Positions 1 through 64,000 of a DNA stretch of 64,000 bases are shown here, piece after piece. Position 1 is the first letter of the stretch. Each line of letters opens with the position of its first letter. The notes beneath the pieces were generated by a model. The model worked only from the letters and a program-made list of their open reading frames with translations, did no database searches and had not been told where the DNA came from. Source of the DNA: an uncultured Porphyromonadaceae bacterium (GTDB lineage: Bacteria > Bacteroidota > Bacteroidia > Bacteroidales > Muribaculaceae); contig CANSRU010000006.1 in the NCBI GenBank assembly GCA_947649495.1, forward strand, positions 1 to 64,000, read 5' to 3'. The position numbers and the translations under genes are program-made.

Positions 1-639
1 GTTGTTCAGGGGGTTGGTGTCGTTGACTTCCATGCACGAGAAAATTTTCACGCCGGGCTGTTCAACGCCATTGGCATCTATATAGGTCTTGAAGCAGTCA
101 GGAAGCGCGGTAAGATCCTTGACAAACACAAGACGAAGTTGAGCTGAAGCAGCTAATGTAGCGCGGCTATCTACTGCAGCAACAGTCAATGGAACCACGT
201 AGGTAGCTTCGTAATCAAGAGTTCCATCGGAAGTGATGGTGAGTTCTACCGGAGTCGACTGCGTCTCACCGGCCGATAATGTTGCCACACCGGCATTGCT
301 GAGCGCAACCCACGATGCGGGAATAGCTTTAAGTTTGGTACCGTTAGCGTTGTTGTAACGTTCCAAAGCCTCTGCATCGTAAGTAAAACTTACTGTCTGG
401 TCGGCATCCAAAGCCGAAGTTGCATTGACGTGGAGTGGCAATGTTGTACTGCTGCGCATCTCCACCATTGGATTGGACGTATTGCCTGAACCGTCAGAAA
501 CATAAAGTAATGTCTCCTCCGACGGATTGATTTCGGGAGCCTGCACGCCTCCGATAGTCAAATCTTCCTTGCAGGCAGTGGTGGCCAAGGCCACCATTGC
601 CACAAAGAGTGAGCGTTTGATAATATTGCTATATTTCAT
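1..639 (-). CDS. DUF1735-type lipoprotein, N-terminal part; C-terminus outside window
   Basis: The first 213 residues are visible and run off the left edge in frame. The N-terminus is a lipoprotein signal (hydrophobic stretch ending ATTAC, Cys at about residue 23), so the protein is probably anchored in the outer membrane. The following region (PSEETLLYVSDGSGN..., then a beta-rich repeat with 'PVELTITSDG') looks like a DUF1735 domain, common in surface glycan-binding proteins of Bacteroidetes. It is the last visible gene of the SusC/SusD operon, 29 bases after the DUF1735-LamG gene. In comparable loci of Bacteroides thetaiotaomicron (for example BT3983-BT3987) the gene here carries a DUF1735-like domain before an endo-beta-N-acetylglucosaminidase GH18 domain. 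Whether this gene continues into GH18 cannot be seen. Confidence 0.8.
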   Translation of the reverse strand, partial: MKYSNIIKRSLFVAMVALATTACKEDLTIGGVQAPEINPSEETLLYVSDGSGNTSNPMVEMRSSTTLPLHVNATSALDADQTVSFTYDAEALERYNNANGTKLKAIPASWVALSNAGVATLSAGETQSTPVELTITSDGTLDYEATYVVPLTVAAVDSRATLAASAQLRLVFVKDLTALPDCFKTYIDANGVEQPGVKIFSCMEVNDTNPLNN

Positions 640-668
640 TGCTGAAAAATGTCTTTGATAATTATTGA

Positions 669-1862
669 TTATTGTTCAGGAAGAGAAACTGACACCCAGT
701 TGAGCTTGCCGGGCTCGCTCGACTTTCCGGGATAAGTAGCCGGTGTCTGGATGTCGTAGCCATTGGCATAGTCATGTACAAGCGAGCCATCGCCCTCGTT
801 GAACTTCCAGTAGCCCACCAAACCGTCAGCATCCGATTCCACACGGTAGAAGTGGTTACGTTCAAGAAGTTCGGCAGGAGTAAGAATTCTGTTCCATACA
901 CGCACTTCCGAAATTTTGCCCATGAAGTCACGATCAGTATCGTAAGCATATCCTACGTAGCATGCACGGTCGCTCGATTTTACATTCCAGTTCACCGCAC
1001 GACGATAACCTACGTTCTGGGTATCGCCCTTCTTGACACCGTTGAAGTAAACATCAACATTGCCCGTAGACGAATCAAATGTAAGAGTTACGAATGTCCA
1101 CTTGTTGGTATCCAGTTTCCAAGCCGCGTCTGTGGCATTGCCGCTGCCGGTTGCAAGCTGAATCTGATTCGGTGGAACGCTGGCGTCGCCTATACGTACA
1201 AGGAATGTTCCTTCTATACCCATCAAGGTTGCCAGACCACCCTGACCACGGAATTCCGACGGATTGATGAGTGCCTCGAAAGTAAGCTGCCTCAGGTTGC
1301 CGAGTTCCGGACACTGACCTTCATTAACAAAGGTGAGACAAGTCTTGGTCAGGTCACCCACCACATTGATAAGAGCCGCACCGCGGAACACATAATATGT
1401 GGTGGCACTGCTGCTGAGAGCGGGCACGGTCGAACTGATTATCGAGACCGGCAGCACATATACGAACTGGTCGTCAAGCGAATTCAGTCCGGTAAATTTA
1501 ACTGACACACGGCTTGATTCTACGGTGTTGGCCGTTATTACGGCTACAGGATCGGGTATACTGTAATTCTCCGCAGGCAATATAATGGGTTCGCCACCAT
1601 ATATACCCTTGTAGTCCACAAGCTTACTTTCGTCCACGCCGTAGGTCACCATCACATCGTGGGTCTCAGGCTGAGCAATACGCACGCCCAGTGTACGGGT
1701 CATTTCATCGGCGCGGCCGTCGAGTGCAGTCACCACCAGATGGTCGATAGCGGTGTCATAGACCTTGTTATTGTCCGATACGTTCTTGTAATCGTCCTGA
1801 CACGCAGTGAAAGCGCCGGCCGAGACGAGAAGCGTAGCCGCGATATATAATGATTTTTTCAT
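669..1862 (-). CDS. DUF1735 and LamG-domain surface lipoprotein
   Basis: The start is placed at 1862 (MKKSLYIAATLLVSAGAFTAC), which gives a clean lipoprotein signal; an ATG four codons upstream is also open. The N-terminal half has DUF1735 character ('HDVMVTYGVDESKLVDY', 'VYVLPVSI'). Roughly residues 165-390 form a LamG/concanavalin-like jelly roll, with the typical 'WTFVTLTFDSSTGNVDVYFNGV' and 'MGKISEVRVWNRILTPAEL' strings. Proteins of this build act as glycan-binding surface proteins that hand substrate to the SusCD complex. It sits between the GH18-like gene and another DUF1735 gene, with short gaps on both sides, so it is almost certainly in the SusC-led operon. The ligand is inferred from context to be an N-acetylglucosamine-containing host glycan. 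Confidence 0.85.
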   Translation of the reverse strand: MKKSLYIAATLLVSAGAFTACQDDYKNVSDNNKVYDTAIDHLVVTALDGRADEMTRTLGVRIAQPETHDVMVTYGVDESKLVDYKGIYGGEPIILPAENYSIPDPVAVITANTVESSRVSVKFTGLNSLDDQFVYVLPVSIISSTVPALSSSATTYYVFRGAALINVVGDLTKTCLTFVNEGQCPELGNLRQLTFEALINPSEFRGQGGLATLMGIEGTFLVRIGDASVPPNQIQLATGSGNATDAAWKLDTNKWTFVTLTFDSSTGNVDVYFNGVKKGDTQNVGYRRAVNWNVKSSDRACYVGYAYDTDRDFMGKISEVRVWNRILTPAELLERNHFYRVESDADGLVGYWKFNEGDGSLVHDYANGYDIQTPATYPGKSSEPGKLNWVSVSLPEQ

Positions 1863-1886
1863 TGTTGATATCAATGTTTGGTTTTA

Positions 1887-3032
1887 TTACTTAATACTGG
1901 GATTCACAGCCTGGATTATGGCTCGGACATGAGGATAGGAGAATCCGGGATTGAAATAATCCATCTGCGCATTTTTTATGCCCACACCGGCCGGCTGGGC
2001 TGCTGCAGCCCATTTGGCAAAGCCCACGAGAGCCAATGTGCCGTCAGAATAATATCCGGTTTTTGTATCCTCAGGATCCGAACTTTTGTAAGTAGCCATC
2101 ATGCCGAGTTTTTCTACAGGCACGCCATCCACCATAGCCAGTGTCATATAGTAGGCATAGAGATTGCCATTTGTTGCATCAAGACCCTGACGCACGAAAA
2201 GCATACGGAAATCATTGAATATTGTCTTGTCAGAAATATTCTGCGGATAACCGAGGAAATCAAACACCAGTTCCGGATTACGCTTGTGCCAGTCAGTGGC
2301 CACTCCGAGGAACACCAACTGCTGGGCGCGATATTCCGACTTTTCAGCTTCCGTCATGTGTGTCTCGGCCTTACCGTTGAAGGCAAACATCACGCCATCA
2401 AGATTCTGCGATGCCACATAATTGAGCTGTTCTGTAAGATTTTCCAAAACATAATCGTTGAAATCCGGGTCGGCAAGAGCTGCGAGTTTGGCCTCAAGTT
2501 CAGCCTTTGCGGCTTCATATTCAGCTTTCACAGTTTCATCATCCTTATTTTCATTTGCATTGTAATCCTCCTCAAGTTGCGAAAGATCAGCATTCACAGC
2601 AGTGCGGTCGGCCGCGTTCTGCTCGCATAGAACGGTATACGCAGTTTTGATTGCATCGAAATCTATATTATAGATTACCTCCATGCCCTTCTCCTCACGC
2701 ACTTTCTTAAGATCGGCAGCAACAAGTGGATGAGCTATGTTCATATCTGCGAGAACAAGCACATCGATGGAATCGGGAAGCGAAGTCATACGTTCGCACT
2801 CATTGCTCGGGGCATCCTCTTTGAGAGTTACCCATGCATAGACCTTCGAGTGGTCTGATTTGCGATATTCGCGCAAATTGGCCAGATAAGCGGGATAGTT
2901 GGCACTATCCTCTATTGCGGGATAGGTGACATCTATGGATTCAGGTTCAGTCCAGTCATTGCAGGAGGTGAACGCCGAGCCCGATGCCGCTACCAACATG
3001 GCCGAAGCTATATATTTGAATTGTTTGTTCAT
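1887..3032 (-). CDS. GH18-like lipoprotein lacking catalytic acidic residues
   Basis: A 381-residue lipoprotein (signal ending FTSC, Cys24). The fold resembles the TIM barrel of GH18 endo-beta-N-acetylglucosaminidases found beside SusCD pairs. Where an active GH18 enzyme has the DxxDxDxE motif, this protein reads D212-G-V-M-F-A-F-N219, so only the first Asp remains and the catalytic Glu is Asn. This suggests a glycan-binding protein that no longer cleaves. Residues about 145-190 hold a charged, Ala/Glu/Lys-rich insertion likely to form a coiled coil or helical hairpin. The gene follows susD by 43 bases. Family assignment rests on context plus the degenerate motif region; the binding role is inference. 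Confidence 0.75.
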   Translation of the reverse strand: MNKQFKYIASAMLVAASGSAFTSCNDWTEPESIDVTYPAIEDSANYPAYLANLREYRKSDHSKVYAWVTLKEDAPSNECERMTSLPDSIDVLVLADMNIAHPLVAADLKKVREEKGMEVIYNIDFDAIKTAYTVLCEQNAADRTAVNADLSQLEEDYNANENKDDETVKAEYEAAKAELEAKLAALADPDFNDYVLENLTEQLNYVASQNLDGVMFAFNGKAETHMTEAEKSEYRAQQLVFLGVATDWHKRNPELVFDFLGYPQNISDKTIFNDFRMLFVRQGLDATNGNLYAYYMTLAMVDGVPVEKLGMMATYKSSDPEDTKTGYYSDGTLALVGFAKWAAAAQPAGVGIKNAQMDYFNPGFSYPHVRAIIQAVNPSIK

Positions 3033-3075
3033 TTTGCTTTATGATTTGCTTTTAATCTGTTTACGACTGTCTGAA

Positions 3076-4704
3076 TCAAAGACCCGGCTTGCAGTCCCAC
3101 CACATACGGGTAGCCATATTGTCCGGTCCGCCAAGCAAGTTGGCCACCGCTTCCTGCACATTCTGAAGGTTGTTGGTATATTCTCTCGAGGGATACACCA
3201 TACGACGGGGGCCGAGATTCACATCAACCACGTTGCTGCCGTTAAATGCTACCGGGATGAGCTTCGGATAGCCGGTACGGCGGTAGTCTGCCCAGGCCTC
3301 ATTGCCGAGAGTCCAGTTGGCAAGCCACTTCTGGGTAATGATTTTCTGCTGCTTCTCCTCGGCGGTAAGCGACTCGTCCCACTTGATAGTCACAGGGTCA
3401 AGAGTTCCGTTCCACGAGTTGAGCTGCATCGGGTCATAATAACGGGCCGGCACAGATGTTTCATCAGCCACGTATGCGGCATAGCCATCGCTCACACCAT
3501 AGTTCTCAAACGATAGTTCAATACCCTTGTTGTAGAACGCTTCAGCTGTGCCACCCATGTTCCATCCGAACACTGCCGCACCTTCGGCACGAAGGAAAGC
3601 AACCTCCGAGGCATTCTGCCACAAGGCGGGAGTATTGGCGGGAAGTTCTATACCTGAGTAGCTGACACTCCAGAGGGTGTTGAATGTCTGCCAGCCACGG
3701 CGTATACCAACATAATCAATAGGATTGCCCTCGGCATCAAGAAGCTCAGGGGCATCCGACTGTCCGCTGTTGTTGGCTGCATTGACATATTTGGTAAGAC
3801 GCGGGTCGTTATAACCTTTCAGATAACATACTATCTCAGCCGACGGACGGGAGTCTTGAGAATTGTACATTATGGCTGTACGCATGGCATTAGTGCTCGA
3901 ACCGTAGTTCTTCCATGTCGCGTTCTGCTCGTTAGTCTCTATAACGCCACCGTTGGCGGGATCAACAGCCTCCTCGGCTTTCTGCTTGGCAAGCGCAGCA
4001 TCGGCATACGATATACGCATGGCAAGACGCAGCTGAAGAGAGTTGGCAAACCGTATCCAGTTAGCCTTGTCTCCACTGTACACCTTATCGGCTATCGGGC
4101 TTATCACATCAGCCGTATTGTTAAGGTTTGCCGTCAGTGCATAACGGGCTTCTGCGAGTTCACGGAAGAATGCTGTGTAGATATCCTTCTGCGAATCGTA
4201 GGGAGTTTTTACCACACCGTCCACACCTATGCCTGAATAAGGTATCGGGCCATAACAGTCAGTCACACGGTCCATCGATGCCACCTTTATTATTTTGGCT
4301 ATGGCAAGAGGAACCTCAATCTCTTTGGTATCGCAATAACCCTCTATATTGGAATAGTTGGTGTAGAGAGTAGGGATAATCTTGGAGTCGGTCAGGAACA
4401 CACCAATCCAGTTGTCCGGAGCATTGTTACGTGCTATGGTATTACCACCGAATAGCGCGCCATCAGCGAAATAACCTCCGAGCGGACCTCCGAGCAGACA
4501 GTCTACAAACTGATTACAGTTTACGTCAGAAGGCACCACAGCTCCGCACATATTGTTAATTGACGAAGCAAGCAGATAGCCGTCGGCCGAAAGATCCCCG
4601 GGCTGATACTGATTGGAATTTATTTCCAGATAGTCGCCTGTACATGCGGCTGCAGTAAGCATTATAGCACTGCCGGCAAATATCTTATTTATTATTTGTT
4701 TCAT
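3076..4704 (-). CDS. susD-like: SusD/RagB-family glycan-binding lipoprotein
   Basis: A 542-residue SusD-type outer membrane lipoprotein with a signal ending AAACTGDY (Cys21). It caps the SusC channel and captures oligosaccharides at the cell surface. Features of the SusD-like (SusD_2/RagB) family include the early 'YLEINSNQYQPGD' segment, helical TPR-like stretches ('ANWIRFANSLQLRLAMRISYADAALAKQKAEEAV'), and the C-terminal part with 'EVAFLRAEGAAVFGWN' and 'GNEAWADYRRTGYPKL'. The length is normal for the family. It begins 12 bases after the SusC stop codon, the usual susC-susD order, so the pair is co-transcribed. The substrate is not readable from sequence; the GH18-like neighbour points to N-glycan-type oligosaccharides. 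Confidence 0.93.
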   Translation of the reverse strand: MKQIINKIFAGSAIMLTAAACTGDYLEINSNQYQPGDLSADGYLLASSINNMCGAVVPSDVNCNQFVDCLLGGPLGGYFADGALFGGNTIARNNAPDNWIGVFLTDSKIIPTLYTNYSNIEGYCDTKEIEVPLAIAKIIKVASMDRVTDCYGPIPYSGIGVDGVVKTPYDSQKDIYTAFFRELAEARYALTANLNNTADVISPIADKVYSGDKANWIRFANSLQLRLAMRISYADAALAKQKAEEAVDPANGGVIETNEQNATWKNYGSSTNAMRTAIMYNSQDSRPSAEIVCYLKGYNDPRLTKYVNAANNSGQSDAPELLDAEGNPIDYVGIRRGWQTFNTLWSVSYSGIELPANTPALWQNASEVAFLRAEGAAVFGWNMGGTAEAFYNKGIELSFENYGVSDGYAAYVADETSVPARYYDPMQLNSWNGTLDPVTIKWDESLTAEEKQQKIITQKWLANWTLGNEAWADYRRTGYPKLIPVAFNGSNVVDVNLGPRRMVYPSREYTNNLQNVQEAVANLLGGPDNMATRMWWDCKPGL

Positions 4705-4716
4705 TTGGGGCTTGAA

Positions 4717-7700
4717 TTAGAAGTTAAAGTTGACATTGAAGCCGAAGTTGCGCAGAGCGGGGGTCATAAAGTTGTCAATACCCTGCGAGTAGTTACCGGC
4801 CGATGCGACAGATTCGGGATCGTAAGGAGCCTTGTTGTAGATCATCCAGAGGTTGCGGCCCACGAGCGACACCTTGATATCGCATACATTGCCGAGCCAC
4901 TTGCGGGGGATGAGATAGCTCAATGTAGCTTCCTGAAGCCGCACGTTAGTTGCCGAATAAGTATAGAACTGAGGCACTGTCTCACCCGAAGCCACAGTTG
5001 TATACCACTGTTCGGGATTTACACGGTCGCCGCCGTTAACATCTATATAACCGAAGTCACGGGCATCACCAGAAGCCTCCGATACACCATACTGGTCAAG
5101 CACAGCCTGGGTGCGTGAGTACACGATACCGCCGAAACGGGCCGAGATCATGAAGCTGGCCGAAAGGTTTTTCCAGCGGAATGTATTATTCCATGCAAGG
5201 TTGCCCTTGGGAAGCACGCTGCCGAGCTTTATAGGATTATCGGCTACCGATACAGAGCTTACATTGCCGTCGGCATCGATGTATATCTTACCATTGGAAT
5301 CACGCTGCAGGTCGTACATCGAATAGAGATCGCCCATTGTGCCACCTTCGCGGAGAAGGAAGCGTGTACCTGCCACATTGGTTCCTGTCTGAGCGGAGAT
5401 GTCAAGCTGATCCATGTCGAGTTTCTCACCGGTTATAGGATTGTAGGCATTGCTGAACAAGTCAACAATCTTATTCTTGTTAAACGAATATGTCATGTTG
5501 GATGTCCATGTGAAATCACCCCATGTATGGTCATAGCCGAGGGCGAATTCCATACCCCAGTTGCGAACATTACCGGTCTGTATATATATTTCTGAATACT
5601 TACCTGCGGCGATGCCTGGATTGAAGGTCTGGTTGTGAGTATTTGCCTGATACCATGTCGCATCGAAGTTGAAATCCTTGAGGAAACGGAAGTTCATACC
5701 AACTTCCCACGACTTGGTACGCTCGGGTTTGAGGTTCTCGATGGGATATTGTGTGGTAAGAGACCATTTGCCATTCCTCCACTCATAGCGGGGATTGGCG
5801 AGATAGCGTTCGAATGCTGTACCAACGTCTGCCCACGAAGCACGTATTTTCCAGAACGAGAGATATTCCTGGGGAATATTGATGCCGGCGTCGGCAAACA
5901 TCTGGGTCATAAGAATTGACACACCTACCGACGGATAGAAGAAGCTCGACCTGCTTGAACGGGGACCTGCAAGAGCTGAAGGCCAGTCGTTACGGCCGGT
6001 CAAGGTCAGATAATATGTCTGCTTGTAACCGAGGTCGGCGCTTGCATAAAGTGACTGAGTCTGTTCATGCCATCCATCCTGGGTCTTACTGGGCATCGTA
6101 GTGATATTGTTGATTGTAAAGAAGTTGGTCAGACCGGCATCCTGATTTGGGTAGTTACCTGAACCGTCTGCTATACCGCCACGCACATCATAGGAGTCAA
6201 AACGCATATCTGAGATTGAACCACCGAAGTTGGCCTGAAGGTTGAAGTCGGCGCCGAGGTCCTTATTGAAACTTACAAGGAAGTCTGCAAATATCTGTTT
6301 CTCTTTGTAGCGTGCCTCACCATAGTAACCGCGCTCGGAGTTATCCGAAAGGTTACCGATGGTGCTCGCATAGCGCTTGTCGGTCGAAGTGGTGTAAGAG
6401 TTGTCCATACGCACACGTCCGCTCAATGTAAGGTAAGGGAGCACCTTATAGGTAAGTTGCGCACCGATCATATAGCGGTCTTTTTTCGATTCGCGGAGGT
6501 TACGGTAGTTAACCCAGTAAGGGTTCTGCACTGTCATGCCATAGTCACCGTAACGCCAGTTCTGCTCCGAGATGTTACGTTCCATGTTGTATACCTCATA
6601 CATACGCACTTCATCCCAGTCATTGCCACGCGGGAAAAGATATGCACCTACAAGCGGGTTGAAATATGTACCCTGGTTGGTCATATTGCGATCCTCCTGA
6701 TATATATAAGCCGCATTGAGGTCAAGGGTCATCTTGTCGTTCAGGAAGTTGGAGGTGTTGCGGATATTGAAGTTATAACGGTTGTACTTATCATTGGGCA
6801 CAATACCGTTGGAGTTAACGGCAGCGACCGAAGCGTAAGTCTGATTCTTCTCTGTACCGGTTGAGAATGTCACCGAGTTGGTGGCAACGAATCCGGTGCG
6901 GAGATAATCGTTGGCAATGTCGTAGCCACTGTTATTATAAGGTGTCATACGGCCACCCCAGCTGTAATTGCTTGTAGCATCTGAAGCTCCGTTCTGGCCT
7001 GCACCGTAATGATTCTGGAAGCGGGGAAGAATCCACGCGCGGTTCCACTCGAGGTTCGAACCCACGGTGATTTTGGTCTTGCCTGCCTGACCCTTCTTCG
7101 TGGTGATTACAATGGCACCGTTGGCAGCATCGCTACCATAAAGAGCGGCTGCGGCAGCACCGGTCAGCACCGACATCGACTCGATATCCTCAGGGTTGAG
7201 GTCGGCGATAGGCTCGGTTGCACCCTGCGAACCGAATGCACCAGCCTCACCGTCGGAGCGAGGTTTGCGCATAGGCATACCGTCTACCACATAGAGAGCG
7301 TTGCTTGACTGCATGATTGATTTGGGACCACGCATCACCACCTTCGAGATGGAGCCTGTACCGGCCGACGATGCATTGATGTTCACACCGGCCACCTTAC
7401 CCGCCAATGAATTGACGAAGTTGGCATCCTTGTTGGTGGTGAGCACATCGCCCTTCACCTGCTGAACATTGTAAGAAAGTGATTTCTGCTCGCGCTTGAT
7501 GCCGAGAGCGGTCACAACCACCTCATCGAGAGTCTTGGAATCCTCCTGCATCACGATGGTCATAGGCGCGTTGCCTGTCACTTGAACTTCCTGAGGAGCG
7601 TAGCCTATGTACGAGAACGTAAGCATGTCGCCCACTGAGGCCTTGACGGTAAATTCACCGTCAATGTTGGTGGAAGTACCTTGCGGAGTGCCCTTCACGA

Positions 7701-7833
7701 GTACCGACACACCGATAAGGGGTTCACCGCTGTTATCCGTTACTGTACCTGTCACAGTGACTGGGTTGGCGGCAAATGCCAACACCGGTAGCAGTAAAAG
7801 ACCGAATAACAAACTTGTTACCTTTGCCTTCAT
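4717..7833 (-). CDS. susC-like: SusC/RagA-family TonB-dependent outer membrane transporter
   Basis: A 1,038-residue SusC-type transporter. After a signal peptide (about residues 1-21) comes a carboxypeptidase-regulatory-like domain ('VTGTVTDNSGEPLIGVSVLVKG', residues about 25-100), a TonB-box-like stretch ('LDEVVVTALGIKREQ'), the plug domain ('LAGKVAGVNI', 'VVDGMPM', 'AAAALYGSDAANGAIVITTKKG'), and a C-terminal beta barrel ending in 'NFGFNVNFNF', the aromatic terminus expected for barrel insertion. It imports oligosaccharides into the periplasm with energy from TonB-ExbBD. It leads the minus-strand operon. The leader region above it is long (about 200 bases to the nearest promoter-like sequence). 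No sigma/anti-sigma pair or hybrid two-component regulator gene is visible in the window. Confidence 0.95.
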   Translation of the reverse strand: MKAKVTSLLFGLLLLPVLAFAANPVTVTGTVTDNSGEPLIGVSVLVKGTPQGTSTNIDGEFTVKASVGDMLTFSYIGYAPQEVQVTGNAPMTIVMQEDSKTLDEVVVTALGIKREQKSLSYNVQQVKGDVLTTNKDANFVNSLAGKVAGVNINASSAGTGSISKVVMRGPKSIMQSSNALYVVDGMPMRKPRSDGEAGAFGSQGATEPIADLNPEDIESMSVLTGAAAAALYGSDAANGAIVITTKKGQAGKTKITVGSNLEWNRAWILPRFQNHYGAGQNGASDATSNYSWGGRMTPYNNSGYDIANDYLRTGFVATNSVTFSTGTEKNQTYASVAAVNSNGIVPNDKYNRYNFNIRNTSNFLNDKMTLDLNAAYIYQEDRNMTNQGTYFNPLVGAYLFPRGNDWDEVRMYEVYNMERNISEQNWRYGDYGMTVQNPYWVNYRNLRESKKDRYMIGAQLTYKVLPYLTLSGRVRMDNSYTTSTDKRYASTIGNLSDNSERGYYGEARYKEKQIFADFLVSFNKDLGADFNLQANFGGSISDMRFDSYDVRGGIADGSGNYPNQDAGLTNFFTINNITTMPSKTQDGWHEQTQSLYASADLGYKQTYYLTLTGRNDWPSALAGPRSSRSSFFYPSVGVSILMTQMFADAGINIPQEYLSFWKIRASWADVGTAFERYLANPRYEWRNGKWSLTTQYPIENLKPERTKSWEVGMNFRFLKDFNFDATWYQANTHNQTFNPGIAAGKYSEIYIQTGNVRNWGMEFALGYDHTWGDFTWTSNMTYSFNKNKIVDLFSNAYNPITGEKLDMDQLDISAQTGTNVAGTRFLLREGGTMGDLYSMYDLQRDSNGKIYIDADGNVSSVSVADNPIKLGSVLPKGNLAWNNTFRWKNLSASFMISARFGGIVYSRTQAVLDQYGVSEASGDARDFGYIDVNGGDRVNPEQWYTTVASGETVPQFYTYSATNVRLQEATLSYLIPRKWLGNVCDIKVSLVGRNLWMIYNKAPYDPESVASAGNYSQGIDNFMTPALRNFGFNVNFNF

Positions 7834-8039
7834 AAAATTGGTTTGTTTGGTTAAATAAATAAAATGTTAGATATAAGTGTTAACTCTTTCTTTTTCCTTT
7901 GCTTAAACATCATCCGCCATCACTTGACAGACGACATCCAACCCATGCCGACACGTCGGCTTCACGATTAAGTTTCCAAGGTTCGATGCTGTGTTTTTTC
8001 ATGGCAAACTCCATTGCCCTGCACAGAATAATCGCTGAG

Positions 8040-8074
8040 CAAAATTATAAAAAAAGTGAAAAATTACCCCCCCC
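8040..8074 (-). promoter_or_regulatory. Candidate promoter of the susC operon, with a run of eight G residues
   Basis: On the minus strand 8047-8040 reads TAATTTTG, matching the Bacteroidetes -7 form TAnnTTTG. No clear TTTG lies 20 bases upstream; instead a run of eight G (C on the plus strand, 8067-8074) occupies the -33 position. Transcription would start near 8033 and leave a ~200-base leader before susC. That leader contains a small hairpin at 7947-7960 (GCCGA-CACG-TCGGC). The rest of 7834-8138 shows no gene. Confidence 0.35.
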
Positions 8075-8138
8075 AACCGTTAATTTACGTTAATAAAAGC
8101 GTTAACACCTCAACCTCACCCACGTACACTCCCCATCG

Positions 8139-8430
8139 GCACAGAGAGTGCCAGAATACCCTCTCCCCTAACACCACCCTCCCTTAAACCAACAATTAGA
8201 CTTATCGGCCTAATTTGACCAATTATCCTCACAATCCGGCAGGAGGGGCGGTGGCTTTCCAGCCACCGCAAAAAGAGGGCAAGAATGCCCTCTCCCCTAA
8301 CATCACCCTCCCCTAAACCAACAATTAGACCAATCGGCCTAATTTGACCAATTACCCTCACAATCCGGCAGGAGGAGCGGTGGCTTTCCAGCCACCGCAC
8401 AGAGAGGGCAAGAAAGCCCTCTCCCCTAAC
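8139..8430. repeat. 129-base tandem repeat, two full copies plus a partial one, built of hairpins
   Basis: Two direct copies start at 8161 and 8290, and a third start is visible at 8419; a partial copy precedes 8161. Each unit contains a 9-base-pair hairpin (GCGGTGGCT-TTCC-AGCCACCGC, first copy 8248-8269), a second hairpin (AGAGGGC-AAGAAT-GCCCTCT, 8274-8293), and a spacer with 'ATCGGCCTAATTTGACC'. The two hairpins and the spacer recur in inverted orientation in the arrays at 18907, 20370 and 21832. The unit length is a multiple of three, which creates a spurious repetitive reading frame on the minus strand. Confidence 0.85.
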
Positions 8431-8444
8431 ATCCATATCGGCCC

Positions 8445-8549
8445 AATGGTCGCAGACCATTAAACATGTTTAGGCCCGTCATGGGGCACCGCCCCTTGGC
8501 GGGTGTGTGGACACGATATACCGGGCATCGTCGAAGATGATGAATTTGC
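8445..8549 (+). repeat. Three-hairpin intergenic element, copy 1 of 7
   Basis: Three hairpins in order: AATGGTC-GCA-GACCATT (8445-8461); CCCGTCATGGGGC-ACC-GCCCCTTGGCGGG (8475-8503, one mismatch and one wobble); and CATCGTC-GAA-GATGATG (8526-8542). The same series occurs twice, facing each other, in each of the arrays at 18907, 20370 and 21832. Stem sequences are kept or change in pairs while the three-base loops vary. It lies between the susC leader and the purB terminator and encodes nothing evident. Confidence 0.8.
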
Positions 8550-8582
8550 CATCCCCCCCGCAATCCACTAACAACCGCACAA

Positions 8583-8613
8583 TAAAAAAGAGCGGTGAAT
8601 TAATCCACCGCTC
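8583..8613 (-). terminator. Intrinsic terminator of purB
   Basis: Read on the minus strand, an eight-base-pair stem (GAGCGGTG / CACCGCTC, 8590-8613) with an eight-base loop is followed directly by six T (8589-8584). It lies 26 bases past the purB stop codon. Confidence 0.9.
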
Positions 8614-8638
8614 CATCAATATCGTTGCGAACCGAAAA

Positions 8639-9982
8639 TCATCTTCCGGTATAAGTGTGAGGCGACAGACGGCGCAACTCCGCCTTAACCTCATCGCTCA
8701 CCTCGAGTGTATCAATAAATGCCGATATACTCTCGGCAGTCACCGTGGAGTTGACACGCGTGAGCTGCTTTAAAGTTTCGTAAGGATGCGGATAACCCTC
8801 ACGGCGCAATATGGTCTGAATACCCTCAGCCACCACATTCCACATCCGGTCAAGATCGGCCGAGATGGCATCTTCGTTCAGAATCAACTTGTTCAAGCCC
8901 TTGAGCGTGCTTGCCACAGCGATAAGCATGTGTCCCATAGGCACACCCACATTGCGGAGCACAGTCGAATCCGTAAGGTCGCGCTGCAGTCGCGACACAG
9001 GAAGCTTCATGGCCAGATGTCCCAGTATGGCATTCGCCATGCCGAGATTACCCTCCGAATTCTCAAAATCTATTGGATTGACCTTGTGGGGCATAGCCGA
9101 CGAACCGACCTCGCCCGCCTTGATGCGCTGCTTGAAATAGTCCATCGATATATACTGCCACACATCGCGGTCAAGGTCTATCATAATGGTATTGATACGG
9201 CGCATTGCGTCAAACAGCGCCGCCAGATTGTCGTAGTTGGATATCTGCGTGGTATATTGCTCACGCTCTATGCCGAGGCTGCCGCTCAGGAACTTCGAGG
9301 CAAATGCCACCCAGTCCACATCGGGATAAGCCACCGAATGCGCGTTGAAATTACCCGTGGCACCGCCAAACTTACCGCTCACCGGCACAGCCTTAAGAGC
9401 CTCAATCTGAGTGCGAAGACGGTACACGAACACCATCAGCTCCTTGCCCAGACGGGTAGGCGACGCCGGCTGTCCGTGAGTCTTGGCAAGCATAGGCACC
9501 TCGGCCCATTCGCCGGCGAGAGCCTCAAGCTTGTCCACCATCTCGCCGAGCGCCGGCAGATACACCTCGGCAACAGCCTCGCGCACCGACATAGGCACCG
9601 ATGTGTTGTTGATATCCTGCGAAGTCAGCCCGAAATGTATAAACTCCTTATACTTCTCAAGCCCCATGGCATCAAACTGCTCCTTCAGAAAATATTCCAC
9701 AGCTTTCACATCGTGATTGGTCACCGCCTCAATTTCCTTTATACGTTCGGCATCGGCTATGGAGAAATCGCGGTATATGGCGCGGAGACGTCCGAAACAG
9801 TCAGCCGGGACGCCTGCAAGCTGCGGCAGCGGAAGCTCACAAAGAGCTATGAAATACTCCACCTCCACCCTCACGCGGTAGCGTATCAGGGCATATTCGG
9901 AAAAATACATGTCGAGTGATTCACACTTGCCGCGGTAGCGGCCATCGATAGGCGAGATTGCCGTAAGCTGTGAGAGTTGCAT
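8639..9982 (-). CDS. purB: Adenylosuccinate lyase
   Basis: A 447-residue fumarase/aspartase-superfamily enzyme. It carries out two purine steps: cleavage of SAICAR to AICAR and of adenylosuccinate to AMP, each releasing fumarate. Diagnostic strings are 'SPIDGRYRGKCESL' at the N-terminus, 'HFGLTSQDINNTS', 'KTHGQPASPTRLGKE', and the superfamily signature loop 'GSSAMPHKVNPIDFEN'. The length is normal for the long bacterial PurB type. The gene stands alone, with a TATCTTTG box upstream and its own terminator. purC, an earlier step of the same pathway, is in the window at 15067 but not in the same operon. Confidence 0.97.
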   Translation of the reverse strand: MQLSQLTAISPIDGRYRGKCESLDMYFSEYALIRYRVRVEVEYFIALCELPLPQLAGVPADCFGRLRAIYRDFSIADAERIKEIEAVTNHDVKAVEYFLKEQFDAMGLEKYKEFIHFGLTSQDINNTSVPMSVREAVAEVYLPALGEMVDKLEALAGEWAEVPMLAKTHGQPASPTRLGKELMVFVYRLRTQIEALKAVPVSGKFGGATGNFNAHSVAYPDVDWVAFASKFLSGSLGIEREQYTTQISNYDNLAALFDAMRRINTIMIDLDRDVWQYISMDYFKQRIKAGEVGSSAMPHKVNPIDFENSEGNLGMANAILGHLAMKLPVSRLQRDLTDSTVLRNVGVPMGHMLIAVASTLKGLNKLILNEDAISADLDRMWNVVAEGIQTILRREGYPHPYETLKQLTRVNSTVTAESISAFIDTLEVSDEVKAELRRLSPHTYTGR

Positions 9983-10028
9983 ATCTATATATAATAAGGT
10001 GTAGGGGTAAAACCTGCGTTACAGAGTG

Positions 10029-10107
10029 CAAAGATACAACCATTTGCACCCACACCGAAACTTTATGCCACAAATTTGTTATTATACCGGATATTTGCGT
10101 AAATTTG
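10029..10107. promoter_or_regulatory. Divergent promoters for purB (-) and the pseudouridine synthase gene (+)
   Basis: Minus strand: TATCTTTG at 10036-10029, about 47 bases above the purB start. Plus strand: TTTG (10075-10078), 21 bases, then TAAATTTG (10100-10107), an excellent match to the Bacteroidetes -33/-7 form. The plus transcript would start near 10114 and carry a ~125-base leader before 10239. The 256-base gap holds no other feature I can see. Confidence 0.6.
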
Positions 10108-10238
10108 CATACGATTTTACGCATAGTCTCCAAATATTCACTATTATAACATTTTACAATCACGCGCATAGCCGTGAGGCATGCACATACCGATTTAATT
10201 TACACCTCAACGAAACAAAACTTTAGGACTGAACGATT

Positions 10239-11750
10239 ATGGACAGCAACGAGAAAAAGAGCAAGCGCCCGCGCATTGGCGAACAGCGCATGGCCGCATC
10301 CGAGACACATTCCACTGAAAACACCGGAGCCGAATACAGCTCCGAACAGACTTCCCGCCCATACAACAGTGACCGTCAGGGCGGTTACAACAGGGAACGT
10401 CAGTACAGCTCCGGCCCACGAAACAATTACGGTTCCCGTCAGGGTGGTTACCGTAACTACAACAACGACCGTCAGGGTGGCTACCGTCCACGCTACGAGA
10501 ACACCAATGCCGACGACACCACATCGACAGCACAGACCGAAGGCGCCGAACCGGCAGCCGAAGGCAGCACCTACCGTCAGCATCAGGGCTACCGCAACTA
10601 CGACAACAATCGTCAGAGCGGCGGATACAACAACCACCGCCAGGGCGGCTACGGCAACAACCGTTACAACAATGACCGCCAGGGCAGCTACAGCAACAAC
10701 CGCTACAACAACGACCGTCAGGGCAGCTACAGCAACAACCGCTACAACAACGACCGCCAGGGCAGCTACGGCAACAACCGCTACAACAACGACCGCCAGG
10801 GCAGCTACAGCAACAACCGTTACAACAACGACCGCCAGGGCAACAGCTATGGCAACCGCCAGGGTGGTTACAACAATAACAACCGCTACGGCAACAACCG
10901 TCAGGGTGGCTACAACAACCGCCCCGGACGTCCGCAGATGCGCCAGAACGAATTCGGCATGCCCCACGGCGGAAAGAGCTTCACTCCCCGCCCCAAACGC
11001 GTGATATACGAAGAGGCCATCCCCGATCCCAACGAACAGATACGTCTCAACAAATTCATGGCCAACGCCGGAATCTGCTCGCGCCGCGAAGCCGACGAAT
11101 ACATCCAGCAGGGACTTGTCAAGGTCAACGGAGTGGTGGTGACCGAACTCGGAACCAAGATAACCCACAACGACACTGTGGAATACGACGAAAAGCTCGT
11201 TGCACTGGAGCGCAAATGCTACATCCTGCTCAACAAGCCCAAGGATTGCGTGACCACATCCGACGACCCCAACGGACGCCTCACCGTGATGGATCTAGTG
11301 AAAAACGCATGCGAGGAACGCATCTACCCCGTAGGCCGCCTCGACCGCAACACCACCGGCGTGCTCCTGCTCACCAACGACGGCGATCTCGCATCCAAGC
11401 TCACCCACCCCAAGTATGTCAAGAAAAAGATATACCACGTGTGGACCGACAAGGACATTACCGAAGACGACATGCAGCGCATTGCCGACGGCATAGAACT
11501 TGAGGACGGCCCCATACATGCCGACGCCATAAGCTATGCCACCGACACCGACCGCAATCAGGCCGGCATCGAGATACACTCCGGACGCAACCGCATCGTG
11601 CGCCGCATCTTTGAAAGCCTCGGTTACCACGTAACCAAACTCGACCGCGTTTATTTCGCAGGCCTCACCAAGAAGAACCTGCCCCGCGGACGCTGGCGTT
11701 ACCTCACCCAGGAAGAGGTCAACTTCCTTAAAATGGGCTCATTCGAATAA
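10239..11750 (+). CDS. rluB-like: RluB-type 23S rRNA pseudouridine synthase with long repetitive N-terminal extension
   Basis: The C-terminal ~240 residues form a standard RsuA/RluB-family enzyme: S4 RNA-binding domain (about 267-315, '[31 protein letters not shown]') and catalytic domain with '[17 protein letters not shown]', where D369 is the catalytic Asp. It isomerises uridine to pseudouridine in rRNA; the exact target base is inferred only from family. The first ~255 residues are low complexity, rich in Arg, Asn, Tyr, Gly and Gln, with five 13-residue repeats ([13 protein letters not shown], residues 142-206), probably disordered and RNA-binding. asnS follows after 20 bases, so the two are likely co-transcribed. 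Frames overlapping the repeat region on both strands are artefacts of its composition. Confidence 0.92.
10662..10856 (+). repeat. 39-base coding tandem repeat, five copies
   Basis: Five consecutive 39-base units encode [13 protein letters not shown]-like 13-mers within the N-terminal extension of the pseudouridine synthase. The copies differ mainly at synonymous positions and at Ser/Gly in one residue. The last copy is altered (GNSYGN). In-frame gain or loss of units would change only the length of the disordered tail. Confidence 0.85.
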
Positions 11751-11770
11751 CCAAAAGTAATTTCGCCATA

Positions 11771-13159
11771 ATGAAACGTACAAAAATCATTGACATATTC
11801 TCGCCCGAACTCATCGGCACGGAAGTCAGCGTGATGGGATGGGTAAGAACCCGCCGCGGTAACAAACACGTGCAGTTCCTCGCACTCAACGACGGCTCCA
11901 CCATCAAAAACCTCCAGGTAGTGGTGGACATGTCCAAATTCACCGACGACGACCTGCGTGGCATAACCACCGGTGCCAGTGTCCATGTAACCGGACGCCT
12001 CGTCGAATCAATGGGCAAGGGCCAGACCTGCGAAGTGCAGGCCGACACCCTGCACCTCTTCGGCACAGCCGACCCCGAGACATATCCCCTTCAGAAAAAA
12101 GGACACACCCTCGAGTTCCTGCGCGAGAAAGCCCATCTGCGCCCACGCACCAACACATTCGGAGCTATACTCCGCGTGCGCAGCACATTGGCTTTCGCCA
12201 TCCACAAGTTCTTCAACGAACGCGGATTCTTCTACCTCAACACTCCTTTGATCACCGCCTCCGACTGCGAAGGCGCAGGAGCCATGTTCCAGGTAACCAC
12301 CCTCGACCTCAACAACCTCCCCCGCACCGAAGAGGGCACCGTCGACTTCTCGGCCGACTTCTTCGGCAAGCCCACCGCGCTTACCGTGAGCGGACAGCTT
12401 GAAGGCGAGCTCGGAGCAACCGCCCTCGGAGCAATATACACATTCGGCCCCACATTCCGCGCCGAAAATTCCAATACGCCCCGTCACCTGTCGGAGTTCT
12501 GGATGATAGAGCCTGAAATGGCATTCTACGACATTACCGACAACATGGACCTAGCCGAGGACTTCATAAAATACTGCATCAACTACGCCCTCGACCACTG
12601 CCGCGACGACATCGACTTCCTCGCGCAGATGTACGATCCCGAGCTTGTGGACCGTCTGAAATTTGTGGTTGAGAACAGCTTCGTGCGCCTGAGCTACACC
12701 GAAGGTGTGAAGATTCTCGAGGAATCGGGACGCAAATTCGAATTCCCCGTCTACTGGGGTGCCGATCTCCAGAGCGAGCATGAACGCTACCTTGTGGAGG
12801 AGCACTTCAAGAAACCCGTGATTCTCACCGACTACCCCAAGGACATCAAGGCTTTCTACATGAAGCTCAACGACGACGGCCGCACTGTACGCGCCATGGA
12901 CGTCCTCTTCCCCAAAATCGGCGAAATCATCGGTGGCTCGGAACGCGAAGCCGACTACGACAAGCTTCTCGGCCGCATCGAGGAGATGAATATCCCCATG
13001 AAAGACATGTGGTGGTATCTCGACACCCGCCGCTACGGCACCGTGCCCCACGCAGGTTTCGGTCTCGGCTTCGAGCGCCTCGTGCTCTTCGTAACCGGCA
13101 TGACCAACATCCGCGACGTGATTCCCTTCCCCCGCACCCCCAACAACGCCGAATTCTAA
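11771..13159 (+). CDS. asnS: Asparaginyl-tRNA synthetase
   Basis: A 462-residue class II aminoacyl-tRNA synthetase charging tRNA-Asn with asparagine. The N-terminal OB-fold anticodon-binding domain is visible ('[25 protein letters not shown]'). The catalytic core has motif 2 ('[25 protein letters not shown]') and motif 3 ('[29 protein letters not shown]'). The form '[19 protein letters not shown]' and the GGSERE segment separate AsnRS from AspRS. The length is normal. It follows the pseudouridine synthase gene by 20 bases and ends at a strong terminator. Confidence 0.97.
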
Positions 13160-13185
13160 CATCCGGTCACCATACCGACATATAA

Positions 13186-13222
13186 CAAAGCACCCGCGTG
13201 ATAAAACGCGGGTGCTTTGTTT
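13186..13222. terminator. Bidirectional intrinsic terminator after asnS
   Basis: A 12-base-pair perfect stem (AAAGCACCCGCG / CGCGGGTGCTTT) with an eight-base loop, followed by GTTTC on the plus strand. It lies between the convergent asnS and the minus-strand secreted protein gene ending at 13247, and can serve both. Confidence 0.85.
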
Positions 13223-13246
13223 CACTGATAGTAAGCCTTGTATCGG

Positions 13247-13885
13247 TCAGACCTCGTCGGTCTCCTCGCTTGTAGTGTCGCGCTCCAGCACCTTGTAGCC
13301 GAATTGCTTGCACTCCATCTTACCCTTGTTGCCAACCACGAATCCAAACTGCGGATTCTTTATCACCGCATTTTTCATAGTGCACATAGGCAGACCGTTG
13401 ACAAAGAATGTCAGCTTACCTTTCTTCATATACATGGCCAGGCTGAAATCCTTCGACTTAGCTTTGTACATACCTTTGCGGAGCACCGAAACCTTGCCGT
13501 CGGCCACCGACAGCACCTGATAGCCCTTCTTGGTGAGCACCATAGCCTTGTAAGTCACATCGTTCTCCACATCGTAGATAATACCGAACGGCTTCTTATC
13601 GTCGACCGACTCGGGCTTCATGTCGAATATCACCACAAAATCATTGTCCTCAGTGTTGAACGGCATCTCGCAATAAGTGGCACACAAACTGTCGTCCTTC
13701 TTCGATTCAAGCTCCAGACCCTGCTTCTTCAGCATAGCCTTGCTATCCTTTTCGTCATACTGCATCCACTCGTACTCAGGATCGGCCATCGAAACCATCT
13801 CCACCTCCGGAAGTTCGTCGGTTACACCCTGCGCGCCGCATGTCAAACCCCATACGGCCATCAACATAAAAAATATCTTTTTCAT
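13247..13885 (-). CDS. Secreted protein of unknown function
   Basis: The start at 13885 (MKKIFFMLMAVWGLTCGAQG) gives a normal signal peptide; an open frame continues nine codons upstream. The mature protein is about 190 residues. The central part ('FVVIFDMKPESVDDKKPFGIIYDVEN', 'LTFFVNGLPMCTMKNAVIKNPQFGFVVGNKG') has the alternating strand pattern of a jelly-roll or LamG-like sandwich, which would suit binding, but I do not recognise the family. Cysteines at 'DSLCATYC' and 'PMCTM', 'MECKQF' may form disulphides. The gene begins 33 bases after the end of the next minus-strand gene (13919-14608), so the two may be one transcript. Confidence 0.75.
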   Translation of the reverse strand: MKKIFFMLMAVWGLTCGAQGVTDELPEVEMVSMADPEYEWMQYDEKDSKAMLKKQGLELESKKDDSLCATYCEMPFNTEDNDFVVIFDMKPESVDDKKPFGIIYDVENDVTYKAMVLTKKGYQVLSVADGKVSVLRKGMYKAKSKDFSLAMYMKKGKLTFFVNGLPMCTMKNAVIKNPQFGFVVGNKGKMECKQFGYKVLERDTTSEETDEV

Positions 13886-13918
13886 AGTAACTCTCTTTTT
13901 AAATAAGCACATACAGCA

Positions 13919-14608
13919 TTATTCGCCGCCACCTACAGAAGTCTGCAGCTCCTCAATCATTGGCTCATACTTCTTCAGAACACGCGGATAGGACTCGTAG
14001 CAATCCGAACCCTTGCAATCAAGGTCGTCGTTAATCTCCGACACTATGCGTGCACGGTAAGTAACCACATCCTCGCCTGTAAATGAAATCCTCACCTCCA
14101 GACGTGTGCGCACCCGCTGATGAGCGAATTTCGTAACCGCCCACTGTGTCTTGATCCAGCCGGCAGCCTTGTCACGCACCTCTATATTACTGAAATAGCG
14201 TGTGGCTATGCTCATAAGGCGCTTCCACACCATATCCTCGCTCATACCCCGGCGGCATGTGATGTCAAACCATTGGTTGGCAAGCTCCATGCCATTCTCG
14301 CTTCCGGTAGAAGCCTTCATGGCCTCATCCTCGTTCAGACGGTACACCACAGTGTTGTTGGGATTGGATTTCAACAGACGGTAACGGCGGCCTATGTAAC
14401 CGTCGGCCACCACCGTCACGATGTAAAATTCATTACCGCCGTCAAACTTCACCTTGTACGAACCCTCGCCCACAGCCTGACCATCGATAAAGATAGTGGC
14501 CGTTTCGGGAATAGTCTTGACAGTGATTTTCTTAGCTCCCCATGCGGAGCAACATAACGATGTGAGCAACATGGCCACAACCGAAAGCAACAACTTTTTC
14601 CTAAACAT
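13919..14608 (-). CDS. Secreted PEGA-like domain protein, unknown function
   Basis: A 229-residue exported protein (signal about 1-24, 'VVAMLLTSLCCSAWGA'). Residues about 26-95 resemble a PEGA domain ('ITVKTIPETATIFIDGQAVGEGSYKVKF', ending 'YIGRRYRLLKSNPNNTVVYRL'), a small surface-layer-type beta module. The C-terminal half ('MVWKRLMSIATRYFSNIEVRDKAAGWIKTQW', 'VRTRLEVRISFTGEDVVTYRARIVSEIND') resembles domains that follow PEGA in Bacteroidetes envelope proteins. Function is unknown. The leader region above it contains the hairpin at 14681-14755. It is probably transcribed with the following gene. Confidence 0.78.
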   Translation of the reverse strand: MFRKKLLLSVVAMLLTSLCCSAWGAKKITVKTIPETATIFIDGQAVGEGSYKVKFDGGNEFYIVTVVADGYIGRRYRLLKSNPNNTVVYRLNEDEAMKASTGSENGMELANQWFDITCRRGMSEDMVWKRLMSIATRYFSNIEVRDKAAGWIKTQWAVTKFAHQRVRTRLEVRISFTGEDVVTYRARIVSEINDDLDCKGSDCYESYPRVLKKYEPMIEELQTSVGGGE

Positions 14609-14680
14609 TGCTTATTGACTTTTAAGGCTCACGATTTGTCCCCGGTACGTGAATTAAACAAACTGTATGGATACGAAAAA

Positions 14681-14755
14681 GCGTGGGACAATGTTCCGAT
14701 TATCAATTCCAGGCATCGCCAAACGCCTCGTACACGATAACAGTCCACCCCACGC
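14681..14755 (-). ncRNA. Candidate structured leader or small RNA with terminator-like end
   Basis: Read on the minus strand, GCGTGGG (14755-14749) pairs with CCCACGC (14687-14681) and five T follow immediately (14680-14676). Inside, TTATC/GATAA and AGGC/GCCT form further stems, giving a rod with bulges. It lies about 68 bases before the start of the PEGA-like gene. This could be an attenuator or the 3' end of a small RNA. A similar arrangement with the same GCGTG base and T run is at 62856-62944. I do not recognise the RNA family. Confidence 0.4.
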
Positions 14756-14886
14756 AAGCATGCTATAGCAGCCCGCCATGGGCACCATAAAATCAAGCAA
14801 GCATGAAGCGTCTTTCTGACTGCATTATCCGGTGTACTTTGAAATTTGGCGATTTCGGAATTCAGGATAAAGCAAAAAACGCTTTC

Positions 14887-14976
14887 AAAAAAATATGTCT
14901 GACACCACCTGCCGGAACTCCATCCGTACCCCGGGCGTCAAGCGCAAATTTACTCATTCCAACCCACATACACAAA
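14887..14976 (-). promoter_or_regulatory. Minus-strand promoter followed at once by a hairpin and T7 run
   Basis: Minus strand: TTTG (14976-14973), 20 bases, TAAATTTG (14952-14945), an excellent Bacteroidetes promoter. Directly downstream a hairpin (TGACGCC 14940-14934 with GGTGTCA 14906-14900, one wobble, inner CCGG/CCGG) is followed by seven T (14893-14887). This would give a transcript of only ~50 bases unless read through, in which case it would run towards the PEGA-like gene at 14608. Confidence 0.45.
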
Positions 14977-14997
14977 TACTTGACCACTCATTTAAAA

Positions 14998-15029
14998 TTT
15001 GTGGCTGTGGGAAATTATAGCTAACTTCG
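14998..15029 (+). promoter_or_regulatory. Promoter of purC-menG
   Basis: TTTG (14998-15001), 20 bases, TAACTTCG (15022-15029), one mismatch from TAnnTTTG. A start near 15036 gives a ~30-base leader before purC. It is back to back with the minus-strand promoter at 14945-14976. Confidence 0.5.
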
Positions 15030-15066
15030 CATAGAAATTTCTACGAACTTAACACCTCCACAGATT

Positions 15067-16020
15067 ATGGCTAAAGCATTGGTTAATACCGACTTCAATT
15101 TCCCCGGTCAGACCGGAGTGTATCACGGAAAAGTACGCGACGTATATTCTATAGGCACCGACACGCTGGTGATGATAGCCACCGACCGCATATCGGCCTT
15201 CGACGTAATCCTGCCCAAGGGCATTCCTTACAAGGGACAGGTGCTTAACGAGATTGCAACATACTTCCTCGATTCCACCGCCGACATCGTGCCCAACTGG
15301 AAACTCGCCACTCCCGACCCGATGGTGGCCGTAGGGCTCCGCTGCGAGGGCTTCCGCGTCGAAATGATAATACGCGGCTACCTTACAGGAAGCGCATGGC
15401 GCGAATATCAGGCCGGATGCCGCGAGATATGCGGAGTGAAACTTCCCGAAGGCATGCGCGAGAACGAGCGGTTCCCCGAACCCATAATCACCCCCACCAC
15501 AAAAGCCGATGCCGGCCACGACGAGAACATTTCGCGTGAGGAAATCATAGCCCAGGGCATAGTTAGCGCCGAGGACTACGCAGTGATGGAGGACTACACC
15601 CGCAAGCTCTTCGAGCGCGGCACCAAGATGGCAGCCGAGAAAGGGCTGATACTTGTGGACACCAAATACGAGTTCGGCAAACACAACGGCAAGGTGTATC
15701 TGATAGACGAGATACACACCCCCGACTCATCGCGCTACTTCTACGCCGACGGCTATCAGGAGCGTTTCGAGCAGGGCTTGCCCCAGCGTCAGCTCTCCAA
15801 GGAATTCGTTCGCCAGTGGCTCATTGACCACGGCTTCATGGGCAAGGAGGGTCAGCAGGTGCCCGAGATGACCGACGATTTTATCCAATCGGTATCCGAC
15901 CGCTACATAGAGCTTTACGAACATGTCACCGGACAGCCGTTTGTCAAGGCCGACGAGGCTAATCTCACCGACCGCATAGCCGTAAACGTACTCGACTGCC
16001 TCCAGAACCTCAACGCCTGA
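15067..16020 (+). CDS. purC: Phosphoribosylaminoimidazole-succinocarboxamide synthase (SAICAR synthetase)
   Basis: A 317-residue PurC. It joins CAIR with aspartate using ATP to give SAICAR in purine synthesis. Recognisable strings: '[46 protein letters not shown]', '[25 protein letters not shown]', '[11 protein letters not shown]' and '[15 protein letters not shown]'. The length matches the longer Bacteroidetes/yeast-like form, not the ~240-residue enterobacterial one. Its stop codon overlaps the start codon of menG by one base (TGATG), so the two are translationally coupled. Confidence 0.97.
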
Positions 16021-16763
16021 TGGACTGCGAAAGCATCAACCCCTATAGAGCCGACAGCCGGAGCAAGTCGCAACAGGTAAAGGAGATGTTCGACAACATC
16101 GCCCCCGCCTACGACTTCATGAACCGCGCCATGACATTCGGCATAGACCGCATCTGGCGCCGCAAGGCTGTGGATATGCTACGCCGCCGGCCCCATGGCC
16201 GCATTCTGGATGTGGCCACCGGCACCGGCGATCTCGCCATGCTGCTCGCGCGCCGCACCGATGCCACGAACATCTCCGGCATAGACCTTTCGGAGGGGAT
16301 GATAGCCATTGGCAAAGAAAAGATAGCCCGGGCAGGCCTTGACCGGCGCATTACACTTACCGCCGGCGACTGCCTGTCATTGCCATTTGCCGACGAGACG
16401 TTCGATGCCGTCACCGTGGCCTACGGAGTGCGCAACTTCGAAAACCTCACAAAGGGTTACAGCGAGATGCTGCGTGTGCTCCGCCGGGGTGGAAGCATAA
16501 CCGTAATCGAGCTGTCGACTCCCGCCTCTCCGCTCATACGTCCGCTTTACAGGCTCTACACTCGCCATATCATTCCGGCCGTGGGGCGTATGATATCAAA
16601 GGATGTGCGCGCCTACTCATACCTGCCGGAGAGCATTGCGGCCGTTCCGCAACGCTCGGAAATGACAGCACTGATGACTCAGGCCGGATTTACCGAGGCT
16701 GCCTACCGGTCGCTCACATTCGGCACGTGCATGATATACACGGCCATCAAACCTACTGAATGA
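16020..16763 (+). CDS. menG: Demethylmenaquinone methyltransferase (UbiE/MenG)
   Basis: A 247-residue SAM-dependent methyltransferase that performs the last step of menaquinone synthesis. SAM-binding motif I is 'ILDVATGTGDLAMLLARR', motif II region 'ADETFDAVTVAYGVRNFEN', and the family signature 'VRNFENLTKGYSEMLRVLRRGGSI' is present. The C-terminal 'DVRAYSYLPESIAAVPQRSEMTALMTQAGF' is typical of UbiE. The gene overlaps purC by one base. menA, two steps earlier or the prenylation step, is at 59535. Together they indicate a menaquinone-using, Bacteroidales-type respiration. Confidence 0.96.
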   Translation: MDCESINPYRADSRSKSQQVKEMFDNIAPAYDFMNRAMTFGIDRIWRRKAVDMLRRRPHGRILDVATGTGDLAMLLARRTDATNISGIDLSEGMIAIGKEKIARAGLDRRITLTAGDCLSLPFADETFDAVTVAYGVRNFENLTKGYSEMLRVLRRGGSITVIELSTPASPLIRPLYRLYTRHIIPAVGRMISKDVRAYSYLPESIAAVPQRSEMTALMTQAGFTEAAYRSLTFGTCMIYTAIKPTE

Positions 16764-16795
16764 ACAAACATAACTAACACATATCAAAAAACATC

Positions 16796-18835
16796 ATGAA
16801 TCTTTCAAAATTAGCTCTCACAATGGCACTTACGCTTACTGCAACGGCAGGAGTCTCGGCCGAGGAGCACCTCAAGAGTCTTGATGCCTCGCAGATTGAC
16901 AACTCAATCCCTGCAGGTACCGATTTCTACCGTCATGTCAATAAAAAGTGGCAGGACGCCAACCCCCTTACCGCCGAACATGCACGCTACGGCAAGTTCA
17001 ACGTTCTTTCCGACACCAGCGAGGCACGCGTAAAGGAGATAGTGCTCAATCTTGCATCCACCAATCCTGAGCCCGGCACCGTAGCCTTCAAGGTATCGAC
17101 CATCTACAATCAGGCAATGGACTCCGCACGCCGCAATGCCGAAGGCGCAGCTCCCATACAGGCCGATCTCAAGAAAATCGACAATACCACCCACGATGGC
17201 ATGGAAGACCTGTTCATGTGGATGCACGCCAACTATGCAAGCCCGTTCTTCGGAGCCGGCCCCCAGGAAGACCTTGCCAACTCGCAGGTCTATGCCATGT
17301 ATGTGAGCGGTGGTGGCCTCGGCCTCGGTGACCGCGACTACTATCTGCAGAACGACAAACGCAACAAGGAAGTGCGAGAGGCTTACCAGAAGCTCATCGT
17401 AAAGCAGATGATGAACGCCGGCTTCAAGAAGAAGGATGCCAACCGCATTATGAAAAATGTGATGAAGATAGAAACAGCTCTCGCCGACTCCACCTGGACA
17501 CGCGAACAGAGCCGTAACATCCCGGCCATGTACAATCCCCGCTCGTTCGCGCAGCTCAAGGAGATGTACCCTGCCATAAACTGGGACCGTTTCTTCATCG
17601 AGACAATGGGCATCGAATCGCCCGAACAGGTAATTGTGACCGAGATAAACACCGTGAAGCAGGCCAACGACCTGATAGCCTCGCTCACCGACCGCGAGAT
17701 AAAGGACTATTACCTTTGGAAATACGTGGCACAGGCAGCAGGCAAGCTGAGCGACGATTTCGCCAATGCCTCGTTTGAGTTCAACAAAGTGATGAGCGGC
17801 GTGCAGCAGCAGCGTCCCCGCTGGAAACGCGCTCTCGGAGCCACCGAAGGTGCCATGGGCGAGGCTGTGGGTCAGCTTTACGTAGAGAAATATTTCCCCC
17901 AGTCGTCGAAAGACTATATGATTGGCCTGGTGGAAAACCTGCGCACAGCTCTCGGCAAACACATACTTCACCTTGAGTGGATGAGCGACGACACCAAGCT
18001 CAACGCCCTCAAGAAGCTCAATGCCTTCACTGTAAAGATAGGCTATCCCGATAAGTGGAAAGACTACTCCACAATGGAAATCGACCCCAAACTCTCTTAC
18101 TATGAAAACATGCACAATGTGGGCATGTGGCACCAGAAAGAGTACTATAAGAAATGGGGCAAACCTGTGGACCGCACCGAATGGGGCATGACACCTCAAA
18201 CCGTAAATGCTTACTACAATCCGCTTGCCAACGAAATTGTGTTTCCCGCGGCCATACTTCAAGCTCCGTTCTTCGACCCGCAGTCGTCGGATGCCGAGAA
18301 CTACGGCGGTATAGGCGTTGTGATTGGTCACGAAATGACCCACGGCTTTGACGACCAGGGACGTAACTTCGACGCCGAAGGTAATATGGTAAACTGGTGG
18401 CAGCCTGAAGACCTTGCCAAGTTCTCAGAAATGACCAAAGGCCTCGGAGCCCAGTTTGATGCTGTGGAGGTGCTTCCCGGGCTTCATGCCAACGGCACCT
18501 ACACTATGGGCGAGAACATCGCCGACCAAGGTGGTCTGCGCGTGGCAATGACCGCATTCCTCGACTCGCAGAAGAAAAAGGGTGTTGATATCGCCACCGA
18601 GAAAATCGAAGGCTTCGACCCGATACAGGTGTTCTACATGAACTATGCCAACCTTTGGGGACAGAACATACGCGATGAAGAGATTCGCTCTCTTACCACC
18701 GGCGATGTTCACTCGCTTGGCGAGAACCGCGTTAATGTTACCCTGCGCAACCTCGAACCCTTCTTCAAAGCGTTCAACATCACCGAAGGTCAGCCCATGT
18801 TCCGTCCGGTGGAAGAACGTGTGATAATCTGGTAA
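16796..18835 (+). CDS. pepO: M13-family zinc metallopeptidase (PepO/neprilysin-like)
   Basis: A 679-residue secreted endopeptidase. A signal peptide covers about residues 1-22. The N-terminal M13 domain starts 'LDASQIDNSIPAGTDFYRHVNKKWQDANPLT'. The catalytic zinc site is 'VIGHEMTHGFDDQG' (HExxH), with the third ligand in 'GENIADQGGL' (ExxxD). The C-terminus 'RVNVTLRNLEPFFKAFNITEGQPMFRP...VIIW' ends in the Trp-containing tail usual for the family. It lacks the N-terminal membrane anchor of animal neprilysins and should act on oligopeptides in the periplasm. It starts 32 bases after menG, possibly in the same transcript, and ends at a strong terminator. Confidence 0.96.
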   Translation: MNLSKLALTMALTLTATAGVSAEEHLKSLDASQIDNSIPAGTDFYRHVNKKWQDANPLTAEHARYGKFNVLSDTSEARVKEIVLNLASTNPEPGTVAFKVSTIYNQAMDSARRNAEGAAPIQADLKKIDNTTHDGMEDLFMWMHANYASPFFGAGPQEDLANSQVYAMYVSGGGLGLGDRDYYLQNDKRNKEVREAYQKLIVKQMMNAGFKKKDANRIMKNVMKIETALADSTWTREQSRNIPAMYNPRSFAQLKEMYPAINWDRFFIETMGIESPEQVIVTEINTVKQANDLIASLTDREIKDYYLWKYVAQAAGKLSDDFANASFEFNKVMSGVQQQRPRWKRALGATEGAMGEAVGQLYVEKYFPQSSKDYMIGLVENLRTALGKHILHLEWMSDDTKLNALKKLNAFTVKIGYPDKWKDYSTMEIDPKLSYYENMHNVGMWHQKEYYKKWGKPVDRTEWGMTPQTVNAYYNPLANEIVFPAAILQAPFFDPQSSDAENYGGIGVVIGHEMTHGFDDQGRNFDAEGNMVNWWQPEDLAKFSEMTKGLGAQFDAVEVLPGLHANGTYTMGENIADQGGLRVAMTAFLDSQKKKGVDIATEKIEGFDPIQVFYMNYANLWGQNIRDEEIRSLTTGDVHSLGENRVNVTLRNLEPFFKAFNITEGQPMFRPVEERVIIW

Positions 18836-18857
18836 TCAACCGATAACCACATACCCA

Positions 18858-18896
18858 TAAGCGCTGGAGCCGCATGGTTCCGGCGCTTATTTTTAT
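18858..18896 (+). terminator. Intrinsic terminator after the M13 peptidase gene
   Basis: ATAAGCGC pairs with GCGCTTAT, extended inward by TGGAGCC/GGTTCCG around a GCAT loop (18858-18890), followed by TTTTAT. It lies 22 bases past the stop codon. Confidence 0.88.
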
Positions 18897-18906
18897 GAGA
18901 GAGGTG

Positions 18907-19404
18907 GAGATGTGGCGTACCCAGGGGCACGCACATATCTGAGGATGCCGTGACCGCGCACTGCGTACGCGGCTACAGTCCGGCTTCCGCAAGCGGAAGC
19001 ACACACAATTGAGACGTATTAGGCAAATTAGGCCGATGGGTCAAATGGGCGGCGCTTTAGGAGAGAGGGCTTTCTTGCCCTCTTTTTTGCGGTGGCTAGA
19101 AAGCCACCGCCCCTAACGTGCGCCGGATGCCCGCGGTGGACAGCATTTGCAGATGTTTTGCGGCAGCTGTTGGCAAAGGAATTACGATGGTCGGAGACCA
19201 TCTGACATGCGTAGACCCGTCATGGAGCGAAGCTCCTTGGCGGGGACGTGGGAATGTTTTTGACAATCATCGTCGGTGACGATGAACGCCCCGAGAAACA
19301 AATTCATCATCTTCGACGATGCTCCGCACATGACGCGCCAACACACCCGCCAAGGGGCTCCGCCCCATGACGGGCCTAAATATCTTTAATGGTCTTCGAC
19401 CATT
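18907..19404. repeat. Hairpin array B (first of three near-identical ~500-base arrays)
   Basis: No gene is seen here. Hairpins in order: GCTTCCGC-AA-GCGGAAGC (18983-19000); AGAGGGC-TTTCTT-GCCCTCT followed by T (19064-19087); GCGGTGGCT-AGAA-AGCCACCGC (19089-19110); then two three-hairpin elements facing each other, the left one from GATGGTC-GGA-GACCATC (19186) to the ATCGTC/GACGAT hairpin near 19287, and the right one inverted, ending AATGGTC-TTC-GACCATT (19388-19404). The array lies between the peptidase terminator and the end of the first duplicated lipoprotein gene. Confidence 0.85.
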
Positions 19405-19451
19405 GTTGGACAGTGTGGGAGAATATAGATTTTGTGGATGCGTGCAGCAGA

Positions 19452-20222
19452 TTAGCGGGCGCTTTCGGTAAACGTCACTTCGGGTACATATAAATCCTCG
19501 CGGAACTCGCGGTGGTCATAAATCTTCTCATCGCCATCGTAGCATTCCAACAATACATACCGATAAAATCCGTCCGGGCCATGGGTCACACTGTAAGTAC
19601 GATAGTCCGGATGCCAACCAAACAGCGGGCCGATGCCCTCAACCCAATAATCGTAGGGCACATCGAACTCTTCATTGACCCCGCGGCTTATCTTCACAAC
19701 TCGCCGCGTTTTACCCTGAAGGACTATTGTACCACGGCTTTCCACCTGAAATCCAAAAATTGATATTCTATCCGTCTGAGGATTCATATCGTAGGAAAGC
19801 CCCCACAATTCTCGTTGCCGGTATGTTCCATCGTCCTTGTAGTCTTTCCATTCCCAGAATTTATACACCTTGCCATCCTCCTCCCTCAACACTTCGGGAA
19901 TGCCATACTCATGTCCGTCAGCATAACGCACACGAATGACTTTAGCATAATTACCTCCGGCATATGTTCCGCCGTTAACAATCTTATCCCAGACCGTTGT
20001 GGTGGTCTTTAAGTCACCATGGGATGGTTCGAAAGTCTCTTCTATCACCCACCTCTTACCTTCAGTAAGTACAGGACGTAATTCTTCGGTCAATGGCTCG
20101 GGCGGCAATGGCGGTTCTGTAGTTTTATCATTATCACACGCCACAAACAGCATCATGGCCGATATTGCTACCAACACTGAATATAACGATTTTTGTTTCG
20201 AGCAATAGGTCTTATTTTTCAT
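19452..20222 (-). CDS. Lipoprotein of unknown function, copy 1 of a tandem pair
   Basis: I do not recognise the family. The start is set at 20222 (MKNKTYCSKQKSLYSVL...LFVAC), giving a clean lipoprotein signal with Cys about 28; the frame stays open 32 codons further upstream but that part looks non-coding. The mature protein starts with a Pro-rich linker (TEPPLPPEPLTEELRP) and then a beta-rich domain with many Trp, Tyr and charged residues ('WVIEETFEPSH', 'KVYKFWEWKDYKDDGTYRQRELWGLSYD', 'DYWVEGIGPLFGWHPDYRTYSV'). The sister gene at 20914 differs at clustered sites in the 'EPSHGDLK', 'SRGVNEEF' and 'VTHGPDG' segments. It is framed by hairpin arrays on both sides. Confidence 0.8.
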   Translation of the reverse strand: MKNKTYCSKQKSLYSVLVAISAMMLFVACDNDKTTEPPLPPEPLTEELRPVLTEGKRWVIEETFEPSHGDLKTTTTVWDKIVNGGTYAGGNYAKVIRVRYADGHEYGIPEVLREEDGKVYKFWEWKDYKDDGTYRQRELWGLSYDMNPQTDRISIFGFQVESRGTIVLQGKTRRVVKISRGVNEEFDVPYDYWVEGIGPLFGWHPDYRTYSVTHGPDGFYRYVLLECYDGDEKIYDHREFREDLYVPEVTFTESAR

Positions 20223-20369
20223 GGTAGATGTGTATTTATGGTTTTGTTTTGCAAGATAGTGCATATAATGCTTAAAAACAAGTTTTAGCATTATTTTACT
20301 GTCGCTGAATTTATACATTTATTTCCGTGAACAGTCGATAAATATAGCAATATCGTTACGTCCGACGAC

Positions 20370-20866
20370 GAGATGTGGCGTACCCAGGGGCACGCACATA
20401 TCTGAGGATGCTGTGACCGCGCACTACGTACGCGGCTACAGTCTGGCTTCCGCAAGCGGAAGCGCACACAATTGAGGCGTATTATGCAAATTAGGCCGAT
20501 TGGTTAAATGAGCGGCACTTTAGGAGAGAGGGCTTTCCAGCCCTCTTTTTTGCGGCGGCTGGAAAGCCACCGCCCCTAACATGCGCCGGATGCCCGCGGT
20601 GGACAGCATTTGCGGATATTTGCGGTGGCTGTTGGCAAAGGAATTACGATGGTCGGAGACCATCTGACATGCGTAGACCCGTCATGGAGCGAAGCTCCTT
20701 GGCGGGGACGTGGGAATGTTTTTGACAATCATCGTCGGTGACGATGAACGCCCCGAGAAACAAATTCATCATCTTCGACGATGCTCCGCACATGACGCGC
20801 CAACACACCCGCCAAGGGGCTCCGCCCCATGACGGGCCTAAATATCTTTAATGGTCTTCGACCATT
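20370..20866. repeat. Hairpin array C
   Basis: The same order of hairpins as array B, offset by about 1,462 bases: left three-hairpin element from 20648 and inverted right element ending AATGGTC-TTC-GACCATT at 20850-20866. Differences from array B include GCCGCC-type changes in the AGCCACCGC hairpin (GCGGCGGCTGGAAAGCCACCGC). The stretch 20223-20369 between gene and array is the upstream region of copy 1, with a TGCTAAAA.../...TTTTAAGCA hairpin at about 20268-20290 and no clear consensus promoter. Confidence 0.85.
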
Positions 20867-20913
20867 GTTGGACAGAGTGGGAGAATATAGATTTTGTGGA
20901 TGCGCGCAAAGGA

Positions 20914-21684
20914 TTAGCGGTCGCTTTCGGTAAACGTAACTTCGGGCACGTATAAATACTCGCTAAACTCGCGGTGGTCGTAAATCTTCTCATCGCCATC
21001 GTAGCATTCCAACAATACATACCGATAAAATCCATCCGGACTATGTTCAATACTATACGTCCGATAGTCCGGATGCCAACCGAACAATTGACCGATGCCC
21101 TCAACCCAATAATCGTAGGGCACATCATAATTCTCATAATTGATTCCACGTCTTATCTTTACAACTCGCCGCGTTTTACCCTGAAGGACTATTGTACCAC
21201 GGCTTTCCACCTGAAAGCCCCCAATTGATATTCTATCCGTCTGAGGATTCATATCGTAGGAAAGCCCCCACAATTCACGTTGCCGGTATGTTCCATCGCC
21301 CTTGTAGTCTTTCCATTCCCAGAATTTGTACACCTTGCCATCCTCCTCCCTCAACACTTCGGGGATGCCGTACTCATGTCCGTCAGCATAACGCACACGA
21401 ATAACTTTAGCATAATTACCTCCGGCATATGTTCCGCCGTTAACAATCTTGTCCCAGACCGTTGTGGTGGTTGATAAATCTCGATATCGAATGTAAGTCT
21501 CTTCAATCACCCACCTCTTACCTTCAGTAAGGACAGGACGTAATTCTTCGGTCAACGGCTCGGGCGGCAATGGCGGTTCAGTAGTTTTATCATTATCGCA
21601 CGCCACAAACAACATCATGGCCGATATTGCCGCCAACACTAAATATAATGACCTCAATTTCGAGAAGTTAGTTTCACTTTTCAT
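20914..21684 (-). CDS. Lipoprotein of unknown function, copy 2 of a tandem pair
   Basis: A close paralogue of the gene at 19452-20222, of equal overall length, with start at 21684 (MKSETNFSKLRSLYLVLAAISAMMLFVAC). The Pro-rich linker and most of the domain are identical. Differences cluster: 'YIRYRDLS' for 'FEPSHGDLK', 'IGGF' for 'IFGF', 'RRGINYENYD' for 'SRGVNEEFD', and 'SIEHSPDG' for 'SVTHGPDG'. Clustered replacement in exposed-looking segments suggests divergence after duplication, perhaps under selection or by gene conversion. Function is unknown; it should sit on the outer or inner membrane as a lipoprotein. Confidence 0.8.
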   Translation of the reverse strand: MKSETNFSKLRSLYLVLAAISAMMLFVACDNDKTTEPPLPPEPLTEELRPVLTEGKRWVIEETYIRYRDLSTTTTVWDKIVNGGTYAGGNYAKVIRVRYADGHEYGIPEVLREEDGKVYKFWEWKDYKGDGTYRQRELWGLSYDMNPQTDRISIGGFQVESRGTIVLQGKTRRVVKIRRGINYENYDVPYDYWVEGIGQLFGWHPDYRTYSIEHSPDGFYRYVLLECYDGDEKIYDHREFSEYLYVPEVTFTESDR

Positions 21685-21831
21685 GGTAAATGTGTATTTA
21701 TGGTTTTGTTTTGCAAGATAGTGTATATAATGCTTAAAAACAAATTTTAGCATTATTTTATTGTCGCTGAATTTATACATTTATTTCCGTGAATAGTCGA
21801 TGAATATAGCAATATCGTTACGTCTGACGAC

Positions 21832-22343
21832 GAGATGTGGCGTACCCAAGGGCACGCAGTTTTTTTGTTTGACCGCGACCGCATACCGCGCACTACGTAC
21901 GCGGCTACAATCCGGCTTCCGCAAGCGGAAGCTCACAATTGAGACGTATTAGGCAAATTAGGCCGATGGGTCTAATATTAGTGATGAAATGGGCGGCGTG
22001 TTAGGAGAGAGGGCTTTCCAGCCCTCTCTTTTTGCGGTGGCAGGAAAGCCACCGCCCCTAACCTAAACCGGATGGCTGCGGGGACAGCTTTGTGAATATT
22101 TGCGGCCGTTGGCAAAGGAATTACGATGGTCAGAGACCATCTGACATGTGTAGACCCGTCATGGAGCGAAGCTCCTTGGCGGGGACATGGGAATGTTTTT
22201 GACAATCATCGTCGGTGACGATGAACGCCCCGAGAAACAAATTCATCATCTTCGACGATGCTCCGCACATGACGCGCCAACACACCCGCCAAGGGGCTCC
22301 GCCCCATGACGGGTCTAAACATCTTTAATGGTCTTCGACCATT
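21832..22343. repeat. Hairpin array D, without an attached lipoprotein gene
   Basis: The third copy of the array. It is slightly diverged at its left end (a GTTTTTTTGTTTGACC segment replaces part of the B/C sequence) and after 22343. The three-hairpin elements are GATGGTC-AGA-GACCATC (22125-22141) at the left and AATGGTC-TTC-GACCATT (22327-22343) at the right. The first loop is AGA here and GGA in arrays B and C. Confidence 0.85.
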
Positions 22344-22390
22344 GGGTTAATGTTTTTGTGGATATGCGAGGCCGATGGGGATAATCAGGT

Positions 22391-22909
22391 TTATACACCA
22401 AGGCTGACGGCGTCGAGCTTGCGGGTGATGTAGTCGCGCTCGAGGGCGGCGATGCGGCGCGACAGCTCGGCGCGGACAGCGGTGTTGTCGGCTCCGGGAT
22501 ATTCCTCGTAGTCCAAGACCCGGTTACCTAACGCGGGATGGAACACTTTGTAACGCACCGGTCGGGTGTCGGCAACAGCAGATTCAGATTCAAGCTCAGC
22601 CACAGTTGCCGAAGCTGATGGTGCGTCAGATGATACCGGTGATGTGGGTTCCGGCTCAGGCATGGCTGACGGCGCGGTATCAGACTCAGTCTGCTCCTGC
22701 TGACGTGGAGCTCGCTTACGGGGTATCTGCGATATGATGAGCGCGGCCATGGCGTTGACAACATCGCTCGACGATTCGGCCAACTCGCCGGTCAGGCCAT
22801 AGTTGACAACGGTGGATATGATCTCGGCGCGGAGTGCTGCATCGGTTATCTTGTTTACGGCTTCGAGCCATGTGCGGCGGAATGAGAAGGATTTCGGGTT
22901 CATATACAT
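22391..22909 (-). CDS. Small protein of unknown function, DUF6291-like N-terminus
   Basis: A 172-residue soluble protein; the start may also be two codons later (22903). The N-terminal ~65 residues ('SFRRTWLEAVNKITDAALRAEIISTVVNYGLTGE', then 'VVNAMAALIISQIPRKRAPRQ') are helical and resemble the N-terminal region of DUF6291-type proteins seen in Bacteroidetes genomes and mobile elements. A Pro/Ser/Glu-rich linker (about 70-125) leads to a short C-terminal helical part. Function is unknown. A TATCTTTG box at 22930-22923 lies only ~14 bases above the start, so the leader is very short or absent. It sits beside array D. Confidence 0.65.
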   Translation of the reverse strand: MYMNPKSFSFRRTWLEAVNKITDAALRAEIISTVVNYGLTGELAESSSDVVNAMAALIISQIPRKRAPRQQEQTESDTAPSAMPEPEPTSPVSSDAPSASATVAELESESAVADTRPVRYKVFHPALGNRVLDYEEYPGADNTAVRAELSRRIAALERDYITRKLDAVSLGV

Positions 22910-22922
22910 TCGTTTTTAGCAA

Positions 22923-22980
22923 CAAAGATATTACCGTAACAGAAGCAGATTGTGTGAATTTACACTTTTTCGTATCTTCG
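22923..22980. promoter_or_regulatory. Divergent promoters between the small unknown gene (-) and the acetyltransferase (+)
   Basis: Minus strand: TATCTTTG at 22930-22923. Plus strand: TATCTTCG at 22973-22980, with TTG at 22950-22952 about 20 bases upstream. Both predicted transcripts have leaders of only ~7-12 bases. Confidence 0.5.
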
Positions 22981-22996
22981 CGGCAAACGATGCATA

Positions 22997-23572
22997 ATGG
23001 AACTTTTAGACGCTTTGCACAGAGGGGAATGGATATATGGCATCCACCCCGAGATATCGGAACTGCTTTTGGACACGGAGGATAAATGCCACAGGCTAAA
23101 CACGCTCGCACCGTCGCAGAAGAGCGAGCGCGAGCAGCTGCTGCGCTCCATGCTCGGCAAAATCGGTGACAACTTCACCATACACAGTCCGTTCAGATGC
23201 GATTTCGGCAAGCATATATACATAGGCGACAACTTCGTGTCAAACTATAATCTCACCATACTTGACGAACACCGGGTGACAATAGGCCACCGTGTGTTCA
23301 TCGGGCCGAATGTGAGCATCTACACCATAACTCATGCGCTTGATCCCGCCCAACGCGCCGAAGGTGTGATGCGCGGAGCGCCGGTGACAATAGGAGATGA
23401 TGTGTGGATATGCGGAAATGTGACCATATTGCCGGGTGTGACCATCGGCAATGGCGCCGTGATAGCGGCAGGCAGTGTGGTGACATGCGACATTCCGTCC
23501 ATGCACCTGGCCATAGGCACCCCATGCCGCCCCATAAGGGAAATAACAGCTGACGACCGGGTGGATGTGTAA
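22997..23572 (+). CDS. maa: Sugar O-acetyltransferase (Maa/LacA-like, left-handed beta helix)
   Basis: A 191-residue hexapeptide-repeat acetyltransferase. The N-terminal Mac domain ('MELLDALHRGEWIYGIHPEISELLLDTEDKCHRLN') is followed by left-handed beta-helix repeats ('IYIGDNFVSNYNLTILDEHRVTIGHRVFIGPNVSIYTITHALDP'), including the conserved His in 'TITHALDP'. The 'VTIGDDVWICGNVTILPGVTIGNGAVIAAGSVVTCDIP' coil is typical of maltose/galactoside acetyltransferases. It transfers acetyl from acetyl-CoA to a sugar hydroxyl. The natural substrate cannot be told. It is a single gene divergent from the small unknown gene. Confidence 0.93.
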   Translation: MELLDALHRGEWIYGIHPEISELLLDTEDKCHRLNTLAPSQKSEREQLLRSMLGKIGDNFTIHSPFRCDFGKHIYIGDNFVSNYNLTILDEHRVTIGHRVFIGPNVSIYTITHALDPAQRAEGVMRGAPVTIGDDVWICGNVTILPGVTIGNGAVIAAGSVVTCDIPSMHLAIGTPCRPIREITADDRVDV

Positions 23573-23643
23573 GGCAGCGGGCCATCGTCCATAATCAGAC
23601 GACAGCCCGCAGGGATGATATTTATCAAACTCAAATTTTCACG

Positions 23644-25011
23644 TCAGAAGGGGACGTTTATACCTAAATTGACAGACGCGTTGCTGTTCAGGGGTACAAA
23701 CTGCTTGGCCACTTTACCGAGCGTGCGGTCCATGCCAAGGAAGAAATTGAAGCGCTTGGCGTGCAGATTGAGCAGCCATCCGAAACCTATGCCGTAAGTT
23801 CCGGCCGTCATGTTGACGCCGGCATTGAAACACTTCACCGGAGACACATTGGCCGACAGACGGAAGTCGGTCCAGGAATAACGGCCCTGGATGCGGGTGG
23901 TGTTGAGCAGACCGAACGTCAGCTTGCGATAAACAGGAAGGGTATATTCCACACCTATATTCATTGTAGCGCCAAGCATGCGTGTCTTGCCACCGGTATC
24001 GCCCATATCCTCGAGTTCGTAAATGGACGAGATGTCGTCGCGAATCTTGTCCCACTCCTTGGAGAATGAGTTGTCCTGAGTGTCGTCGGCATTGAATGTA
24101 TAGCGGTCGGTGTTGAAACACTTATCGCCATTGGTAGAGGCGAGCATATTATTGTTCCAGCTTATGAAACCGAGGTCGAGTATGGCCGCGCTTACTGTCC
24201 AGTCGCGGGCGGGCTTGTAGGTCGCGCCAAGGTCCACAGCCACACCGAAACCGTTTATTCCAAGGCCGTCGATATCGGCACCGTTGACATAGCGGTGGTG
24301 CGTACGGTCGTTTTCCTTAGTCTTGTACTTCAACCCCTTGATATTGGCCTCGATATCTCCGTTGGCCACTATAGACCAATCGTTCTCGCCGAGCGAGAGC
24401 TGAGCCTTGTTGAGTGTGGCATCGAGATATCCGCCACCGACGAGGAACTTGAGGGTTGCACCGACACGCCACTTGTCGTTGATTTTACGCGAATGCCCCA
24501 AAGCAATCTCGGCATATACGTTGGCAAAAGCACCGAGGTCGGCGATGTCGTATGTCTTATTGGCCACCCCCTCCTTCAGGAGTGAGAACACGGATTTGGG
24601 CAACTGTATGTCCATGGATGTGCGGGCGTTGACAGACACAGTGTTGTAGCCGCCCCAAGCCTTGAATCCGGCAGCAAGCAATGTCATCTTGATATCGGCA
24701 CCGATGCGCGGATGGCTTCCGATGTTACCCAACGCTTCCGAGGCACTTATCTCAGGATTGAGGAATGTGGTGGTGCGTCCGTTGACATTGTAAAGCACAT
24801 CGCTCACACCGAGCGTTCCGTTCATAGCCATGTTGACATTACCGAGCACCGGCACAGCAATGAAATTGTGCGAATTACCGTAAGCGGGATTCAGCTCAAA
24901 CCGGTAGGTATAGTCCTCGAGAAAATATCCCGAGCGGGTGTTCTGCGCCATGGCAGGCATGGAAACTGCCGCACATACAGTTCCTAATATTATGGATTTA
25001 TATATATTCAT
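23644..25011 (-). CDS. DUF5723 family outer membrane protein
   Basis: A 455-residue exported protein with a signal peptide ending about residue 22 (MPAMAQ). The sequence has amphipathic strands throughout ('GFLNPAYG...' style 'RFELNPAYGNSHNFIAVPVLGNVNMAMNG', 'GFGVAVDLGATYKPARDWTVSAAILDLGFISW') and fits the DUF5723 family of Bacteroidetes, predicted beta barrels related to PorV/FadL-like proteins. It starts 30 bases after the lipoprotein gene at 25042, so the two form an operon. That pairing is common in Bacteroidales, but its role is not known to me. Confidence 0.82.
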   Translation of the reverse strand: MNIYKSIILGTVCAAVSMPAMAQNTRSGYFLEDYTYRFELNPAYGNSHNFIAVPVLGNVNMAMNGTLGVSDVLYNVNGRTTTFLNPEISASEALGNIGSHPRIGADIKMTLLAAGFKAWGGYNTVSVNARTSMDIQLPKSVFSLLKEGVANKTYDIADLGAFANVYAEIALGHSRKINDKWRVGATLKFLVGGGYLDATLNKAQLSLGENDWSIVANGDIEANIKGLKYKTKENDRTHHRYVNGADIDGLGINGFGVAVDLGATYKPARDWTVSAAILDLGFISWNNNMLASTNGDKCFNTDRYTFNADDTQDNSFSKEWDKIRDDISSIYELEDMGDTGGKTRMLGATMNIGVEYTLPVYRKLTFGLLNTTRIQGRYSWTDFRLSANVSPVKCFNAGVNMTAGTYGIGFGWLLNLHAKRFNFFLGMDRTLGKVAKQFVPLNSNASVNLGINVPF

Positions 25012-25041
25012 ATTGAAGAAGTGATGATTGGTTGTTATGAT

Positions 25042-26766
25042 TTACAGCTCCTTGGTGTAGTAGCCTGACACTTTCGGACGGATATCGGTGAGCCGGAGGG
25101 TCATATCGGGCGAAAGCGCCTGACCACCCGATGCGGAATTTGCCACGGCCTCAAATTCTATACCATCAAGCTTGGTTATCTCGCCGGTGGCGCGTATCAC
25201 CACTTTCTGACCGTCGGCATTAGCCTCCACATCAGCCCCTACAAGGTCAACGGTACCGATACGGTTACCCTCGGCATCAATGGGATAACCGGTGAATTTC
25301 ACACCTACAGGTATATCTGTAGTAACGGTCATACTCACCTCAAGTTGCGTCACGGTGAGGTAATCGAGATCCTCACTGCCCCAACCATCTATCTTATCGC
25401 CGTACACTATCTTTGAACCTTCGCCAAACTGCAGGGGTGCCATCAGATGATATTTACCTTTCAGTGCACCTATATCGCTACCGAGACGGAAATCTTCTAC
25501 AAGCTGCGCGGGAACATTGGGATTGTCAAGCTCGAACGACAATCGGTCGGGCATGCCACTTCCACTCAACACATTGCTCAGCGCATCGAAGGGCACATGA
25601 ACCGCACCGGCATAAGCGGCATCAACAGCGTCAACCTTCTGCGGTGACAGATAGAAATTGTAAATACCTGAAGGGTTTTCAGGTCCAATCTGGAACCAGG
25701 GATTGTCGATGGGGAATGACACTGCATCGGCACCGCGGTAAGCCATTATGTCGAGACCGGTGCGCGCATACATGCCGTAGGCCTGCAACGGATTCTGTAT
25801 CTGAAGATAAATCACAGGGTTAACCAGACGTATATCAGTAGACGACTGGCGCAGCACTTCGGGAAGATAAGAGAGATCCACTTCCGAAAGCCGTGCATTG
25901 TCGACTTTGTATCTGACATATCCGCTGAACGATGTCACCGTGCCGTCTGACAGACTGAATTCTGAACGCAATGTGACCGACGAAGGCAGCGAGGATGTTC
26001 CGGGACGGATGTCGGCAAGCTCGATTGTAGCACTTCCCGACTTGACATACATATTGCCGGTTATCGACACCTTACCATCGGTGTATGTTCCGCCGGCCTG
26101 CGGGAAATTGACCGCCGACGCGCTCAACGACAGCGACAGGGTGGAACCCTGAACCGTGCGCGAGGGCAACGTCAGCTCGCCTGAAACAGGATCGTACTCA
26201 CCGCCTTCGGCCGACGTGAGCTTAAGCCCCTTGGGCATCTGGAGCACCACATCAGAGAATCTGACACGGTTAACCATCGACTCTATGCCTTTAAGGGATA
26301 TGTCCATACCGAGCGTGATGGAGCATCCGAGTTCATTGATACTTACTATAAACTCACTTACGAAATCGGAGTTATAACTGAAGTCGGATGGAGTGCCGCT
26401 GTTGGCGAGATTGTAGGTAAACGAACCGGCAGCACGCGAACCCGACGGAAGGAGGGTCACTGTGGTTTCGGAGGCCTTGATGTCGGGCGACGAAAGCCGG
26501 ATGGATGGAACGTTGATCACATCGGATGAGAACTCGCCACGATATGATATGGCATATTTTCCATCTACCACCTTAATACTGTCGCTCTCCTTGAGGTCAA
26601 GGATATTTCCAAGTGTGATTTCATCGATGTTGACAGGGACCACAAGCTGATCCACATCAACCCGCACTGTGGTGTCAACATCCGAGAGGTCGTAGTCATT
26701 GTCCACACATCCTGCACAAACGGACATAACAAGACCTAACACCGAGTATCGGCAAAGTGTGTTCAT
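25042..26766 (-). CDS. Large lipoprotein paired with a DUF5723 protein
   Basis: The start is placed at 26766 (MNTLCRYSVLGLVMSVCAGC), an ideal lipoprotein signal with Cys20; four more codons are open upstream. The ~575-residue protein is beta-rich throughout ('VRVDVDQLVVPVNIDEITLGNILDLKESDSIKVVDGKYAISYRGEF...') with no recognisable enzyme motif. Similar proteins accompany DUF5723 barrels in Bacteroidales, which suggests a joint envelope function. A TATCTTTG box at 26809-26802 lies ~36 bases above the start. Confidence 0.8.
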   Translation of the reverse strand: MNTLCRYSVLGLVMSVCAGCVDNDYDLSDVDTTVRVDVDQLVVPVNIDEITLGNILDLKESDSIKVVDGKYAISYRGEFSSDVINVPSIRLSSPDIKASETTVTLLPSGSRAAGSFTYNLANSGTPSDFSYNSDFVSEFIVSINELGCSITLGMDISLKGIESMVNRVRFSDVVLQMPKGLKLTSAEGGEYDPVSGELTLPSRTVQGSTLSLSLSASAVNFPQAGGTYTDGKVSITGNMYVKSGSATIELADIRPGTSSLPSSVTLRSEFSLSDGTVTSFSGYVRYKVDNARLSEVDLSYLPEVLRQSSTDIRLVNPVIYLQIQNPLQAYGMYARTGLDIMAYRGADAVSFPIDNPWFQIGPENPSGIYNFYLSPQKVDAVDAAYAGAVHVPFDALSNVLSGSGMPDRLSFELDNPNVPAQLVEDFRLGSDIGALKGKYHLMAPLQFGEGSKIVYGDKIDGWGSEDLDYLTVTQLEVSMTVTTDIPVGVKFTGYPIDAEGNRIGTVDLVGADVEANADGQKVVIRATGEITKLDGIEFEAVANSASGGQALSPDMTLRLTDIRPKVSGYYTKEL

Positions 26767-26801
26767 AAGCACTAACAAATTAGGTTTTTAATAAATCTTT
26801 G

Positions 26802-26809
26802 CAAAGATA
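26802..26809 (-). promoter_or_regulatory. -7 box for the lipoprotein-DUF5723 operon
   Basis: Minus-strand TATCTTTG, a perfect TAnnTTTG. A -33 element is weak (TTTTAATG region). The gap 26810-27052 towards yidC also holds an imperfect hairpin (GCCCG 26839 / CGGGC 26883) of unknown role. Confidence 0.5.
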
Positions 26810-26965
26810 CGAAAACTTTCGCATCCCATACATTAAAATGGCCCGTCCGCACTAAAATTCACATAAAAAGTGACACCATGCGGGCAATCCATCCACAGAC
26901 CCACGCAAGAATGCCGGCGTCTCAAAAAATAGGCTTAAAAAGTAGAGCAAGAAGCAAAAAAAATG

Positions 26966-26973
26966 TAATTTTG
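26966..26973 (+). promoter_or_regulatory. -7 box for yidC
   Basis: TAATTTTG, a match to TAnnTTTG, ~75 bases before the yidC start, giving a leader of about that length. No convincing -33 element is seen. Confidence 0.4.
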
Positions 26974-27052
26974 CATTTTGATTACAACCGGCACGGGGTG
27001 CTGCATGCGTCCCGGGAAAAAGAATATTTAAAACAAACTTTGATATAGATTT

Positions 27053-29149
27053 ATGGATAAGAACACCATTTGGGGAATGCTGCTTATGGGAGCCGTGATA
27101 CTCGGCTTCATGTACATGAACCAGCCCTCGGCCGAGGAGCGCGAGCGCCAGGCCCGCGAACTGGCAGAGCAGCAGGCCCGCGCCGACCAACTGTCGGACA
27201 ACGGCGACATCCTTACCTTAGACAGCGTGAGCAGTCAGGAACGCGCCACTGTTGTCAACACCGTAAAACGCTTCGGGACACGCGATTCAGTGAGCGGAAC
27301 ATACACCCTCAAGGCTCAGGGTCTTGACATAAAGCTCAATGCCGACGGCTCTTTTTCGGGCAATGTAAACGCCGGTGGCACCGAAGTGCCCGTTACCGCC
27401 ATACTCACCGCCGACTACGGCACAATCCCCCAGACAACTGCCGCAGCCGCTGTCAAGCAATTCAAGAAAGCGATGGCCGATGTGGCCCGCTACGAGGGCT
27501 TCGCAGCCTATCTTTCGGGCGACTCAACCACAGTGCGCCTTGAAAACGATGTGCTTGCCCTCGACCTCTCCAACAAGGGTGGCGTGATAGCTCAGGCGGC
27601 GCTCAAAGAGTACCAGACTTACGATTCGACAGCCGTTTGCCCCATAGCATCGGACACCGACAGCTATGGTTTCATACTCACATCGGCACGCCAGCGGTTT
27701 GACACCCGCCAGTTCTACTTCACCCCTGTGATGGAAAGCGACAGCACAGTGCTGATGAAGCTTGACCTCGGCGACGGAGCCACATTCGGCATCCGCTACA
27801 CCCTGCCTCAATCAGGCTACACAGTGAAGATGGATGTGGTGCAGAGCGGCATGGACGCCGTAATCCCGCCAAGCGTGGCCTCGATGGACTTCACCTGGAA
27901 CCAGACCATGGCCCGCAACGAGGCGGGACGCATGTTTGAGGAGCGCAACAGTGCGATATACTACATGTTTGCCAACGGCGATGTTGACAATCTGAAAGAG
28001 ACCAGCGCCGACCGCGAGGAGCTCAACGAACGCGTGAAATGGATAGGTTACAAGAACCAGTTCTTCTCGGCTGTGCTTGTGGCGCAGAACAATTTCACAA
28101 GCGCCACACTTGATTCAGAGCCGCTCGAATCGGGCAGATACCTGAAGAGCATGAGCACGGAGTCGACCCTCGAATACTCGGCCACGCACGCCAATCCGGC
28201 ATCGTTCACATGGTTCCTCGGGCCCAACTCCTATCCCCTGCTCTCCGACCTTGAGAAGGAGATAGCACCCGACGACAATCTGCATCTCACCAAACTCATA
28301 CCGCTCGGATGGCCTATAGTAAGATGGATCAACACGCTGATTGTAATCCCGGTGTTCGACCTTCTGGGACGTTTCATAAGCAACTATGGAATAATAATCC
28401 TGCTCCTCACCATCTTCATAAAGATAATCTTATTCCCGTTCACCTACAAGAGCTACATGTCGCAGGCCAAAATGCGTGTGCTCGCGCCTGAAATCAAGGA
28501 GATAAACGAGAAATATCCCGGCAACGAGAATGCCATGAAGCGCCAGCAGGAGACAATGGCACTCTACAGCCGCGCCGGAGCCAGCCCGTTCTCAGGCTGT
28601 CTGCCCATGCTGCTACAGTTCCCGATACTCATAGCGATGTTCAACTTCTTCCCCTCGGCCATAGAGCTGCGCGGCGAGTCGTTCCTATGGGCCAAAGATC
28701 TCTCGGCACCCGATGCCATCTGGAGCTGGACCACCAACATTCCGTTTATCTCGGGCACCTTCGGCAACCATGTGAGCCTCTTCTGCCTGCTGATGACCGT
28801 GACCAACATACTCTACACCCGCATCAACATGCAGAGCCAGCCGGGTGGCAACTCGATGCCCGGCATGAAGTGGATGATGTATCTGATGCCTGTGATGTTC
28901 CTGTTCATCTTCAACAACTATGCATCGGGATTGAGCTACTATTACTTCCTGTCGCTTCTCATCACCATTGTCCAGACCTACATATTCCGCAAGGTGGTCG
29001 ATGAAGAGAAGGTGCGTGCCACAATGCGCGAAAACGCACGCAAGCCCAAGAAGAAAAGCGGATTCATGGCACGTCTCGAAGAAGCCCAGCGCCGTCAGCA
29101 GGCCATGATGCGCGAGCAGGAGAAACAACGTGGCAAGGGCCGGCGTTGA
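27053..29149 (+). CDS. yidC: Membrane protein insertase YidC
   Basis: A 698-residue YidC/Oxa1 insertase, the gram-negative type. An N-terminal membrane segment ('TIWGMLLMGAVILGFMYMNQPS') precedes a large periplasmic beta-sandwich domain (about 60-410), including 'MFANGDVDNLKETSADREELNERVKWIGYKNQFFSAVLVAQ'. The conserved five-helix core starts at 'NYGIIILLLTIFIKIILFPFTYKSYMSQAKMRVLAPEIKEI', followed by 'SPFSGCLPMLLQFPILIAMFNFFPSAIELRGESFLWAKDLS' and 'NYASGLSYYYFLSLLITIVQTYIFRKVV'. A basic, helical C-terminal tail (KARKPKKKSG..., GKGRR) may bind ribosomes. It inserts inner membrane proteins with or without SecYEG. The ferritin gene follows after 44 bases. Confidence 0.97.
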   Translation: MDKNTIWGMLLMGAVILGFMYMNQPSAEERERQARELAEQQARADQLSDNGDILTLDSVSSQERATVVNTVKRFGTRDSVSGTYTLKAQGLDIKLNADGSFSGNVNAGGTEVPVTAILTADYGTIPQTTAAAAVKQFKKAMADVARYEGFAAYLSGDSTTVRLENDVLALDLSNKGGVIAQAALKEYQTYDSTAVCPIASDTDSYGFILTSARQRFDTRQFYFTPVMESDSTVLMKLDLGDGATFGIRYTLPQSGYTVKMDVVQSGMDAVIPPSVASMDFTWNQTMARNEAGRMFEERNSAIYYMFANGDVDNLKETSADREELNERVKWIGYKNQFFSAVLVAQNNFTSATLDSEPLESGRYLKSMSTESTLEYSATHANPASFTWFLGPNSYPLLSDLEKEIAPDDNLHLTKLIPLGWPIVRWINTLIVIPVFDLLGRFISNYGIIILLLTIFIKIILFPFTYKSYMSQAKMRVLAPEIKEINEKYPGNENAMKRQQETMALYSRAGASPFSGCLPMLLQFPILIAMFNFFPSAIELRGESFLWAKDLSAPDAIWSWTTNIPFISGTFGNHVSLFCLLMTVTNILYTRINMQSQPGGNSMPGMKWMMYLMPVMFLFIFNNYASGLSYYYFLSLLITIVQTYIFRKVVDEEKVRATMRENARKPKKKSGFMARLEEAQRRQQAMMREQEKQRGKGRR

Positions 29150-29193
29150 AACAAAGACACTAAAAATATAAAGGTTTTTTAATACCAACCGAT

Positions 29194-29709
29194 ATGATAA
29201 ACAACAAAGTTCAAGACGCAATCAATGCGCAGATCAATGCCGAATTCTGGTCGGCATATCTCTATCTCTCCATGGCAATGCATTTTGAGGCCGAAGGACG
29301 ACCCGGTGTGGCCAACTGGTTCAAAATCCAGTTTCAGGAAGAACAGGCTCATGCCCAGATATTCATAAACTATCTCAACCAGCGCGGTGGCCGCGTGGTT
29401 CTCAAGGCCATAGACGAAGTGCCCACCACATGGGCCTCGCCCCTCGAGGCTTTCCAGGCCACACTCGAACATGAAAAGAAGGTGACCGCTCTAATCAACG
29501 ATATCTATGCGCTTGCCGAAGAGGTGAAAGACTATGCTACCCGCGACCGCCTGAACTGGTTTGTCAGCGAGCAGGTGGAAGAGGAAGACAACGCCCGTCA
29601 GCTCATAGACAAGTACAAGCTGATAGGTGACGACGGCATGGGTCAGTACATGCTCGACCAGGAGCTCGGAGCGCGCGTGTACAACGCTCCCGCCGCATTG
29701 GCTGAATAA
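29194..29709 (+). CDS. ftnA: Ferritin
   Basis: A 171-residue non-haem bacterial ferritin. The four-helix bundle and ferroxidase ligands are visible: 'NAEFWSAYLYLSMAMHFEAEG' (Glu), 'FKIQFQEEQAHAQIFINYLNQRGG' (ExxH), 'EHEKKVTALINDIYALAEE', and 'FVSEQVEEEDNARQLIDKYKLIGDDGMGQYMLDQELG'. It oxidises and stores iron in a 24-subunit shell in the cytoplasm and protects an anaerobe against iron-driven oxidative damage. It ends at a bidirectional terminator. Whether it has its own promoter in the 44-base gap after yidC is unclear. Confidence 0.97.
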   Translation: MINNKVQDAINAQINAEFWSAYLYLSMAMHFEAEGRPGVANWFKIQFQEEQAHAQIFINYLNQRGGRVVLKAIDEVPTTWASPLEAFQATLEHEKKVTALINDIYALAEEVKDYATRDRLNWFVSEQVEEEDNARQLIDKYKLIGDDGMGQYMLDQELGARVYNAPAALAE

Positions 29710-29738
29710 AAAGCCGGACAACGGTAGAAACAGATAAC

Positions 29739-29782
29739 GATACGGCAGCCTGCCACAGACAAGCTGCCGTATCAATTTTTTA
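29739..29782. terminator. Bidirectional terminator between ferritin and the Pro/Gly-rich gene
   Basis: Ten-base-pair perfect stem GATACGGCAG / CTGCCGTATC (29739-29748, 29764-29773), followed on the plus strand by AATTTTTTA. It lies between two convergent genes. Confidence 0.88.
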
Positions 29783-29797
29783 TAGACCAATGTTGTT

Positions 29798-30277
29798 TCA
29801 ATGGCGACCGGGACGCATGCCCGAGCCTTCGGGAGGCATCACCACTCCGGGCTGTCCGCCGGTCACCTCACCGGGGAGAATGGTGCCCGCAGGTGGAACC
29901 ACCGAGTTGTTGTTATTGCCTCCGGGACGGGTCGGGACGGTGGGACGTGACGGTGGCGTGGGACGCACGCCGGAATTGCCGGGGCGCACATTTCCGCTAC
30001 CGGCATTGACCAGCGGCGGACGAGCCACAGGACGTCCGGTAGGAACTACCGCCGGACGCCAGCTTCCGGGATAGGCCGCACCACCCCAATAGACAGGTGA
30101 GACCAAGGGAGCGCCCGGCAGCGAAGGCCACCATTCGTTGTCGTAACCCACACCGTAATATCCCGTCGAGCCGTCGAGCGAGGAATCGAACAGGACACCG
30201 TCGCACGAAGGTGCAGCCATCATTGCTGTTCCGCAAGCCACTATCGCCGCGGCCATCATTATTTTTTTCGCTTCCAT
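29798..30277 (-). CDS. Secreted Pro/Gly/Arg-rich protein of unknown function
   Basis: A 159-residue protein with a hydrophobic N-terminus ('IMMAAAIVACGTAMMAAPSC'), which may be a signal peptide or a lipoprotein signal (Cys25 after AAPS is not a good lipobox). The middle has a short Trp/Tyr-rich motif ('GYYGVGYDNEWWPSLPGAPLVSPVYWGGAAYPGSWRP'). The rest is low complexity: Pro, Gly, Val, Arg and an Asn4 run. It could be an envelope-attached, flexible protein. No family is recognised. It is convergent with ferritin and divergent from the large barrel protein at 30498. Confidence 0.65.
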   Translation of the reverse strand: MEAKKIMMAAAIVACGTAMMAAPSCDGVLFDSSLDGSTGYYGVGYDNEWWPSLPGAPLVSPVYWGGAAYPGSWRPAVVPTGRPVARPPLVNAGSGNVRPGNSGVRPTPPSRPTVPTRPGGNNNNSVVPPAGTILPGEVTGGQPGVVMPPEGSGMRPGRH

Positions 30278-30428
30278 ACCTATGGTCTGTAATATTTCAC
30301 TTTATATTATAAAAATCTCAGGGCCATTTTGGTTCCCGGTGAAATCAAATATTATGTTAACATCCACATATCGATAGACATCATGGTGCCGACAGTCGAA
30401 AAAACGAAAACCTGACTTAAACCTTTTG

Positions 30429-30436
30429 TAACTTTG
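30429..30436 (+). promoter_or_regulatory. -7 box for the outer membrane protein gene
   Basis: TAACTTTG, a perfect TAnnTTTG, ~60 bases before the start at 30498. No clear TTTG is seen 20 bases upstream. Confidence 0.45.
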
Positions 30437-30497
30437 TATGTCCATATTTATGTGAATTTTCCAAAAACCGTTTACAGCTCAAAGATAACATCCAGCA

Positions 30498-33299
30498 ATG
30501 TATTGTAGATTACGAAAGATAGCGATTGCCGCAGTGATGCTGCCATTCTCGCTAACCGTCTCAGCCGCCGTGGTGAAAGGAACAGTCAACGACGAAGCAG
30601 GAGAACCGATGCCTCAGGCAACAGTGCGCCTGCTCGCCCCCAAGGACTCATCGTTTGTAAAAGGCACAAAGACCAATCTTGACGGCCGATACACTATAAG
30701 CGGTGTCAAGAACGGCAAATACATCATCGAGACCACATTTTTAGGATATGTCAACTCCCACCGGAATATAGAGGTGACCGGTCAGACACTCAATGTGCCG
30801 GCAATAGCCATGAAAGAGTCGTCGATAATGTTGAAAGAGGTCAGCGTTACCGGAGTAAAGACTCAGATAAAGGTGGCCGAGGACACGGTGGAATATAACG
30901 CCGACTCCTACAAAACCCAACCGAATGCCGTGGTGGAGGACCTGCTCAAGCGTCTGCCGGGAGTGGAAGTGGATTCAGATGGCAAGATAACCGCCAACGG
31001 CAAGGAGGTGACAAAAATATTGATTGACGGAAAGGAATTTTTCAGCGACGACCCCAAGGTGGCATCAAAAAACCTGCCTGTAAACATGGTGGACAAGCTC
31101 CAGGTGGTGGACCGCAAGAGCGACCTCGCACGAATAACCGGAGTGGACGACGGCGAGGATGAGACCGTGATAAACCTCACGGTGAAAAAGGGGATGAAAA
31201 ATGGATATTTCGGAACCGTGGAGGCCGGATACGGTACTGACCGCCGCTACATGGGCTCGTTTAACATCAACCGATTCTGGAACGACAACCAGATGACACT
31301 TCTGGGTAATTTCAACAACATAAACGAACTTGGATTCACCGACAGCAACGGCAACCGTTTCCGCAGGTTCGGCGGCACCAACGGCATCAACACCTCGCAA
31401 GCCATAGGCCTGAACTTCAATGTGGGCAATGGGGAGATACTGCGTGTAGGGGGCGACGTGATGTATTCACACTCCGACCGCAACACCATCCAGCGACAGG
31501 AACGGCAGTATCTGTTTGCCGACTCAACATCGTATGCCAATTCGGGCAAACACTCGCGCGACAAAGGTCACAACGTCCGCGCCGACTTCCGCCTGCAATG
31601 GAATCCTGACTCGTTCAACACATTGGAATTCCGCCCTAACTTCTCGTACAATCTCAACGATTCGTGGAGCCTGGATTCGACACGCATGTTTGCCGGCGAC
31701 CCGCTCCGCACCCCTGTGAACAGCACATTAAACCGCATGTCGTCGTCGGGCCACTCGCTTGAATTCGGTGCCCGCCTCATCTACAGCCATCAGTTCAAGC
31801 AGCGCCGCGGGAGGTCATTCTCCGTAATGCTGCGCTACAACCACTCTGATGTGCGCGAAAATGAAAACACATATTCGCTCAACAGATTTTTCAACCTTGG
31901 TGACTCACTCGACCTCTACGACCAGTTGGGAACCAACCATACATGGAGCAACACCGCCATGGCCCGTGTGACATGGACCGAGCCGTTGGGTGACCCGGCC
32001 AAGGGCAACTTCCTGACATTCGCCTACCGCGTCAACTACCGGTGGAACGATGCCGACAAACTCGTGTATGACCATCCGCTCCTCTACCCCGGCACCGACG
32101 GCATTCCGGATGTGGACTATTCGCAGGCCATATTCTCAGATTCACTCAGCAACCGCTTCCGCAACGATTTCTTCAATCAGGACATACGTGTGGGCTACAA
32201 ACATGTGTCGAAACTGCACAACCTTGAGGTGGGACTGTCGTTTGTGCCAAGCATGTCGAAAAGCGACAATCTGATGGACGACGCCAAGAGCATCCCGTCG
32301 CGCTGGGTGTGGAACTATGCCCCCTTCCTGCGCTACCGCTACAAAATGGGCAAGGCACGCTCACTCAACATGCACTATATGGGACGCTCATCGCAGCCAT
32401 CCATGACCCAGCTGCAACCGGTGCCCGACATGTCCGACCCCATGCGGGTGGTGATAGGTAACCCCAACCTCGACCCATCGTTCACCCACTACCTGCGCCT
32501 GCGCTTCCAGGACTTCAACGCCGCATCGCAACGCTCCATAATGGTGATGGCTGACTTCGACATGACCCAGAACTCCATTGTGTCAAAAACATCGTTCAAC
32601 AGCGAGACCGGCGGACAGACCACTACCTACGAGAATGTAAACGGAGTGTGGAGCGGACGTGTTATGGGTATGATGTCGATGCCACTGCGCAACAAGGCCT
32701 GGCAAGTGTCGGCACACACATTTGCCATGTACAACAAGCGCGTGGGCTTCAACAACGGCAACCGCAACCGCAGCGGCTCGCTGATGTGGAATCTGATGCC
32801 CTCAATAGCCTACCGCCCCGAAAACCTCGAATTCGAGTTCCGCCCGCGCTATTCGCTTCAGTATACCGTCAACAGCCTGCAATCGACCGGCAACATGACG
32901 ATACACAACTACGGAGGAACATTCTCGGCCTATTATTACACCCCGATAGGCGTGATACTCAACACCGACCTTACATATACCGCGACAAGCGGCTATGCTC
33001 AAGGCTACGACAAGAATGAATGGATGTGGAACGCCTCCATATCATATCAGTTGCTGCGCGACAAATCGCTTACAGTAGCCGTAAAAGCCTACGACCTCCT
33101 GCAGCAACGCAGCAATATATCCCGCTCGGTTACCGCCAACTACATCGACGATATAAGTTACAACGACCTTACCCGCTACTTCATGTTCACGGTATCTTAC
33201 AAGTTCAACACCTTTGGCAAAGGCAATCAGCCTACCGACCGTAACGCATGGCACGGTCCTGGCGGCCCCGGTGGTCCGGGCAGACCTCCACGCCATTGA
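30498..33299 (+). CDS. Outer membrane beta-barrel protein with N-terminal carboxypeptidase-like domain
   Basis: A 933-residue TonB-dependent-receptor-like protein of the Bacteroidetes 'OMP_b-brl_3' kind. A signal peptide (to about residue 23) is followed by a carboxypeptidase-regulatory-like domain ('VVKGTVNDEAGEPMPQATVRLLAP', 'LDGRYTISGVKNGKYIIETTFLGY'). Then comes a plug-like domain ('EDTVEYNADSYKTQPNAVVEDLLKRLPGVEVDSDGKITANGKEVTKILIDGKEFFSDDPKVA...') and a large barrel ('YFGTVEAGYGTDRRYMGSFNINRFWNDNQMTLLGNFNNINELGF'). The C-terminus is unusual: after the last strand ('YFMFTVSYKFNTF') come ~25 extra residues ending in a Gly/Pro/Arg tail (GGPGGPGRPPRH). It has no SusD partner. Possible roles are peptide or metal uptake; the substrate is unknown. 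Confidence 0.88.
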   Translation: MYCRLRKIAIAAVMLPFSLTVSAAVVKGTVNDEAGEPMPQATVRLLAPKDSSFVKGTKTNLDGRYTISGVKNGKYIIETTFLGYVNSHRNIEVTGQTLNVPAIAMKESSIMLKEVSVTGVKTQIKVAEDTVEYNADSYKTQPNAVVEDLLKRLPGVEVDSDGKITANGKEVTKILIDGKEFFSDDPKVASKNLPVNMVDKLQVVDRKSDLARITGVDDGEDETVINLTVKKGMKNGYFGTVEAGYGTDRRYMGSFNINRFWNDNQMTLLGNFNNINELGFTDSNGNRFRRFGGTNGINTSQAIGLNFNVGNGEILRVGGDVMYSHSDRNTIQRQERQYLFADSTSYANSGKHSRDKGHNVRADFRLQWNPDSFNTLEFRPNFSYNLNDSWSLDSTRMFAGDPLRTPVNSTLNRMSSSGHSLEFGARLIYSHQFKQRRGRSFSVMLRYNHSDVRENENTYSLNRFFNLGDSLDLYDQLGTNHTWSNTAMARVTWTEPLGDPAKGNFLTFAYRVNYRWNDADKLVYDHPLLYPGTDGIPDVDYSQAIFSDSLSNRFRNDFFNQDIRVGYKHVSKLHNLEVGLSFVPSMSKSDNLMDDAKSIPSRWVWNYAPFLRYRYKMGKARSLNMHYMGRSSQPSMTQLQPVPDMSDPMRVVIGNPNLDPSFTHYLRLRFQDFNAASQRSIMVMADFDMTQNSIVSKTSFNSETGGQTTTYENVNGVWSGRVMGMMSMPLRNKAWQVSAHTFAMYNKRVGFNNGNRNRSGSLMWNLMPSIAYRPENLEFEFRPRYSLQYTVNSLQSTGNMTIHNYGGTFSAYYYTPIGVILNTDLTYTATSGYAQGYDKNEWMWNASISYQLLRDKSLTVAVKAYDLLQQRSNISRSVTANYIDDISYNDLTRYFMFTVSYKFNTFGKGNQPTDRNAWHGPGGPGGPGRPPRH

Positions 33300-33331
33300 A
33301 TCCGGTATTTGTGACTAATATACAGATATTA

Positions 33332-33366
33332 AATCAGGGGCGCTTCCGATGGAGGCGCCCCTGATT
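33332..33366. terminator. Hairpin between convergent genes, probable terminator
   Basis: Twelve-base-pair stem AATCAGGGGCGC / GCGCCCCTGATT (33332-33343, 33355-33366) with a TTCCGATGGAG loop. No strong T run follows on either strand. It sits between the barrel protein and the lpxA-like gene. Confidence 0.6.
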
Positions 33367-33389
33367 CCGCTATATATGTAATTGTTTTA

Positions 33390-34175
33390 TTACTCCAGAT
33401 CGCGGGGTATGGCCACAAGTTTCAGATTGCAGCCACGTATGAAGTCAATAATCGCATCGCGCACCGGAGTCTTGTCGACGTCGGCCTCGATACGCTTCAG
33501 GGCATTGAACACGGAAGTTCCGGTCTGATAGACATGGCGGTAAGCCTTGGCAATATCATCGACCTGCTCCTCGGTATAGCCGTGCTTGCGGAGCACCACG
33601 GCATTCACACCGAAATAGGAGGCCGGATTGTGAGCCATCACTACGAAAGGAGGCACATTGCCACTTATGCGGCAGCCGCCCTTTACAAGCACCCATTCGC
33701 CCACCTTTGAATTTTCGTGGAGCATGGCGCCCGATGAAAGGATGGTGCATTCGCCTACCTCGGCATCACCTGCTATCATCACGCCGTTGCCAATCACAGA
33801 ACGACCCTTTATGTGGGAGTCATGGCCTATGTGAGTCTCGGCCATTATGAACGAATCGTTGCCTATGCGGGTTCCGCCTTCCGAAGAGATTCCACGGTTT
33901 ATTATCACATGCTCACGTATCACGTTATTATCGCCTATGTAACAATAAGTATCTTCACCATGCCAGCGGAAATCCTGCGGATCGGCACCGATTATGGAGT
34001 TCTGGTACACCTTATTATTCTTACCCATGCGTGTGCCGCGTATAATGCTCGTGTACGACATTATCTCGCAGCCGTCGCCTATCTCCACATCAGCGTCGAT
34101 GAATGCGAACGGATGAATCTTGACGTTCTGACCCAATTTGGCCGAAGGGTCAACGTGTGCTAATGGACTAATCAT
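33390..34175 (-). CDS. lpxA: LpxA-like acyl-ACP--UDP-N-acetylglucosamine O-acyltransferase
   Basis: A 261-residue left-handed beta-helix acyltransferase. LpxA transfers a hydroxyacyl chain from ACP to the 3-OH of UDP-GlcNAc, the first step of lipid A synthesis. Start 'ISPLAHVDPSAKLGQNVKIHPFAFIDADVEIGDGCEI', the catalytic-type His in 'MAETHIGHDS' (His118, equivalent to His125 in E. coli by position in the coil), and the C-terminal helical domain ('GVNAVVLRKHGYTEEQVDDIAKAYRHVYQTG') fit LpxA. The usual Bacteroidetes neighbours lpxD and lpxC/fabZ are absent; the gene follows the efflux operon by 27 bases. It may be a second LpxA paralogue, so the exact acceptor is not certain. Confidence 0.85.
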   Translation of the reverse strand: MISPLAHVDPSAKLGQNVKIHPFAFIDADVEIGDGCEIMSYTSIIRGTRMGKNNKVYQNSIIGADPQDFRWHGEDTYCYIGDNNVIREHVIINRGISSEGGTRIGNDSFIMAETHIGHDSHIKGRSVIGNGVMIAGDAEVGECTILSSGAMLHENSKVGEWVLVKGGCRISGNVPPFVVMAHNPASYFGVNAVVLRKHGYTEEQVDDIAKAYRHVYQTGTSVFNALKRIEADVDKTPVRDAIIDFIRGCNLKLVAIPRDLE

Positions 34176-34202
34176 ATACTGGTATTAATTTAGGTAAACA
34201 TA

Positions 34203-35603
34203 TTAGCGTCCGCCGCCGAGCGACTGATACAGATTTATCAGTGCGCGCGCCTGCGAATTCTGGGCCATGATAGCCGACAGCTGGGCTGAAAGCAGATTCT
34301 GCTGCGCGGTGAGCACGTCGAGGTAAGTGGTGTTGTACGAACCGAGGCGCAGAAGTTCCTGAGTGTAGTCCACAGCCTGCGAGAGTTTGTCAGACTGAAG
34401 AGCAAGATATTTCTGCTTCTCGACACTCTTTTCATAGAGAGTCATGGCATCGCTCACTTCGGCGCTCGCGCTCATCAGGGTATATTCGAAGTTATTGAGA
34501 GCCTGCTTCTGCTGAGCCTTTGCAGCCTCCAGACGAGCTATGTTCTGACCGCGGGCAAACAGGGGCACAGTAAGCGAACCGGCCAGCTGGATGAAGAATT
34601 TACCGGGGTTGGTAATCATAGAGCCGAGCAGATTCGTAAACCCTCCGTTGGCAGTGATGTTAAGCCCGGGATAGAAAGCGGCGCGGGCACTGTTGGTTGA
34701 ATAATAGGCCACAGCGAGATTGAGCTCGGCAGCACGCACGTCGGGGCGGGATGCAAGCTCGCGCATCGGTATGGACTCACGCATTATCACAGGCATGGCG
34801 AGCACACTTTCGGTGGATATGGTCCACTTCTGCGGCATGGCATTGACAAGGAGCGAGAGTGTATTGTACATCTCATCGAGACTCACCTCAAGATCGGTTA
34901 TCGAACCAAGTATGCCATAATACTGAGCCTCGCTCTGCACCACAGCCACCTCGGTAACCTTACCGGCCTCCTTGAGGTCCTTCATAGTATTGACACTCTC
35001 ATTCCACAATTTGGCGGTGTTGCGGCTCACGGCGAGCTGACGCTCAAGAGCCACGATACCATAGTAGCAGTTGGCAACGCCGGCTATTATCTGCGAGCGG
35101 ACAGCCTGAGCATATTCCTGCGACTGTTCGTAGGCAGCCTGCGCACCACGCTTGCTGTTGAGCAATTTGGCGAAGATATCAATCTCCCAACTTACAGACA
35201 ATGGAATCTGATAGCTCCACGACATAGGCTGGCTGGGGTTGACAAAGAATTTTGAACCCGCACCGTTAGGACCGAGAGCCACTGAAGGCAGATAGCTCAG
35301 ACGTGCCCCCTTGAGCTGGGCGTGAGCCATATCCACATTGAGTTTGGCGTTGCGCAGATTGGTATTGTTGGCAAGAGCCCGGTCGATAAGGTCGGCGAGT
35401 ACCGGATCGGTAAACACCTCCTGCCAGCGCATATTGCCGAAAGCGGCGCTGTCAATGTCGGCCTCCTGTGCTTTCTTGTACTCGGCGGCAAGAGCTGACT
35501 GCTCCTTCTCCAAGTCAAATTTCTTGTATATGTTGCAACTGCCCATGGTGGCCGAAACCACCACGGCTACAGTTGCCGCTATTGTCAATTTTCTGATGTT
35601 CAT
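34203..35603 (-). CDS. Outer membrane efflux lipoprotein (TolC/OprM/NodT family)
   Basis: A ~466-residue outer membrane factor with a lipoprotein signal ending MGSC (Cys about 22). An ATG two codons earlier (35609) is an alternative start. Two OEP repeats are visible, with the long helices 'ANNTNLRNAKLNVDMAHAQLKGARLSYLPSVAL' and 'TNSARAAFYPGLNITANGGFTNLLGSM', and 'RPDVRAAELNLAVAYY', the OprM/NodT signature. It forms the trimeric exit duct for the RND pump encoded just upstream; its start lies within 10 bases of the pump stop codon. Confidence 0.93.
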   Translation of the reverse strand: MNIRKLTIAATVAVVVSATMGSCNIYKKFDLEKEQSALAAEYKKAQEADIDSAAFGNMRWQEVFTDPVLADLIDRALANNTNLRNAKLNVDMAHAQLKGARLSYLPSVALGPNGAGSKFFVNPSQPMSWSYQIPLSVSWEIDIFAKLLNSKRGAQAAYEQSQEYAQAVRSQIIAGVANCYYGIVALERQLAVSRNTAKLWNESVNTMKDLKEAGKVTEVAVVQSEAQYYGILGSITDLEVSLDEMYNTLSLLVNAMPQKWTISTESVLAMPVIMRESIPMRELASRPDVRAAELNLAVAYYSTNSARAAFYPGLNITANGGFTNLLGSMITNPGKFFIQLAGSLTVPLFARGQNIARLEAAKAQQKQALNNFEYTLMSASAEVSDAMTLYEKSVEKQKYLALQSDKLSQAVDYTQELLRLGSYNTTYLDVLTAQQNLLSAQLSAIMAQNSQARALINLYQSLGGGR

Positions 35604-35612
35604 AATCATCGG

Positions 35613-38600
35613 TTAACGTGAATATTGTTCGATTTCGTTCTCTATGCCTTCGTTGTCGGTATCCTCCCACTTCAGCGGTGTAATCTTTTCCTGAATTATC
35701 TGGAATGCCACAAACAGAGCGGGCACAATGAATATCTGGAATATCATACCAATCAACATACCGCCCACCGAGCCGGTGCCGAGCGCCTTGTTACCGTTGG
35801 CGCCCACACCCGAGGCATACATCATCGGGAGCAGACCGATAATCAACGCGAGCGAAGTCATAAGAATGGGTCGCAGACGTGCGGCGGCACCATTGATGGC
35901 GGCATTGACTATCGACATACCTGTACGGCGACGCTCGAGCGCGAATTCCACGATAAGGATGGCGTTCTTGGCCAACAGACCGATAAGCATGATCAACGCA
36001 ATCTGCAGATATATATTATTGGAGATATCGCGGAGGTCGGCGAAGATGAATGTACCCATCAGACCGAACGGCACGGAAAGAATTACGGAGAACGGAAGCA
36101 TGTAGCTCTCATACTGCGCTGAAAGAAGCAGGTAGACGAAAAGCAGACACAGACCGAATATCACGGCGGTGGTGTTGCCGGAGCTGTTACCTTCCTCACG
36201 TGTCATACCGGCATACTCAAAACCATAACCCTGGGGAAGTGTCTCGGCGGCCACACGCTCAATGGCAGCGATGGCATCGCCCGACGAGTAACCCTGAGCA
36301 GGCTGTCCGGTAACGGAGATGGACTGGAACATATTGAAACGGTTGAGCAAGTCAGGACCATACACGCGGGTGAGCTTCACAAAGTTGGCTATGGGAGCCA
36401 TCTCGGCACCGTTACGCACCTTGATGCTGTTGAGTGTCTCGGGCGACACACGCGCTTCGGGAGAAGCCTGCATCATAACGCGGTAAATCTTACCGAAGCG
36501 GTTGAAGTTTGATACATACATACCGCCATAATAGCCCTGAAGTGTGGTAAGAATCGTTTTAGGAGATATACCGGCCTGCTTTGCCTTTGCCGCATCGATA
36601 TCGATGAGATACTGCGGGAAGGTGGGATTGAAGGTGGTATATGCCATCTGTATCTCGGGCTGTGAGTTGAGCGCGCCGAGGAATCCCTGAACCACGGCGA
36701 AGAAGTCGTTGATATCGCCGCCGGTCTTATCCTGCATCTTTATCTCAAAACCGTTTGTAGCTGAATAACCGGTAATCATAGGCGGAGCGAAAATCATGCA
36801 TCGGCCATCCTTGATGTGCTGTCCGGTCAAGGCATACAGCATACCGATAACATTGTCGGCACTCTCGCTCTTGTCGCGCTCCGACCAGTCCTTCAGCTTG
36901 ATAATGAACGAACCGTAGGTTGCACCCTGACCTGCAATGAAGCTATAGCCAAGAATTTTCTGGCTGTAGGCCACAGCAGGAATCTGCTGAATGAGAGCAT
37001 CGACCTTATCCATAGTCTCAAGAGTACGCTCCTGCGATGTACCCGGAGGCATGTCAATCATACAGAACACCATACCGGTATCCTCGTTGGGCACAAGCGC
37101 CGACGGAGTGCGGCCCATCAACCATACAAGAACCACTATCGATACTGCCACGGTGACAAACGCTGTGATTTTGTGACGGATAAAGAAGCGAACTCCCTTC
37201 TTGTACTTTTCGAGCTGCGCATCGTACATAGTGTTGAACCAGAAGTGGAAGCGCTTCACGAAATTGCGTTTGCCCTGATGCTCCTCGGTGTGAGGTTTCA
37301 GGAACACCGCACACAATGCAGGCGACAGCGTCAACGCATTGATGGCCGAGAAGCCGATGGCCACTGCCATGGTCAGACCGAACTGCTGGTAGAACACACC
37401 TGCGGTACCGGGCATGAACGACACCGGGATGAACACAAGCATCATTACCAAGGTAATGGATATGATGGCGCCACCAATCTCGTTCATTGCATCGATGGCG
37501 GCTTTGCGCGCGCTCTTGTAACCTACGTCGAGCTTGGCATGCACCGCCTCCACCACCACTATGGCATCGTCGACCACAATCGCGATTGCAAGCACCAATG
37601 CCGAAAGTGTGATAAGGTTTATGGAGAATCCGATAAGTTTAAGCACAAAGAATGTACCGACAAGCGCCACAGGGATGGCGATGGCGGGGATAATGGTGGA
37701 GCGCAAGTCCTGAAGGAAGATGTAAACCACCACGAATACAAGGAGGAATGCCTCGATAAGGGTCTGGATCACATGGTGAATAGAGGCATAGAGGAACTCA
37801 TTGTTGTTCATCGGAATCGCGAAGTGCAATCCGTCGGGGAGGTCCTTGGTCATTATCTCAACCTGCTTCTCGCAATCCTCGATAATCTGCGTAGCGTTTG
37901 AGCCGGCGGTCTGGAACACGATGGCCATTGTGCCGGGCTTGCCATTGAGTGTGTTGGCAAATCCGTAAGTAACACGGCCAAGTTCTATTTCAGCAACATC
38001 TTTCAGGCGGAGCACCTCGCCATTGTCATTGGCACGGATTACAATCTCGCCAAACTCCTCGGGGGTGACGAGACGACCACGGTAACGCATGGTGTACTGG
38101 AACGACTGGTCGCCCTGCTCACCGAATGCACCGGGAGCGGCCTCTATGTTCTGTTCGGCAAGAGCGGCCGACACATCGGTAGGATCGAGATGGTACTGAG
38201 CCATCACATCGGGTTTGAGCCATATACGCATAGAGTAATCGGCACCGAAACTTAACACATCGCCCACACCCTGCACACGCTGGATAACGGGAATCACGTT
38301 AATCTTCATATAGTTGTCAAGGAACTCCTGCGAGTAAGCCTCGGGGTTGTCGGTATATAGAGCTATACCCATCAACATTGAAGTCTGTCGCTTCTGTGTC
38401 AGCACACCCACCTGAGTAACCTCAGCGGGGAGCAGGCTCTGAGCCTTGGCAACACGGTTCTGCACATCCACCGCAGCCATGTCGGGGTCGAAGCCCTGCT
38501 CGAAATACACATTGATGGTGGCTGAGCCGGTGTTGGTAGCCGTAGATTCCATATAGGTCATACCCTCGGCACCGTTGATTGACTCCTCAAGCGGGGCAAT

Positions 38601-38786
38601 CACGGAGTTGAGCACAGCCTGCGCATTTGCACCGGTATAGGTGGTGCTTACCTGAATTGTTGGCGGTGCGATGTCGGGATATTGCGTGATTGGCAGCGAT
38701 ACCAATCCGATCAGACCCAACAGCACAATAAATATCGATATAACCGTCGATAGCACCGGCCGGTTAATGAACGTATCTAATTTCAT
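35613..38786 (-). CDS. acrB-like: RND-type multidrug efflux pump, inner membrane subunit (AcrB/MexB-like, HAE1)
   Basis: A 1,057-residue hydrophobe/amphiphile RND transporter. It starts 'MKLDTFINRPVLSTVISIFIVLLGLIGLVSLPITQYPDIAPPTIQVSTTYTGANAQAV'. Proton-relay Asp residues are in 'AIAIVVDDAIVVVEAVHAKLD' (TM4) and the Lys of TM10 in 'GLLAKNAILIVEFALERR'. Both large periplasmic loops are present and the length is normal. It exports hydrophobic compounds, possibly bile salts or antibiotics in a gut setting; the substrate is inference. It is the middle gene of the adaptor-pump-outer membrane factor operon, 53 bases after the adaptor gene. Confidence 0.97.
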   Translation of the reverse strand: MKLDTFINRPVLSTVISIFIVLLGLIGLVSLPITQYPDIAPPTIQVSTTYTGANAQAVLNSVIAPLEESINGAEGMTYMESTATNTGSATINVYFEQGFDPDMAAVDVQNRVAKAQSLLPAEVTQVGVLTQKRQTSMLMGIALYTDNPEAYSQEFLDNYMKINVIPVIQRVQGVGDVLSFGADYSMRIWLKPDVMAQYHLDPTDVSAALAEQNIEAAPGAFGEQGDQSFQYTMRYRGRLVTPEEFGEIVIRANDNGEVLRLKDVAEIELGRVTYGFANTLNGKPGTMAIVFQTAGSNATQIIEDCEKQVEIMTKDLPDGLHFAIPMNNNEFLYASIHHVIQTLIEAFLLVFVVVYIFLQDLRSTIIPAIAIPVALVGTFFVLKLIGFSINLITLSALVLAIAIVVDDAIVVVEAVHAKLDVGYKSARKAAIDAMNEIGGAIISITLVMMLVFIPVSFMPGTAGVFYQQFGLTMAVAIGFSAINALTLSPALCAVFLKPHTEEHQGKRNFVKRFHFWFNTMYDAQLEKYKKGVRFFIRHKITAFVTVAVSIVVLVWLMGRTPSALVPNEDTGMVFCMIDMPPGTSQERTLETMDKVDALIQQIPAVAYSQKILGYSFIAGQGATYGSFIIKLKDWSERDKSESADNVIGMLYALTGQHIKDGRCMIFAPPMITGYSATNGFEIKMQDKTGGDINDFFAVVQGFLGALNSQPEIQMAYTTFNPTFPQYLIDIDAAKAKQAGISPKTILTTLQGYYGGMYVSNFNRFGKIYRVMMQASPEARVSPETLNSIKVRNGAEMAPIANFVKLTRVYGPDLLNRFNMFQSISVTGQPAQGYSSGDAIAAIERVAAETLPQGYGFEYAGMTREEGNSSGNTTAVIFGLCLLFVYLLLSAQYESYMLPFSVILSVPFGLMGTFIFADLRDISNNIYLQIALIMLIGLLAKNAILIVEFALERRRTGMSIVNAAINGAAARLRPILMTSLALIIGLLPMMYASGVGANGNKALGTGSVGGMLIGMIFQIFIVPALFVAFQIIQEKITPLKWEDTDNEGIENEIEQYSR

Positions 38787-38839
38787 TGTCTATGTGAACT
38801 GTTTTTTCTATCAAATGATTGTTTTATCAAGGCCGGCAA

Positions 38840-40021
38840 TTATTTCTGCTCTCCGGCAGGCTGAGCCGACTGAGCCTCGGCTGCAGCCTTGGCATCAACG
38901 GGGGTTATCACCATTCCGTCTTTCACTTTGGTGCCCACACCCTCAACCGCGATACGGTCGCCGGGCTTCAGACCTGAGGTGACAACGAAGTTCTTACCAT
39001 CGTTGACTGCCTGCACGGTGATTACCTGAGAGCTAACCTTATTGGAATCGTTAACCACATAAACGAAACGGCGGTCCTGAAGTTCGTATGTTGCTTTCTG
39101 GGGAATTACGATAGCGTTCTCCTGACGTATGGGAACAAGTATAGAACCTGTGCTGCCGCTGCGGAGCATTCCACCGGCATTGTCAAAGAGAGCACGCACG
39201 CTTGCCGCACCTGTAGCTGTGTCAATCACACCCGAAACGGTGGCCACAGTACCCTCTACAGGATATATCGTGCCGTCGGCCAAGCGCAGCTGCACTTTGG
39301 GCATGGAATCGATTGCAGCGTCGAGCGAACGGCTTCCACCGGCAGTCATCTCCAGCAGGTCCTTCTCAGTAAGTGAGAAATAGGCATAAACCTTGGAATT
39401 GTCGGAGATGGTGGTCAACGGTTGAGCCGACGATGGCGATGCGAGCGAGCCTTCACGGTTAGGTATGGTACCCACACGTCCGTCGCTCGGAGCGGTCACC
39501 ACAGTGTATGCAAGATTCTTGCGGGCGTTGACCAAAGCCGACTGAGCCTGGGCGAGAGCAGCACGTGCTGTCTGCACATCGTTGTCGGCAAGCTGATATT
39601 CGTATGAGCTTATTATATTCTTATCGAGAAGCTGACGCTTGGTGTCGGCAGTCATCTGAGCTGTTTTCAGACGTGTCTGAGCCGAGTTCACAGCAGCCTG
39701 CGCATTATCTACCGCAGCCTGATATTGCACCTGGTCAATGGTGAAAAGAGTCTGTCCTTTGCGCACGTACTGACCTTCGTCCACATGCACTTTAGTGATA
39801 AATCCGGTAACCTGCGGGCGGATGTCGATATCCGTCTTACCTTTGATGAGCGCCGGATACACGCTCTGGTTGTCAGCGCTGGTCAGAGCCACGGTTTCAG
39901 TGGCAATCTGAGGAGCGGGAGCCTGTTGCTGCTGGGCTTCTCCACCACACGAAGAAGCGATCATGTTCATTGTCAAACCGACAGCAAGAGCCGCGGTGCC
40001 GTTGAGCATTCTTACATTCAT
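38840..40021 (-). CDS. acrA-like: RND efflux periplasmic adaptor (AcrA/MexA-like membrane fusion protein)
   Basis: A ~393-residue adaptor lipoprotein. The start at 40021 gives MNVRMLNGTAALAVGLTMNMIASSC (Cys25); an upstream ATG at 40039 is also open. The lipoyl/barrel-sandwich half-motifs flank a coiled-coil hairpin: 'DIDIRPQVTGFITKVHVDEGQYVRKGQTLFTID' and 'VVTAPSDGRVGTIPNREGSLASPS', with Ala/Gln-rich helices between ('AAVDNAQAAVNSAQTRLKTAQ'). A Gln/Pro-rich linker follows the lipidated Cys. It is the first gene of the operon. No TetR or MarR gene lies beside it, but a palindrome occurs in its upstream region. Confidence 0.95.
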   Translation of the reverse strand: MNVRMLNGTAALAVGLTMNMIASSCGGEAQQQQAPAPQIATETVALTSADNQSVYPALIKGKTDIDIRPQVTGFITKVHVDEGQYVRKGQTLFTIDQVQYQAAVDNAQAAVNSAQTRLKTAQMTADTKRQLLDKNIISSYEYQLADNDVQTARAALAQAQSALVNARKNLAYTVVTAPSDGRVGTIPNREGSLASPSSAQPLTTISDNSKVYAYFSLTEKDLLEMTAGGSRSLDAAIDSMPKVQLRLADGTIYPVEGTVATVSGVIDTATGAASVRALFDNAGGMLRSGSTGSILVPIRQENAIVIPQKATYELQDRRFVYVVNDSNKVSSQVITVQAVNDGKNFVVTSGLKPGDRIAVEGVGTKVKDGMVITPVDAKAAAEAQSAQPAGEQK

Positions 40022-40115
40022 AATTCTTTCTTTTAACATATTCTTTTTTTCCTTTATTTCTATTTTTACCTATTGAAACGGTTTATGAGATAAGTGTATA
40101 TATTTTTTCAACGTG

Positions 40116-40160
40116 CAAAATTACTCAACATCCAACTCTAAAAATATGATATATATCATA
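40116..40160 (-). promoter_or_regulatory. Promoter and palindromic operator candidate for the efflux operon
   Basis: Minus strand TAATTTTG (40123-40116) fits TAnnTTTG. Twenty-two bases further upstream is a perfect 16-base palindrome, TATGATATATATCATA (40145-40160), placed where an activator or repressor could act on the -33 region. The leader would be ~90 bases. Confidence 0.4.
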
Positions 40161-40194
40161 AAAATGCCCATTGTTAACATTTTTTGCATACAAA

Positions 40195-40226
40195 CCGGGG
40201 ATGCTACCTTTCGATAACATCCCCGG
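40195..40226 (-). terminator. Probable terminator of the GH84 gene
   Basis: Nine-base-pair stem CCGGGGATG / CATCCCCGG with a 14-base loop, 20 bases past the GH84 stop codon. Only a short T run (TTTG) follows on the minus strand, so strength is uncertain. Confidence 0.6.
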
Positions 40227-40246
40227 ACTCACACGCCGAAATAATT

Positions 40247-42796
40247 TTATTTCTGCACTATTTCATAGATATTGGCATCGCCCTCAATCACTATGCGCGA
40301 TGCATCGGGATCGAGCTGCATCTCAGCAAACGGAGCGAGAATCTCGCGCATACGCAACTCCTTGCCATCGGCATCAAGCTGGAATACTCTTACCGGCGCC
40401 TGCGGCATATCGGCAAGCAGCACCAACTTCCGTGTACCGGGACGGCGGTCGAACGCCAGACGGCCCGATGTCGTGTAAGTGGTGAGAGGATTTCCGTCGA
40501 ATGCGAGCAACGAGCCTTCGGGATCGACCGACGAAATATTAAGGCCTATGCGGGCTGCTGTGGGAGGATTGACACGGAATGTACGCACTGAAGCCCAATT
40601 GGTTTTCTCCGAATCCAGACGCTTCAGACGCAGGTAACGTGCGCGGACAGGCTCTCCCGACCATTCCACTATGTATGTGCGGGAAAGGTCGCCGGTGAGC
40701 GGGAACCACGTACGGCCATCGACAGAACCCTCAAGACGTACATGGTCGAAATAATCCACATCGTCCACTGAATTACGGCCCTGATGAACAATCACCTCCT
40801 CGACAGGACGCACCTCCATCATGTCCACACCAATCCAGTCGCCGGCTCCTTGTGAGTTGGCCGATGTGTAGTAAGTGGTGGTGTCATTGTCAAGCATCAA
40901 TCTTGACAATGTGGTACGCAGATTGGGATATGAACCCACACCTTTATATACAGTAGGCTTTTTGCCCGACAGTTTTTCAAAATAAGCGCAGAGCATGTCG
41001 TTCATGGAATTTTCGTAGAACGGATGCAATTTCATTGTTCCTATTTTATGAGCCTCATATTCACTCTTGTCGGCGGGCGACATCACATTGGCCACATATC
41101 CGGCCCAGAACAATGAATCGTTTCCGGCCTCGTAGGTCTTTATCAAGTCAAGGGTGCGCAAACCGCGCTTACCCACTTTTGTGAATTGTTTCAACCAGGG
41201 CGACAGCTCACTGAGCAGCGCACGGTTGGAGCAACCGAGATTCATTGCGTTCTCCACAGTCGTGATTTTCTCAAACTCCTGCTTAAGAGCCTCAAACTGC
41301 TCAGGGGTGTATTTATTAAAGGGGAATGTGGTGGTTTCCCACGATTCATCGCGACGGTATCCGGTTTCAGTGTCGGTGGAATGGATTGCAAACGTGCGGT
41401 AAGCATCGGCAGCGTCGGGAACAAGCTCTACAAGGCCACGTTCCCAATTGTCGATAGCATTGTAGGCGGGTGTGTTCCATGCATAGTCGGCCACCCCGTA
41501 AAGAGCAAGTTTGGAAGCCTCGCCATGCTCCATCGGATTGCTCTCTATACCGGCCACCTCGGCCGATGTGAGGTCGGTGGCAAGGCCATAAACAGGACCT
41601 TGAAGAATGATGTGCTTACAATAGTCGGTAACCGGATAGTTCCACCAATAGAGAGCGGGGCGTTTTATGCGCGAGTCTATGAAATCAAGAGTTTCGTGGG
41701 TAAGGTCGCTGCACACCACAGCTCCGGTCCAGAACACCTCGACATCAGGATTAAGTCCGCGTCCATACACCGCGAGAGGTCCATCGGGACCCGGCTTGGC
41801 CCAAAGCTGGGAATAATCGGTGGGGCACACAATCAGATTGGTGACATCGCCTTTGGCCTTAACAAAATCTTTCGTAAGATTATTGAGCAGTTCCACCTGC
41901 TTCTGGGGATTAGTACCTTCGCCTTCGATATCGTCGAAGAATATGGCGAAGGAACGCACGCCAAGATCGTACATCATATTGAATTTACCCACAAGACTGT
42001 CGTAGTCGGCCTTGTTCCAGCGAATATCCTTACCGGGGTGTATAGCCCAGATGAAATTCACCCGATTTTTCTTAGCCGCGGCCACGAGCTCCTTTATATT
42101 TTTCGCCTGGTCGGCCGGATAGGGCTGGCGCCAGTATGGCGAACTGTGATAAGGGTCATCCTTGGGGCCGTAGAGATAATCGTTAAGTTTGTTCTGCCCA
42201 TAGAAGTCAAGCAATGACAAACGCACCTGATGCGACCACGGAGTTCCATAGAATCCCTCCACCACTCCACGGTATTTCATACTCGGGTAGTCATTGATTA
42301 CCATCATGGGCAATCCGCCCTCTTTCTTCACGGCATCACCTGCCAGTATCTGCCGGAGTGTCTGAAGCGCGTAAAAAGCTCCGCGCTCATCGTAACCGGT
42401 AATCTTTATGCCTTTGGTGCCGATGTCGAGCAGATAAGCCCCCGACACCTCTTTCACTCCGGCCTTACGTGCTTTCTTGGCGCCGAAATCTATGGTCAGC
42501 GGCAATCCATTGTGCGACTGGCGTAGGAAACCGAGGTCGTCTGAAAATTTCTTATGCTTGTCTTTGACGTTGAACCCGCCTGATATGTTGAGCACACCGG
42601 TATAGGGACGCTCTATGCTTTGGGGGGTGGGGTTGATAACAATGCCCTTATGGTCTATCTTGTGACCCGGCACGGCGTTGAACTCCTGAACTTCGCCACG
42701 CTGGGACGAAAGGTCGAAGCTATCGTCCTGCGCCACAGCCGCGGAACACGACAGCAACATGGCGGCAAAGGACAGAATCAGATGATTACTGCTCAT
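40247..42796 (-). CDS. GH84 beta-N-acetylglucosaminidase (O-GlcNAcase-like hexosaminidase)
   Basis: An 849-residue secreted exo-hexosaminidase resembling the Bacteroides GH84 enzyme. A signal peptide covers about 1-22. An N-terminal GH20b-like domain ('GIVINPTPQSIERPYTGVLNISGGF', 'GYDERGAFYALQTLRQIL') precedes the catalytic barrel ('YRGVVEGFYGTPWSHQVRLSLLDFYGQNKLNDYLYGPKDDPYH'). The Asp-Asp pair of substrate-assisted catalysis is in 'FAIFFDDIEGEG' (D288-D289). The C-terminal region (about 640-770) looks like an F5/8 type C carbohydrate-binding domain. It removes terminal beta-GlcNAc from mucin or other glycans in the periplasm. It is divergent from the GH109 gene, suggesting joint use. Confidence 0.96.
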   Translation of the reverse strand: MSSNHLILSFAAMLLSCSAAVAQDDSFDLSSQRGEVQEFNAVPGHKIDHKGIVINPTPQSIERPYTGVLNISGGFNVKDKHKKFSDDLGFLRQSHNGLPLTIDFGAKKARKAGVKEVSGAYLLDIGTKGIKITGYDERGAFYALQTLRQILAGDAVKKEGGLPMMVINDYPSMKYRGVVEGFYGTPWSHQVRLSLLDFYGQNKLNDYLYGPKDDPYHSSPYWRQPYPADQAKNIKELVAAAKKNRVNFIWAIHPGKDIRWNKADYDSLVGKFNMMYDLGVRSFAIFFDDIEGEGTNPQKQVELLNNLTKDFVKAKGDVTNLIVCPTDYSQLWAKPGPDGPLAVYGRGLNPDVEVFWTGAVVCSDLTHETLDFIDSRIKRPALYWWNYPVTDYCKHIILQGPVYGLATDLTSAEVAGIESNPMEHGEASKLALYGVADYAWNTPAYNAIDNWERGLVELVPDAADAYRTFAIHSTDTETGYRRDESWETTTFPFNKYTPEQFEALKQEFEKITTVENAMNLGCSNRALLSELSPWLKQFTKVGKRGLRTLDLIKTYEAGNDSLFWAGYVANVMSPADKSEYEAHKIGTMKLHPFYENSMNDMLCAYFEKLSGKKPTVYKGVGSYPNLRTTLSRLMLDNDTTTYYTSANSQGAGDWIGVDMMEVRPVEEVIVHQGRNSVDDVDYFDHVRLEGSVDGRTWFPLTGDLSRTYIVEWSGEPVRARYLRLKRLDSEKTNWASVRTFRVNPPTAARIGLNISSVDPEGSLLAFDGNPLTTYTTSGRLAFDRRPGTRKLVLLADMPQAPVRVFQLDADGKELRMREILAPFAEMQLDPDASRIVIEGDANIYEIVQK

Positions 42797-42838
42797 GGTA
42801 TATCAGCTTGTTGTTTAATGATTGGTTTTGATTTTATG

Positions 42839-42978
42839 CAAAAATAGCACAAAAACTTCACATATAGAAATACTTCACCACTATGAGCGATAATGCGAAG
42901 TCTGTAGCCGAATAAATTTAGCTTTGCGCTTTATATGTATATTTGGCTTGCGCCCAATATACTTTATTCGTACATTTG
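42839..42978. promoter_or_regulatory. Divergent promoters between GH84 (-) and GH109 (+)
   Basis: Minus strand: TATTTTTG at 42846-42839, ~43 bases above the GH84 start. Plus strand: TTG (42948-42950), 20 bases, TACATTTG (42971-42978), a strong match giving a ~37-base leader for GH109. Confidence 0.5.
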
Positions 42979-43021
42979 CACATAAACATAATAACCATAC
43001 CATACTACACATTCTCACATT

Positions 43022-44416
43022 ATGAATATCAGAAACGCATTCCTGACCGCAATCGTAGCCATGGCATCGTTTTCAACAGCATCGTCCGGCAACAACACTA
43101 TAACCACTCCGGTGCCTGAACGCCCCGCCGGTGCCACCGACATGGTAAACTTCGCAGCAGCCCCCATAGATACCGTACGCGTGGGTTTCATCGGTCTCGG
43201 CATGCGCGGATACAGCGCCGTAGAGCGATTCGTACACATTCCGGGGACAAAAATCATAGCTATCTGCGACATCGACACACCCAAGGTGACCAAGTCGCAA
43301 CAGATTCTTACCAAGGCCGGACTGCCTGCCGCTGCCGAATATGGAGGAACGGAAGATTCATGGAAAGCATTGTGCGAACGTCCCGACATAGACCTCGTTT
43401 ACATTGTGACCGACTGGAAACACCATGCCCCAATGGCGCTGTATGCCATGGAGCATGGCAAGCATGTGGCAATAGAGGTGCCCGCGGCAATGAATCTTGA
43501 TGAGATCTGGGCGCTGATAAACACCTCGGAACGCACCCGCAAGCACTGCATGATGCTTGAGAACTGTGTGTACGACTTTTTCGAGATGAACACCCTCAAC
43601 ATGGCTCAGCAAGGACTGTTCGGCGAAGTGCTCCACACCGAAGGCAGCTATATACACAATCTTGACGAATTCTGGCCTTACTACTGGAACAACTGGCGCA
43701 TGGACTACAACCGCGAACATCGTGGAGATGTCTACCCGACGCATGGTGTCGGTCCGGCGTGCCAGCTGCTTGACATACATCGCGGCGACCGAATGACCAC
43801 CCTTGTGTCAATGGACACCAAAGCAGTGAACGGCCCGGCATACATAGAGAAAAGCACCGGAAAGGCTCCGGAATCGTTTGCCAACGGCGACCATACAATG
43901 ACCATGATACGCACCGCCAACGGCAAGACAATGCACATACAGCACGATGTTGTAACCCCACGCCCCTACTCGCGCATGTACCAGCTAACCGGCACCAAGG
44001 GGTTTGCCAACAAATACCCATCTGAAGGATATGCTTTCGAGCCTGAGCAACTGAACGGCAATGAAATTCCCGACCACGAGAATCTCACAGCCCACGGATA
44101 TATCTCGGCCGACCAACAGAAAGCCCTCACCGAACGCTACATGCACCCCATAATAAAAGAGGTGGGCGAGGTGGCCAAAAAAGTAGGTGGCCACGGAGGC
44201 ATGGACTATATAATGGATTACCGTCTGATATACTGCCTGCGCAACGGATTGCCCCTTGACATGGACGTTTACGACCTCGCCGAATGGTGCTCGCTCATAC
44301 CCCTGTCGGCCATATCGATTGAAAACGGCTCGGCACCGGTAGAGGTTCCCGACTTCACCCGTGGGGCATGGAACAAGGTAAAGGGCTACCGCCATGCGTT
44401 CAAATCCGGGAAATAA
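43022..44416 (+). CDS. Gfo/Idh/MocA-family glycosidase, GH109 alpha-N-acetylgalactosaminidase-like
   Basis: A 464-residue exported protein (signal about 1-22). The N-terminal Rossmann fold carries 'VRVGFIGLGMRGYSAVERFVHIPGTKIIAICDID', binding NAD(H). The GH109 fingerprint is strong: 'GKHVAIEVPAAMNLDEIWALI', 'MLENCVYDFFEMNTLNMAQQGLFGEVLHTEGSYIHNL', 'HRGDVYPTHGVGPACQLLDIHRGDRM'. GH109 enzymes remove terminal alpha-GalNAc by an NAD-dependent redox mechanism, for example from mucin or blood-group A structures. The stop codon overlaps the start of the next gene (TAATG). The neighbour GH84 supports a role in amino-sugar glycans. Exact substrate is inferred. Confidence 0.93.
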   Translation: MNIRNAFLTAIVAMASFSTASSGNNTITTPVPERPAGATDMVNFAAAPIDTVRVGFIGLGMRGYSAVERFVHIPGTKIIAICDIDTPKVTKSQQILTKAGLPAAAEYGGTEDSWKALCERPDIDLVYIVTDWKHHAPMALYAMEHGKHVAIEVPAAMNLDEIWALINTSERTRKHCMMLENCVYDFFEMNTLNMAQQGLFGEVLHTEGSYIHNLDEFWPYYWNNWRMDYNREHRGDVYPTHGVGPACQLLDIHRGDRMTTLVSMDTKAVNGPAYIEKSTGKAPESFANGDHTMTMIRTANGKTMHIQHDVVTPRPYSRMYQLTGTKGFANKYPSEGYAFEPEQLNGNEIPDHENLTAHGYISADQQKALTERYMHPIIKEVGEVAKKVGGHGGMDYIMDYRLIYCLRNGLPLDMDVYDLAEWCSLIPLSAISIENGSAPVEVPDFTRGAWNKVKGYRHAFKSGK

Positions 44417-45495
44417 TGGACAGCGCTAAATCGCGGCGACTGGCGTCGCTCGACATCCTGCGGGGACTCGACCTGTTTCTGCTGCTTCTTCTCCAACCTG
44501 TGATTGTAGCGGTGGGCGGTTGCTTCGATGCACCATGGCTTGACAATATCCTATACCAGCTTGACCATGAAGTGTGGGAAGGGTTCAGGCTATGGGACAT
44601 AGTGATGCCTCTTTTTCTATTCATGGTGGGAACATCCATGCCGTTCTCATTTGCCAAATACCGCAACGAACCTTCACGAAAGAAAATATACACCAAGATT
44701 TTAAGACGGTTCATGCTGTTATTTCTGTTCGGCATGATAGTTCAAGGCAATCTGCTGGCTTTCGACACCGACCGGCTTTATATCTACAACAACACTTTAC
44801 AGGCCATAGCCGTGGGATATCTTATAGCGGCATTAATATTGCTGCATCTCGACACCGCATGGCAGATAGCCACCACATTGCTGCTCATGGCCATATATTC
44901 TCTGCCGATGCTCCTGAACGGCGATTATACACCTGAAGGTAATTTCGCATTCACAGTGGATCGGGCCGTAATAGGTTCATATCGCGGAGACCTCACCTAC
45001 ACGTGGGTATGGAGCAGCCTCACATTCGGAGCCACAGTGATGATGGGGGTGCTTGCCGGAAGAATAATCAAAGAGGGCGGAAAGAACAGGTCGGGAACCA
45101 CATACATCCTTCTTGCCATAGGCGTGGCATTGATTCTGACAGGGCTGCTTGCCGGTCAGTGGGAACCGATAATAAAACGTCTGTGGACATCGAGCATGAC
45201 CATGTTTTCGGGAGGAATCTGCTATATTCTCATGGCATTGTTCTACTGGTGGATCGATGTGCGCGGACACTCCCGCGGTCTTGGCTGGCTGAAAGTCTAT
45301 GGCATGAACCCAATCACTGCCTACGTGGTTGGTGAAGTGATAAATTTCAGGAGCATAGTAGCCTCCGTAAGCTATGGACTTGAACCGGTAATCGGGGAAT
45401 GCCTGTACGGCGCATGGCTCACACTTGGCAATGGCCTGATACTCCTCGGCATACTGACATATATGTACCGACAGAAGATATTCCTGAAAATTTAG
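44416..45495 (+). CDS. DUF5009-type membrane acyltransferase (HGSNAT-like)
   Basis: The start at 44416 overlaps the GH109 stop by one base; 16 further codons are open upstream but would overlap GH109. The 359-residue protein has about ten membrane segments. 'SRRLASLDILRGLDLFLLLLLQPVI' and 'WDIVMPLFLFMVGTSMPFSFAKYRN' are typical of the DUF5009 / heparan-alpha-glucosaminide N-acetyltransferase family, which moves acetyl groups across a membrane to glucosamine. Translational coupling to a GalNAc-acting glycosidase suggests a role in handling amino sugars or their acetylation, but the reaction in this organism is not established. It is convergent with dgt, with one base between stop codons. Confidence 0.88.
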   Translation: MDSAKSRRLASLDILRGLDLFLLLLLQPVIVAVGGCFDAPWLDNILYQLDHEVWEGFRLWDIVMPLFLFMVGTSMPFSFAKYRNEPSRKKIYTKILRRFMLLFLFGMIVQGNLLAFDTDRLYIYNNTLQAIAVGYLIAALILLHLDTAWQIATTLLLMAIYSLPMLLNGDYTPEGNFAFTVDRAVIGSYRGDLTYTWVWSSLTFGATVMMGVLAGRIIKEGGKNRSGTTYILLAIGVALILTGLLAGQWEPIIKRLWTSSMTMFSGGICYILMALFYWWIDVRGHSRGLGWLKVYGMNPITAYVVGEVINFRSIVASVSYGLEPVIGECLYGAWLTLGNGLILLGILTYMYRQKIFLKI

Positions 45496-45496
45496 A

Positions 45497-46852
45497 CTAA
45501 TTATTTATCTTCAGGCTCATTCCATTCAGTTTGCGGTACAAATCGAGCGCATACACATCGGTCATACCCGATACATGGTCAACCACGGCCTGAATCTTAC
45601 CATACAGCGTAGGCGCATCAATCTCATACTGCTGCGGCACTTTCGACAGGAGCAACTGCGAATAATTGTACTGCGGATTACGCACGGCATCCACAAGTTT
45701 CTCCATCAGAAATGTGATGATGCTCGTACCTGCGAGATCGATATCCACCACATCGGCAGCCTTGTATATCTTGGCCCACGACAATTCATTGCATCTGGCA
45801 TACCCGGATTTTTCAAGCTCAGGAATATGATCGAGCAACGAGCCCTCGAATCGACCCTCCAATATGACATCCTCATTATCAACAAAAGCTTTGGCGGCTG
45901 CATTGACAAGTGTACCGATCACAGCTGAGCGGAGATAGCCTATACGCTCGTTGGGGTCATCGACATGCTCCATCACATCGCGCATGTGGGCAATTCTTTC
46001 TGCCGTAAAAAATCCGAGCAGAAGGTCTATCACCTGCTGGGTGGGGAGCAATCCGAGCTTATGGGCGTCCTCAATATCCATCACCTCGTAGCATATATCA
46101 TCGGCCGCCTCCACAAGATAAACAAGAGGATGGCGCGCATAACGCACCTCGCCTGCCGGGCCATAGTCGGCAAGCATACCGAGCTCATCGGCAACCTTTA
46201 TAAAATCGGCCTTCTCTGAAGTAAAGAAACCGAATTTATTCTTCCCTCCGGCAAGCGACGATTCGTAGGGATATTTCACTATCGAGGCAAGCATGGAGTA
46301 CGTCATGGCAAATCCCCCGGGACGTCGCCCGTTGAAACGGTGCGTGAGCAGACGGAATGCGTTGGCATTGCCTTCAAAGTGTATAAAATCGAGCCATTGC
46401 TCGGCTGTAAGTTCATCCTTGAGCGCAGCACCGGCACCCTCACTGAAATATGTGGCTATGGCCTTCTCGCCCGAATGTCCGAATGGAGGATTGCCGAGAT
46501 CATGTGCCAGACATGCCGCCGAAACAATCTCACCCATGGCCGAGAGTTTATCCACCCAAAGTTCAGATGCGTATTTCTCACGCAACTGTAGAGACACCTC
46601 CGTGGCAAGCGAACGCCCCACACATGCCACTTCAAGACTATGGGTCAACCGATTGTGCACGAATATACTACCCGGGAGCGGAAACACCTGGGTCTTGTTC
46701 TGCAACCGGCGGAAAGGCGACGAGAACACAAGCCGGTCGTAATCGCGCAAAAAATCACTGCGCACCCCGCGCTTGTCATCGTGATAATGCTCCAGTCCGA
46801 AACGTTTGTCGCATATCAGTCTGTCCCAATTCATCCGTCGTCTATCAGCCAT
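45497..46852 (-). CDS. dgt: Deoxyguanosinetriphosphate triphosphohydrolase-like protein
   Basis: A 451-residue HD-superfamily dNTPase. The N-terminal 'RSDFLRDYDRLVFSSPFRRLQNKTQVFPLPGSIFVHNRLTHSLEVACVGRSLATEV' and the HD pair in 'AACLAHDLGNPPFGHSGEKAI' hold the metal-binding His and Asp residues. It hydrolyses dGTP, or dNTPs in general, to nucleoside and tripolyphosphate, acting in nucleotide pool control and possibly in limiting phage replication. Length is normal for the dgt-type-1/2 group. It faces DUF5009 and lies just past the terminator of the PFOR gene. Confidence 0.95.
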   Translation of the reverse strand: MADRRRMNWDRLICDKRFGLEHYHDDKRGVRSDFLRDYDRLVFSSPFRRLQNKTQVFPLPGSIFVHNRLTHSLEVACVGRSLATEVSLQLREKYASELWVDKLSAMGEIVSAACLAHDLGNPPFGHSGEKAIATYFSEGAGAALKDELTAEQWLDFIHFEGNANAFRLLTHRFNGRRPGGFAMTYSMLASIVKYPYESSLAGGKNKFGFFTSEKADFIKVADELGMLADYGPAGEVRYARHPLVYLVEAADDICYEVMDIEDAHKLGLLPTQQVIDLLLGFFTAERIAHMRDVMEHVDDPNERIGYLRSAVIGTLVNAAAKAFVDNEDVILEGRFEGSLLDHIPELEKSGYARCNELSWAKIYKAADVVDIDLAGTSIITFLMEKLVDAVRNPQYNYSQLLLSKVPQQYEIDAPTLYGKIQAVVDHVSGMTDVYALDLYRKLNGMSLKINN

Positions 46853-46926
46853 ACCTTATTATATATAATGTGTAGCAAATATACGCATAAGTCGAGCGCA
46901 ATGCCAAATTTATTTGAGCGCCCTAT

Positions 46927-46971
46927 GCAAAAATAAGAATCAGCACTCAAATTTGAGTGCTGATTCTTATT
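46927..46971 (-). terminator. Perfect 40-base palindrome, terminator of the PFOR gene
   Basis: 46932-46951 is the exact reverse complement of 46952-46971, so there is no loop spacer. On the minus strand it is followed by a T-rich stretch (TTATTTTTGC). A second small hairpin (GCTATAT-TCT-ATATAGC) lies at 46975-46991, between this palindrome and the PFOR stop codon. Confidence 0.85.
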
Positions 46972-47001
46972 ATAAGCTATATTCTATATAGCGTAGTGAA
47001 T

Positions 47002-50000
47002 TTACTGGGGAAGATTGCCCACTTCGGGATCCACGCCCCACTGCTGCTGAGCCAGACGGCGGTAGTTGTTGTAACGCCACTGAGCGTTGGCCTTGGCGGC
47101 GGCAAAAAGTTCGGCAGCCTCGTTGGGGTACTGCTTAACTACAGAAGCGTAGCGCACCTCACCCTTGAGGAAGTCCTCGAACTTATCCCAATCGGGAGCC
47201 TTGCTGTCGAGTGTGAACGGATTCTTGCCCTCTTCCTCCAAAGCGGGGTTGTAGCGCCACAGATGCCAGTAACCGCAAGCTACGGCGTTGGCCTCTTCCT
47301 GCTGAGCCTTGCCCATACCGGCACGGATACCGTGGTTGATACAGGGAGCGTAAGCAATGATTATCGAAGGTCCGTCGTAAGCCTCAGCCTCGCGGATAGC
47401 CTTGAGGGTCTGAGCCTGGTCGGCGCCCATGGCTATCTGAGCAGCATAGACATAACCGTAGGTAGATGCTATCAGACCGAGGTCCTTCTTACGGATGCGC
47501 TTGCCTGAAGCGGCAAACTTGGCTATAGCGCCGAGCGGAGTGGCCTTTGAAGCCTGACCACCGGTGTTGGAGTAAACCTCGGTGTCAACCACAAGCACAT
47601 TTACATTCTTGCCCGATGCAAGTACGTGGTCAAGACCACCGAAACCTATATCGTAAGCAGCACCGTCGCCGGCGATAATCCACTGCGAACGTTTCACGAT
47701 GAAGCCCTTGAGCTCTACGATAGCCTTGCAGACACCGCAACCGCAAGCCTCGCACAAAGGCACGAGTTTGTCGGCAACCTCACGTGTTACGGCAGCATCC
47801 TCCTTATTGTCGAGCCACTGCTGAGCAAGAGCCTTGATTTCAGCGCTGCAATCGGGGCATGCTACAGCTTCGTTCATCTTGTCTTCGAGACGTGAACGGA
47901 GTTTTTCATTGGCAATTGACATACCCAGACCGAATTCTGCGAAATCCTCGAAGAGTGAGTTAGCCCATGCCGGACCGTGACCCTTTTCGTTCTTGGTGTA
48001 AGGAGTTGAAGGCACAGAGCCTGAGTAGATTGACGAGCAACCGGTAGCATTGGCCACCATTTCGTGGTCGCCGTAAAGCTGGCTTATGAGTTTTACATAA
48101 GGTGTCTCACCGCAACCGGAGCATGCGCCTGAGAATTCAAAGAGCGGAGTGGCAAACTGGCTGTTCTTAACATTAGCCTTCACATCCACGAGATTCTGCT
48201 TCGAAGCCACATTGGCCACACAGTAATCCCATTCCTTCTGAACGTCGAGCTGAGTTTCGAGAGGCTTCATCTCAAGAGCCTTCACGCCCTTCTTGCCGGG
48301 ACATACATCGACACAGTTGCCGCAACCGAGACAGTCGAGCACATCAACAGACTGAACGAAGCGCATTCCGGCAAAAGTCTTGCCGATAGCGGGCAATGTA
48401 GCATCCTCGGCAAACGGAGCGCACGACATTTCGTTGGCGTCGAGCACAAACGGACGTATAGCGGCGTGAGGACAAACGTATGCACACTTGTTACACTGTA
48501 TACAGTTCTCCTCTTTCCATTCGGGCACGAATGCAGCCACACCACGCTTTTCGTAAGCGGCTGTACCCTGTTCCCATGTGCCGTCCTCGCGGCCCACGAA
48601 GTCAGAAACCTTGAGAAGGTCGCCATCCTGAGCGTTGATGGGGCGCACCACATTGTTGATGAAAGCGGGATCATTGTTGGCTGCCTTTTCATCCTCGGGG
48701 AGGTTGCTCCATGCCTTGTCTACGGGAAGCACCTTGTATTCACCGCCGCGGTCAACAGCTGCGTAGTTCTTGTCTACCACATCCTGACCCTTCTTGCCAT
48801 ACGACTTGACGATGAATTTCTTCATCTGCTCTACGGCGAGATCCACGGGGATAACCTCGGTGATACGGAAGAACGCGCTCTGAAGAATGGTGTTGGTACG
48901 GTTGCCAAGACCTATTTCCTGAGCTATCTTGGTAGCGTTGATATAGTAGACGGTGATGTTGTGGTCAGCGAAATATTTCTTCACCTTGTTGGGGAGGTTC
49001 TTGGCCAGTTCCTCACCTTCCCAGATGGTGTTGAGAAGGAATGTGCCGCCATCACGCAGACCGCGGGTCACATCGTACATGTGGAGATAGGCCTGAACGT
49101 GGCATGCAACGAAATTGGGGGTGGTCACCAGATAAGTGCTGCGGATGGGATCGTCGCCGAAGCGGAGATGCGAGCAGGTGAAACCGCCCGACTTCTTGGA
49201 GTCGTAGGCGAAATATGCCTGGCAATACTTCTGAGTGTTGTCGCCGATAATCTTAACGGAGTTCTTGTTGGCACCTACAGTACCGTCGGCACCGAGACCA
49301 TAGAACTTGGCTTCGTAAGTATTTTCACCGGAAAGTGCTATTTCCTCAACCGGAGGAAGCGACTTGAAAGTAACATCGTCAACGATACCTACGGTGAAAC
49401 CGGTCTTGGGTTCGGGAAGCGACAGATTGTCGAACACTGATATGATCTGAGCCGGAGTGGTGTCCTTCGATGCGAGACCATAGCGGCCCGACACGAGCAT
49501 GGGCGCATTTTCCTGTCCGTAGAAGCATTCTGCCACGTCAAGGAAGAGAGGCTCGCCATTGGCGCCGGGTTCCTTGGTGCGGTCAAGCACAGCGACACGT
49601 TTGGCAGTTTTGGGAACTGCGGCAAGGAAATGCTTTGCCGAGAACGGACGGTAGAGGTGAACTGACACCATACCTACCTTCTCACCCTTGGCCATCAGGT
49701 GGTCTATGGCTTCCTGAGCAGCCTGAGTCACCGAGCCCATGGCGATGATGACACGCTCGGCTTCGAGATGGCCATAGTAGTTGAACAGATGGTATTCGCG
49801 ACCGGTTATGGCCGATACCTTCTGCATGTAATCCTCGACGATGGCGGGAACTGCATCGTAATATTTGTTGCACGATTCACGGTGCTGGAAGAACACGTCG
49901 CCGTTCTCAGCCATACCGCGGGCCACAGGAGCATCGGGAGTGAGGGCGCGGCTGCGGAACTCGGCAAGAGCCTCGCGGTCCACCAGAGGAGCGAGATCTT

Positions 50001-50571
50001 CCTGGTCTACAACCTCAATCTTCTGAATTTCGTGCGATGTACGGAAGCCGTCGAAGAAGTTAACGAACGGCACACGGCTCTTGATTGTCGAAAGGTGAGC
50101 CACACCGGCAAGGTCCATAACTTCCTGAACCGAGCCTTCAGCCAACATGGCGAAGCCGGTCTGGCGCACAGACATCACGTCCTGGTGGTCGCCGAAAATG
50201 CTGAGCGCATGCGATGCGATGGTACGTGCGGACACATGGAAAACGCAGGGGAGCAACTCACCTGCAATCTTGTACATATTTGGAATCATCAGCAGCAAGC
50301 CCTGCGATGCAGTGTAGGTGGTGGTAAGAGCACCAGCCTGAAGCGAACCGTGAACGGCACCTGCGGCACCGCCTTCCGATTGCATTTCCTGCACGAGAAC
50401 AGTCTCGCCGAAGATGTTTTTACGTCCTGCCGCAGCCCATTCGTCGACATATTCAGCCATTGTCGACGAAGGAGTGATAGGATAGATGGCGGCAACTTCC
50501 GAGAACATATACGAGATATGTGCTGCGGCCTGGTTACCGTCGCAAGTTAAAAATTTCTTTTCCTTACTCAT
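47002..50571 (-). CDS. nifJ: Pyruvate:ferredoxin (flavodoxin) oxidoreductase
   Basis: A 1,189-residue single-chain PFOR that converts pyruvate and CoA to acetyl-CoA, CO2 and reduced ferredoxin. Domains in order: pyrimidine-binding domain ('CDGNQAAAHISYMFSEVAAIYPITPSSTMAEYVDEWAA'), transketolase-like domain II, gamma domain ('GLGADGTVGANKNSVKIIGD'), a two-cluster ferredoxin domain with 'CIQCNKCAYVCP' and 'CLGCGNCVDVCPG', and the TPP-binding domain ('FSGACSGCGETPYVKLI', 'GDGAAYDIGFGGLDHVLASG', 'DTEVYSNTGGQASKATPLGA'). It is a central enzyme of anaerobic metabolism and often the activator of nitroimidazole drugs. Monocistronic by its flanking promoter and terminator. Confidence 0.98.
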   Translation of the reverse strand: MSKEKKFLTCDGNQAAAHISYMFSEVAAIYPITPSSTMAEYVDEWAAAGRKNIFGETVLVQEMQSEGGAAGAVHGSLQAGALTTTYTASQGLLLMIPNMYKIAGELLPCVFHVSARTIASHALSIFGDHQDVMSVRQTGFAMLAEGSVQEVMDLAGVAHLSTIKSRVPFVNFFDGFRTSHEIQKIEVVDQEDLAPLVDREALAEFRSRALTPDAPVARGMAENGDVFFQHRESCNKYYDAVPAIVEDYMQKVSAITGREYHLFNYYGHLEAERVIIAMGSVTQAAQEAIDHLMAKGEKVGMVSVHLYRPFSAKHFLAAVPKTAKRVAVLDRTKEPGANGEPLFLDVAECFYGQENAPMLVSGRYGLASKDTTPAQIISVFDNLSLPEPKTGFTVGIVDDVTFKSLPPVEEIALSGENTYEAKFYGLGADGTVGANKNSVKIIGDNTQKYCQAYFAYDSKKSGGFTCSHLRFGDDPIRSTYLVTTPNFVACHVQAYLHMYDVTRGLRDGGTFLLNTIWEGEELAKNLPNKVKKYFADHNITVYYINATKIAQEIGLGNRTNTILQSAFFRITEVIPVDLAVEQMKKFIVKSYGKKGQDVVDKNYAAVDRGGEYKVLPVDKAWSNLPEDEKAANNDPAFINNVVRPINAQDGDLLKVSDFVGREDGTWEQGTAAYEKRGVAAFVPEWKEENCIQCNKCAYVCPHAAIRPFVLDANEMSCAPFAEDATLPAIGKTFAGMRFVQSVDVLDCLGCGNCVDVCPGKKGVKALEMKPLETQLDVQKEWDYCVANVASKQNLVDVKANVKNSQFATPLFEFSGACSGCGETPYVKLISQLYGDHEMVANATGCSSIYSGSVPSTPYTKNEKGHGPAWANSLFEDFAEFGLGMSIANEKLRSRLEDKMNEAVACPDCSAEIKALAQQWLDNKEDAAVTREVADKLVPLCEACGCGVCKAIVELKGFIVKRSQWIIAGDGAAYDIGFGGLDHVLASGKNVNVLVVDTEVYSNTGGQASKATPLGAIAKFAASGKRIRKKDLGLIASTYGYVYAAQIAMGADQAQTLKAIREAEAYDGPSIIIAYAPCINHGIRAGMGKAQQEEANAVACGYWHLWRYNPALEEEGKNPFTLDSKAPDWDKFEDFLKGEVRYASVVKQYPNEAAELFAAAKANAQWRYNNYRRLAQQQWGVDPEVGNLPQ

Positions 50572-50656
50572 AAGTTTGTAAATCTATTTTTGGAAATTAA
50601 GTTACTATTTCTCAGCATACATACAAGCTGTGTGCACACCTTGCACATATACCCCG

Positions 50657-50664
50657 CGAAGTTA
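50657..50664 (-). promoter_or_regulatory. -7 box for the PFOR gene
   Basis: Minus-strand TAACTTCG, one mismatch from TAnnTTTG and identical to the purC box. It is ~86 bases above the start codon. Confidence 0.4.
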
Positions 50665-50764
50665 CGAAATAATCGACAAAACCGCAAACCAAATTCCACC
50701 CATACATTCAGTGTACACTCATGCCGTAATCACAGCGTAAAAAGCGCGCTGTAAATATGTTTTT

Positions 50765-51475
50765 TCAGCGCAGACGTATCTCCACGAACTTCATGGTGAG
50801 AGCGTTGAAGCGCAGCAGGCGGTCGGTGAGCAATGTACCCACACCGGCAAGATATTTTATGGCCTCGGCGGCCTGGATGGTGCCGAGGATGCCGGGCACA
50901 ACACCGAGCGGACCTGATGCAGGCAATGTACCTACAGCCACAGGACCGTCAGGGAACAGCGTCCGATAGGACGACGTGCCGGGAAGCACCGTCATTGTCT
51001 GACCCTCATATTGCCATATAGCGCCATGATTGTAGGGCTTACCCAATGCCACACAGACATCATCGACAAGGAATTTTATATCAAGGCTGTCGGTGGCGTC
51101 TATCACAAAATCGTAAGGCTCTATTATCTCGCTGATGTTGTCAGCCGTCACAAAACGCTCCTCGGCCACCACATTGGCATCGGGATTTATGGCCAGCATC
51201 TTATTTCTGGCCGACAGCACCTTTAGTACGCCTATATCCCGGGTGGAATGAATCACCTGCCGCTGCAGATTGCTCTCGTCCACACAGTCGCCATCGGCTA
51301 TCCCGATAGTTCCGACACCCGACGCAGCGAGATACAATGCCACCGGCGAGCCGAGGCCACCCGCCCCTATCACCATCACACTTCCTTGTTTCAGCCTAAG
51401 CTGTCCCTGCTCACCAAAATCGGGCATAGCTATATGCCGGGCATAACGGCAACGGTCGCGGTCGGTCAGTTCCAT
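50765..51475 (-). CDS. HesA/MoeB/ThiF-family E1-like protein lacking the zinc cysteines
   Basis: The start is at 51475 (MELTDRDRCRYARHIAMPDFGEQGQLRLK), 11 bases after the sufS stop; the frame is open 19 codons further up. The ~236-residue protein has the adenylate-binding fold of E1 enzymes: 'VMVIGAGGLGSPVALYLAASGVGTIGIADGDCVDESNLQRQVIHS' and 'YDFVIDATDSLDIKFLVDDVC'. It would adenylate the C-terminus of a ubiquitin-like sulphur carrier. Where MoeB/ThiF have CxxC pairs for zinc ('PCYRCLF', 'PSCAEAG'), this protein has 'SSYRTLF' and 'LPASGP'. Its place at the end of the suf operon suggests a link to sulphur transfer from SufS. No ThiS or MoaD gene is near. Confidence 0.88.
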   Translation of the reverse strand: MELTDRDRCRYARHIAMPDFGEQGQLRLKQGSVMVIGAGGLGSPVALYLAASGVGTIGIADGDCVDESNLQRQVIHSTRDIGVLKVLSARNKMLAINPDANVVAEERFVTADNISEIIEPYDFVIDATDSLDIKFLVDDVCVALGKPYNHGAIWQYEGQTMTVLPGTSSYRTLFPDGPVAVGTLPASGPLGVVPGILGTIQAAEAIKYLAGVGTLLTDRLLRFNALTMKFVEIRLR

Positions 51476-51485
51476 AACAGTCGTT

Positions 51486-52703
51486 TCAAACAAGCATCGA
51501 GGCCACCCGCCGTAAAGCCGACAGGAAAGCATCGCATTCCTCTATGGTATTGTACATGGCAAACGAAGCCCGCGCCACACCCTCCACACCGAGCGCATGC
51601 ATCAACGGCTGAGCGCAATGATGGCCTGTGCGCACGGCTATGCCGAGTTTGTCGAGCAGCATTCCCACATCGTAGGGATGAGCATCGCCTATCAGGAAGG
51701 AGATTATAGCTTCTTTTCCGGGAGCCGAACCGAATATACGCATTCCGGGGATTTGAAGCATCTGCCGTGTGGTATAATCGAGCAACTCACGCTCATGTGC
51801 GGCCATACGACTTACACCCACCGACACCATATAGTCGATGGCGGTGTGCAGTGCCGCTATGCCTACATAGTCGGGCGTACCCGCCTCGAACTTGAATGGG
51901 AGGTCGGCGTAAGTGGTGTGTTCAAACGTCACCTGACTTATCATCTCGCCACCACCCTGATAGGGGGGCATTTTTTCGAGCAGCGATTTGCGTCCGTAGA
52001 GCACACCCACACCAGTGGGACCATACATCTTATGCGATGAGAACACATAAAAATCGGCATCAACATCCTGCACATCAACATCAATATGGGCTATTGCCTG
52101 AGCGCCATCAATCAGCGCCACAGCTCCATGCGAGTGAGCCAACGCCACAATCTCCTTAACCGGATTGACCGTGCCGAGCACATTCGACACATGAGTCACC
52201 GACACCACTTTGGTACGCGGCCCCAGCATAGAGCGATAGGCATCCATGTCAAGAGAGCCGTCGGCAAGCATGGGCACAACCTTTATCACAATCCCCACAC
52301 GGTCGCGCAGCAATTGCCACGGCACGATGTTGGCGTGATGCTCCATAACAGTAAGCACCACCTCATCGCCCTCCGAAAGCAGGCTTCCATAGCTCGAAGC
52401 CACAAGATTTATGGATTCCGTAGTGCCGCGGGTAAATATAATCTCCTCCACCGACGCAGCATTGACAAAATCACGCACACGCTCGCGTGTATGTTCCATC
52501 TTCAGCGTGGACTCCTGCGACAGTGCATGCACTCCGCGGTGCACATTGGCCTTGTGTTGGAAATACATCCGTTCGATTTCATCCACCACACACCGGGGGG
52601 TCTGTGTCGAGGCCGTATTGTCGAGATACACCAACGGTTTTCCGTAGACCTCGCGGGATAAAATCGGAAAATCCGACCGGTATTTAGTCACATCGTAGTC
52701 CAT
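51486..52703 (-). CDS. sufS: Cysteine desulfurase SufS
   Basis: A 405-residue group II cysteine desulfurase, PLP-dependent. It removes sulphur from cysteine as a persulphide for Fe-S cluster building. The start at 52703 (MDYDVTKYRSDFPIL) gives the family length and follows sufD by 16 bases; the frame is open 45 codons further upstream, inside sufD. The PLP Lys is in 'YVFSSHKMYGPTGVG' (K225) and the active Cys in 'VRTGHHCAQPLM' (C363), matching K226 and C364 of E. coli SufS. No sufE or sufU gene is visible in the window. Confidence 0.96.
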   Translation of the reverse strand: MDYDVTKYRSDFPILSREVYGKPLVYLDNTASTQTPRCVVDEIERMYFQHKANVHRGVHALSQESTLKMEHTRERVRDFVNAASVEEIIFTRGTTESINLVASSYGSLLSEGDEVVLTVMEHHANIVPWQLLRDRVGIVIKVVPMLADGSLDMDAYRSMLGPRTKVVSVTHVSNVLGTVNPVKEIVALAHSHGAVALIDGAQAIAHIDVDVQDVDADFYVFSSHKMYGPTGVGVLYGRKSLLEKMPPYQGGGEMISQVTFEHTTYADLPFKFEAGTPDYVGIAALHTAIDYMVSVGVSRMAAHERELLDYTTRQMLQIPGMRIFGSAPGKEAIISFLIGDAHPYDVGMLLDKLGIAVRTGHHCAQPLMHALGVEGVARASFAMYNTIEECDAFLSALRRVASMLV

Positions 52704-52719
52704 AAGAGCTATTTTCTCA

Positions 52720-54081
52720 TTATTTTTCAACATGCTCCCGGCAAGAGGCGGCACAGTCGCCGCAAAGCGCGCCGGTTCCGTTGAAGCGTTTCTCCACAAG
52801 ATGACGCAGACGGTCGCGCAGACTTTCCATGCCCACATTGTCTATCACATCGGCCATAAACGCCTGCATCAGCATATTGCGGGCCTCAGCCTCGGGTATG
52901 CCGCGTGTACGCATATAGAACAATGCCTCGGCGTCGAGCTGACCGGTGGTAGCTCCATGACTGCACTTGACATCATCATTATATATCTCGAGTTGAGGCT
53001 TGGTATGCATGCGTGCCGACGTAGACGCCAGCAGATTACGGTTGGTCTGATATGCGTCAGTATACTGTGCTCCGGGCGTAACGAGTATGCGTCCGCCGAA
53101 AGCGCCTGTAGCCTCGCCATCAAGCACATATTTGAACAACTGATTACTATGGCAACGCGGCGCGAGATGACGCAGCACCACGTTATTATCGGCATGCTGA
53201 CTACCTGATGCTATAACCATGCCCGAGAGTGTGCACTCGGCGTGCTCTCCGTGCAGGTCGATGCTGAAATTATTGCGGGTGGAACCGCATGTGAGCGTAA
53301 TCGAACCGGCCGACAGACGCGAACCGGCATTCTGCGCGACATACAGTTGCGAATGCCGCGTGGTGAGCGGAGACGATTCCTCGATATGATTGTAGTCCAA
53401 CGAAGCATCGCGTCCGAGCGACACCTCCACAACTTCGCTCGCCAGATATTGCGTACTATTGTCCTGCGTATGGTCGCACACGAGCAATTGAGCCGACGCG
53501 CCATCCTCAAGAACCACCAGCACACGCCGGGGAGCGAGAAGTGAGGTCGGGGCGCTGAATATGTTGACCAACTGCAACGGGCGGTCGAGTTTCACCCCGC
53601 GCTCCACATGGATGAACACGCCATCCTGCGCGAGCAGTGTGTTGAGAGCCACCGCCGGATCAGTGAGCGGAGCCAATGAGCCGTAATGGGCCGACACTAA
53701 TTCGGGATTATCCACAGCCGCCTGCCGCAACGATTTAAATGTGACGCCTTGCGGCAACCGCTCGTCGAGCTGACGCAACGGATGGAACGCATCATTGACC
53801 ACAACGCCGAGCAAAGTCGACAGATTGGGTACATCGCATTTGAACGAAGCCGCCACATCGGCCGGAATATTCACCCGGTTTATGTTCACACCATAGTCGG
53901 CGGCAAACATATCCTGCACCGAAGTGCGCTCATAGCCCTCATCGCCACGCTCGGGCAGGCGGACTCCGGCAAGAGCCTCAAAAGCAGCGGGACGGAGCGC
54001 GTTGAGCGGAGCGGCCGAATGAGCATCCAGCGCCTCGCGGTTCAGGCGGTACAGTTCGAGATATTGTGAAAGTGAATCCAT
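52720..54081 (-). CDS. sufD: Fe-S cluster assembly protein SufD
   Basis: A 453-residue SufD scaffold subunit, starting at 54081 (MDSLSQYLELYRLNREALDAHSA), 13 bases after sufC. The conserved C-terminal SufBD core is visible ('RVLVVLEDGASAQLLVCDHT', 'YNDDVKCSHGATTGQLDAEALFYMRTRGIPEAEARNMLMQAFMADVID'), including the His in 'VKCSHGATTG'. It pairs with SufB on the SufC ATPase dimer. The C-terminus ends with a Cys-rich tail ('GALCGDCAASCREHVEK'), four Cys in about ten residues, which is unusual and could bind a metal. Confidence 0.94.
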   Translation of the reverse strand: MDSLSQYLELYRLNREALDAHSAAPLNALRPAAFEALAGVRLPERGDEGYERTSVQDMFAADYGVNINRVNIPADVAASFKCDVPNLSTLLGVVVNDAFHPLRQLDERLPQGVTFKSLRQAAVDNPELVSAHYGSLAPLTDPAVALNTLLAQDGVFIHVERGVKLDRPLQLVNIFSAPTSLLAPRRVLVVLEDGASAQLLVCDHTQDNSTQYLASEVVEVSLGRDASLDYNHIEESSPLTTRHSQLYVAQNAGSRLSAGSITLTCGSTRNNFSIDLHGEHAECTLSGMVIASGSQHADNNVVLRHLAPRCHSNQLFKYVLDGEATGAFGGRILVTPGAQYTDAYQTNRNLLASTSARMHTKPQLEIYNDDVKCSHGATTGQLDAEALFYMRTRGIPEAEARNMLMQAFMADVIDNVGMESLRDRLRHLVEKRFNGTGALCGDCAASCREHVEK

Positions 54082-54094
54082 GGTCCGTGGGCAA

Positions 54095-54862
54095 TTACTG
54101 GGCATCAACTTCTTCCTTAATCCAATCGTAGCCGCGCTCTTCAAGTTCAAGCGCGAGTTCCGGGCCGCCGGTGCGCACTATGCGACCTTTGTAGAGCACA
54201 TGGACAAAATCAGGCCGGATATAGTCGAGCAACCGCTGATAGTGGGTTATGACTATCGTCGCGTTGCGCTCCGTCTTCAGCTTGTTAACACCTCCGGCCA
54301 CTATGCGCAGCGCATCGATGTCAAGTCCGCTGTCGGTCTCGTCAAGAATTGAAAGCACCGGTTCGAGCACCGCCATCTGGAATATCTCGTTGCGTTTCTT
54401 CTCGCCACCCGAGAATCCCTCATTGACCGAGCGCGATGCAAGTTTATTGTCAAGTTCCACTATCGCACGCTTCTGGCGCATCAGTTTGAGGAATTCTGTA
54501 GCCGAAAGCGGCTCCTCGCAGAGATATTTACGCTTGGCATTGATGGCGGCACGCATGAAATTCACCATCGACACGCCGGGAATCTCCACCGGATACTGGA
54601 ATGAGAGGAAAAGTCCTTCGTGACTGCGGTCCTCGGGCGACAGTTCCAACAGCTGCTTGCCGTGGAAATCGACCGAGCCCTCGGTCACGGTAAACGCCGG
54701 ATTACCGGCCAGCACCTCGCTTAACGTACTCTTTCCCGAGCCGTTAGGTCCCATTATGGCATGAACCTCACCGGGGCGCACCGTGAGATTTATTCCCTTC
54801 AGTATTTCCTTGCCTTCCACCGAGGCGTGGAGGTTCTTGACCTCCAGCAATATATCATTCAT
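54095..54862 (-). CDS. sufC: Fe-S cluster assembly ATPase SufC
   Basis: A 255-residue ABC-type ATPase. Walker A is 'GPNGSGKSTLSEVL', the signature 'GFSGGEKKRNEIFQM' is the SufC form, Walker B is 'LSILDETDSGLDIDAL', and the switch His is in 'VITHYQRLLDYI'. ATP binding drives the SufBC2D complex during cluster assembly. The gene lies between sufB (42-base gap) and sufD in the order sufB-sufC-sufD-sufS. Confidence 0.97.
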   Translation of the reverse strand: MNDILLEVKNLHASVEGKEILKGINLTVRPGEVHAIMGPNGSGKSTLSEVLAGNPAFTVTEGSVDFHGKQLLELSPEDRSHEGLFLSFQYPVEIPGVSMVNFMRAAINAKRKYLCEEPLSATEFLKLMRQKRAIVELDNKLASRSVNEGFSGGEKKRNEIFQMAVLEPVLSILDETDSGLDIDALRIVAGGVNKLKTERNATIVITHYQRLLDYIRPDFVHVLYKGRIVRTGGPELALELEERGYDWIKEEVDAQ

Positions 54863-54904
54863 CTCTTATTTATATTCTTTTCGTTATCCAATCAATTTGT
54901 CACA

Positions 54905-56386
54905 CTAACCCACAGAACCCTCGAGAGTGATGGCCAGCAGACGCTGCGCCTCCACGGCAAACTCCATCGGCAGTTTGTTCATAACTTCCTTGGCATAGCC
55001 ATTGACTATCAGCCCTACGGCCTCCTCCGTGGGAATGCCGCGCTGATTGCAGTAAAAGAGCTGGTCTTCAGATATTTTCGAGGTTGTGGCTTCGTGTTCC
55101 ACCACGGCTGTATCGTTGAGCACATCAATATAGGGGAACGTGTGGGCTCCGCAATGCGAACTGAGCAGAAGGCTGTCGCACTGCGTGTAATTGCGGCATC
55201 CGTCGGCATCGGGAGCCACCTTGACCAATCCGCGGTAGGAATTCTGGCTATGCCCCGCCGATATGCCCTTCGACACTATGGTGCTGCGGGAATTTCGTCC
55301 GAGATGTATCATTTTCGTACCGGTATCGGCCTGCTGACGGTTACGTGTCACCGCCACCGAATAGAATTCGCCCACCGAACCCTCGCCTGCAAGCACACAG
55401 CTCGGATATTTCCAAGTTATGGCGGAGCCGGTTTCCACCTGGGTCCACGAGAGCTTCGAATAGTCACCACGGCACAAGCCTCGCTTGGTCACAAAATTAT
55501 ATACCCCGCCGCGTCCCTCGGCATCGCCGGCATACCAATTCTGCACTGTTGAGTACTTAACCTCGGCACGGTCCTCCACCACTATCTCCACTATCGCGGC
55601 ATGAAGCTGATTTTCATCGCGCTGTGGAGCGGTACAACCTTCAAGATAGCTCACATATGCATCATCGTCGGCCACAATCAATGTACGCTCGAACTGGCCG
55701 GTGCCAGCCGCATTGATGCGGAAATATGTAGAAAGCTCCATGGGGCAGCGCACACCTTTGGGAATGTAGACAAACGAGCCGTCGGAGAACACCGCCGAAT
55801 TAAGCGCAGCATAGAAGTTATCGCGGTACGACACCACTTTTCCAAGATACTTGCGCACCAGATCGGGATAATCCTTCACCGCCTCCGATATGGAACAGAA
55901 TATCACCCCCATCTCGGCCAACTTCTCGCGGTGGGTGGTCTTGACGCTCACCGAATCGAGCACAGCATCCACAGCCATTCCCGACAGCTGCTTCTGCTCC
56001 TCGAGCGGTATGCCAAGTTTATTGAATGTATCTATAAGTTCCGGATCCACCTCGTCGAGACTCTTAGGCCCCTCCTTGGTTTTGGGCGCGGCATAATAGC
56101 TTATCGACTGAAAATCAATTTCGGGAATATCGAGATGAGCCCATTTCGGAGGCGTCATACCAAGCCAATGTCTGAAAGCCTTCAGCCGGAACTCAAGCAG
56201 CCATTCAGGCTCGCCTTTGCGTTCCGAAATAAAGCGCACAGTATCTTCTGTAAGCCCGCGCGGTATAATCTCAGTGTCGATGTCGGATGTAAATCCGTAT
56301 TTATAGTCGCCACGGGTCACATCGTCAAGTACATTTCCCTGACAAACGGCGCCATCGGTGGCTATATTTTCGTTATTCTCTTTCAT
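54905..56386 (-). CDS. sufB: Fe-S cluster assembly protein SufB
   Basis: A 493-residue SufB. '[18 protein letters not shown]' and '[58 protein letters not shown]' are diagnostic, with the cluster-ligand candidate Cys in 'EGCTAP' and near the C-terminus '[20 protein letters not shown]'. The C-terminal '[48 protein letters not shown]' is typical. It is the main scaffold for the nascent Fe-S cluster. It begins 72 bases after cvpA, so cvpA may lead the same transcript. No SufR or IscR regulator gene is near. Confidence 0.97.
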
Positions 56387-56458
56387 CTATTATATATAAT
56401 ATGTGTCGCTTCGGGCGACCTGCCATACATATCAACTAACAATTTTTCACGGCAAAAG

Positions 56459-56968
56459 TTATCCATTGGTCATCATGCCGAGCAGAGCCGGGGCTATTCC
56501 GAGGGTCATGTCCGACAAGGCACCGCGTGTGGCCATCCATCCGCTGCAAGGCGCCACAAGCTGCCACACATTGAGAATAAGGCTCAACACAGTGAGGAAC
56601 TTCAGACATGCGAACACCGAGCCGAGCATGGAATTGAGCGTCCCGAGCCGCACCGCCTGCACCACAGCGTGGAGCAACCGGGCAAGCAGCCACACGGCAA
56701 ACCACACCGCCACAAACACTATGCCATAGCCCAGGATGCGCATAGCGGCTGCCGTAGGCGAGGAGTAAGTCTGGTCAGACATATCGACATGAAACACCGA
56801 TGCCCCGACAAACTCGGCCACTTCCGAGCCACACATCCTGCACACTATCACGGCGAGCATAAATGCCACAAGCGAGCCGAGCTGGCGCACCATACCCTTA
56901 CGGTAGCCGAGTATCAGACCGGCCACCGCCGTAAGCACCACTATGATATCCAATGCCGGCATTGCCAT
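56459..56968 (-). CDS. cvpA: CvpA family membrane protein
   Basis: A ~170-residue protein with four or five membrane helices. The start 'MPALDIIVVLTAVAGLILGYRKGMVRQLGSLVAFMLAVIVCR' has the CvpA/colicin V production signature. Starts at 56968 or 56962 are both ATG. CvpA is linked to envelope stress tolerance in other bacteria; its molecular role is not settled. It sits directly before the suf operon on the same strand. Confidence 0.88.
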   Translation of the reverse strand: MAMPALDIIVVLTAVAGLILGYRKGMVRQLGSLVAFMLAVIVCRMCGSEVAEFVGASVFHVDMSDQTYSSPTAAAMRILGYGIVFVAVWFAVWLLARLLHAVVQAVRLGTLNSMLGSVFACLKFLTVLSLILNVWQLVAPCSGWMATRGALSDMTLGIAPALLGMMTNG

Positions 56969-57158
56969 TAAAAAAATTGACACGGCAAAATTAGCAATTT
57001 TTTATGGCATATCCACGTGCCTGATAAAAAAGGACGTTAATCGACAGTTATGTAATCAGGGAAGCGACACGTTGTATTTTCGTCGGGAAATGTAACTATT
57101 TTTGTGTTAATCTACGTTAAACAAATAGTGATGGGTAATTTTTTAATTTAAATAAATT

Positions 57159-57246
57159 TATCTTTGCATGTGTGTTTTTCATAGTATTAGATTAAGATAA
57201 AGGTTTAAAGGGAAAGAGATGTTGTGAAACATCTCTTTTTTTGTTT
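57159..57246 (+). ncRNA. Candidate short transcript: promoter plus ~70 bases ending in a terminator
   Basis: TATCTTTG (57159-57166) is a perfect -7 box. About 50 bases after the expected start (~57173) a hairpin AGAGATGTT-GTGA-AACATCTCT is followed by seven T (to ~57242). No ORF fits. It may be a small RNA or a stand-alone attenuated transcript before the gene at 57305. Further upstream, TATTTTTG at 57097-57104 is another -7 match. The remainder of the gap 56969-57304 shows no gene. Confidence 0.45.
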
Positions 57247-57278
57247 CCCGCGCGGAGCGGTAAATATCATTCTTTTCG

Positions 57279-57286
57279 TACATTTG
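57279..57286 (+). promoter_or_regulatory. -7 box for the yciO-like / ATPase / menA operon
   Basis: TACATTTG, a perfect TAnnTTTG, 19 bases before the start codon at 57305. The leader would be only ~12 bases. It lies past the terminator at ~57242, so the operon does not depend on the short transcript. Confidence 0.5.
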
Positions 57287-57304
57287 TAAAAAATCGCGAG
57301 CGAG

Positions 57305-57925
57305 ATGAAATCACTTAGAATCTACCCATCGTCGGTCAACAGCCGCTACATAGCCGAAGCTGTGGATATGCTCCGCAAAGGAGAGCTGATAATTTACCCC
57401 ACCGACACCCTTTACGCCATAGCGTGCAGCGCGCTCAATCAGGGAGCCATAGAGAAATTGTGCCGTTTCAAGAACATTGATTCAAAAAAGCAGACCTTGT
57501 CGATAGTCTGCGCCGACATCTCGCAGGCGAGCGAATATGCCCGCATTGACAATATAGCCTACAAACTGCTCCGCACACACTGTCCCGGAGCCTACACATT
57601 CATACTTCCGGCTGCCACCACCCTGCCTAAGGCATTCAAAGGGCGGCACACCGTGGGAGTGCGCATCCCCGACAATGCCATAGCCCGTGCTCTTGCCGAG
57701 GAACTGGGGCATCCGCTACTCACATCCTCCCTACCCATGCCCGACCATACAGCTCCCGGCGACGAGGTTACAGCCGAAGAACTTGCCATGCTCTACAGCA
57801 ACGGCCCGGCCGACCTGATGATTGACGGTGGCCACGGCCAGACAGTACCCTCCACCATAGTGGACATAACCGACAGCACATCGCCCGAGATAATACGCGA
57901 CGGCGCCGCACCATTCCCTATCTGA
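57305..57925 (+). CDS. YciO/Sua5/YrdC-family protein (L-threonylcarbamoyladenylate synthase-like)
   Basis: A 206-residue YrdC-domain protein. 'VNSRYIAEAVDMLRKGELIIYPTDTLYAIACSALNQGAIEKLCRFKNIDSKKQTLSIVCADI' is the YrdC/YciO start, with the KxR/S-type ATP-binding region and 'CPGAYTFILPAATTLPKAF' following. 'VGVRIPDNAIARALAEELGHPLLTSSLP' has the YciO-like SSLP in place of the TSAN-L-SG of TsaC. TsaC makes threonylcarbamoyl-AMP for the t6A modification of tRNA; YciO-type proteins have a weaker, less clear role. It leads a three-gene operon with 17 bases to the next gene. Confidence 0.9.
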   Translation: MKSLRIYPSSVNSRYIAEAVDMLRKGELIIYPTDTLYAIACSALNQGAIEKLCRFKNIDSKKQTLSIVCADISQASEYARIDNIAYKLLRTHCPGAYTFILPAATTLPKAFKGRHTVGVRIPDNAIARALAEELGHPLLTSSLPMPDHTAPGDEVTAEELAMLYSNGPADLMIDGGHGQTVPSTIVDITDSTSPEIIRDGAAPFPI

Positions 57926-57942
57926 CAAAACATCTCCCCGGC

Positions 57943-59535
57943 ATGAAACACTCCACCTTACTTCTTCCGGCCGACGGCAACGGCCAGCAGCTGAACATTC
58001 CGCCCGACACCATGCGCATAGTGGTGGTAGGGGCCAACGGCACCGGCAAAAGCCGCTTCACAGCCCGCATAGCCGCCGACCTCGGCGCGGAAGCCTACTG
58101 CATGTCGGCCCTCAACGCCCTCTACGAGCGCGACCGCACCGACCCGCTTCCAAGCTCCATCGACACTCTCTATGCCAACGCAGTGGCGGCAGGAATGCCC
58201 GGAGAGAACCGCCCCAACCAGCTTGAACGCATGATGTCACTGCTCATGCGCGACGAGATGCTGAACCTCATCGGCTACAAGATACGTCACGCCGAAAATC
58301 CCGATACCAAATTGCGACCCACCCGGCTTGACACCGTGATAAGTCTCTGGCAGGAAATTTTCCCCGACAGCAAAGTGCTGATAGAAAGCGGCAAGCTGCT
58401 GTTTGCCCGGAGCATGGATGAGTCAGACAGCTATTCGGCTCTCAAACTGTCGGCCGGAGAGAAAGCCGTGATGTACTATATCGGCGCCATAACCTATGCA
58501 CCCAAAAACGCCACGGTAATCGTCGACAGCCCGGAGATGTTCCTGCACCCCACCATCACCCAGTCGCTGTGGAACCGCATAGAGCTCCTGCGCCCCGACT
58601 GCCGGTTCATCTACACCACCCACGACCTCGACTTCGCCTCATCGCGCACTTCGGCTTCAGTGGTATGGGTCAGAAGCTACGATGCAGCCGAATCGACATG
58701 GGACTATCAGATATTACCACCGCGCGAAGCCATATCCGACGAGATATACATGGCCATAATCGGCGCCCGCAAACCGGTGCTGTTCATTGAGGGCGATGGC
58801 AAAAACTCCATCGACTCGAAACTCTATCCACTGATATTCAAAGACTATACCGTGCAGTCGCTCGGCAGCTGCAACAAGGTGATCGAATCCACCCGCACAT
58901 TCAACGACCTCAACGCCTTCCACCACATGGACTCATACGGCATAGTGGACCGCGACCGTCGCGACGAGAAGGAGGTGGCCTATCTGCGTGGCAAAAAAGT
59001 GATGGTGCCGGAGGTGGCCGAAGTGGAAAACATACTGATTCTCGAGCAGGTGATACGCACCGTGGCAAAACGCCGTGGCAAAAACCCGCGCCACGTGTTT
59101 GAGAGCGTGCGCAATTCCGTGCTCAAGCAGTTCAGCCACGACCTTCACCAGCAGGCACTGCTCCACACACGCCACCGGGTGAAACGCACCGTCGAGTACC
59201 GCATCGATGCCCGCTTCGCTAACATCAACATGCTCGAACAGCACATGCGGCACCTTATGGAGGAGATAAACCCGCGACAGCTCTACGAATCGTTCTGCCG
59301 CGACTTCCGCCGTTACGTCGAAGAGGGCGACTACAGCAGCGTGCTCCGTGTCTACAACCAGAAATCAATGCTCCCAGGCTGCAATGTGGCCGGACTATGC
59401 GGCCTGCGCAACAAGGAGGAATATCTCGCCACAATACTCAACATTCTGCACGAGGAGAGCGACGACGCCACAATTCTACGTAACGCCATCCGCTCATGCT
59501 TCAACCTCGAACCACTGAAACAAGGAACAAACTGA
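57943..59535 (+). CDS. ABC/AAA-type ATPase fused to DUF4435 (TOPRIM-like) domain, PARIS AriA-AriB-like architecture
   Basis: A 530-residue protein with two parts. The ATPase part (1-~265) has Walker A GANGTGKS (30-37), an ABC-type signature 'LKLSAGEKAV' (about 167-176), Walker B 'ATVIVDSPE' (D195, E198) and switch His227 in 'IYTTHDLDF'. The helical insert is short and no long coiled coil is evident. The C-terminal part (~275-500) starts 'KPVLFIEGDGKNSIDSKLYPLIF' with E283 and has 'GIVDRDRRDEKEV' (D336, D338) and 'VPEVAEVENILIL', the acidic pattern of DUF4435/TOPRIM nuclease-like domains. PARIS anti-phage systems use an ATPase (AriA) and a DUF4435 effector (AriB), sometimes merged. Here it lies in a housekeeping operon and its stop overlaps the menA start (TGATG). 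Function is unproven. Confidence 0.8.
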   Translation: MKHSTLLLPADGNGQQLNIPPDTMRIVVVGANGTGKSRFTARIAADLGAEAYCMSALNALYERDRTDPLPSSIDTLYANAVAAGMPGENRPNQLERMMSLLMRDEMLNLIGYKIRHAENPDTKLRPTRLDTVISLWQEIFPDSKVLIESGKLLFARSMDESDSYSALKLSAGEKAVMYYIGAITYAPKNATVIVDSPEMFLHPTITQSLWNRIELLRPDCRFIYTTHDLDFASSRTSASVVWVRSYDAAESTWDYQILPPREAISDEIYMAIIGARKPVLFIEGDGKNSIDSKLYPLIFKDYTVQSLGSCNKVIESTRTFNDLNAFHHMDSYGIVDRDRRDEKEVAYLRGKKVMVPEVAEVENILILEQVIRTVAKRRGKNPRHVFESVRNSVLKQFSHDLHQQALLHTRHRVKRTVEYRIDARFANINMLEQHMRHLMEEINPRQLYESFCRDFRRYVEEGDYSSVLRVYNQKSMLPGCNVAGLCGLRNKEEYLATILNILHEESDDATILRNAIRSCFNLEPLKQGTN

Positions 59536-60407
59536 TGAACAGAACCATAAAATGCTGGATAGAAGCCATGCGCCTGCGCACACTCCCCGTATCGGTGGCC
59601 GGAGTGATAACAGCCATAGGCTACGCACGGCTTCACGACTGCTTCCGGTGGACCCCGGCCATACTGTGTCTCGCATTCGCAGTGCTGGCACAGATAGCAT
59701 CAAACTTCGCCAACGAATACTACGACTTCAAGGGCGGCCTTGACCGTCCCGGACGCGAAGGCCCGCGCCGAGGAGTGACCGAGGGCGACATCACCCCCCG
59801 AGCCATGCTCGCAGCCACCTACCTCACCTTAGGATGCGCATGCGCCATAGGATGCTCGCTGCTGCTGTTCGGCAGCCCATGGCTCATTTTGGCCGGAGCC
59901 TTCATAGCCATAGGGGTGATAGCATACAGCGCCGGCCCATATCCGCTGTCACACCACGGCCTTGGCGAAGTGGCAGTACTGCTGTTTTTCGGAGTGATAC
60001 CTGTAGGCCTGACCTACTACCTGCAGTCGGGCACCATCGACAATACCGCAGTGTGGCTCGGAGGCGTCTCCATGGGGCTGATGGGCGCGAACGTACTGAT
60101 AGTAAACAACTACCGCGATGCCGATGCCGACCGCAACGTAGGCAAGCACACCCTCGCCGTGATATTCGGCCGGCGGTTCGCATGGTGGCTCTACCTTGTC
60201 AACGGCGTGGCAGCCGTAGTCCTTATGATGCCCGCATGGAAAGCCATAGGCGGATGGGGCGAAAATGTGCCGGAGGTCTATCTCACGCTTCACATCATGG
60301 CATGGTGGCACATCCGCAGCCGCACCGGCCACAAACTTACCCCCCTGCTCGGCCAGACCGCTATCCTCATGCTCGCCTACGCCCTCGCCTTCACCGCCCT
60401 GGCTTAA
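59535..60407 (+). CDS. menA: 1,4-dihydroxy-2-naphthoate polyprenyltransferase
   Basis: The start at 59535 overlaps the stop of the ATPase gene by one base; 13 more codons are open upstream. The 290-residue UbiA-type protein has about eight to nine membrane helices. The Asp-rich prenyl-diphosphate motifs are 'NFANEYYDFKGGLDRPGREGPRRG' (NxxxDxxxGxD-type) and 'IVNNYRDADADRNVGKHTLAVIFG' (second DxxxD). It joins a polyprenyl chain to 1,4-dihydroxy-2-naphthoate in menaquinone synthesis, before the MenG step (16020). It is the last gene of the operon; no terminator hairpin is evident downstream. Confidence 0.96.
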   Translation: MNRTIKCWIEAMRLRTLPVSVAGVITAIGYARLHDCFRWTPAILCLAFAVLAQIASNFANEYYDFKGGLDRPGREGPRRGVTEGDITPRAMLAATYLTLGCACAIGCSLLLFGSPWLILAGAFIAIGVIAYSAGPYPLSHHGLGEVAVLLFFGVIPVGLTYYLQSGTIDNTAVWLGGVSMGLMGANVLIVNNYRDADADRNVGKHTLAVIFGRRFAWWLYLVNGVAAVVLMMPAWKAIGGWGENVPEVYLTLHIMAWWHIRSRTGHKLTPLLGQTAILMLAYALAFTALA

Positions 60408-60428
60408 AACAACTCGTGCTACCGCTTT

Positions 60429-60530
60429 TCAAAAATTAAATATCAAGCCCAAATTAAATGTAAGGCTCGACAGTTTGTCTCCGCTCAAAGCCGAGGTCAA
60501 CGACTTCACACTGCCGGCGAAACCGAAGCA
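60429..60530 (-). pseudogene. Remnant of an outer membrane barrel protein C-terminus
   Basis: On the minus strand a frame of about 34 codons ending at a TGA (60431-60429) reads 'FGFAGSVKSLTSALSGDKLSSLTFNLGLIFNF', which ends in alternating hydrophobic residues and a terminal Phe, as expected for the last strand of a barrel protein. Directly upstream the frame meets a stop and the 3' end of the membrane protein gene at 60535. No start codon or body of a barrel gene is present. The rest of the gap 60408-60534 shows nothing else. Confidence 0.35.
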
Positions 60531-60534
60531 ACAA

Positions 60535-61275
60535 TCACATTTTCATATTCGACAAATACTTATAATCTTCAATTACAATACGGTATATCGTATTTTGTCG
60601 ACGCACGGCAACTGTTATCATTGCCATTAATGATAAAACCGAAATAATAGCTACCCACACCTGAATATATGGGCACCGCACTGTATTTATAATGAATAGT
60701 GATACCGCACACAATGGAAGACAGATATTTTTGAGAAATGCCACCTGTGCTTCTATTATTTTTACAGCATTTTCAGGCCGATGCTTTTCCACAAAATAGT
60801 ACTCCTTATAATATCGTGTCAGCAATTCACCGCCACTGTATGGCTCGCGATACCACGCTGTACGCAAAAAGCAAACCGGAATTATGAATGCCGCCACAAA
60901 AAGCATATCTGCCCACATTATTATCCATAGCGCCACACATACAGAAATATATATTACGAAAACACATATACCATAACCACGTATCACATATTGTGAATCA
61001 CCATCAAAAGAATCATATTGCGCTTGAATCTCACCAATATTATTGCGGAATTTCGCCCATATGCATTCCGTTATCATACAGTTAATCAACCCGACAATAT
61101 ATGCGGCGATTAAAAACAGAAGCACCAGACCCCAATCGGGAATCGCACTCACAATATTTAAGAATAGACAACGACAAGGGATGCTTAACAATAATACACC
61201 CATTATAATTCCTCCGGGCACTACCATTGAGATAATGTCGAACAATGACAACTTGGATGTAATGATAGAATGCAT
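60535..61275 (-). CDS. Membrane protein of unknown function, five to six helices
   Basis: A 246-residue inner membrane protein. The N-terminus 'LSLFDIISMVVPGGIIMGVLLLSI' carries an FDxxSxxxPG pattern seen in a loose group of uncharacterised bacterial membrane proteins. Helices follow at 'WGLVLLFLIAAYIVGLINCMI', 'GICVFVIYISVCVALWIIMWADMLFVAAFIIPVC', 'NICLPLCAVSLFIINTV' and 'VWVAIISVLSLMAMITVAV'. The loop '...EPYSGGELLTRYYKEYYFVEKHRPENAVKIIEAQVAFL' is cytoplasmic or periplasmic. Base composition is more AT-rich than neighbours, hinting at acquisition. It starts ten bases from the promoter/leader cassette copy at 61285. Confidence 0.72.
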   Translation of the reverse strand: MHSIITSKLSLFDIISMVVPGGIIMGVLLLSIPCRCLFLNIVSAIPDWGLVLLFLIAAYIVGLINCMITECIWAKFRNNIGEIQAQYDSFDGDSQYVIRGYGICVFVIYISVCVALWIIMWADMLFVAAFIIPVCFLRTAWYREPYSGGELLTRYYKEYYFVEKHRPENAVKIIEAQVAFLKNICLPLCAVSLFIINTVRCPYIQVWVAIISVLSLMAMITVAVRRQNTIYRIVIEDYKYLSNMKM

Positions 61276-61284
61276 GACATTATG

Positions 61285-61409
61285 TTTGCAGCCCCACCCC
61301 TTTGCCCATGACCGGGCTCTGCGATGCGGTCTGCATTCGCAAAACTAACAATTATTTTTCATAACGACAACAGACAGACCTCTTGCGGAACAATTAGCCC
61401 CGCACAGGC
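61285..61409 (-). promoter_or_regulatory. Promoter/leader cassette, copy 1 (for the membrane protein gene)
   Basis: On the minus strand: TGCGG/CCGCA-type inverted repeat at the upstream end (around 61384-61404), TTG (61370-61368), 20 bases, TAGTTTTG (61347-61340), then a ~55-base leader with a GCCC-GGTCAT-GGGC hairpin and GCAG.../...CTGC pairing. It ends ten bases before the ATG at 61275. An almost identical cassette is at 63114-63240. Confidence 0.65.
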
Positions 61410-61419
61410 CTGAAAAATA

Positions 61420-62796
61420 TCAACGCGTGATTGAAACTACCCTCCCATTCTGAAATTTAATCGACAATGGGATATCGGCAATTCCCATCACAGCACCGGT
61501 CCGCAAAAGTTTTCCTACCGACCCGCCAAACATTCTTGCTACCAACATAGCCTGTATGCCATCAGGAGTAGATCTGAGTATAGCCTCAACTTTTCGTTCA
61601 CTGAACACCCATAGCTCGTTGGAACCTTTCTTTGTCACCACATAATATTGCGACGGAAGAAACTCCGTGACCATCTTCCGGGTCATGCCCTCCACGACAC
61701 GTTTTTCATACACTGCCCGGCCATATTTTTCACCATAGAGCGATATGTATTTCGCGGCAGCGCGTTCCTCCTTAAGTCGTTTTTCACGTTCCGCCTGCGC
61801 CTGTTCTCTTTCCTTTTCCGCCTGTTTCAGATTTATTAAACGGCGTGCTTTATCGCGTAATTCAGTTGGCGACTTAGCCTCTGACACAAGTTTGCGCTTC
61901 TCCTCGTTAGAGAGAGTCTTGGACAGCGTTGACCACCAATATTCCTCCCAGTACTTCATCTCCTCCCCATCAGAAAACACGATCCAGTAACATTGGGTAT
62001 AATCACGTTCCCCGGTAATCAATCCATCTATAAATTCTTTTATTGTTTCTCCTGTCGGCAACCGCATTTCACCTTGGCCTGAGAGAGAACCATTATAAAC
62101 ATCTCCGTCGGAATATTCTATACGCCAATTATCTTCAGGCAGACGGGTAGCAGGAACCGTGTCATTCACCATACGCCTGACCGACAAGACCGGCTTATTC
62201 TTAAAGTTGACACCTTCCAACCACTGTTCATATCCGGCTCCGCCGGAGAGTGCCCTCTGAACAAACTCAGGCTCCTGCCCTCCGATGATTGTGGAGTAGT
62301 ATCTTTCAATTTTGGCACGCACCTCCTCAGCATAATTCAATTTAAATTTAAAAGCAGATCCAAATTGTCTATACCCCATCGGCAACTTTAACTTCTTCTT
62401 TGCAGACAGCGAGCCGTCAGGCATGTTGCTCACTCCAAACACGCCGGCTATCGTACCATTATTAAAATTCTTATACCCATCAAACAAACAGCATTTAGCC
62501 TCACCATCCACTGTCGGGTTTCCGTCTGTCATACGGAATATGCCAGACATAACGACCTCTTCGTATTCATTGCCAAAACCCCTGGATTTCACCCTTCTGA
62601 TTTCAATCGGCGAGCCATCCACGAACGCTTTTTTCTTCACCCATCCGGTTATAACAAATGGGTCCATTTCGTATTCCACCACTGTCAGCTTCTCACCTTT
62701 TCCGGGCGAATACTCGTTAACGTTTATCCCAGTTCCACTTGCAGACAACAATCCACAAATCACACAGAAAAGAAACAAAAATTGCTTATGATACAT
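61420..62796 (-). CDS. Secreted MORN-like-repeat protein of unknown function
   Basis: A 458-residue exported protein (signal about 1-20). Beta-rich N-terminal half; residues about 225-255 ('WRIEYSDGDVYNGSLSGQGEMRLPTGETI') resemble MORN repeats. A charged helical stretch (about 300-350, 'LINLKQAEKEREQAQAEREKRLKEERAAAKYISLYGEKYG') is likely a coiled coil, followed by a C-terminal domain with 'MTRKMVTEFLPSQYYVVTKKGSNELWVFSERK', resembling modules found at the end of Bacteroidetes MORN proteins. Function is unknown. The gene lies between two copies of the promoter/leader cassette and has a long leader with a terminator-like hairpin. AT-rich composition. Confidence 0.75.
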   Translation of the reverse strand: MYHKQFLFLFCVICGLLSASGTGINVNEYSPGKGEKLTVVEYEMDPFVITGWVKKKAFVDGSPIEIRRVKSRGFGNEYEEVVMSGIFRMTDGNPTVDGEAKCCLFDGYKNFNNGTIAGVFGVSNMPDGSLSAKKKLKLPMGYRQFGSAFKFKLNYAEEVRAKIERYYSTIIGGQEPEFVQRALSGGAGYEQWLEGVNFKNKPVLSVRRMVNDTVPATRLPEDNWRIEYSDGDVYNGSLSGQGEMRLPTGETIKEFIDGLITGERDYTQCYWIVFSDGEEMKYWEEYWWSTLSKTLSNEEKRKLVSEAKSPTELRDKARRLINLKQAEKEREQAQAEREKRLKEERAAAKYISLYGEKYGRAVYEKRVVEGMTRKMVTEFLPSQYYVVTKKGSNELWVFSERKVEAILRSTPDGIQAMLVARMFGGSVGKLLRTGAVMGIADIPLSIKFQNGRVVSITR

Positions 62797-62855
62797 GATT
62801 CACAGTCGGCCGCGGGCTCACCTCGTTGGCGGTTGATTGGTTTATAAAGAAAAAG

Positions 62856-62944
62856 CGTGAGAGCTGTACTGTTTGCTCGTTCCACAAACGGAGGCTCTGG
62901 TATTGCCCATTGGAGTTGAACGAGCAAACTTGCAGAGCCTCACG
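62856..62944 (-). promoter_or_regulatory. Long hairpin with T run in the leader of the MORN-like gene (attenuator candidate)
   Basis: On the minus strand GCGTGAG (62944-62938) through GTTTGCTCGTTC pairs with GAACGAGCAAAC through CTCACGC (to 62856), a ~28-base-pair stem with a few mismatches and a ~35-base loop. Five T plus CTTT follow directly (62855-62847). It lies ~50 bases above the ATG at 62796 and ~220 bases below the promoter cassette at 63114. The interval 62797-63113 holds no convincing gene. Confidence 0.5.
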
Positions 62945-63113
62945 CGGAAATATGCTATACGTCCATATCCAACGCTCTCGCGCCAGATTCGGACGGAATA
63001 TACATATCCACTTAGGCATCTACCGCTTGCTACATCCTTGACTCCAATTGAAATTTACCAGATTTCCGTTTGTCAAGAGTGAGCGTCGAGTAAACGCTTT
63101 TCGTATGTTATCA

Positions 63114-63240
63114 TTTGCAGCCCCACCCCTTTGCCCATGACCGGGCTCTGCGATGCGGTCTGCACCCGCAAATCTAACAATTATTTTTCATAACGACAAC
63201 AGACTGCCCCCCGCTGCGGAACATTTAGCCCCGCACAGGC
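63114..63240 (-). promoter_or_regulatory. Promoter/leader cassette, copy 2 (upstream of the MORN-like gene)
   Basis: Nearly identical to 61285-61409. On the minus strand: TTG (63199-63197), 20 bases, TAGATTTG (63176-63169). The ~50-base leader core is conserved with copy 1 except GGGTGC for GAATGC. The upstream inverted repeat is TGCGGGGCTAAATGTTCCGCA. It is divergent from the DUF308 gene at 63285. Confidence 0.65.
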
Positions 63241-63284
63241 GTAATTATATAAGATATAACCACTAACAAAAAAACGTTACAACT

Positions 63285-63869
63285 ATGAACAACAGGGCTT
63301 CATCATGGCTCACTATCGTGATTACGGCGGCTGTGGGCATACTTTTCATCATCTGGCACGCGCGGCTCGACCTCCTGTCGTGGATTGTGGTGGCAATGGG
63401 CATCTTGCTCATTCTCCCGGGCGCGTACAACATCATCACTTCGTTCACAAAATCTGCCCCAACCGCCGATGGCTCGACAAGCCGGGCTGTTGAACGCCGC
63501 GGCTCGGCCGTGTCATCGACCATAGCTTCAGTTTGTACGGTGGCACTCGGGATATGGATGCTGATACAGCCTGATTTCTTCGTGGAACTGCTCGCCTATC
63601 TTTTCGCGGTGCTGCTGATTGTCTACGGCATTTACCAGATTCTGGTGGTGGCCTATTTCAGCCGTCCATACGCCATGCCGTGGTTTTTCTACATAGTTCC
63701 GGCCATACTGGTGGCCACAGGCGTGGTGATACTATGCACCTCGGTCCACACCATGAATTCGGTAGTGGTGCTGCTCACCGGCATACTTCTCTTGCTCTCG
63801 GCCATAAACTGGGCTCTCGAGAACATGACGCTCTATCCTGTCAGAATGCGCGACCAAACCGGCGGTTGA
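63285..63869 (+). CDS. DUF308 (HdeD-like) membrane protein
   Basis: A 194-residue protein with six predicted membrane helices in pairs: 'SSWLTIVITAAVGILFIIWHARLDLLSWIVVAMGILLILPGAYNIITSF', 'VCTVALGIWMLIQPDFFVELLAYLFAVLLIVYGIYQILVVAYF' and 'WFFYIVPAILVATGVVILCTSVHTMNSVVVLLTGILLLLSAINW'. This three-fold repeat is the DUF308/HdeD pattern. HdeD is linked to acid resistance in E. coli; a role here is unknown. Its 3' end overlaps the convergent gene at the window edge by 29 bases. The 44 bases before the start show no clear promoter. Confidence 0.88.
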   Translation: MNNRASSWLTIVITAAVGILFIIWHARLDLLSWIVVAMGILLILPGAYNIITSFTKSAPTADGSTSRAVERRGSAVSSTIASVCTVALGIWMLIQPDFFVELLAYLFAVLLIVYGIYQILVVAYFSRPYAMPWFFYIVPAILVATGVVILCTSVHTMNSVVVLLTGILLLLSAINWALENMTLYPVRMRDQTGG

Positions 63870-64000
63870 TGTAGCAGCATATCACCTCCACTATATCGTC
63901 CATAGGCATAAGCGAGGTGTCGAAAGTGAGGTCGTAGGATGCTGCGGCACCCCATTCCTTGTCGGTATAGAAATTATAGTAGTTGGCTCTCAGCTTATTG
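63841..64000 (-). CDS. Cytidylate kinase-like family protein, C-terminal part
   Basis: The last 52 codons are visible, entering from the right edge. 'NKLRANYYNFYTDKEWGAAASYDLTFDTSLMPMDDIVEVICCYINRRFG' matches the end of the cytidylate-kinase-like (AAA_26) family of Bacteroidales, where 'RANYYNFYTDKxWG' and 'YDL' are conserved. The family is predicted to phosphorylate nucleotides or related small molecules, but function is not established. The stop codon (63843-63841) lies inside the DUF308 coding sequence on the other strand, so the two genes overlap tail to tail. Confidence 0.75.
   Translation of the reverse strand, partial: NKLRANYYNFYTDKEWGAAASYDLTFDTSLMPMDDIVEVICCYINRRFGRAF

Follow-up and report, generated by a model that had tools for sequence, protein, structure and literature searches.

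A dispersed three-hairpin intergenic unit in a gut Muribaculaceae genome, probably an orphaned REP-like repeat of TnpA-Y1 subclass 1.2

The window analysed here, a 64,000-nt stretch of a gut Muribaculaceae genome, contains seven copies of a unit of ~105 nt with three hairpins (H1-H3), just where the sequence-only reading had placed them and with the hairpin patterns it had given: a search of both strands with the unit core pattern yielded seven occurrences, arranged as one single unit and three facing pairs. The single unit, of alpha type, lies on the forward strand at 8444..8548 (H1 8445-8461, foot TTTAG, H2 8475-8503, H3 8526-8542). Each pair consists of a forward-strand beta unit faced by a reverse-strand alpha unit, and the pairs occupy arrays A (beta 19185..19290, with H1 19186-19202, foot GTAG, H2 19216-19244 and H3 19267-19285; alpha 19299..19405, with H1 19388-19404, H2 19346-19374 and H3 19305-19321), B (beta 20647..20752; alpha 20761..20867) and C (beta 22124..22230; alpha 22238..22344), the H3-side ends of the three beta units being approximate. 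The H1 consensus is [AG]ATGGTC-nnn-GACCAT[TC] and that of H2 CCCGTCA-T-GGnGC-nnn-GCnCC-T-TGGCGGG; all window copies share the T.T mismatch and T.G wobble of this stem, and H2 is preceded by a foot that reads GTAG plus one base in beta units and TTAG plus one base in alpha units.

The facing units are present within the extents first proposed for the arrays, but 18907-19180 consists of other repeats and not of this unit. A second repeat family contributes one reverse-strand unit to each array (18905..19006 in A, 20370..20469 in B and 21832..21937 in C), that of array A carrying GCTTCCGC..GCGGAAGC, a GTAG foot with CCGCG..CGCGG, and GCGTGCCC..GGGTACGC; its layout, as read from these letters, appears similar to that of the three-hairpin unit. 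DNA-level search found 12 matches to this second family in the own genome and none in any of the 33 other same-genus genomes (0/33). Arrays A-C are copies of one segment, recurring as direct repeats at spacings of 1462 and 1477 nt with 98% and 84% identity to the first copy, and two of them were tandemly duplicated together with a 288-aa gene. Since the three arrays copy one segment, the seven units amount to about three lineages, namely the single unit and the left (beta) and right (alpha) arms of the arrays, and cannot be counted as seven independent pieces of evidence, six of them deriving from a single duplicated segment.

The unit is nonetheless not confined to the window, and the suggestion that it is a mobile or amplified element gained support from its behaviour as a discrete amplified unit dispersed in the genome, where 18 full units are spread over six contigs and 11 intergenic regions. 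When the single unit was compared with ten other sites, alignments started at -3 to +1 of its first base and ended at 103-111 nt at the seven sites with H3 and at 71 nt at the three without it; homology thus starts and stops at the unit ends, as for a discrete unit. Facing alpha-beta pairs are found three times in the window, twice on contig C17 and on contig C2 as one full pair and one with a partial beta unit, and single units with H3 but without a beta partner lie at 8444 and on contigs C30 and C9. Other repeat families occur in or beside the arrays that hold units, making these mosaic. Taken by itself, H2 (29 nt with its mismatch) is present in 18 intergenic copies, which is few for a REP.

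Among own-genome units stems are kept and loops vary, and the T.T mismatch and wobble of H2 are retained in 16/16 alignment rows. The covarying stems described from sequence alone are borne out as far as conservation with some compensatory changes is concerned, more strongly in the comparison among relatives, but covariation within the own genome is thin: only two base pairs changed on both sides, one in each of two hairpins, a number not above that in shuffles (350/500 reach it). Own-genome covariation did exceed shuffles when measured by cells and by covariation score (0/500 reach the observed values). The comparison among relatives was made on a MAFFT alignment; another, fitted to the covariance model, was left out because it contained reverse-strand matches.

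A DNA-level search of 100 relatives found no copy of the unit, and the exact H2 pattern was absent from genome and viral contig collections, in which records very near the own genome are possibly missing. Relatives were reached only by the covariance model, which in addition to the own-genome copies detected diverged units in four same-genus genomes (G006, G013, G011 and G005); weak matches in three more (G010, G012 and G015; E 0.01-0.07) were left out of the counts. Of the 33 other genomes of the genus, 18 have a Y1_Tnp gene, and in three of the four with units it adjoins them: in G006 and G013 the units bracket the Y1 gene, facing inward, which is the REPtron arrangement of a Y1 gene between inverted copies, and in G011 the gene has units on either side. 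In G005, the relative richest in units, the model had no match on the contig of the Y1 gene. The bracketed proteins, 147-153 aa long with the motif Y---Q--HH, are of the TnpA-Y1 subclass 1.2 kind, for which a table in Quentin 2018 (PMC6006769) gives a length of 148 aa and 'no' under REP. All three Y1 proteins tested passed the NCBIfam cut-off for IS200/IS605 and fell short of the one for REP_Tyr_transpos. Of the 44 genus Y1 matches 35 were examined, and 31 of these carry the subclass-1.2 motif (one of the 31 lacks [ND]HxH and one is a truncated form of 114 aa), as do 80/80 loci of a wider set, giving 111 loci in all.

In the own genome, the Y1_Tnp search found no Y1 (HuH) transposase in the assembly, and a protein search found no Y1 remnant (best E 0.27); as a positive control, the same Y1_Tnp search gave matches in E. 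coli and four others of 14 control genomes. The link to a RAYT/TnpA-REP-type transposase envisaged at the outset holds in relatives, with a Y1 gene beside the units, but not in the own genome, from which the gene would have been lost. It may instead be present but unassembled, the assembly comprising 34 contigs and genes between repeats being easily lost.

We then considered the flanks of subclass-1.2 loci at large, the 111 loci being reduced to 101 by merging identical proteins and to 96 by dropping flanks shorter than 150 nt. Inverted flanks (z > 6) were found at 78 of these 96 distinct loci, the remaining 18 failing, versus 0/42 window ORFs (two of 12 loci yielded no ORF in this control) and 1/8 Y1 genes of other motif; among these eight, the class-2-like gene of G002 reached z 20.8 and two had z 5.9, so that inverted flanks are not exclusive to the subclass. 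Four further order-level subclass-1.2 loci, scored apart from the 96, had inverted flanks in only two cases and one GNA triloop in all. Cross-pair scores (maximum 124, exceeded by 19/78 loci; 95th percentile 53.5) were dropped as the main null, since units of different genomes can be related; in their place, shuffles, window ORFs and other Y1 genes served as controls.

A strict three-hairpin descriptor matched at least one side of 46/96 loci in the inward orientation versus 7/96 in the reverse one, and nothing in flanks shuffled ten times by mononucleotides and five times by dinucleotides; it left 50/96 loci unmatched on either side and recognised only 4/10 own-genome units tried. Subclass-1.2 flanks are rich in triloop hairpins (448 versus 64.5 expected), in particular C-GNA-G ones (GNA triloops, 252 versus 4.2 expected). 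In a folding test on 102 units of 53 loci, restricted to z >= 8 and spans <=190 nt, 77/102 units folded three or more hairpins versus 297/1020 shuffles, and a TAR foot preceded the middle hairpin in 33/90, with about 5 expected by chance. Feet in descriptor-matched flanks were ATAG (19), TTAA (15), ATAA (10), GTAG (8), GTAA (7) and TTAG (5). Transposase identity correlated with flank similarity (rho 0.35; 0/200 permutations). As for further dispersal, the unit of the Y1 gene of Epilithonimonas caeni DSM 17710 has 31 matches in its genome, many of them partial, and Pontiella has the two flanking units with no further copies.

Given the dispersal, the unit boundaries, the linkage of unit and Y1 gene in relatives, the layout common to many subclass-1.2 loci and the missing Y1 gene in the assembly, all established by computation, we consider it quite probable that the unit is an orphan, non-autonomous REP-like mobile repeat from a subclass-1.2 REPtron with three-hairpin ends. 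The repeat would have originated as the terminal unit of a REPtron encoding a subclass-1.2 TnpA-Y1 (HuH, motif YIxNQxxHH), each end running from a small triloop hairpin (H1) through a spacer that closes with a TAR foot (TTAG or GTAG in the own genome) to the longer imperfect H2, and then over another spacer to the small H3, with two such ends facing each other around the transposase gene. We infer that the unit was transposed: the enzyme would recognise H2 and the foot on one strand of single-stranded DNA, as TnpA-REP reads GTAG plus hairpin, and would cut and rejoin beside the unit, whereby single units or facing, REPIN-like alpha-beta pairs could be copied into intergenic DNA. Because no transposase gene was found in the own genome, its copies look like orphans, presumably multiplying now through segmental duplication alone, of which the arrays are an example. 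We would put at about even the chances of a broader proposal, that subclass-1.2 TnpA-Y1 represents a widespread REPtron kind, occurring across several phyla and acting on three-hairpin ends, in which a TAR-footed hairpin stands between two C-GNA-G triloop hairpins marking strand and unit limits, and that these ends seed dispersed repeats that are left as orphan families in intergenic arrays where the enzyme is lost, as here.

Three other origins were weighed. It is unlikely that the units are a selected RNA element, transcribed at message 3' ends, kept as terminators or mRNA stabilisers and copied by ordinary duplication. Their intergenic location, kept stems and variable loops would suit such a role, as would the fact that four of the six terminator-like sites in the arrays coincide with alpha units (three with H3, one with H1), but six sites compare with 3.5 (sd 2.0) expected, no Rfam family matched the window at gathering score (there was a single sub-threshold miRNA match), and ordinary duplication predicts neither homology that stops at unit ends elsewhere nor units bracketing a transposase gene in relatives; the units may have taken on an RNA role later. 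Facing pairs could instead be read as DDE-type MITEs, that is, ~220-240 nt elements with ~60 nt terminal inverted repeats moved by an ordinary transposase, consistent with alpha-center-beta pairs that have two different centers and with a Chitinophagaceae block of units and Y1 gene found in two places between short inverted ends and apparent 8-9 nt direct repeats; the partnerless H3-bearing units and the Y1 genes adjoining homologous units in relatives make this very improbable. Equally hard to credit is quasipalindrome correction, in which replication template switching copies arm onto arm with neither selection nor transposase: it may act on single copies, given some paired stem changes and the standard pairs that replace the H2 T.T mismatch and wobble in 2/28 relatives' units (L098:718-782 and L103:438-503), but mismatch and wobble persist in every own-genome row and the mismatch in 26/28 relatives' units, there are 252 GNA triloops to 59 of their complements, favouring one strand, and dispersal and the Y1-gene link are left unexplained.

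The orphaned REP-like repeat thus preferred gives a concrete candidate substrate to a subclass tabulated without flanking repeats (PMC6006769), is an example of a REP-like layout built from three hairpins, and could account for the intergenic arrays of this gut Muribaculaceae genome as mobile repeats that have been orphaned. Although no described family of its form had at first been recognised for the unit, it can be placed within the REP/REPtron/TIRtron kind, where its three-hairpin ends make it a variant; our search of the open-access literature turned up neither a REP with three hairpins nor one belonging to subclass 1.2. REPs of the GTAG superfamily are described as intergenic imperfect palindromes of 20-40 nt, present in many copies and with a GT[AG]G foot (Di Nocera 2013, PMC3733652; Nunvar 2010, PMC2817692). 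As in REPtrons with TnpA-REP (RAYT), the imperfect hairpin here has a 5' TAG-containing foot, is intergenic and dispersed, forms facing pairs and, in relatives, brackets a Y1 gene (PMC3733652; PMC2817692), but units have three hairpins and about 105 nt, feet are ATAG, TTAA, ATAA, GTAG, GTAA or TTAG rather than GT[AG]G alone, and the presumed cognate transposase belongs to subclass 1.2, not to class 2. TIRtrons (TIRYT) likewise have long inverted repeats, distinct from canonical REPs, on either side of a Y1 gene; these repeats are dispersed in some species and some are partly self-complementary, and the motif GGGGWSAS is carried by only some TIRtrons (PMC3733652). This motif was not enriched here (19/192 flanks versus 17.2 in shuffles), and the constant three-hairpin layout differs from TIRtrons as that source describes them. 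Subclass 2.6 of Bacteroidetes resembles our loci in its atypical flanking structures but has the motif YIH[QN]NP (PMC6006769). The original analogy with REP/BIME holds up: facing units within mosaic arrays of several repeat families are the arrangement of REPINs and BIMEs, from which those described here differ in unit composition and presumed enzyme class (PMC6006769).

All seven units that the sequence-only reading had placed in the window were reproduced at their positions. Each runs from hairpin H1 through a 13-nt spacer, H2 and a spacer of ~22 nt to H3, with H1 in the window reading [AG]ATGGTC-nnn-GACCAT[TC] and H2 reading CCCGTCA T GGnGC nnn GCnCC T TGGCGGG, its loops varied (ACC, GGA, GAA, GTG, ATG, ATC, GCA) and its stems nearly constant. 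Two subtypes, alpha (spacer ending in TTTAGG, CTTAGG or, in a single case, TTTAGA) and beta (CGTAGA or TGTAGA), stand face to face in all three window arrays, A, B and C. Because these arrays are copies of one segment, the seven window units are not independent. DNA-level searches together with R1, a covariance model of the unit built from 16 rows of the own-genome alignment A1, identified 18 full units in the genome (2.45 Mb, 34 contigs, 99.98% complete): seven in the window, four on contig C17, three on C2, two on C30 and one each on C9 and C15. Beyond these, C14 holds two divergent units, their H1 reading GTTGGTC-GAA-GACCAAC, and C2 holds one partial unit. The full units occupy 11 intergenic regions and none sits within a mechanically called ORF of ≥100 aa; a 114-aa ORF and the unit at 8444 have 17 bases in common, and of the two divergent C14 units one was flagged within an ORF.

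To examine unit boundaries, eleven alpha sites were locally aligned, each with a left flank of up to 400 nt. Aligned with the ten other sites, the single unit at 8444 gave starts between −3 and +1 from its first base and ends at 103–111 at the seven sites with H3, or at 71 at the three with a different center after H2. For the remaining alpha pairs without a common array, where the alignment falls at the unit, starts lay between −8 and +3. Several pairs aligned longer or elsewhere because whole arrays or other repeats are common to them (C17 with arrays A and C, C15 with C2, the two C30 sites, and second-family units).

This second family (window 18905–19006, 20370–20469 and 21832–21937, all on the minus strand) has, as read from the sequence, a similar three-hairpin layout with a GTAG foot, and a DNA-level search matched it 12 times in the own genome and in none of 33 others of the genus. 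A GTAG-footed palindrome, TAGGGACGCGNCNNGNCGCGTC, occurs in 36 exact copies, on contigs C2, C14, C15 and C30 only (e.g. L035:589–610), its two main variants frequently face to face. At 8204–8433 lies a 101-nt direct repeat with a spacing of 129 nt and hairpins GGTGGC..GCCACC and AGAGGGC..GCCCTCT, parts of which recur in the arrays. A 288-aa gene is tandemly duplicated along with the array downstream (18888–21831), and contig C17 (L033) carries two arrays and a 298-aa ORF with an end similar to that of this gene. Tandem 39-nt coding repeats (10587–10925) lie within a 503-aa ORF whose C-terminal part appears, by eye, to resemble a pseudouridine synthase.

Across the two helices in A1, 98.9% of cells were paired, with double-sided changes at two pairs (nine cells); 0/500 shuffles reached the cell count and 350/500 the pair count. 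In A5, a MAFFT alignment of 28 relatives' units (27 distinct), 97.6% of cells were paired, with double-sided changes at four pairs (19 cells), reached by 14/500 and 0/500 shuffles respectively, and sliding the partner by any offset left pairing at only 36–56%. The T.T mismatch of H2 is present in 16/16 own rows and 26/28 relatives' rows; in the other two, mismatch and wobble have both changed to standard pairs.

The own genome yielded no match to Y1_Tnp, the HuH single-strand DNA transposase, in a search that was positive in 5 of 14 control genomes, nor any remnant of a relative's Y1 protein (best E 0.27). Its absence from the assembly is consistent with an orphan repeat family, and the gene may instead lie in an assembly gap. 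Y1_Tnp is present in 61 of 101 genomes and in 18 of 33 others of the genus. R1, run on 34 genus genomes with at most 150 candidates scored in each, so that counts are lower bounds, gave at E ≤ 0.1 at least 19 matches in G005, seven in G013, five in G006 and one in G011, with weak single matches in G010, G012 and G015. Four of the five G006 matches surround a Y1 gene (C8); in G013 (C134), units at 122–186(+) and 771–836(−) bracket one at 269–712(+); and in G011 (C40) units lie on either side, the nearest downstream facing away. Among the 35 genus Y1 genes looked at (of 44 matches), 31 encode YxxxQxxHH, given by Quentin et al. (PMC6006769) as the signature of TnpA-Y1 subclass 1.2, which the table there marks 'no' under REP. 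NCBIfam assigned 3/3 tested proteins to IS200/IS605 transposases; PDB relatives were IS200-type transposases at weak E (0.003–0.008), and an AlphaFold model had a mean pLDDT of 88.

The best 80 of 206 related loci spanned Muribaculaceae, other Bacteroidota, Verrucomicrobia, Lentisphaerae, Planctomycetes, Acidobacteria and others. Pooled with the genus loci, and with duplicate proteins collapsed and short flanks removed, they left 96 subclass-1.2 loci (29 genus, 67 others), and 78 had inverted flanks at z > 6 (24/29 and 54/67 respectively), with z > 10 in 70 and z ≤ 3 in 14, compared to 0/42 window ORFs and 1/8 Y1 genes of other motif. Among the latter, five order-level loci and a G025 gene gave 0/6 (highest z 5.9), and two class-2-like G002 genes gave z 20.8 and 5.9. 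Further order-level subclass-1.2 genes had inverted flanks in 2/4 cases. Transposase identity correlated with upstream flank similarity (rho 0.35, 0/200 permutations), a value that still includes shared genome ancestry. The 192 flanks held 448 perfect triloop hairpins versus 64.5 (maximum 73) in dinucleotide shuffles, 252 of them GNA (4.2 in shuffles) and 59 TNC, and 336 closed by C-G. Loops of the C-GNA-G type show unusual stability in DNA. With a strict descriptor (H1 triloop with C-G closing, TAR foot, H2, H3), the flanks matched inward on at least one side at 46/96 loci (34 upstream, 30 downstream, 18 both), reversed at 7/96, at 3–18/96 when TAR was swapped for nine other motifs, and nowhere in shuffles; it is conservative, since only 4 of 10 own-genome units tried match. 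On folding, 77/102 units formed at least three hairpins versus 297/1020 shuffles, and TAR preceded the middle hairpin in 33/90 units versus ~5 by chance. One Chitinophagaceae contig (L182, L183) carries twice (98.5% identical) a 780-bp block comprising the Y1 gene and both units; its short inverted ends and apparent 8–9 nt direct repeats outside look as if a DDE-type element carried it.

Dispersal differs between genomes: for Epilithonimonas caeni DSM 17710, scoring 40 of 49 candidates gave at least 31 unit matches, many partial or overlapping, versus only two, both flanking, in Pontiella sulfatireligans. TnpA-REP acts on single-stranded REP through the GTAG motif and the hairpin irregularities of one strand (PMC8266576). 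By analogy, H2 and the TAR foot would be the recognised core, and H1 and H3 might mark strand and unit limits; the GNA-loop strand bias fits single-strand recognition.

TIRtrons are described by Di Nocera et al. (PMC3733652) as long inverted repeats around Y1 genes, and the TIRtron motif from that work was not enriched here; Nunvar et al. (PMC2817692) found RAYTs that meet their criteria in gammaproteobacteria only. We file the unit as a REP-like element of variant form, having in common with REP/REPtron systems its dispersal, facing pairs and, in relatives, the transposase gene between inverted repeats, but differing in its three hairpins per unit, other feet and other transposase subclass.
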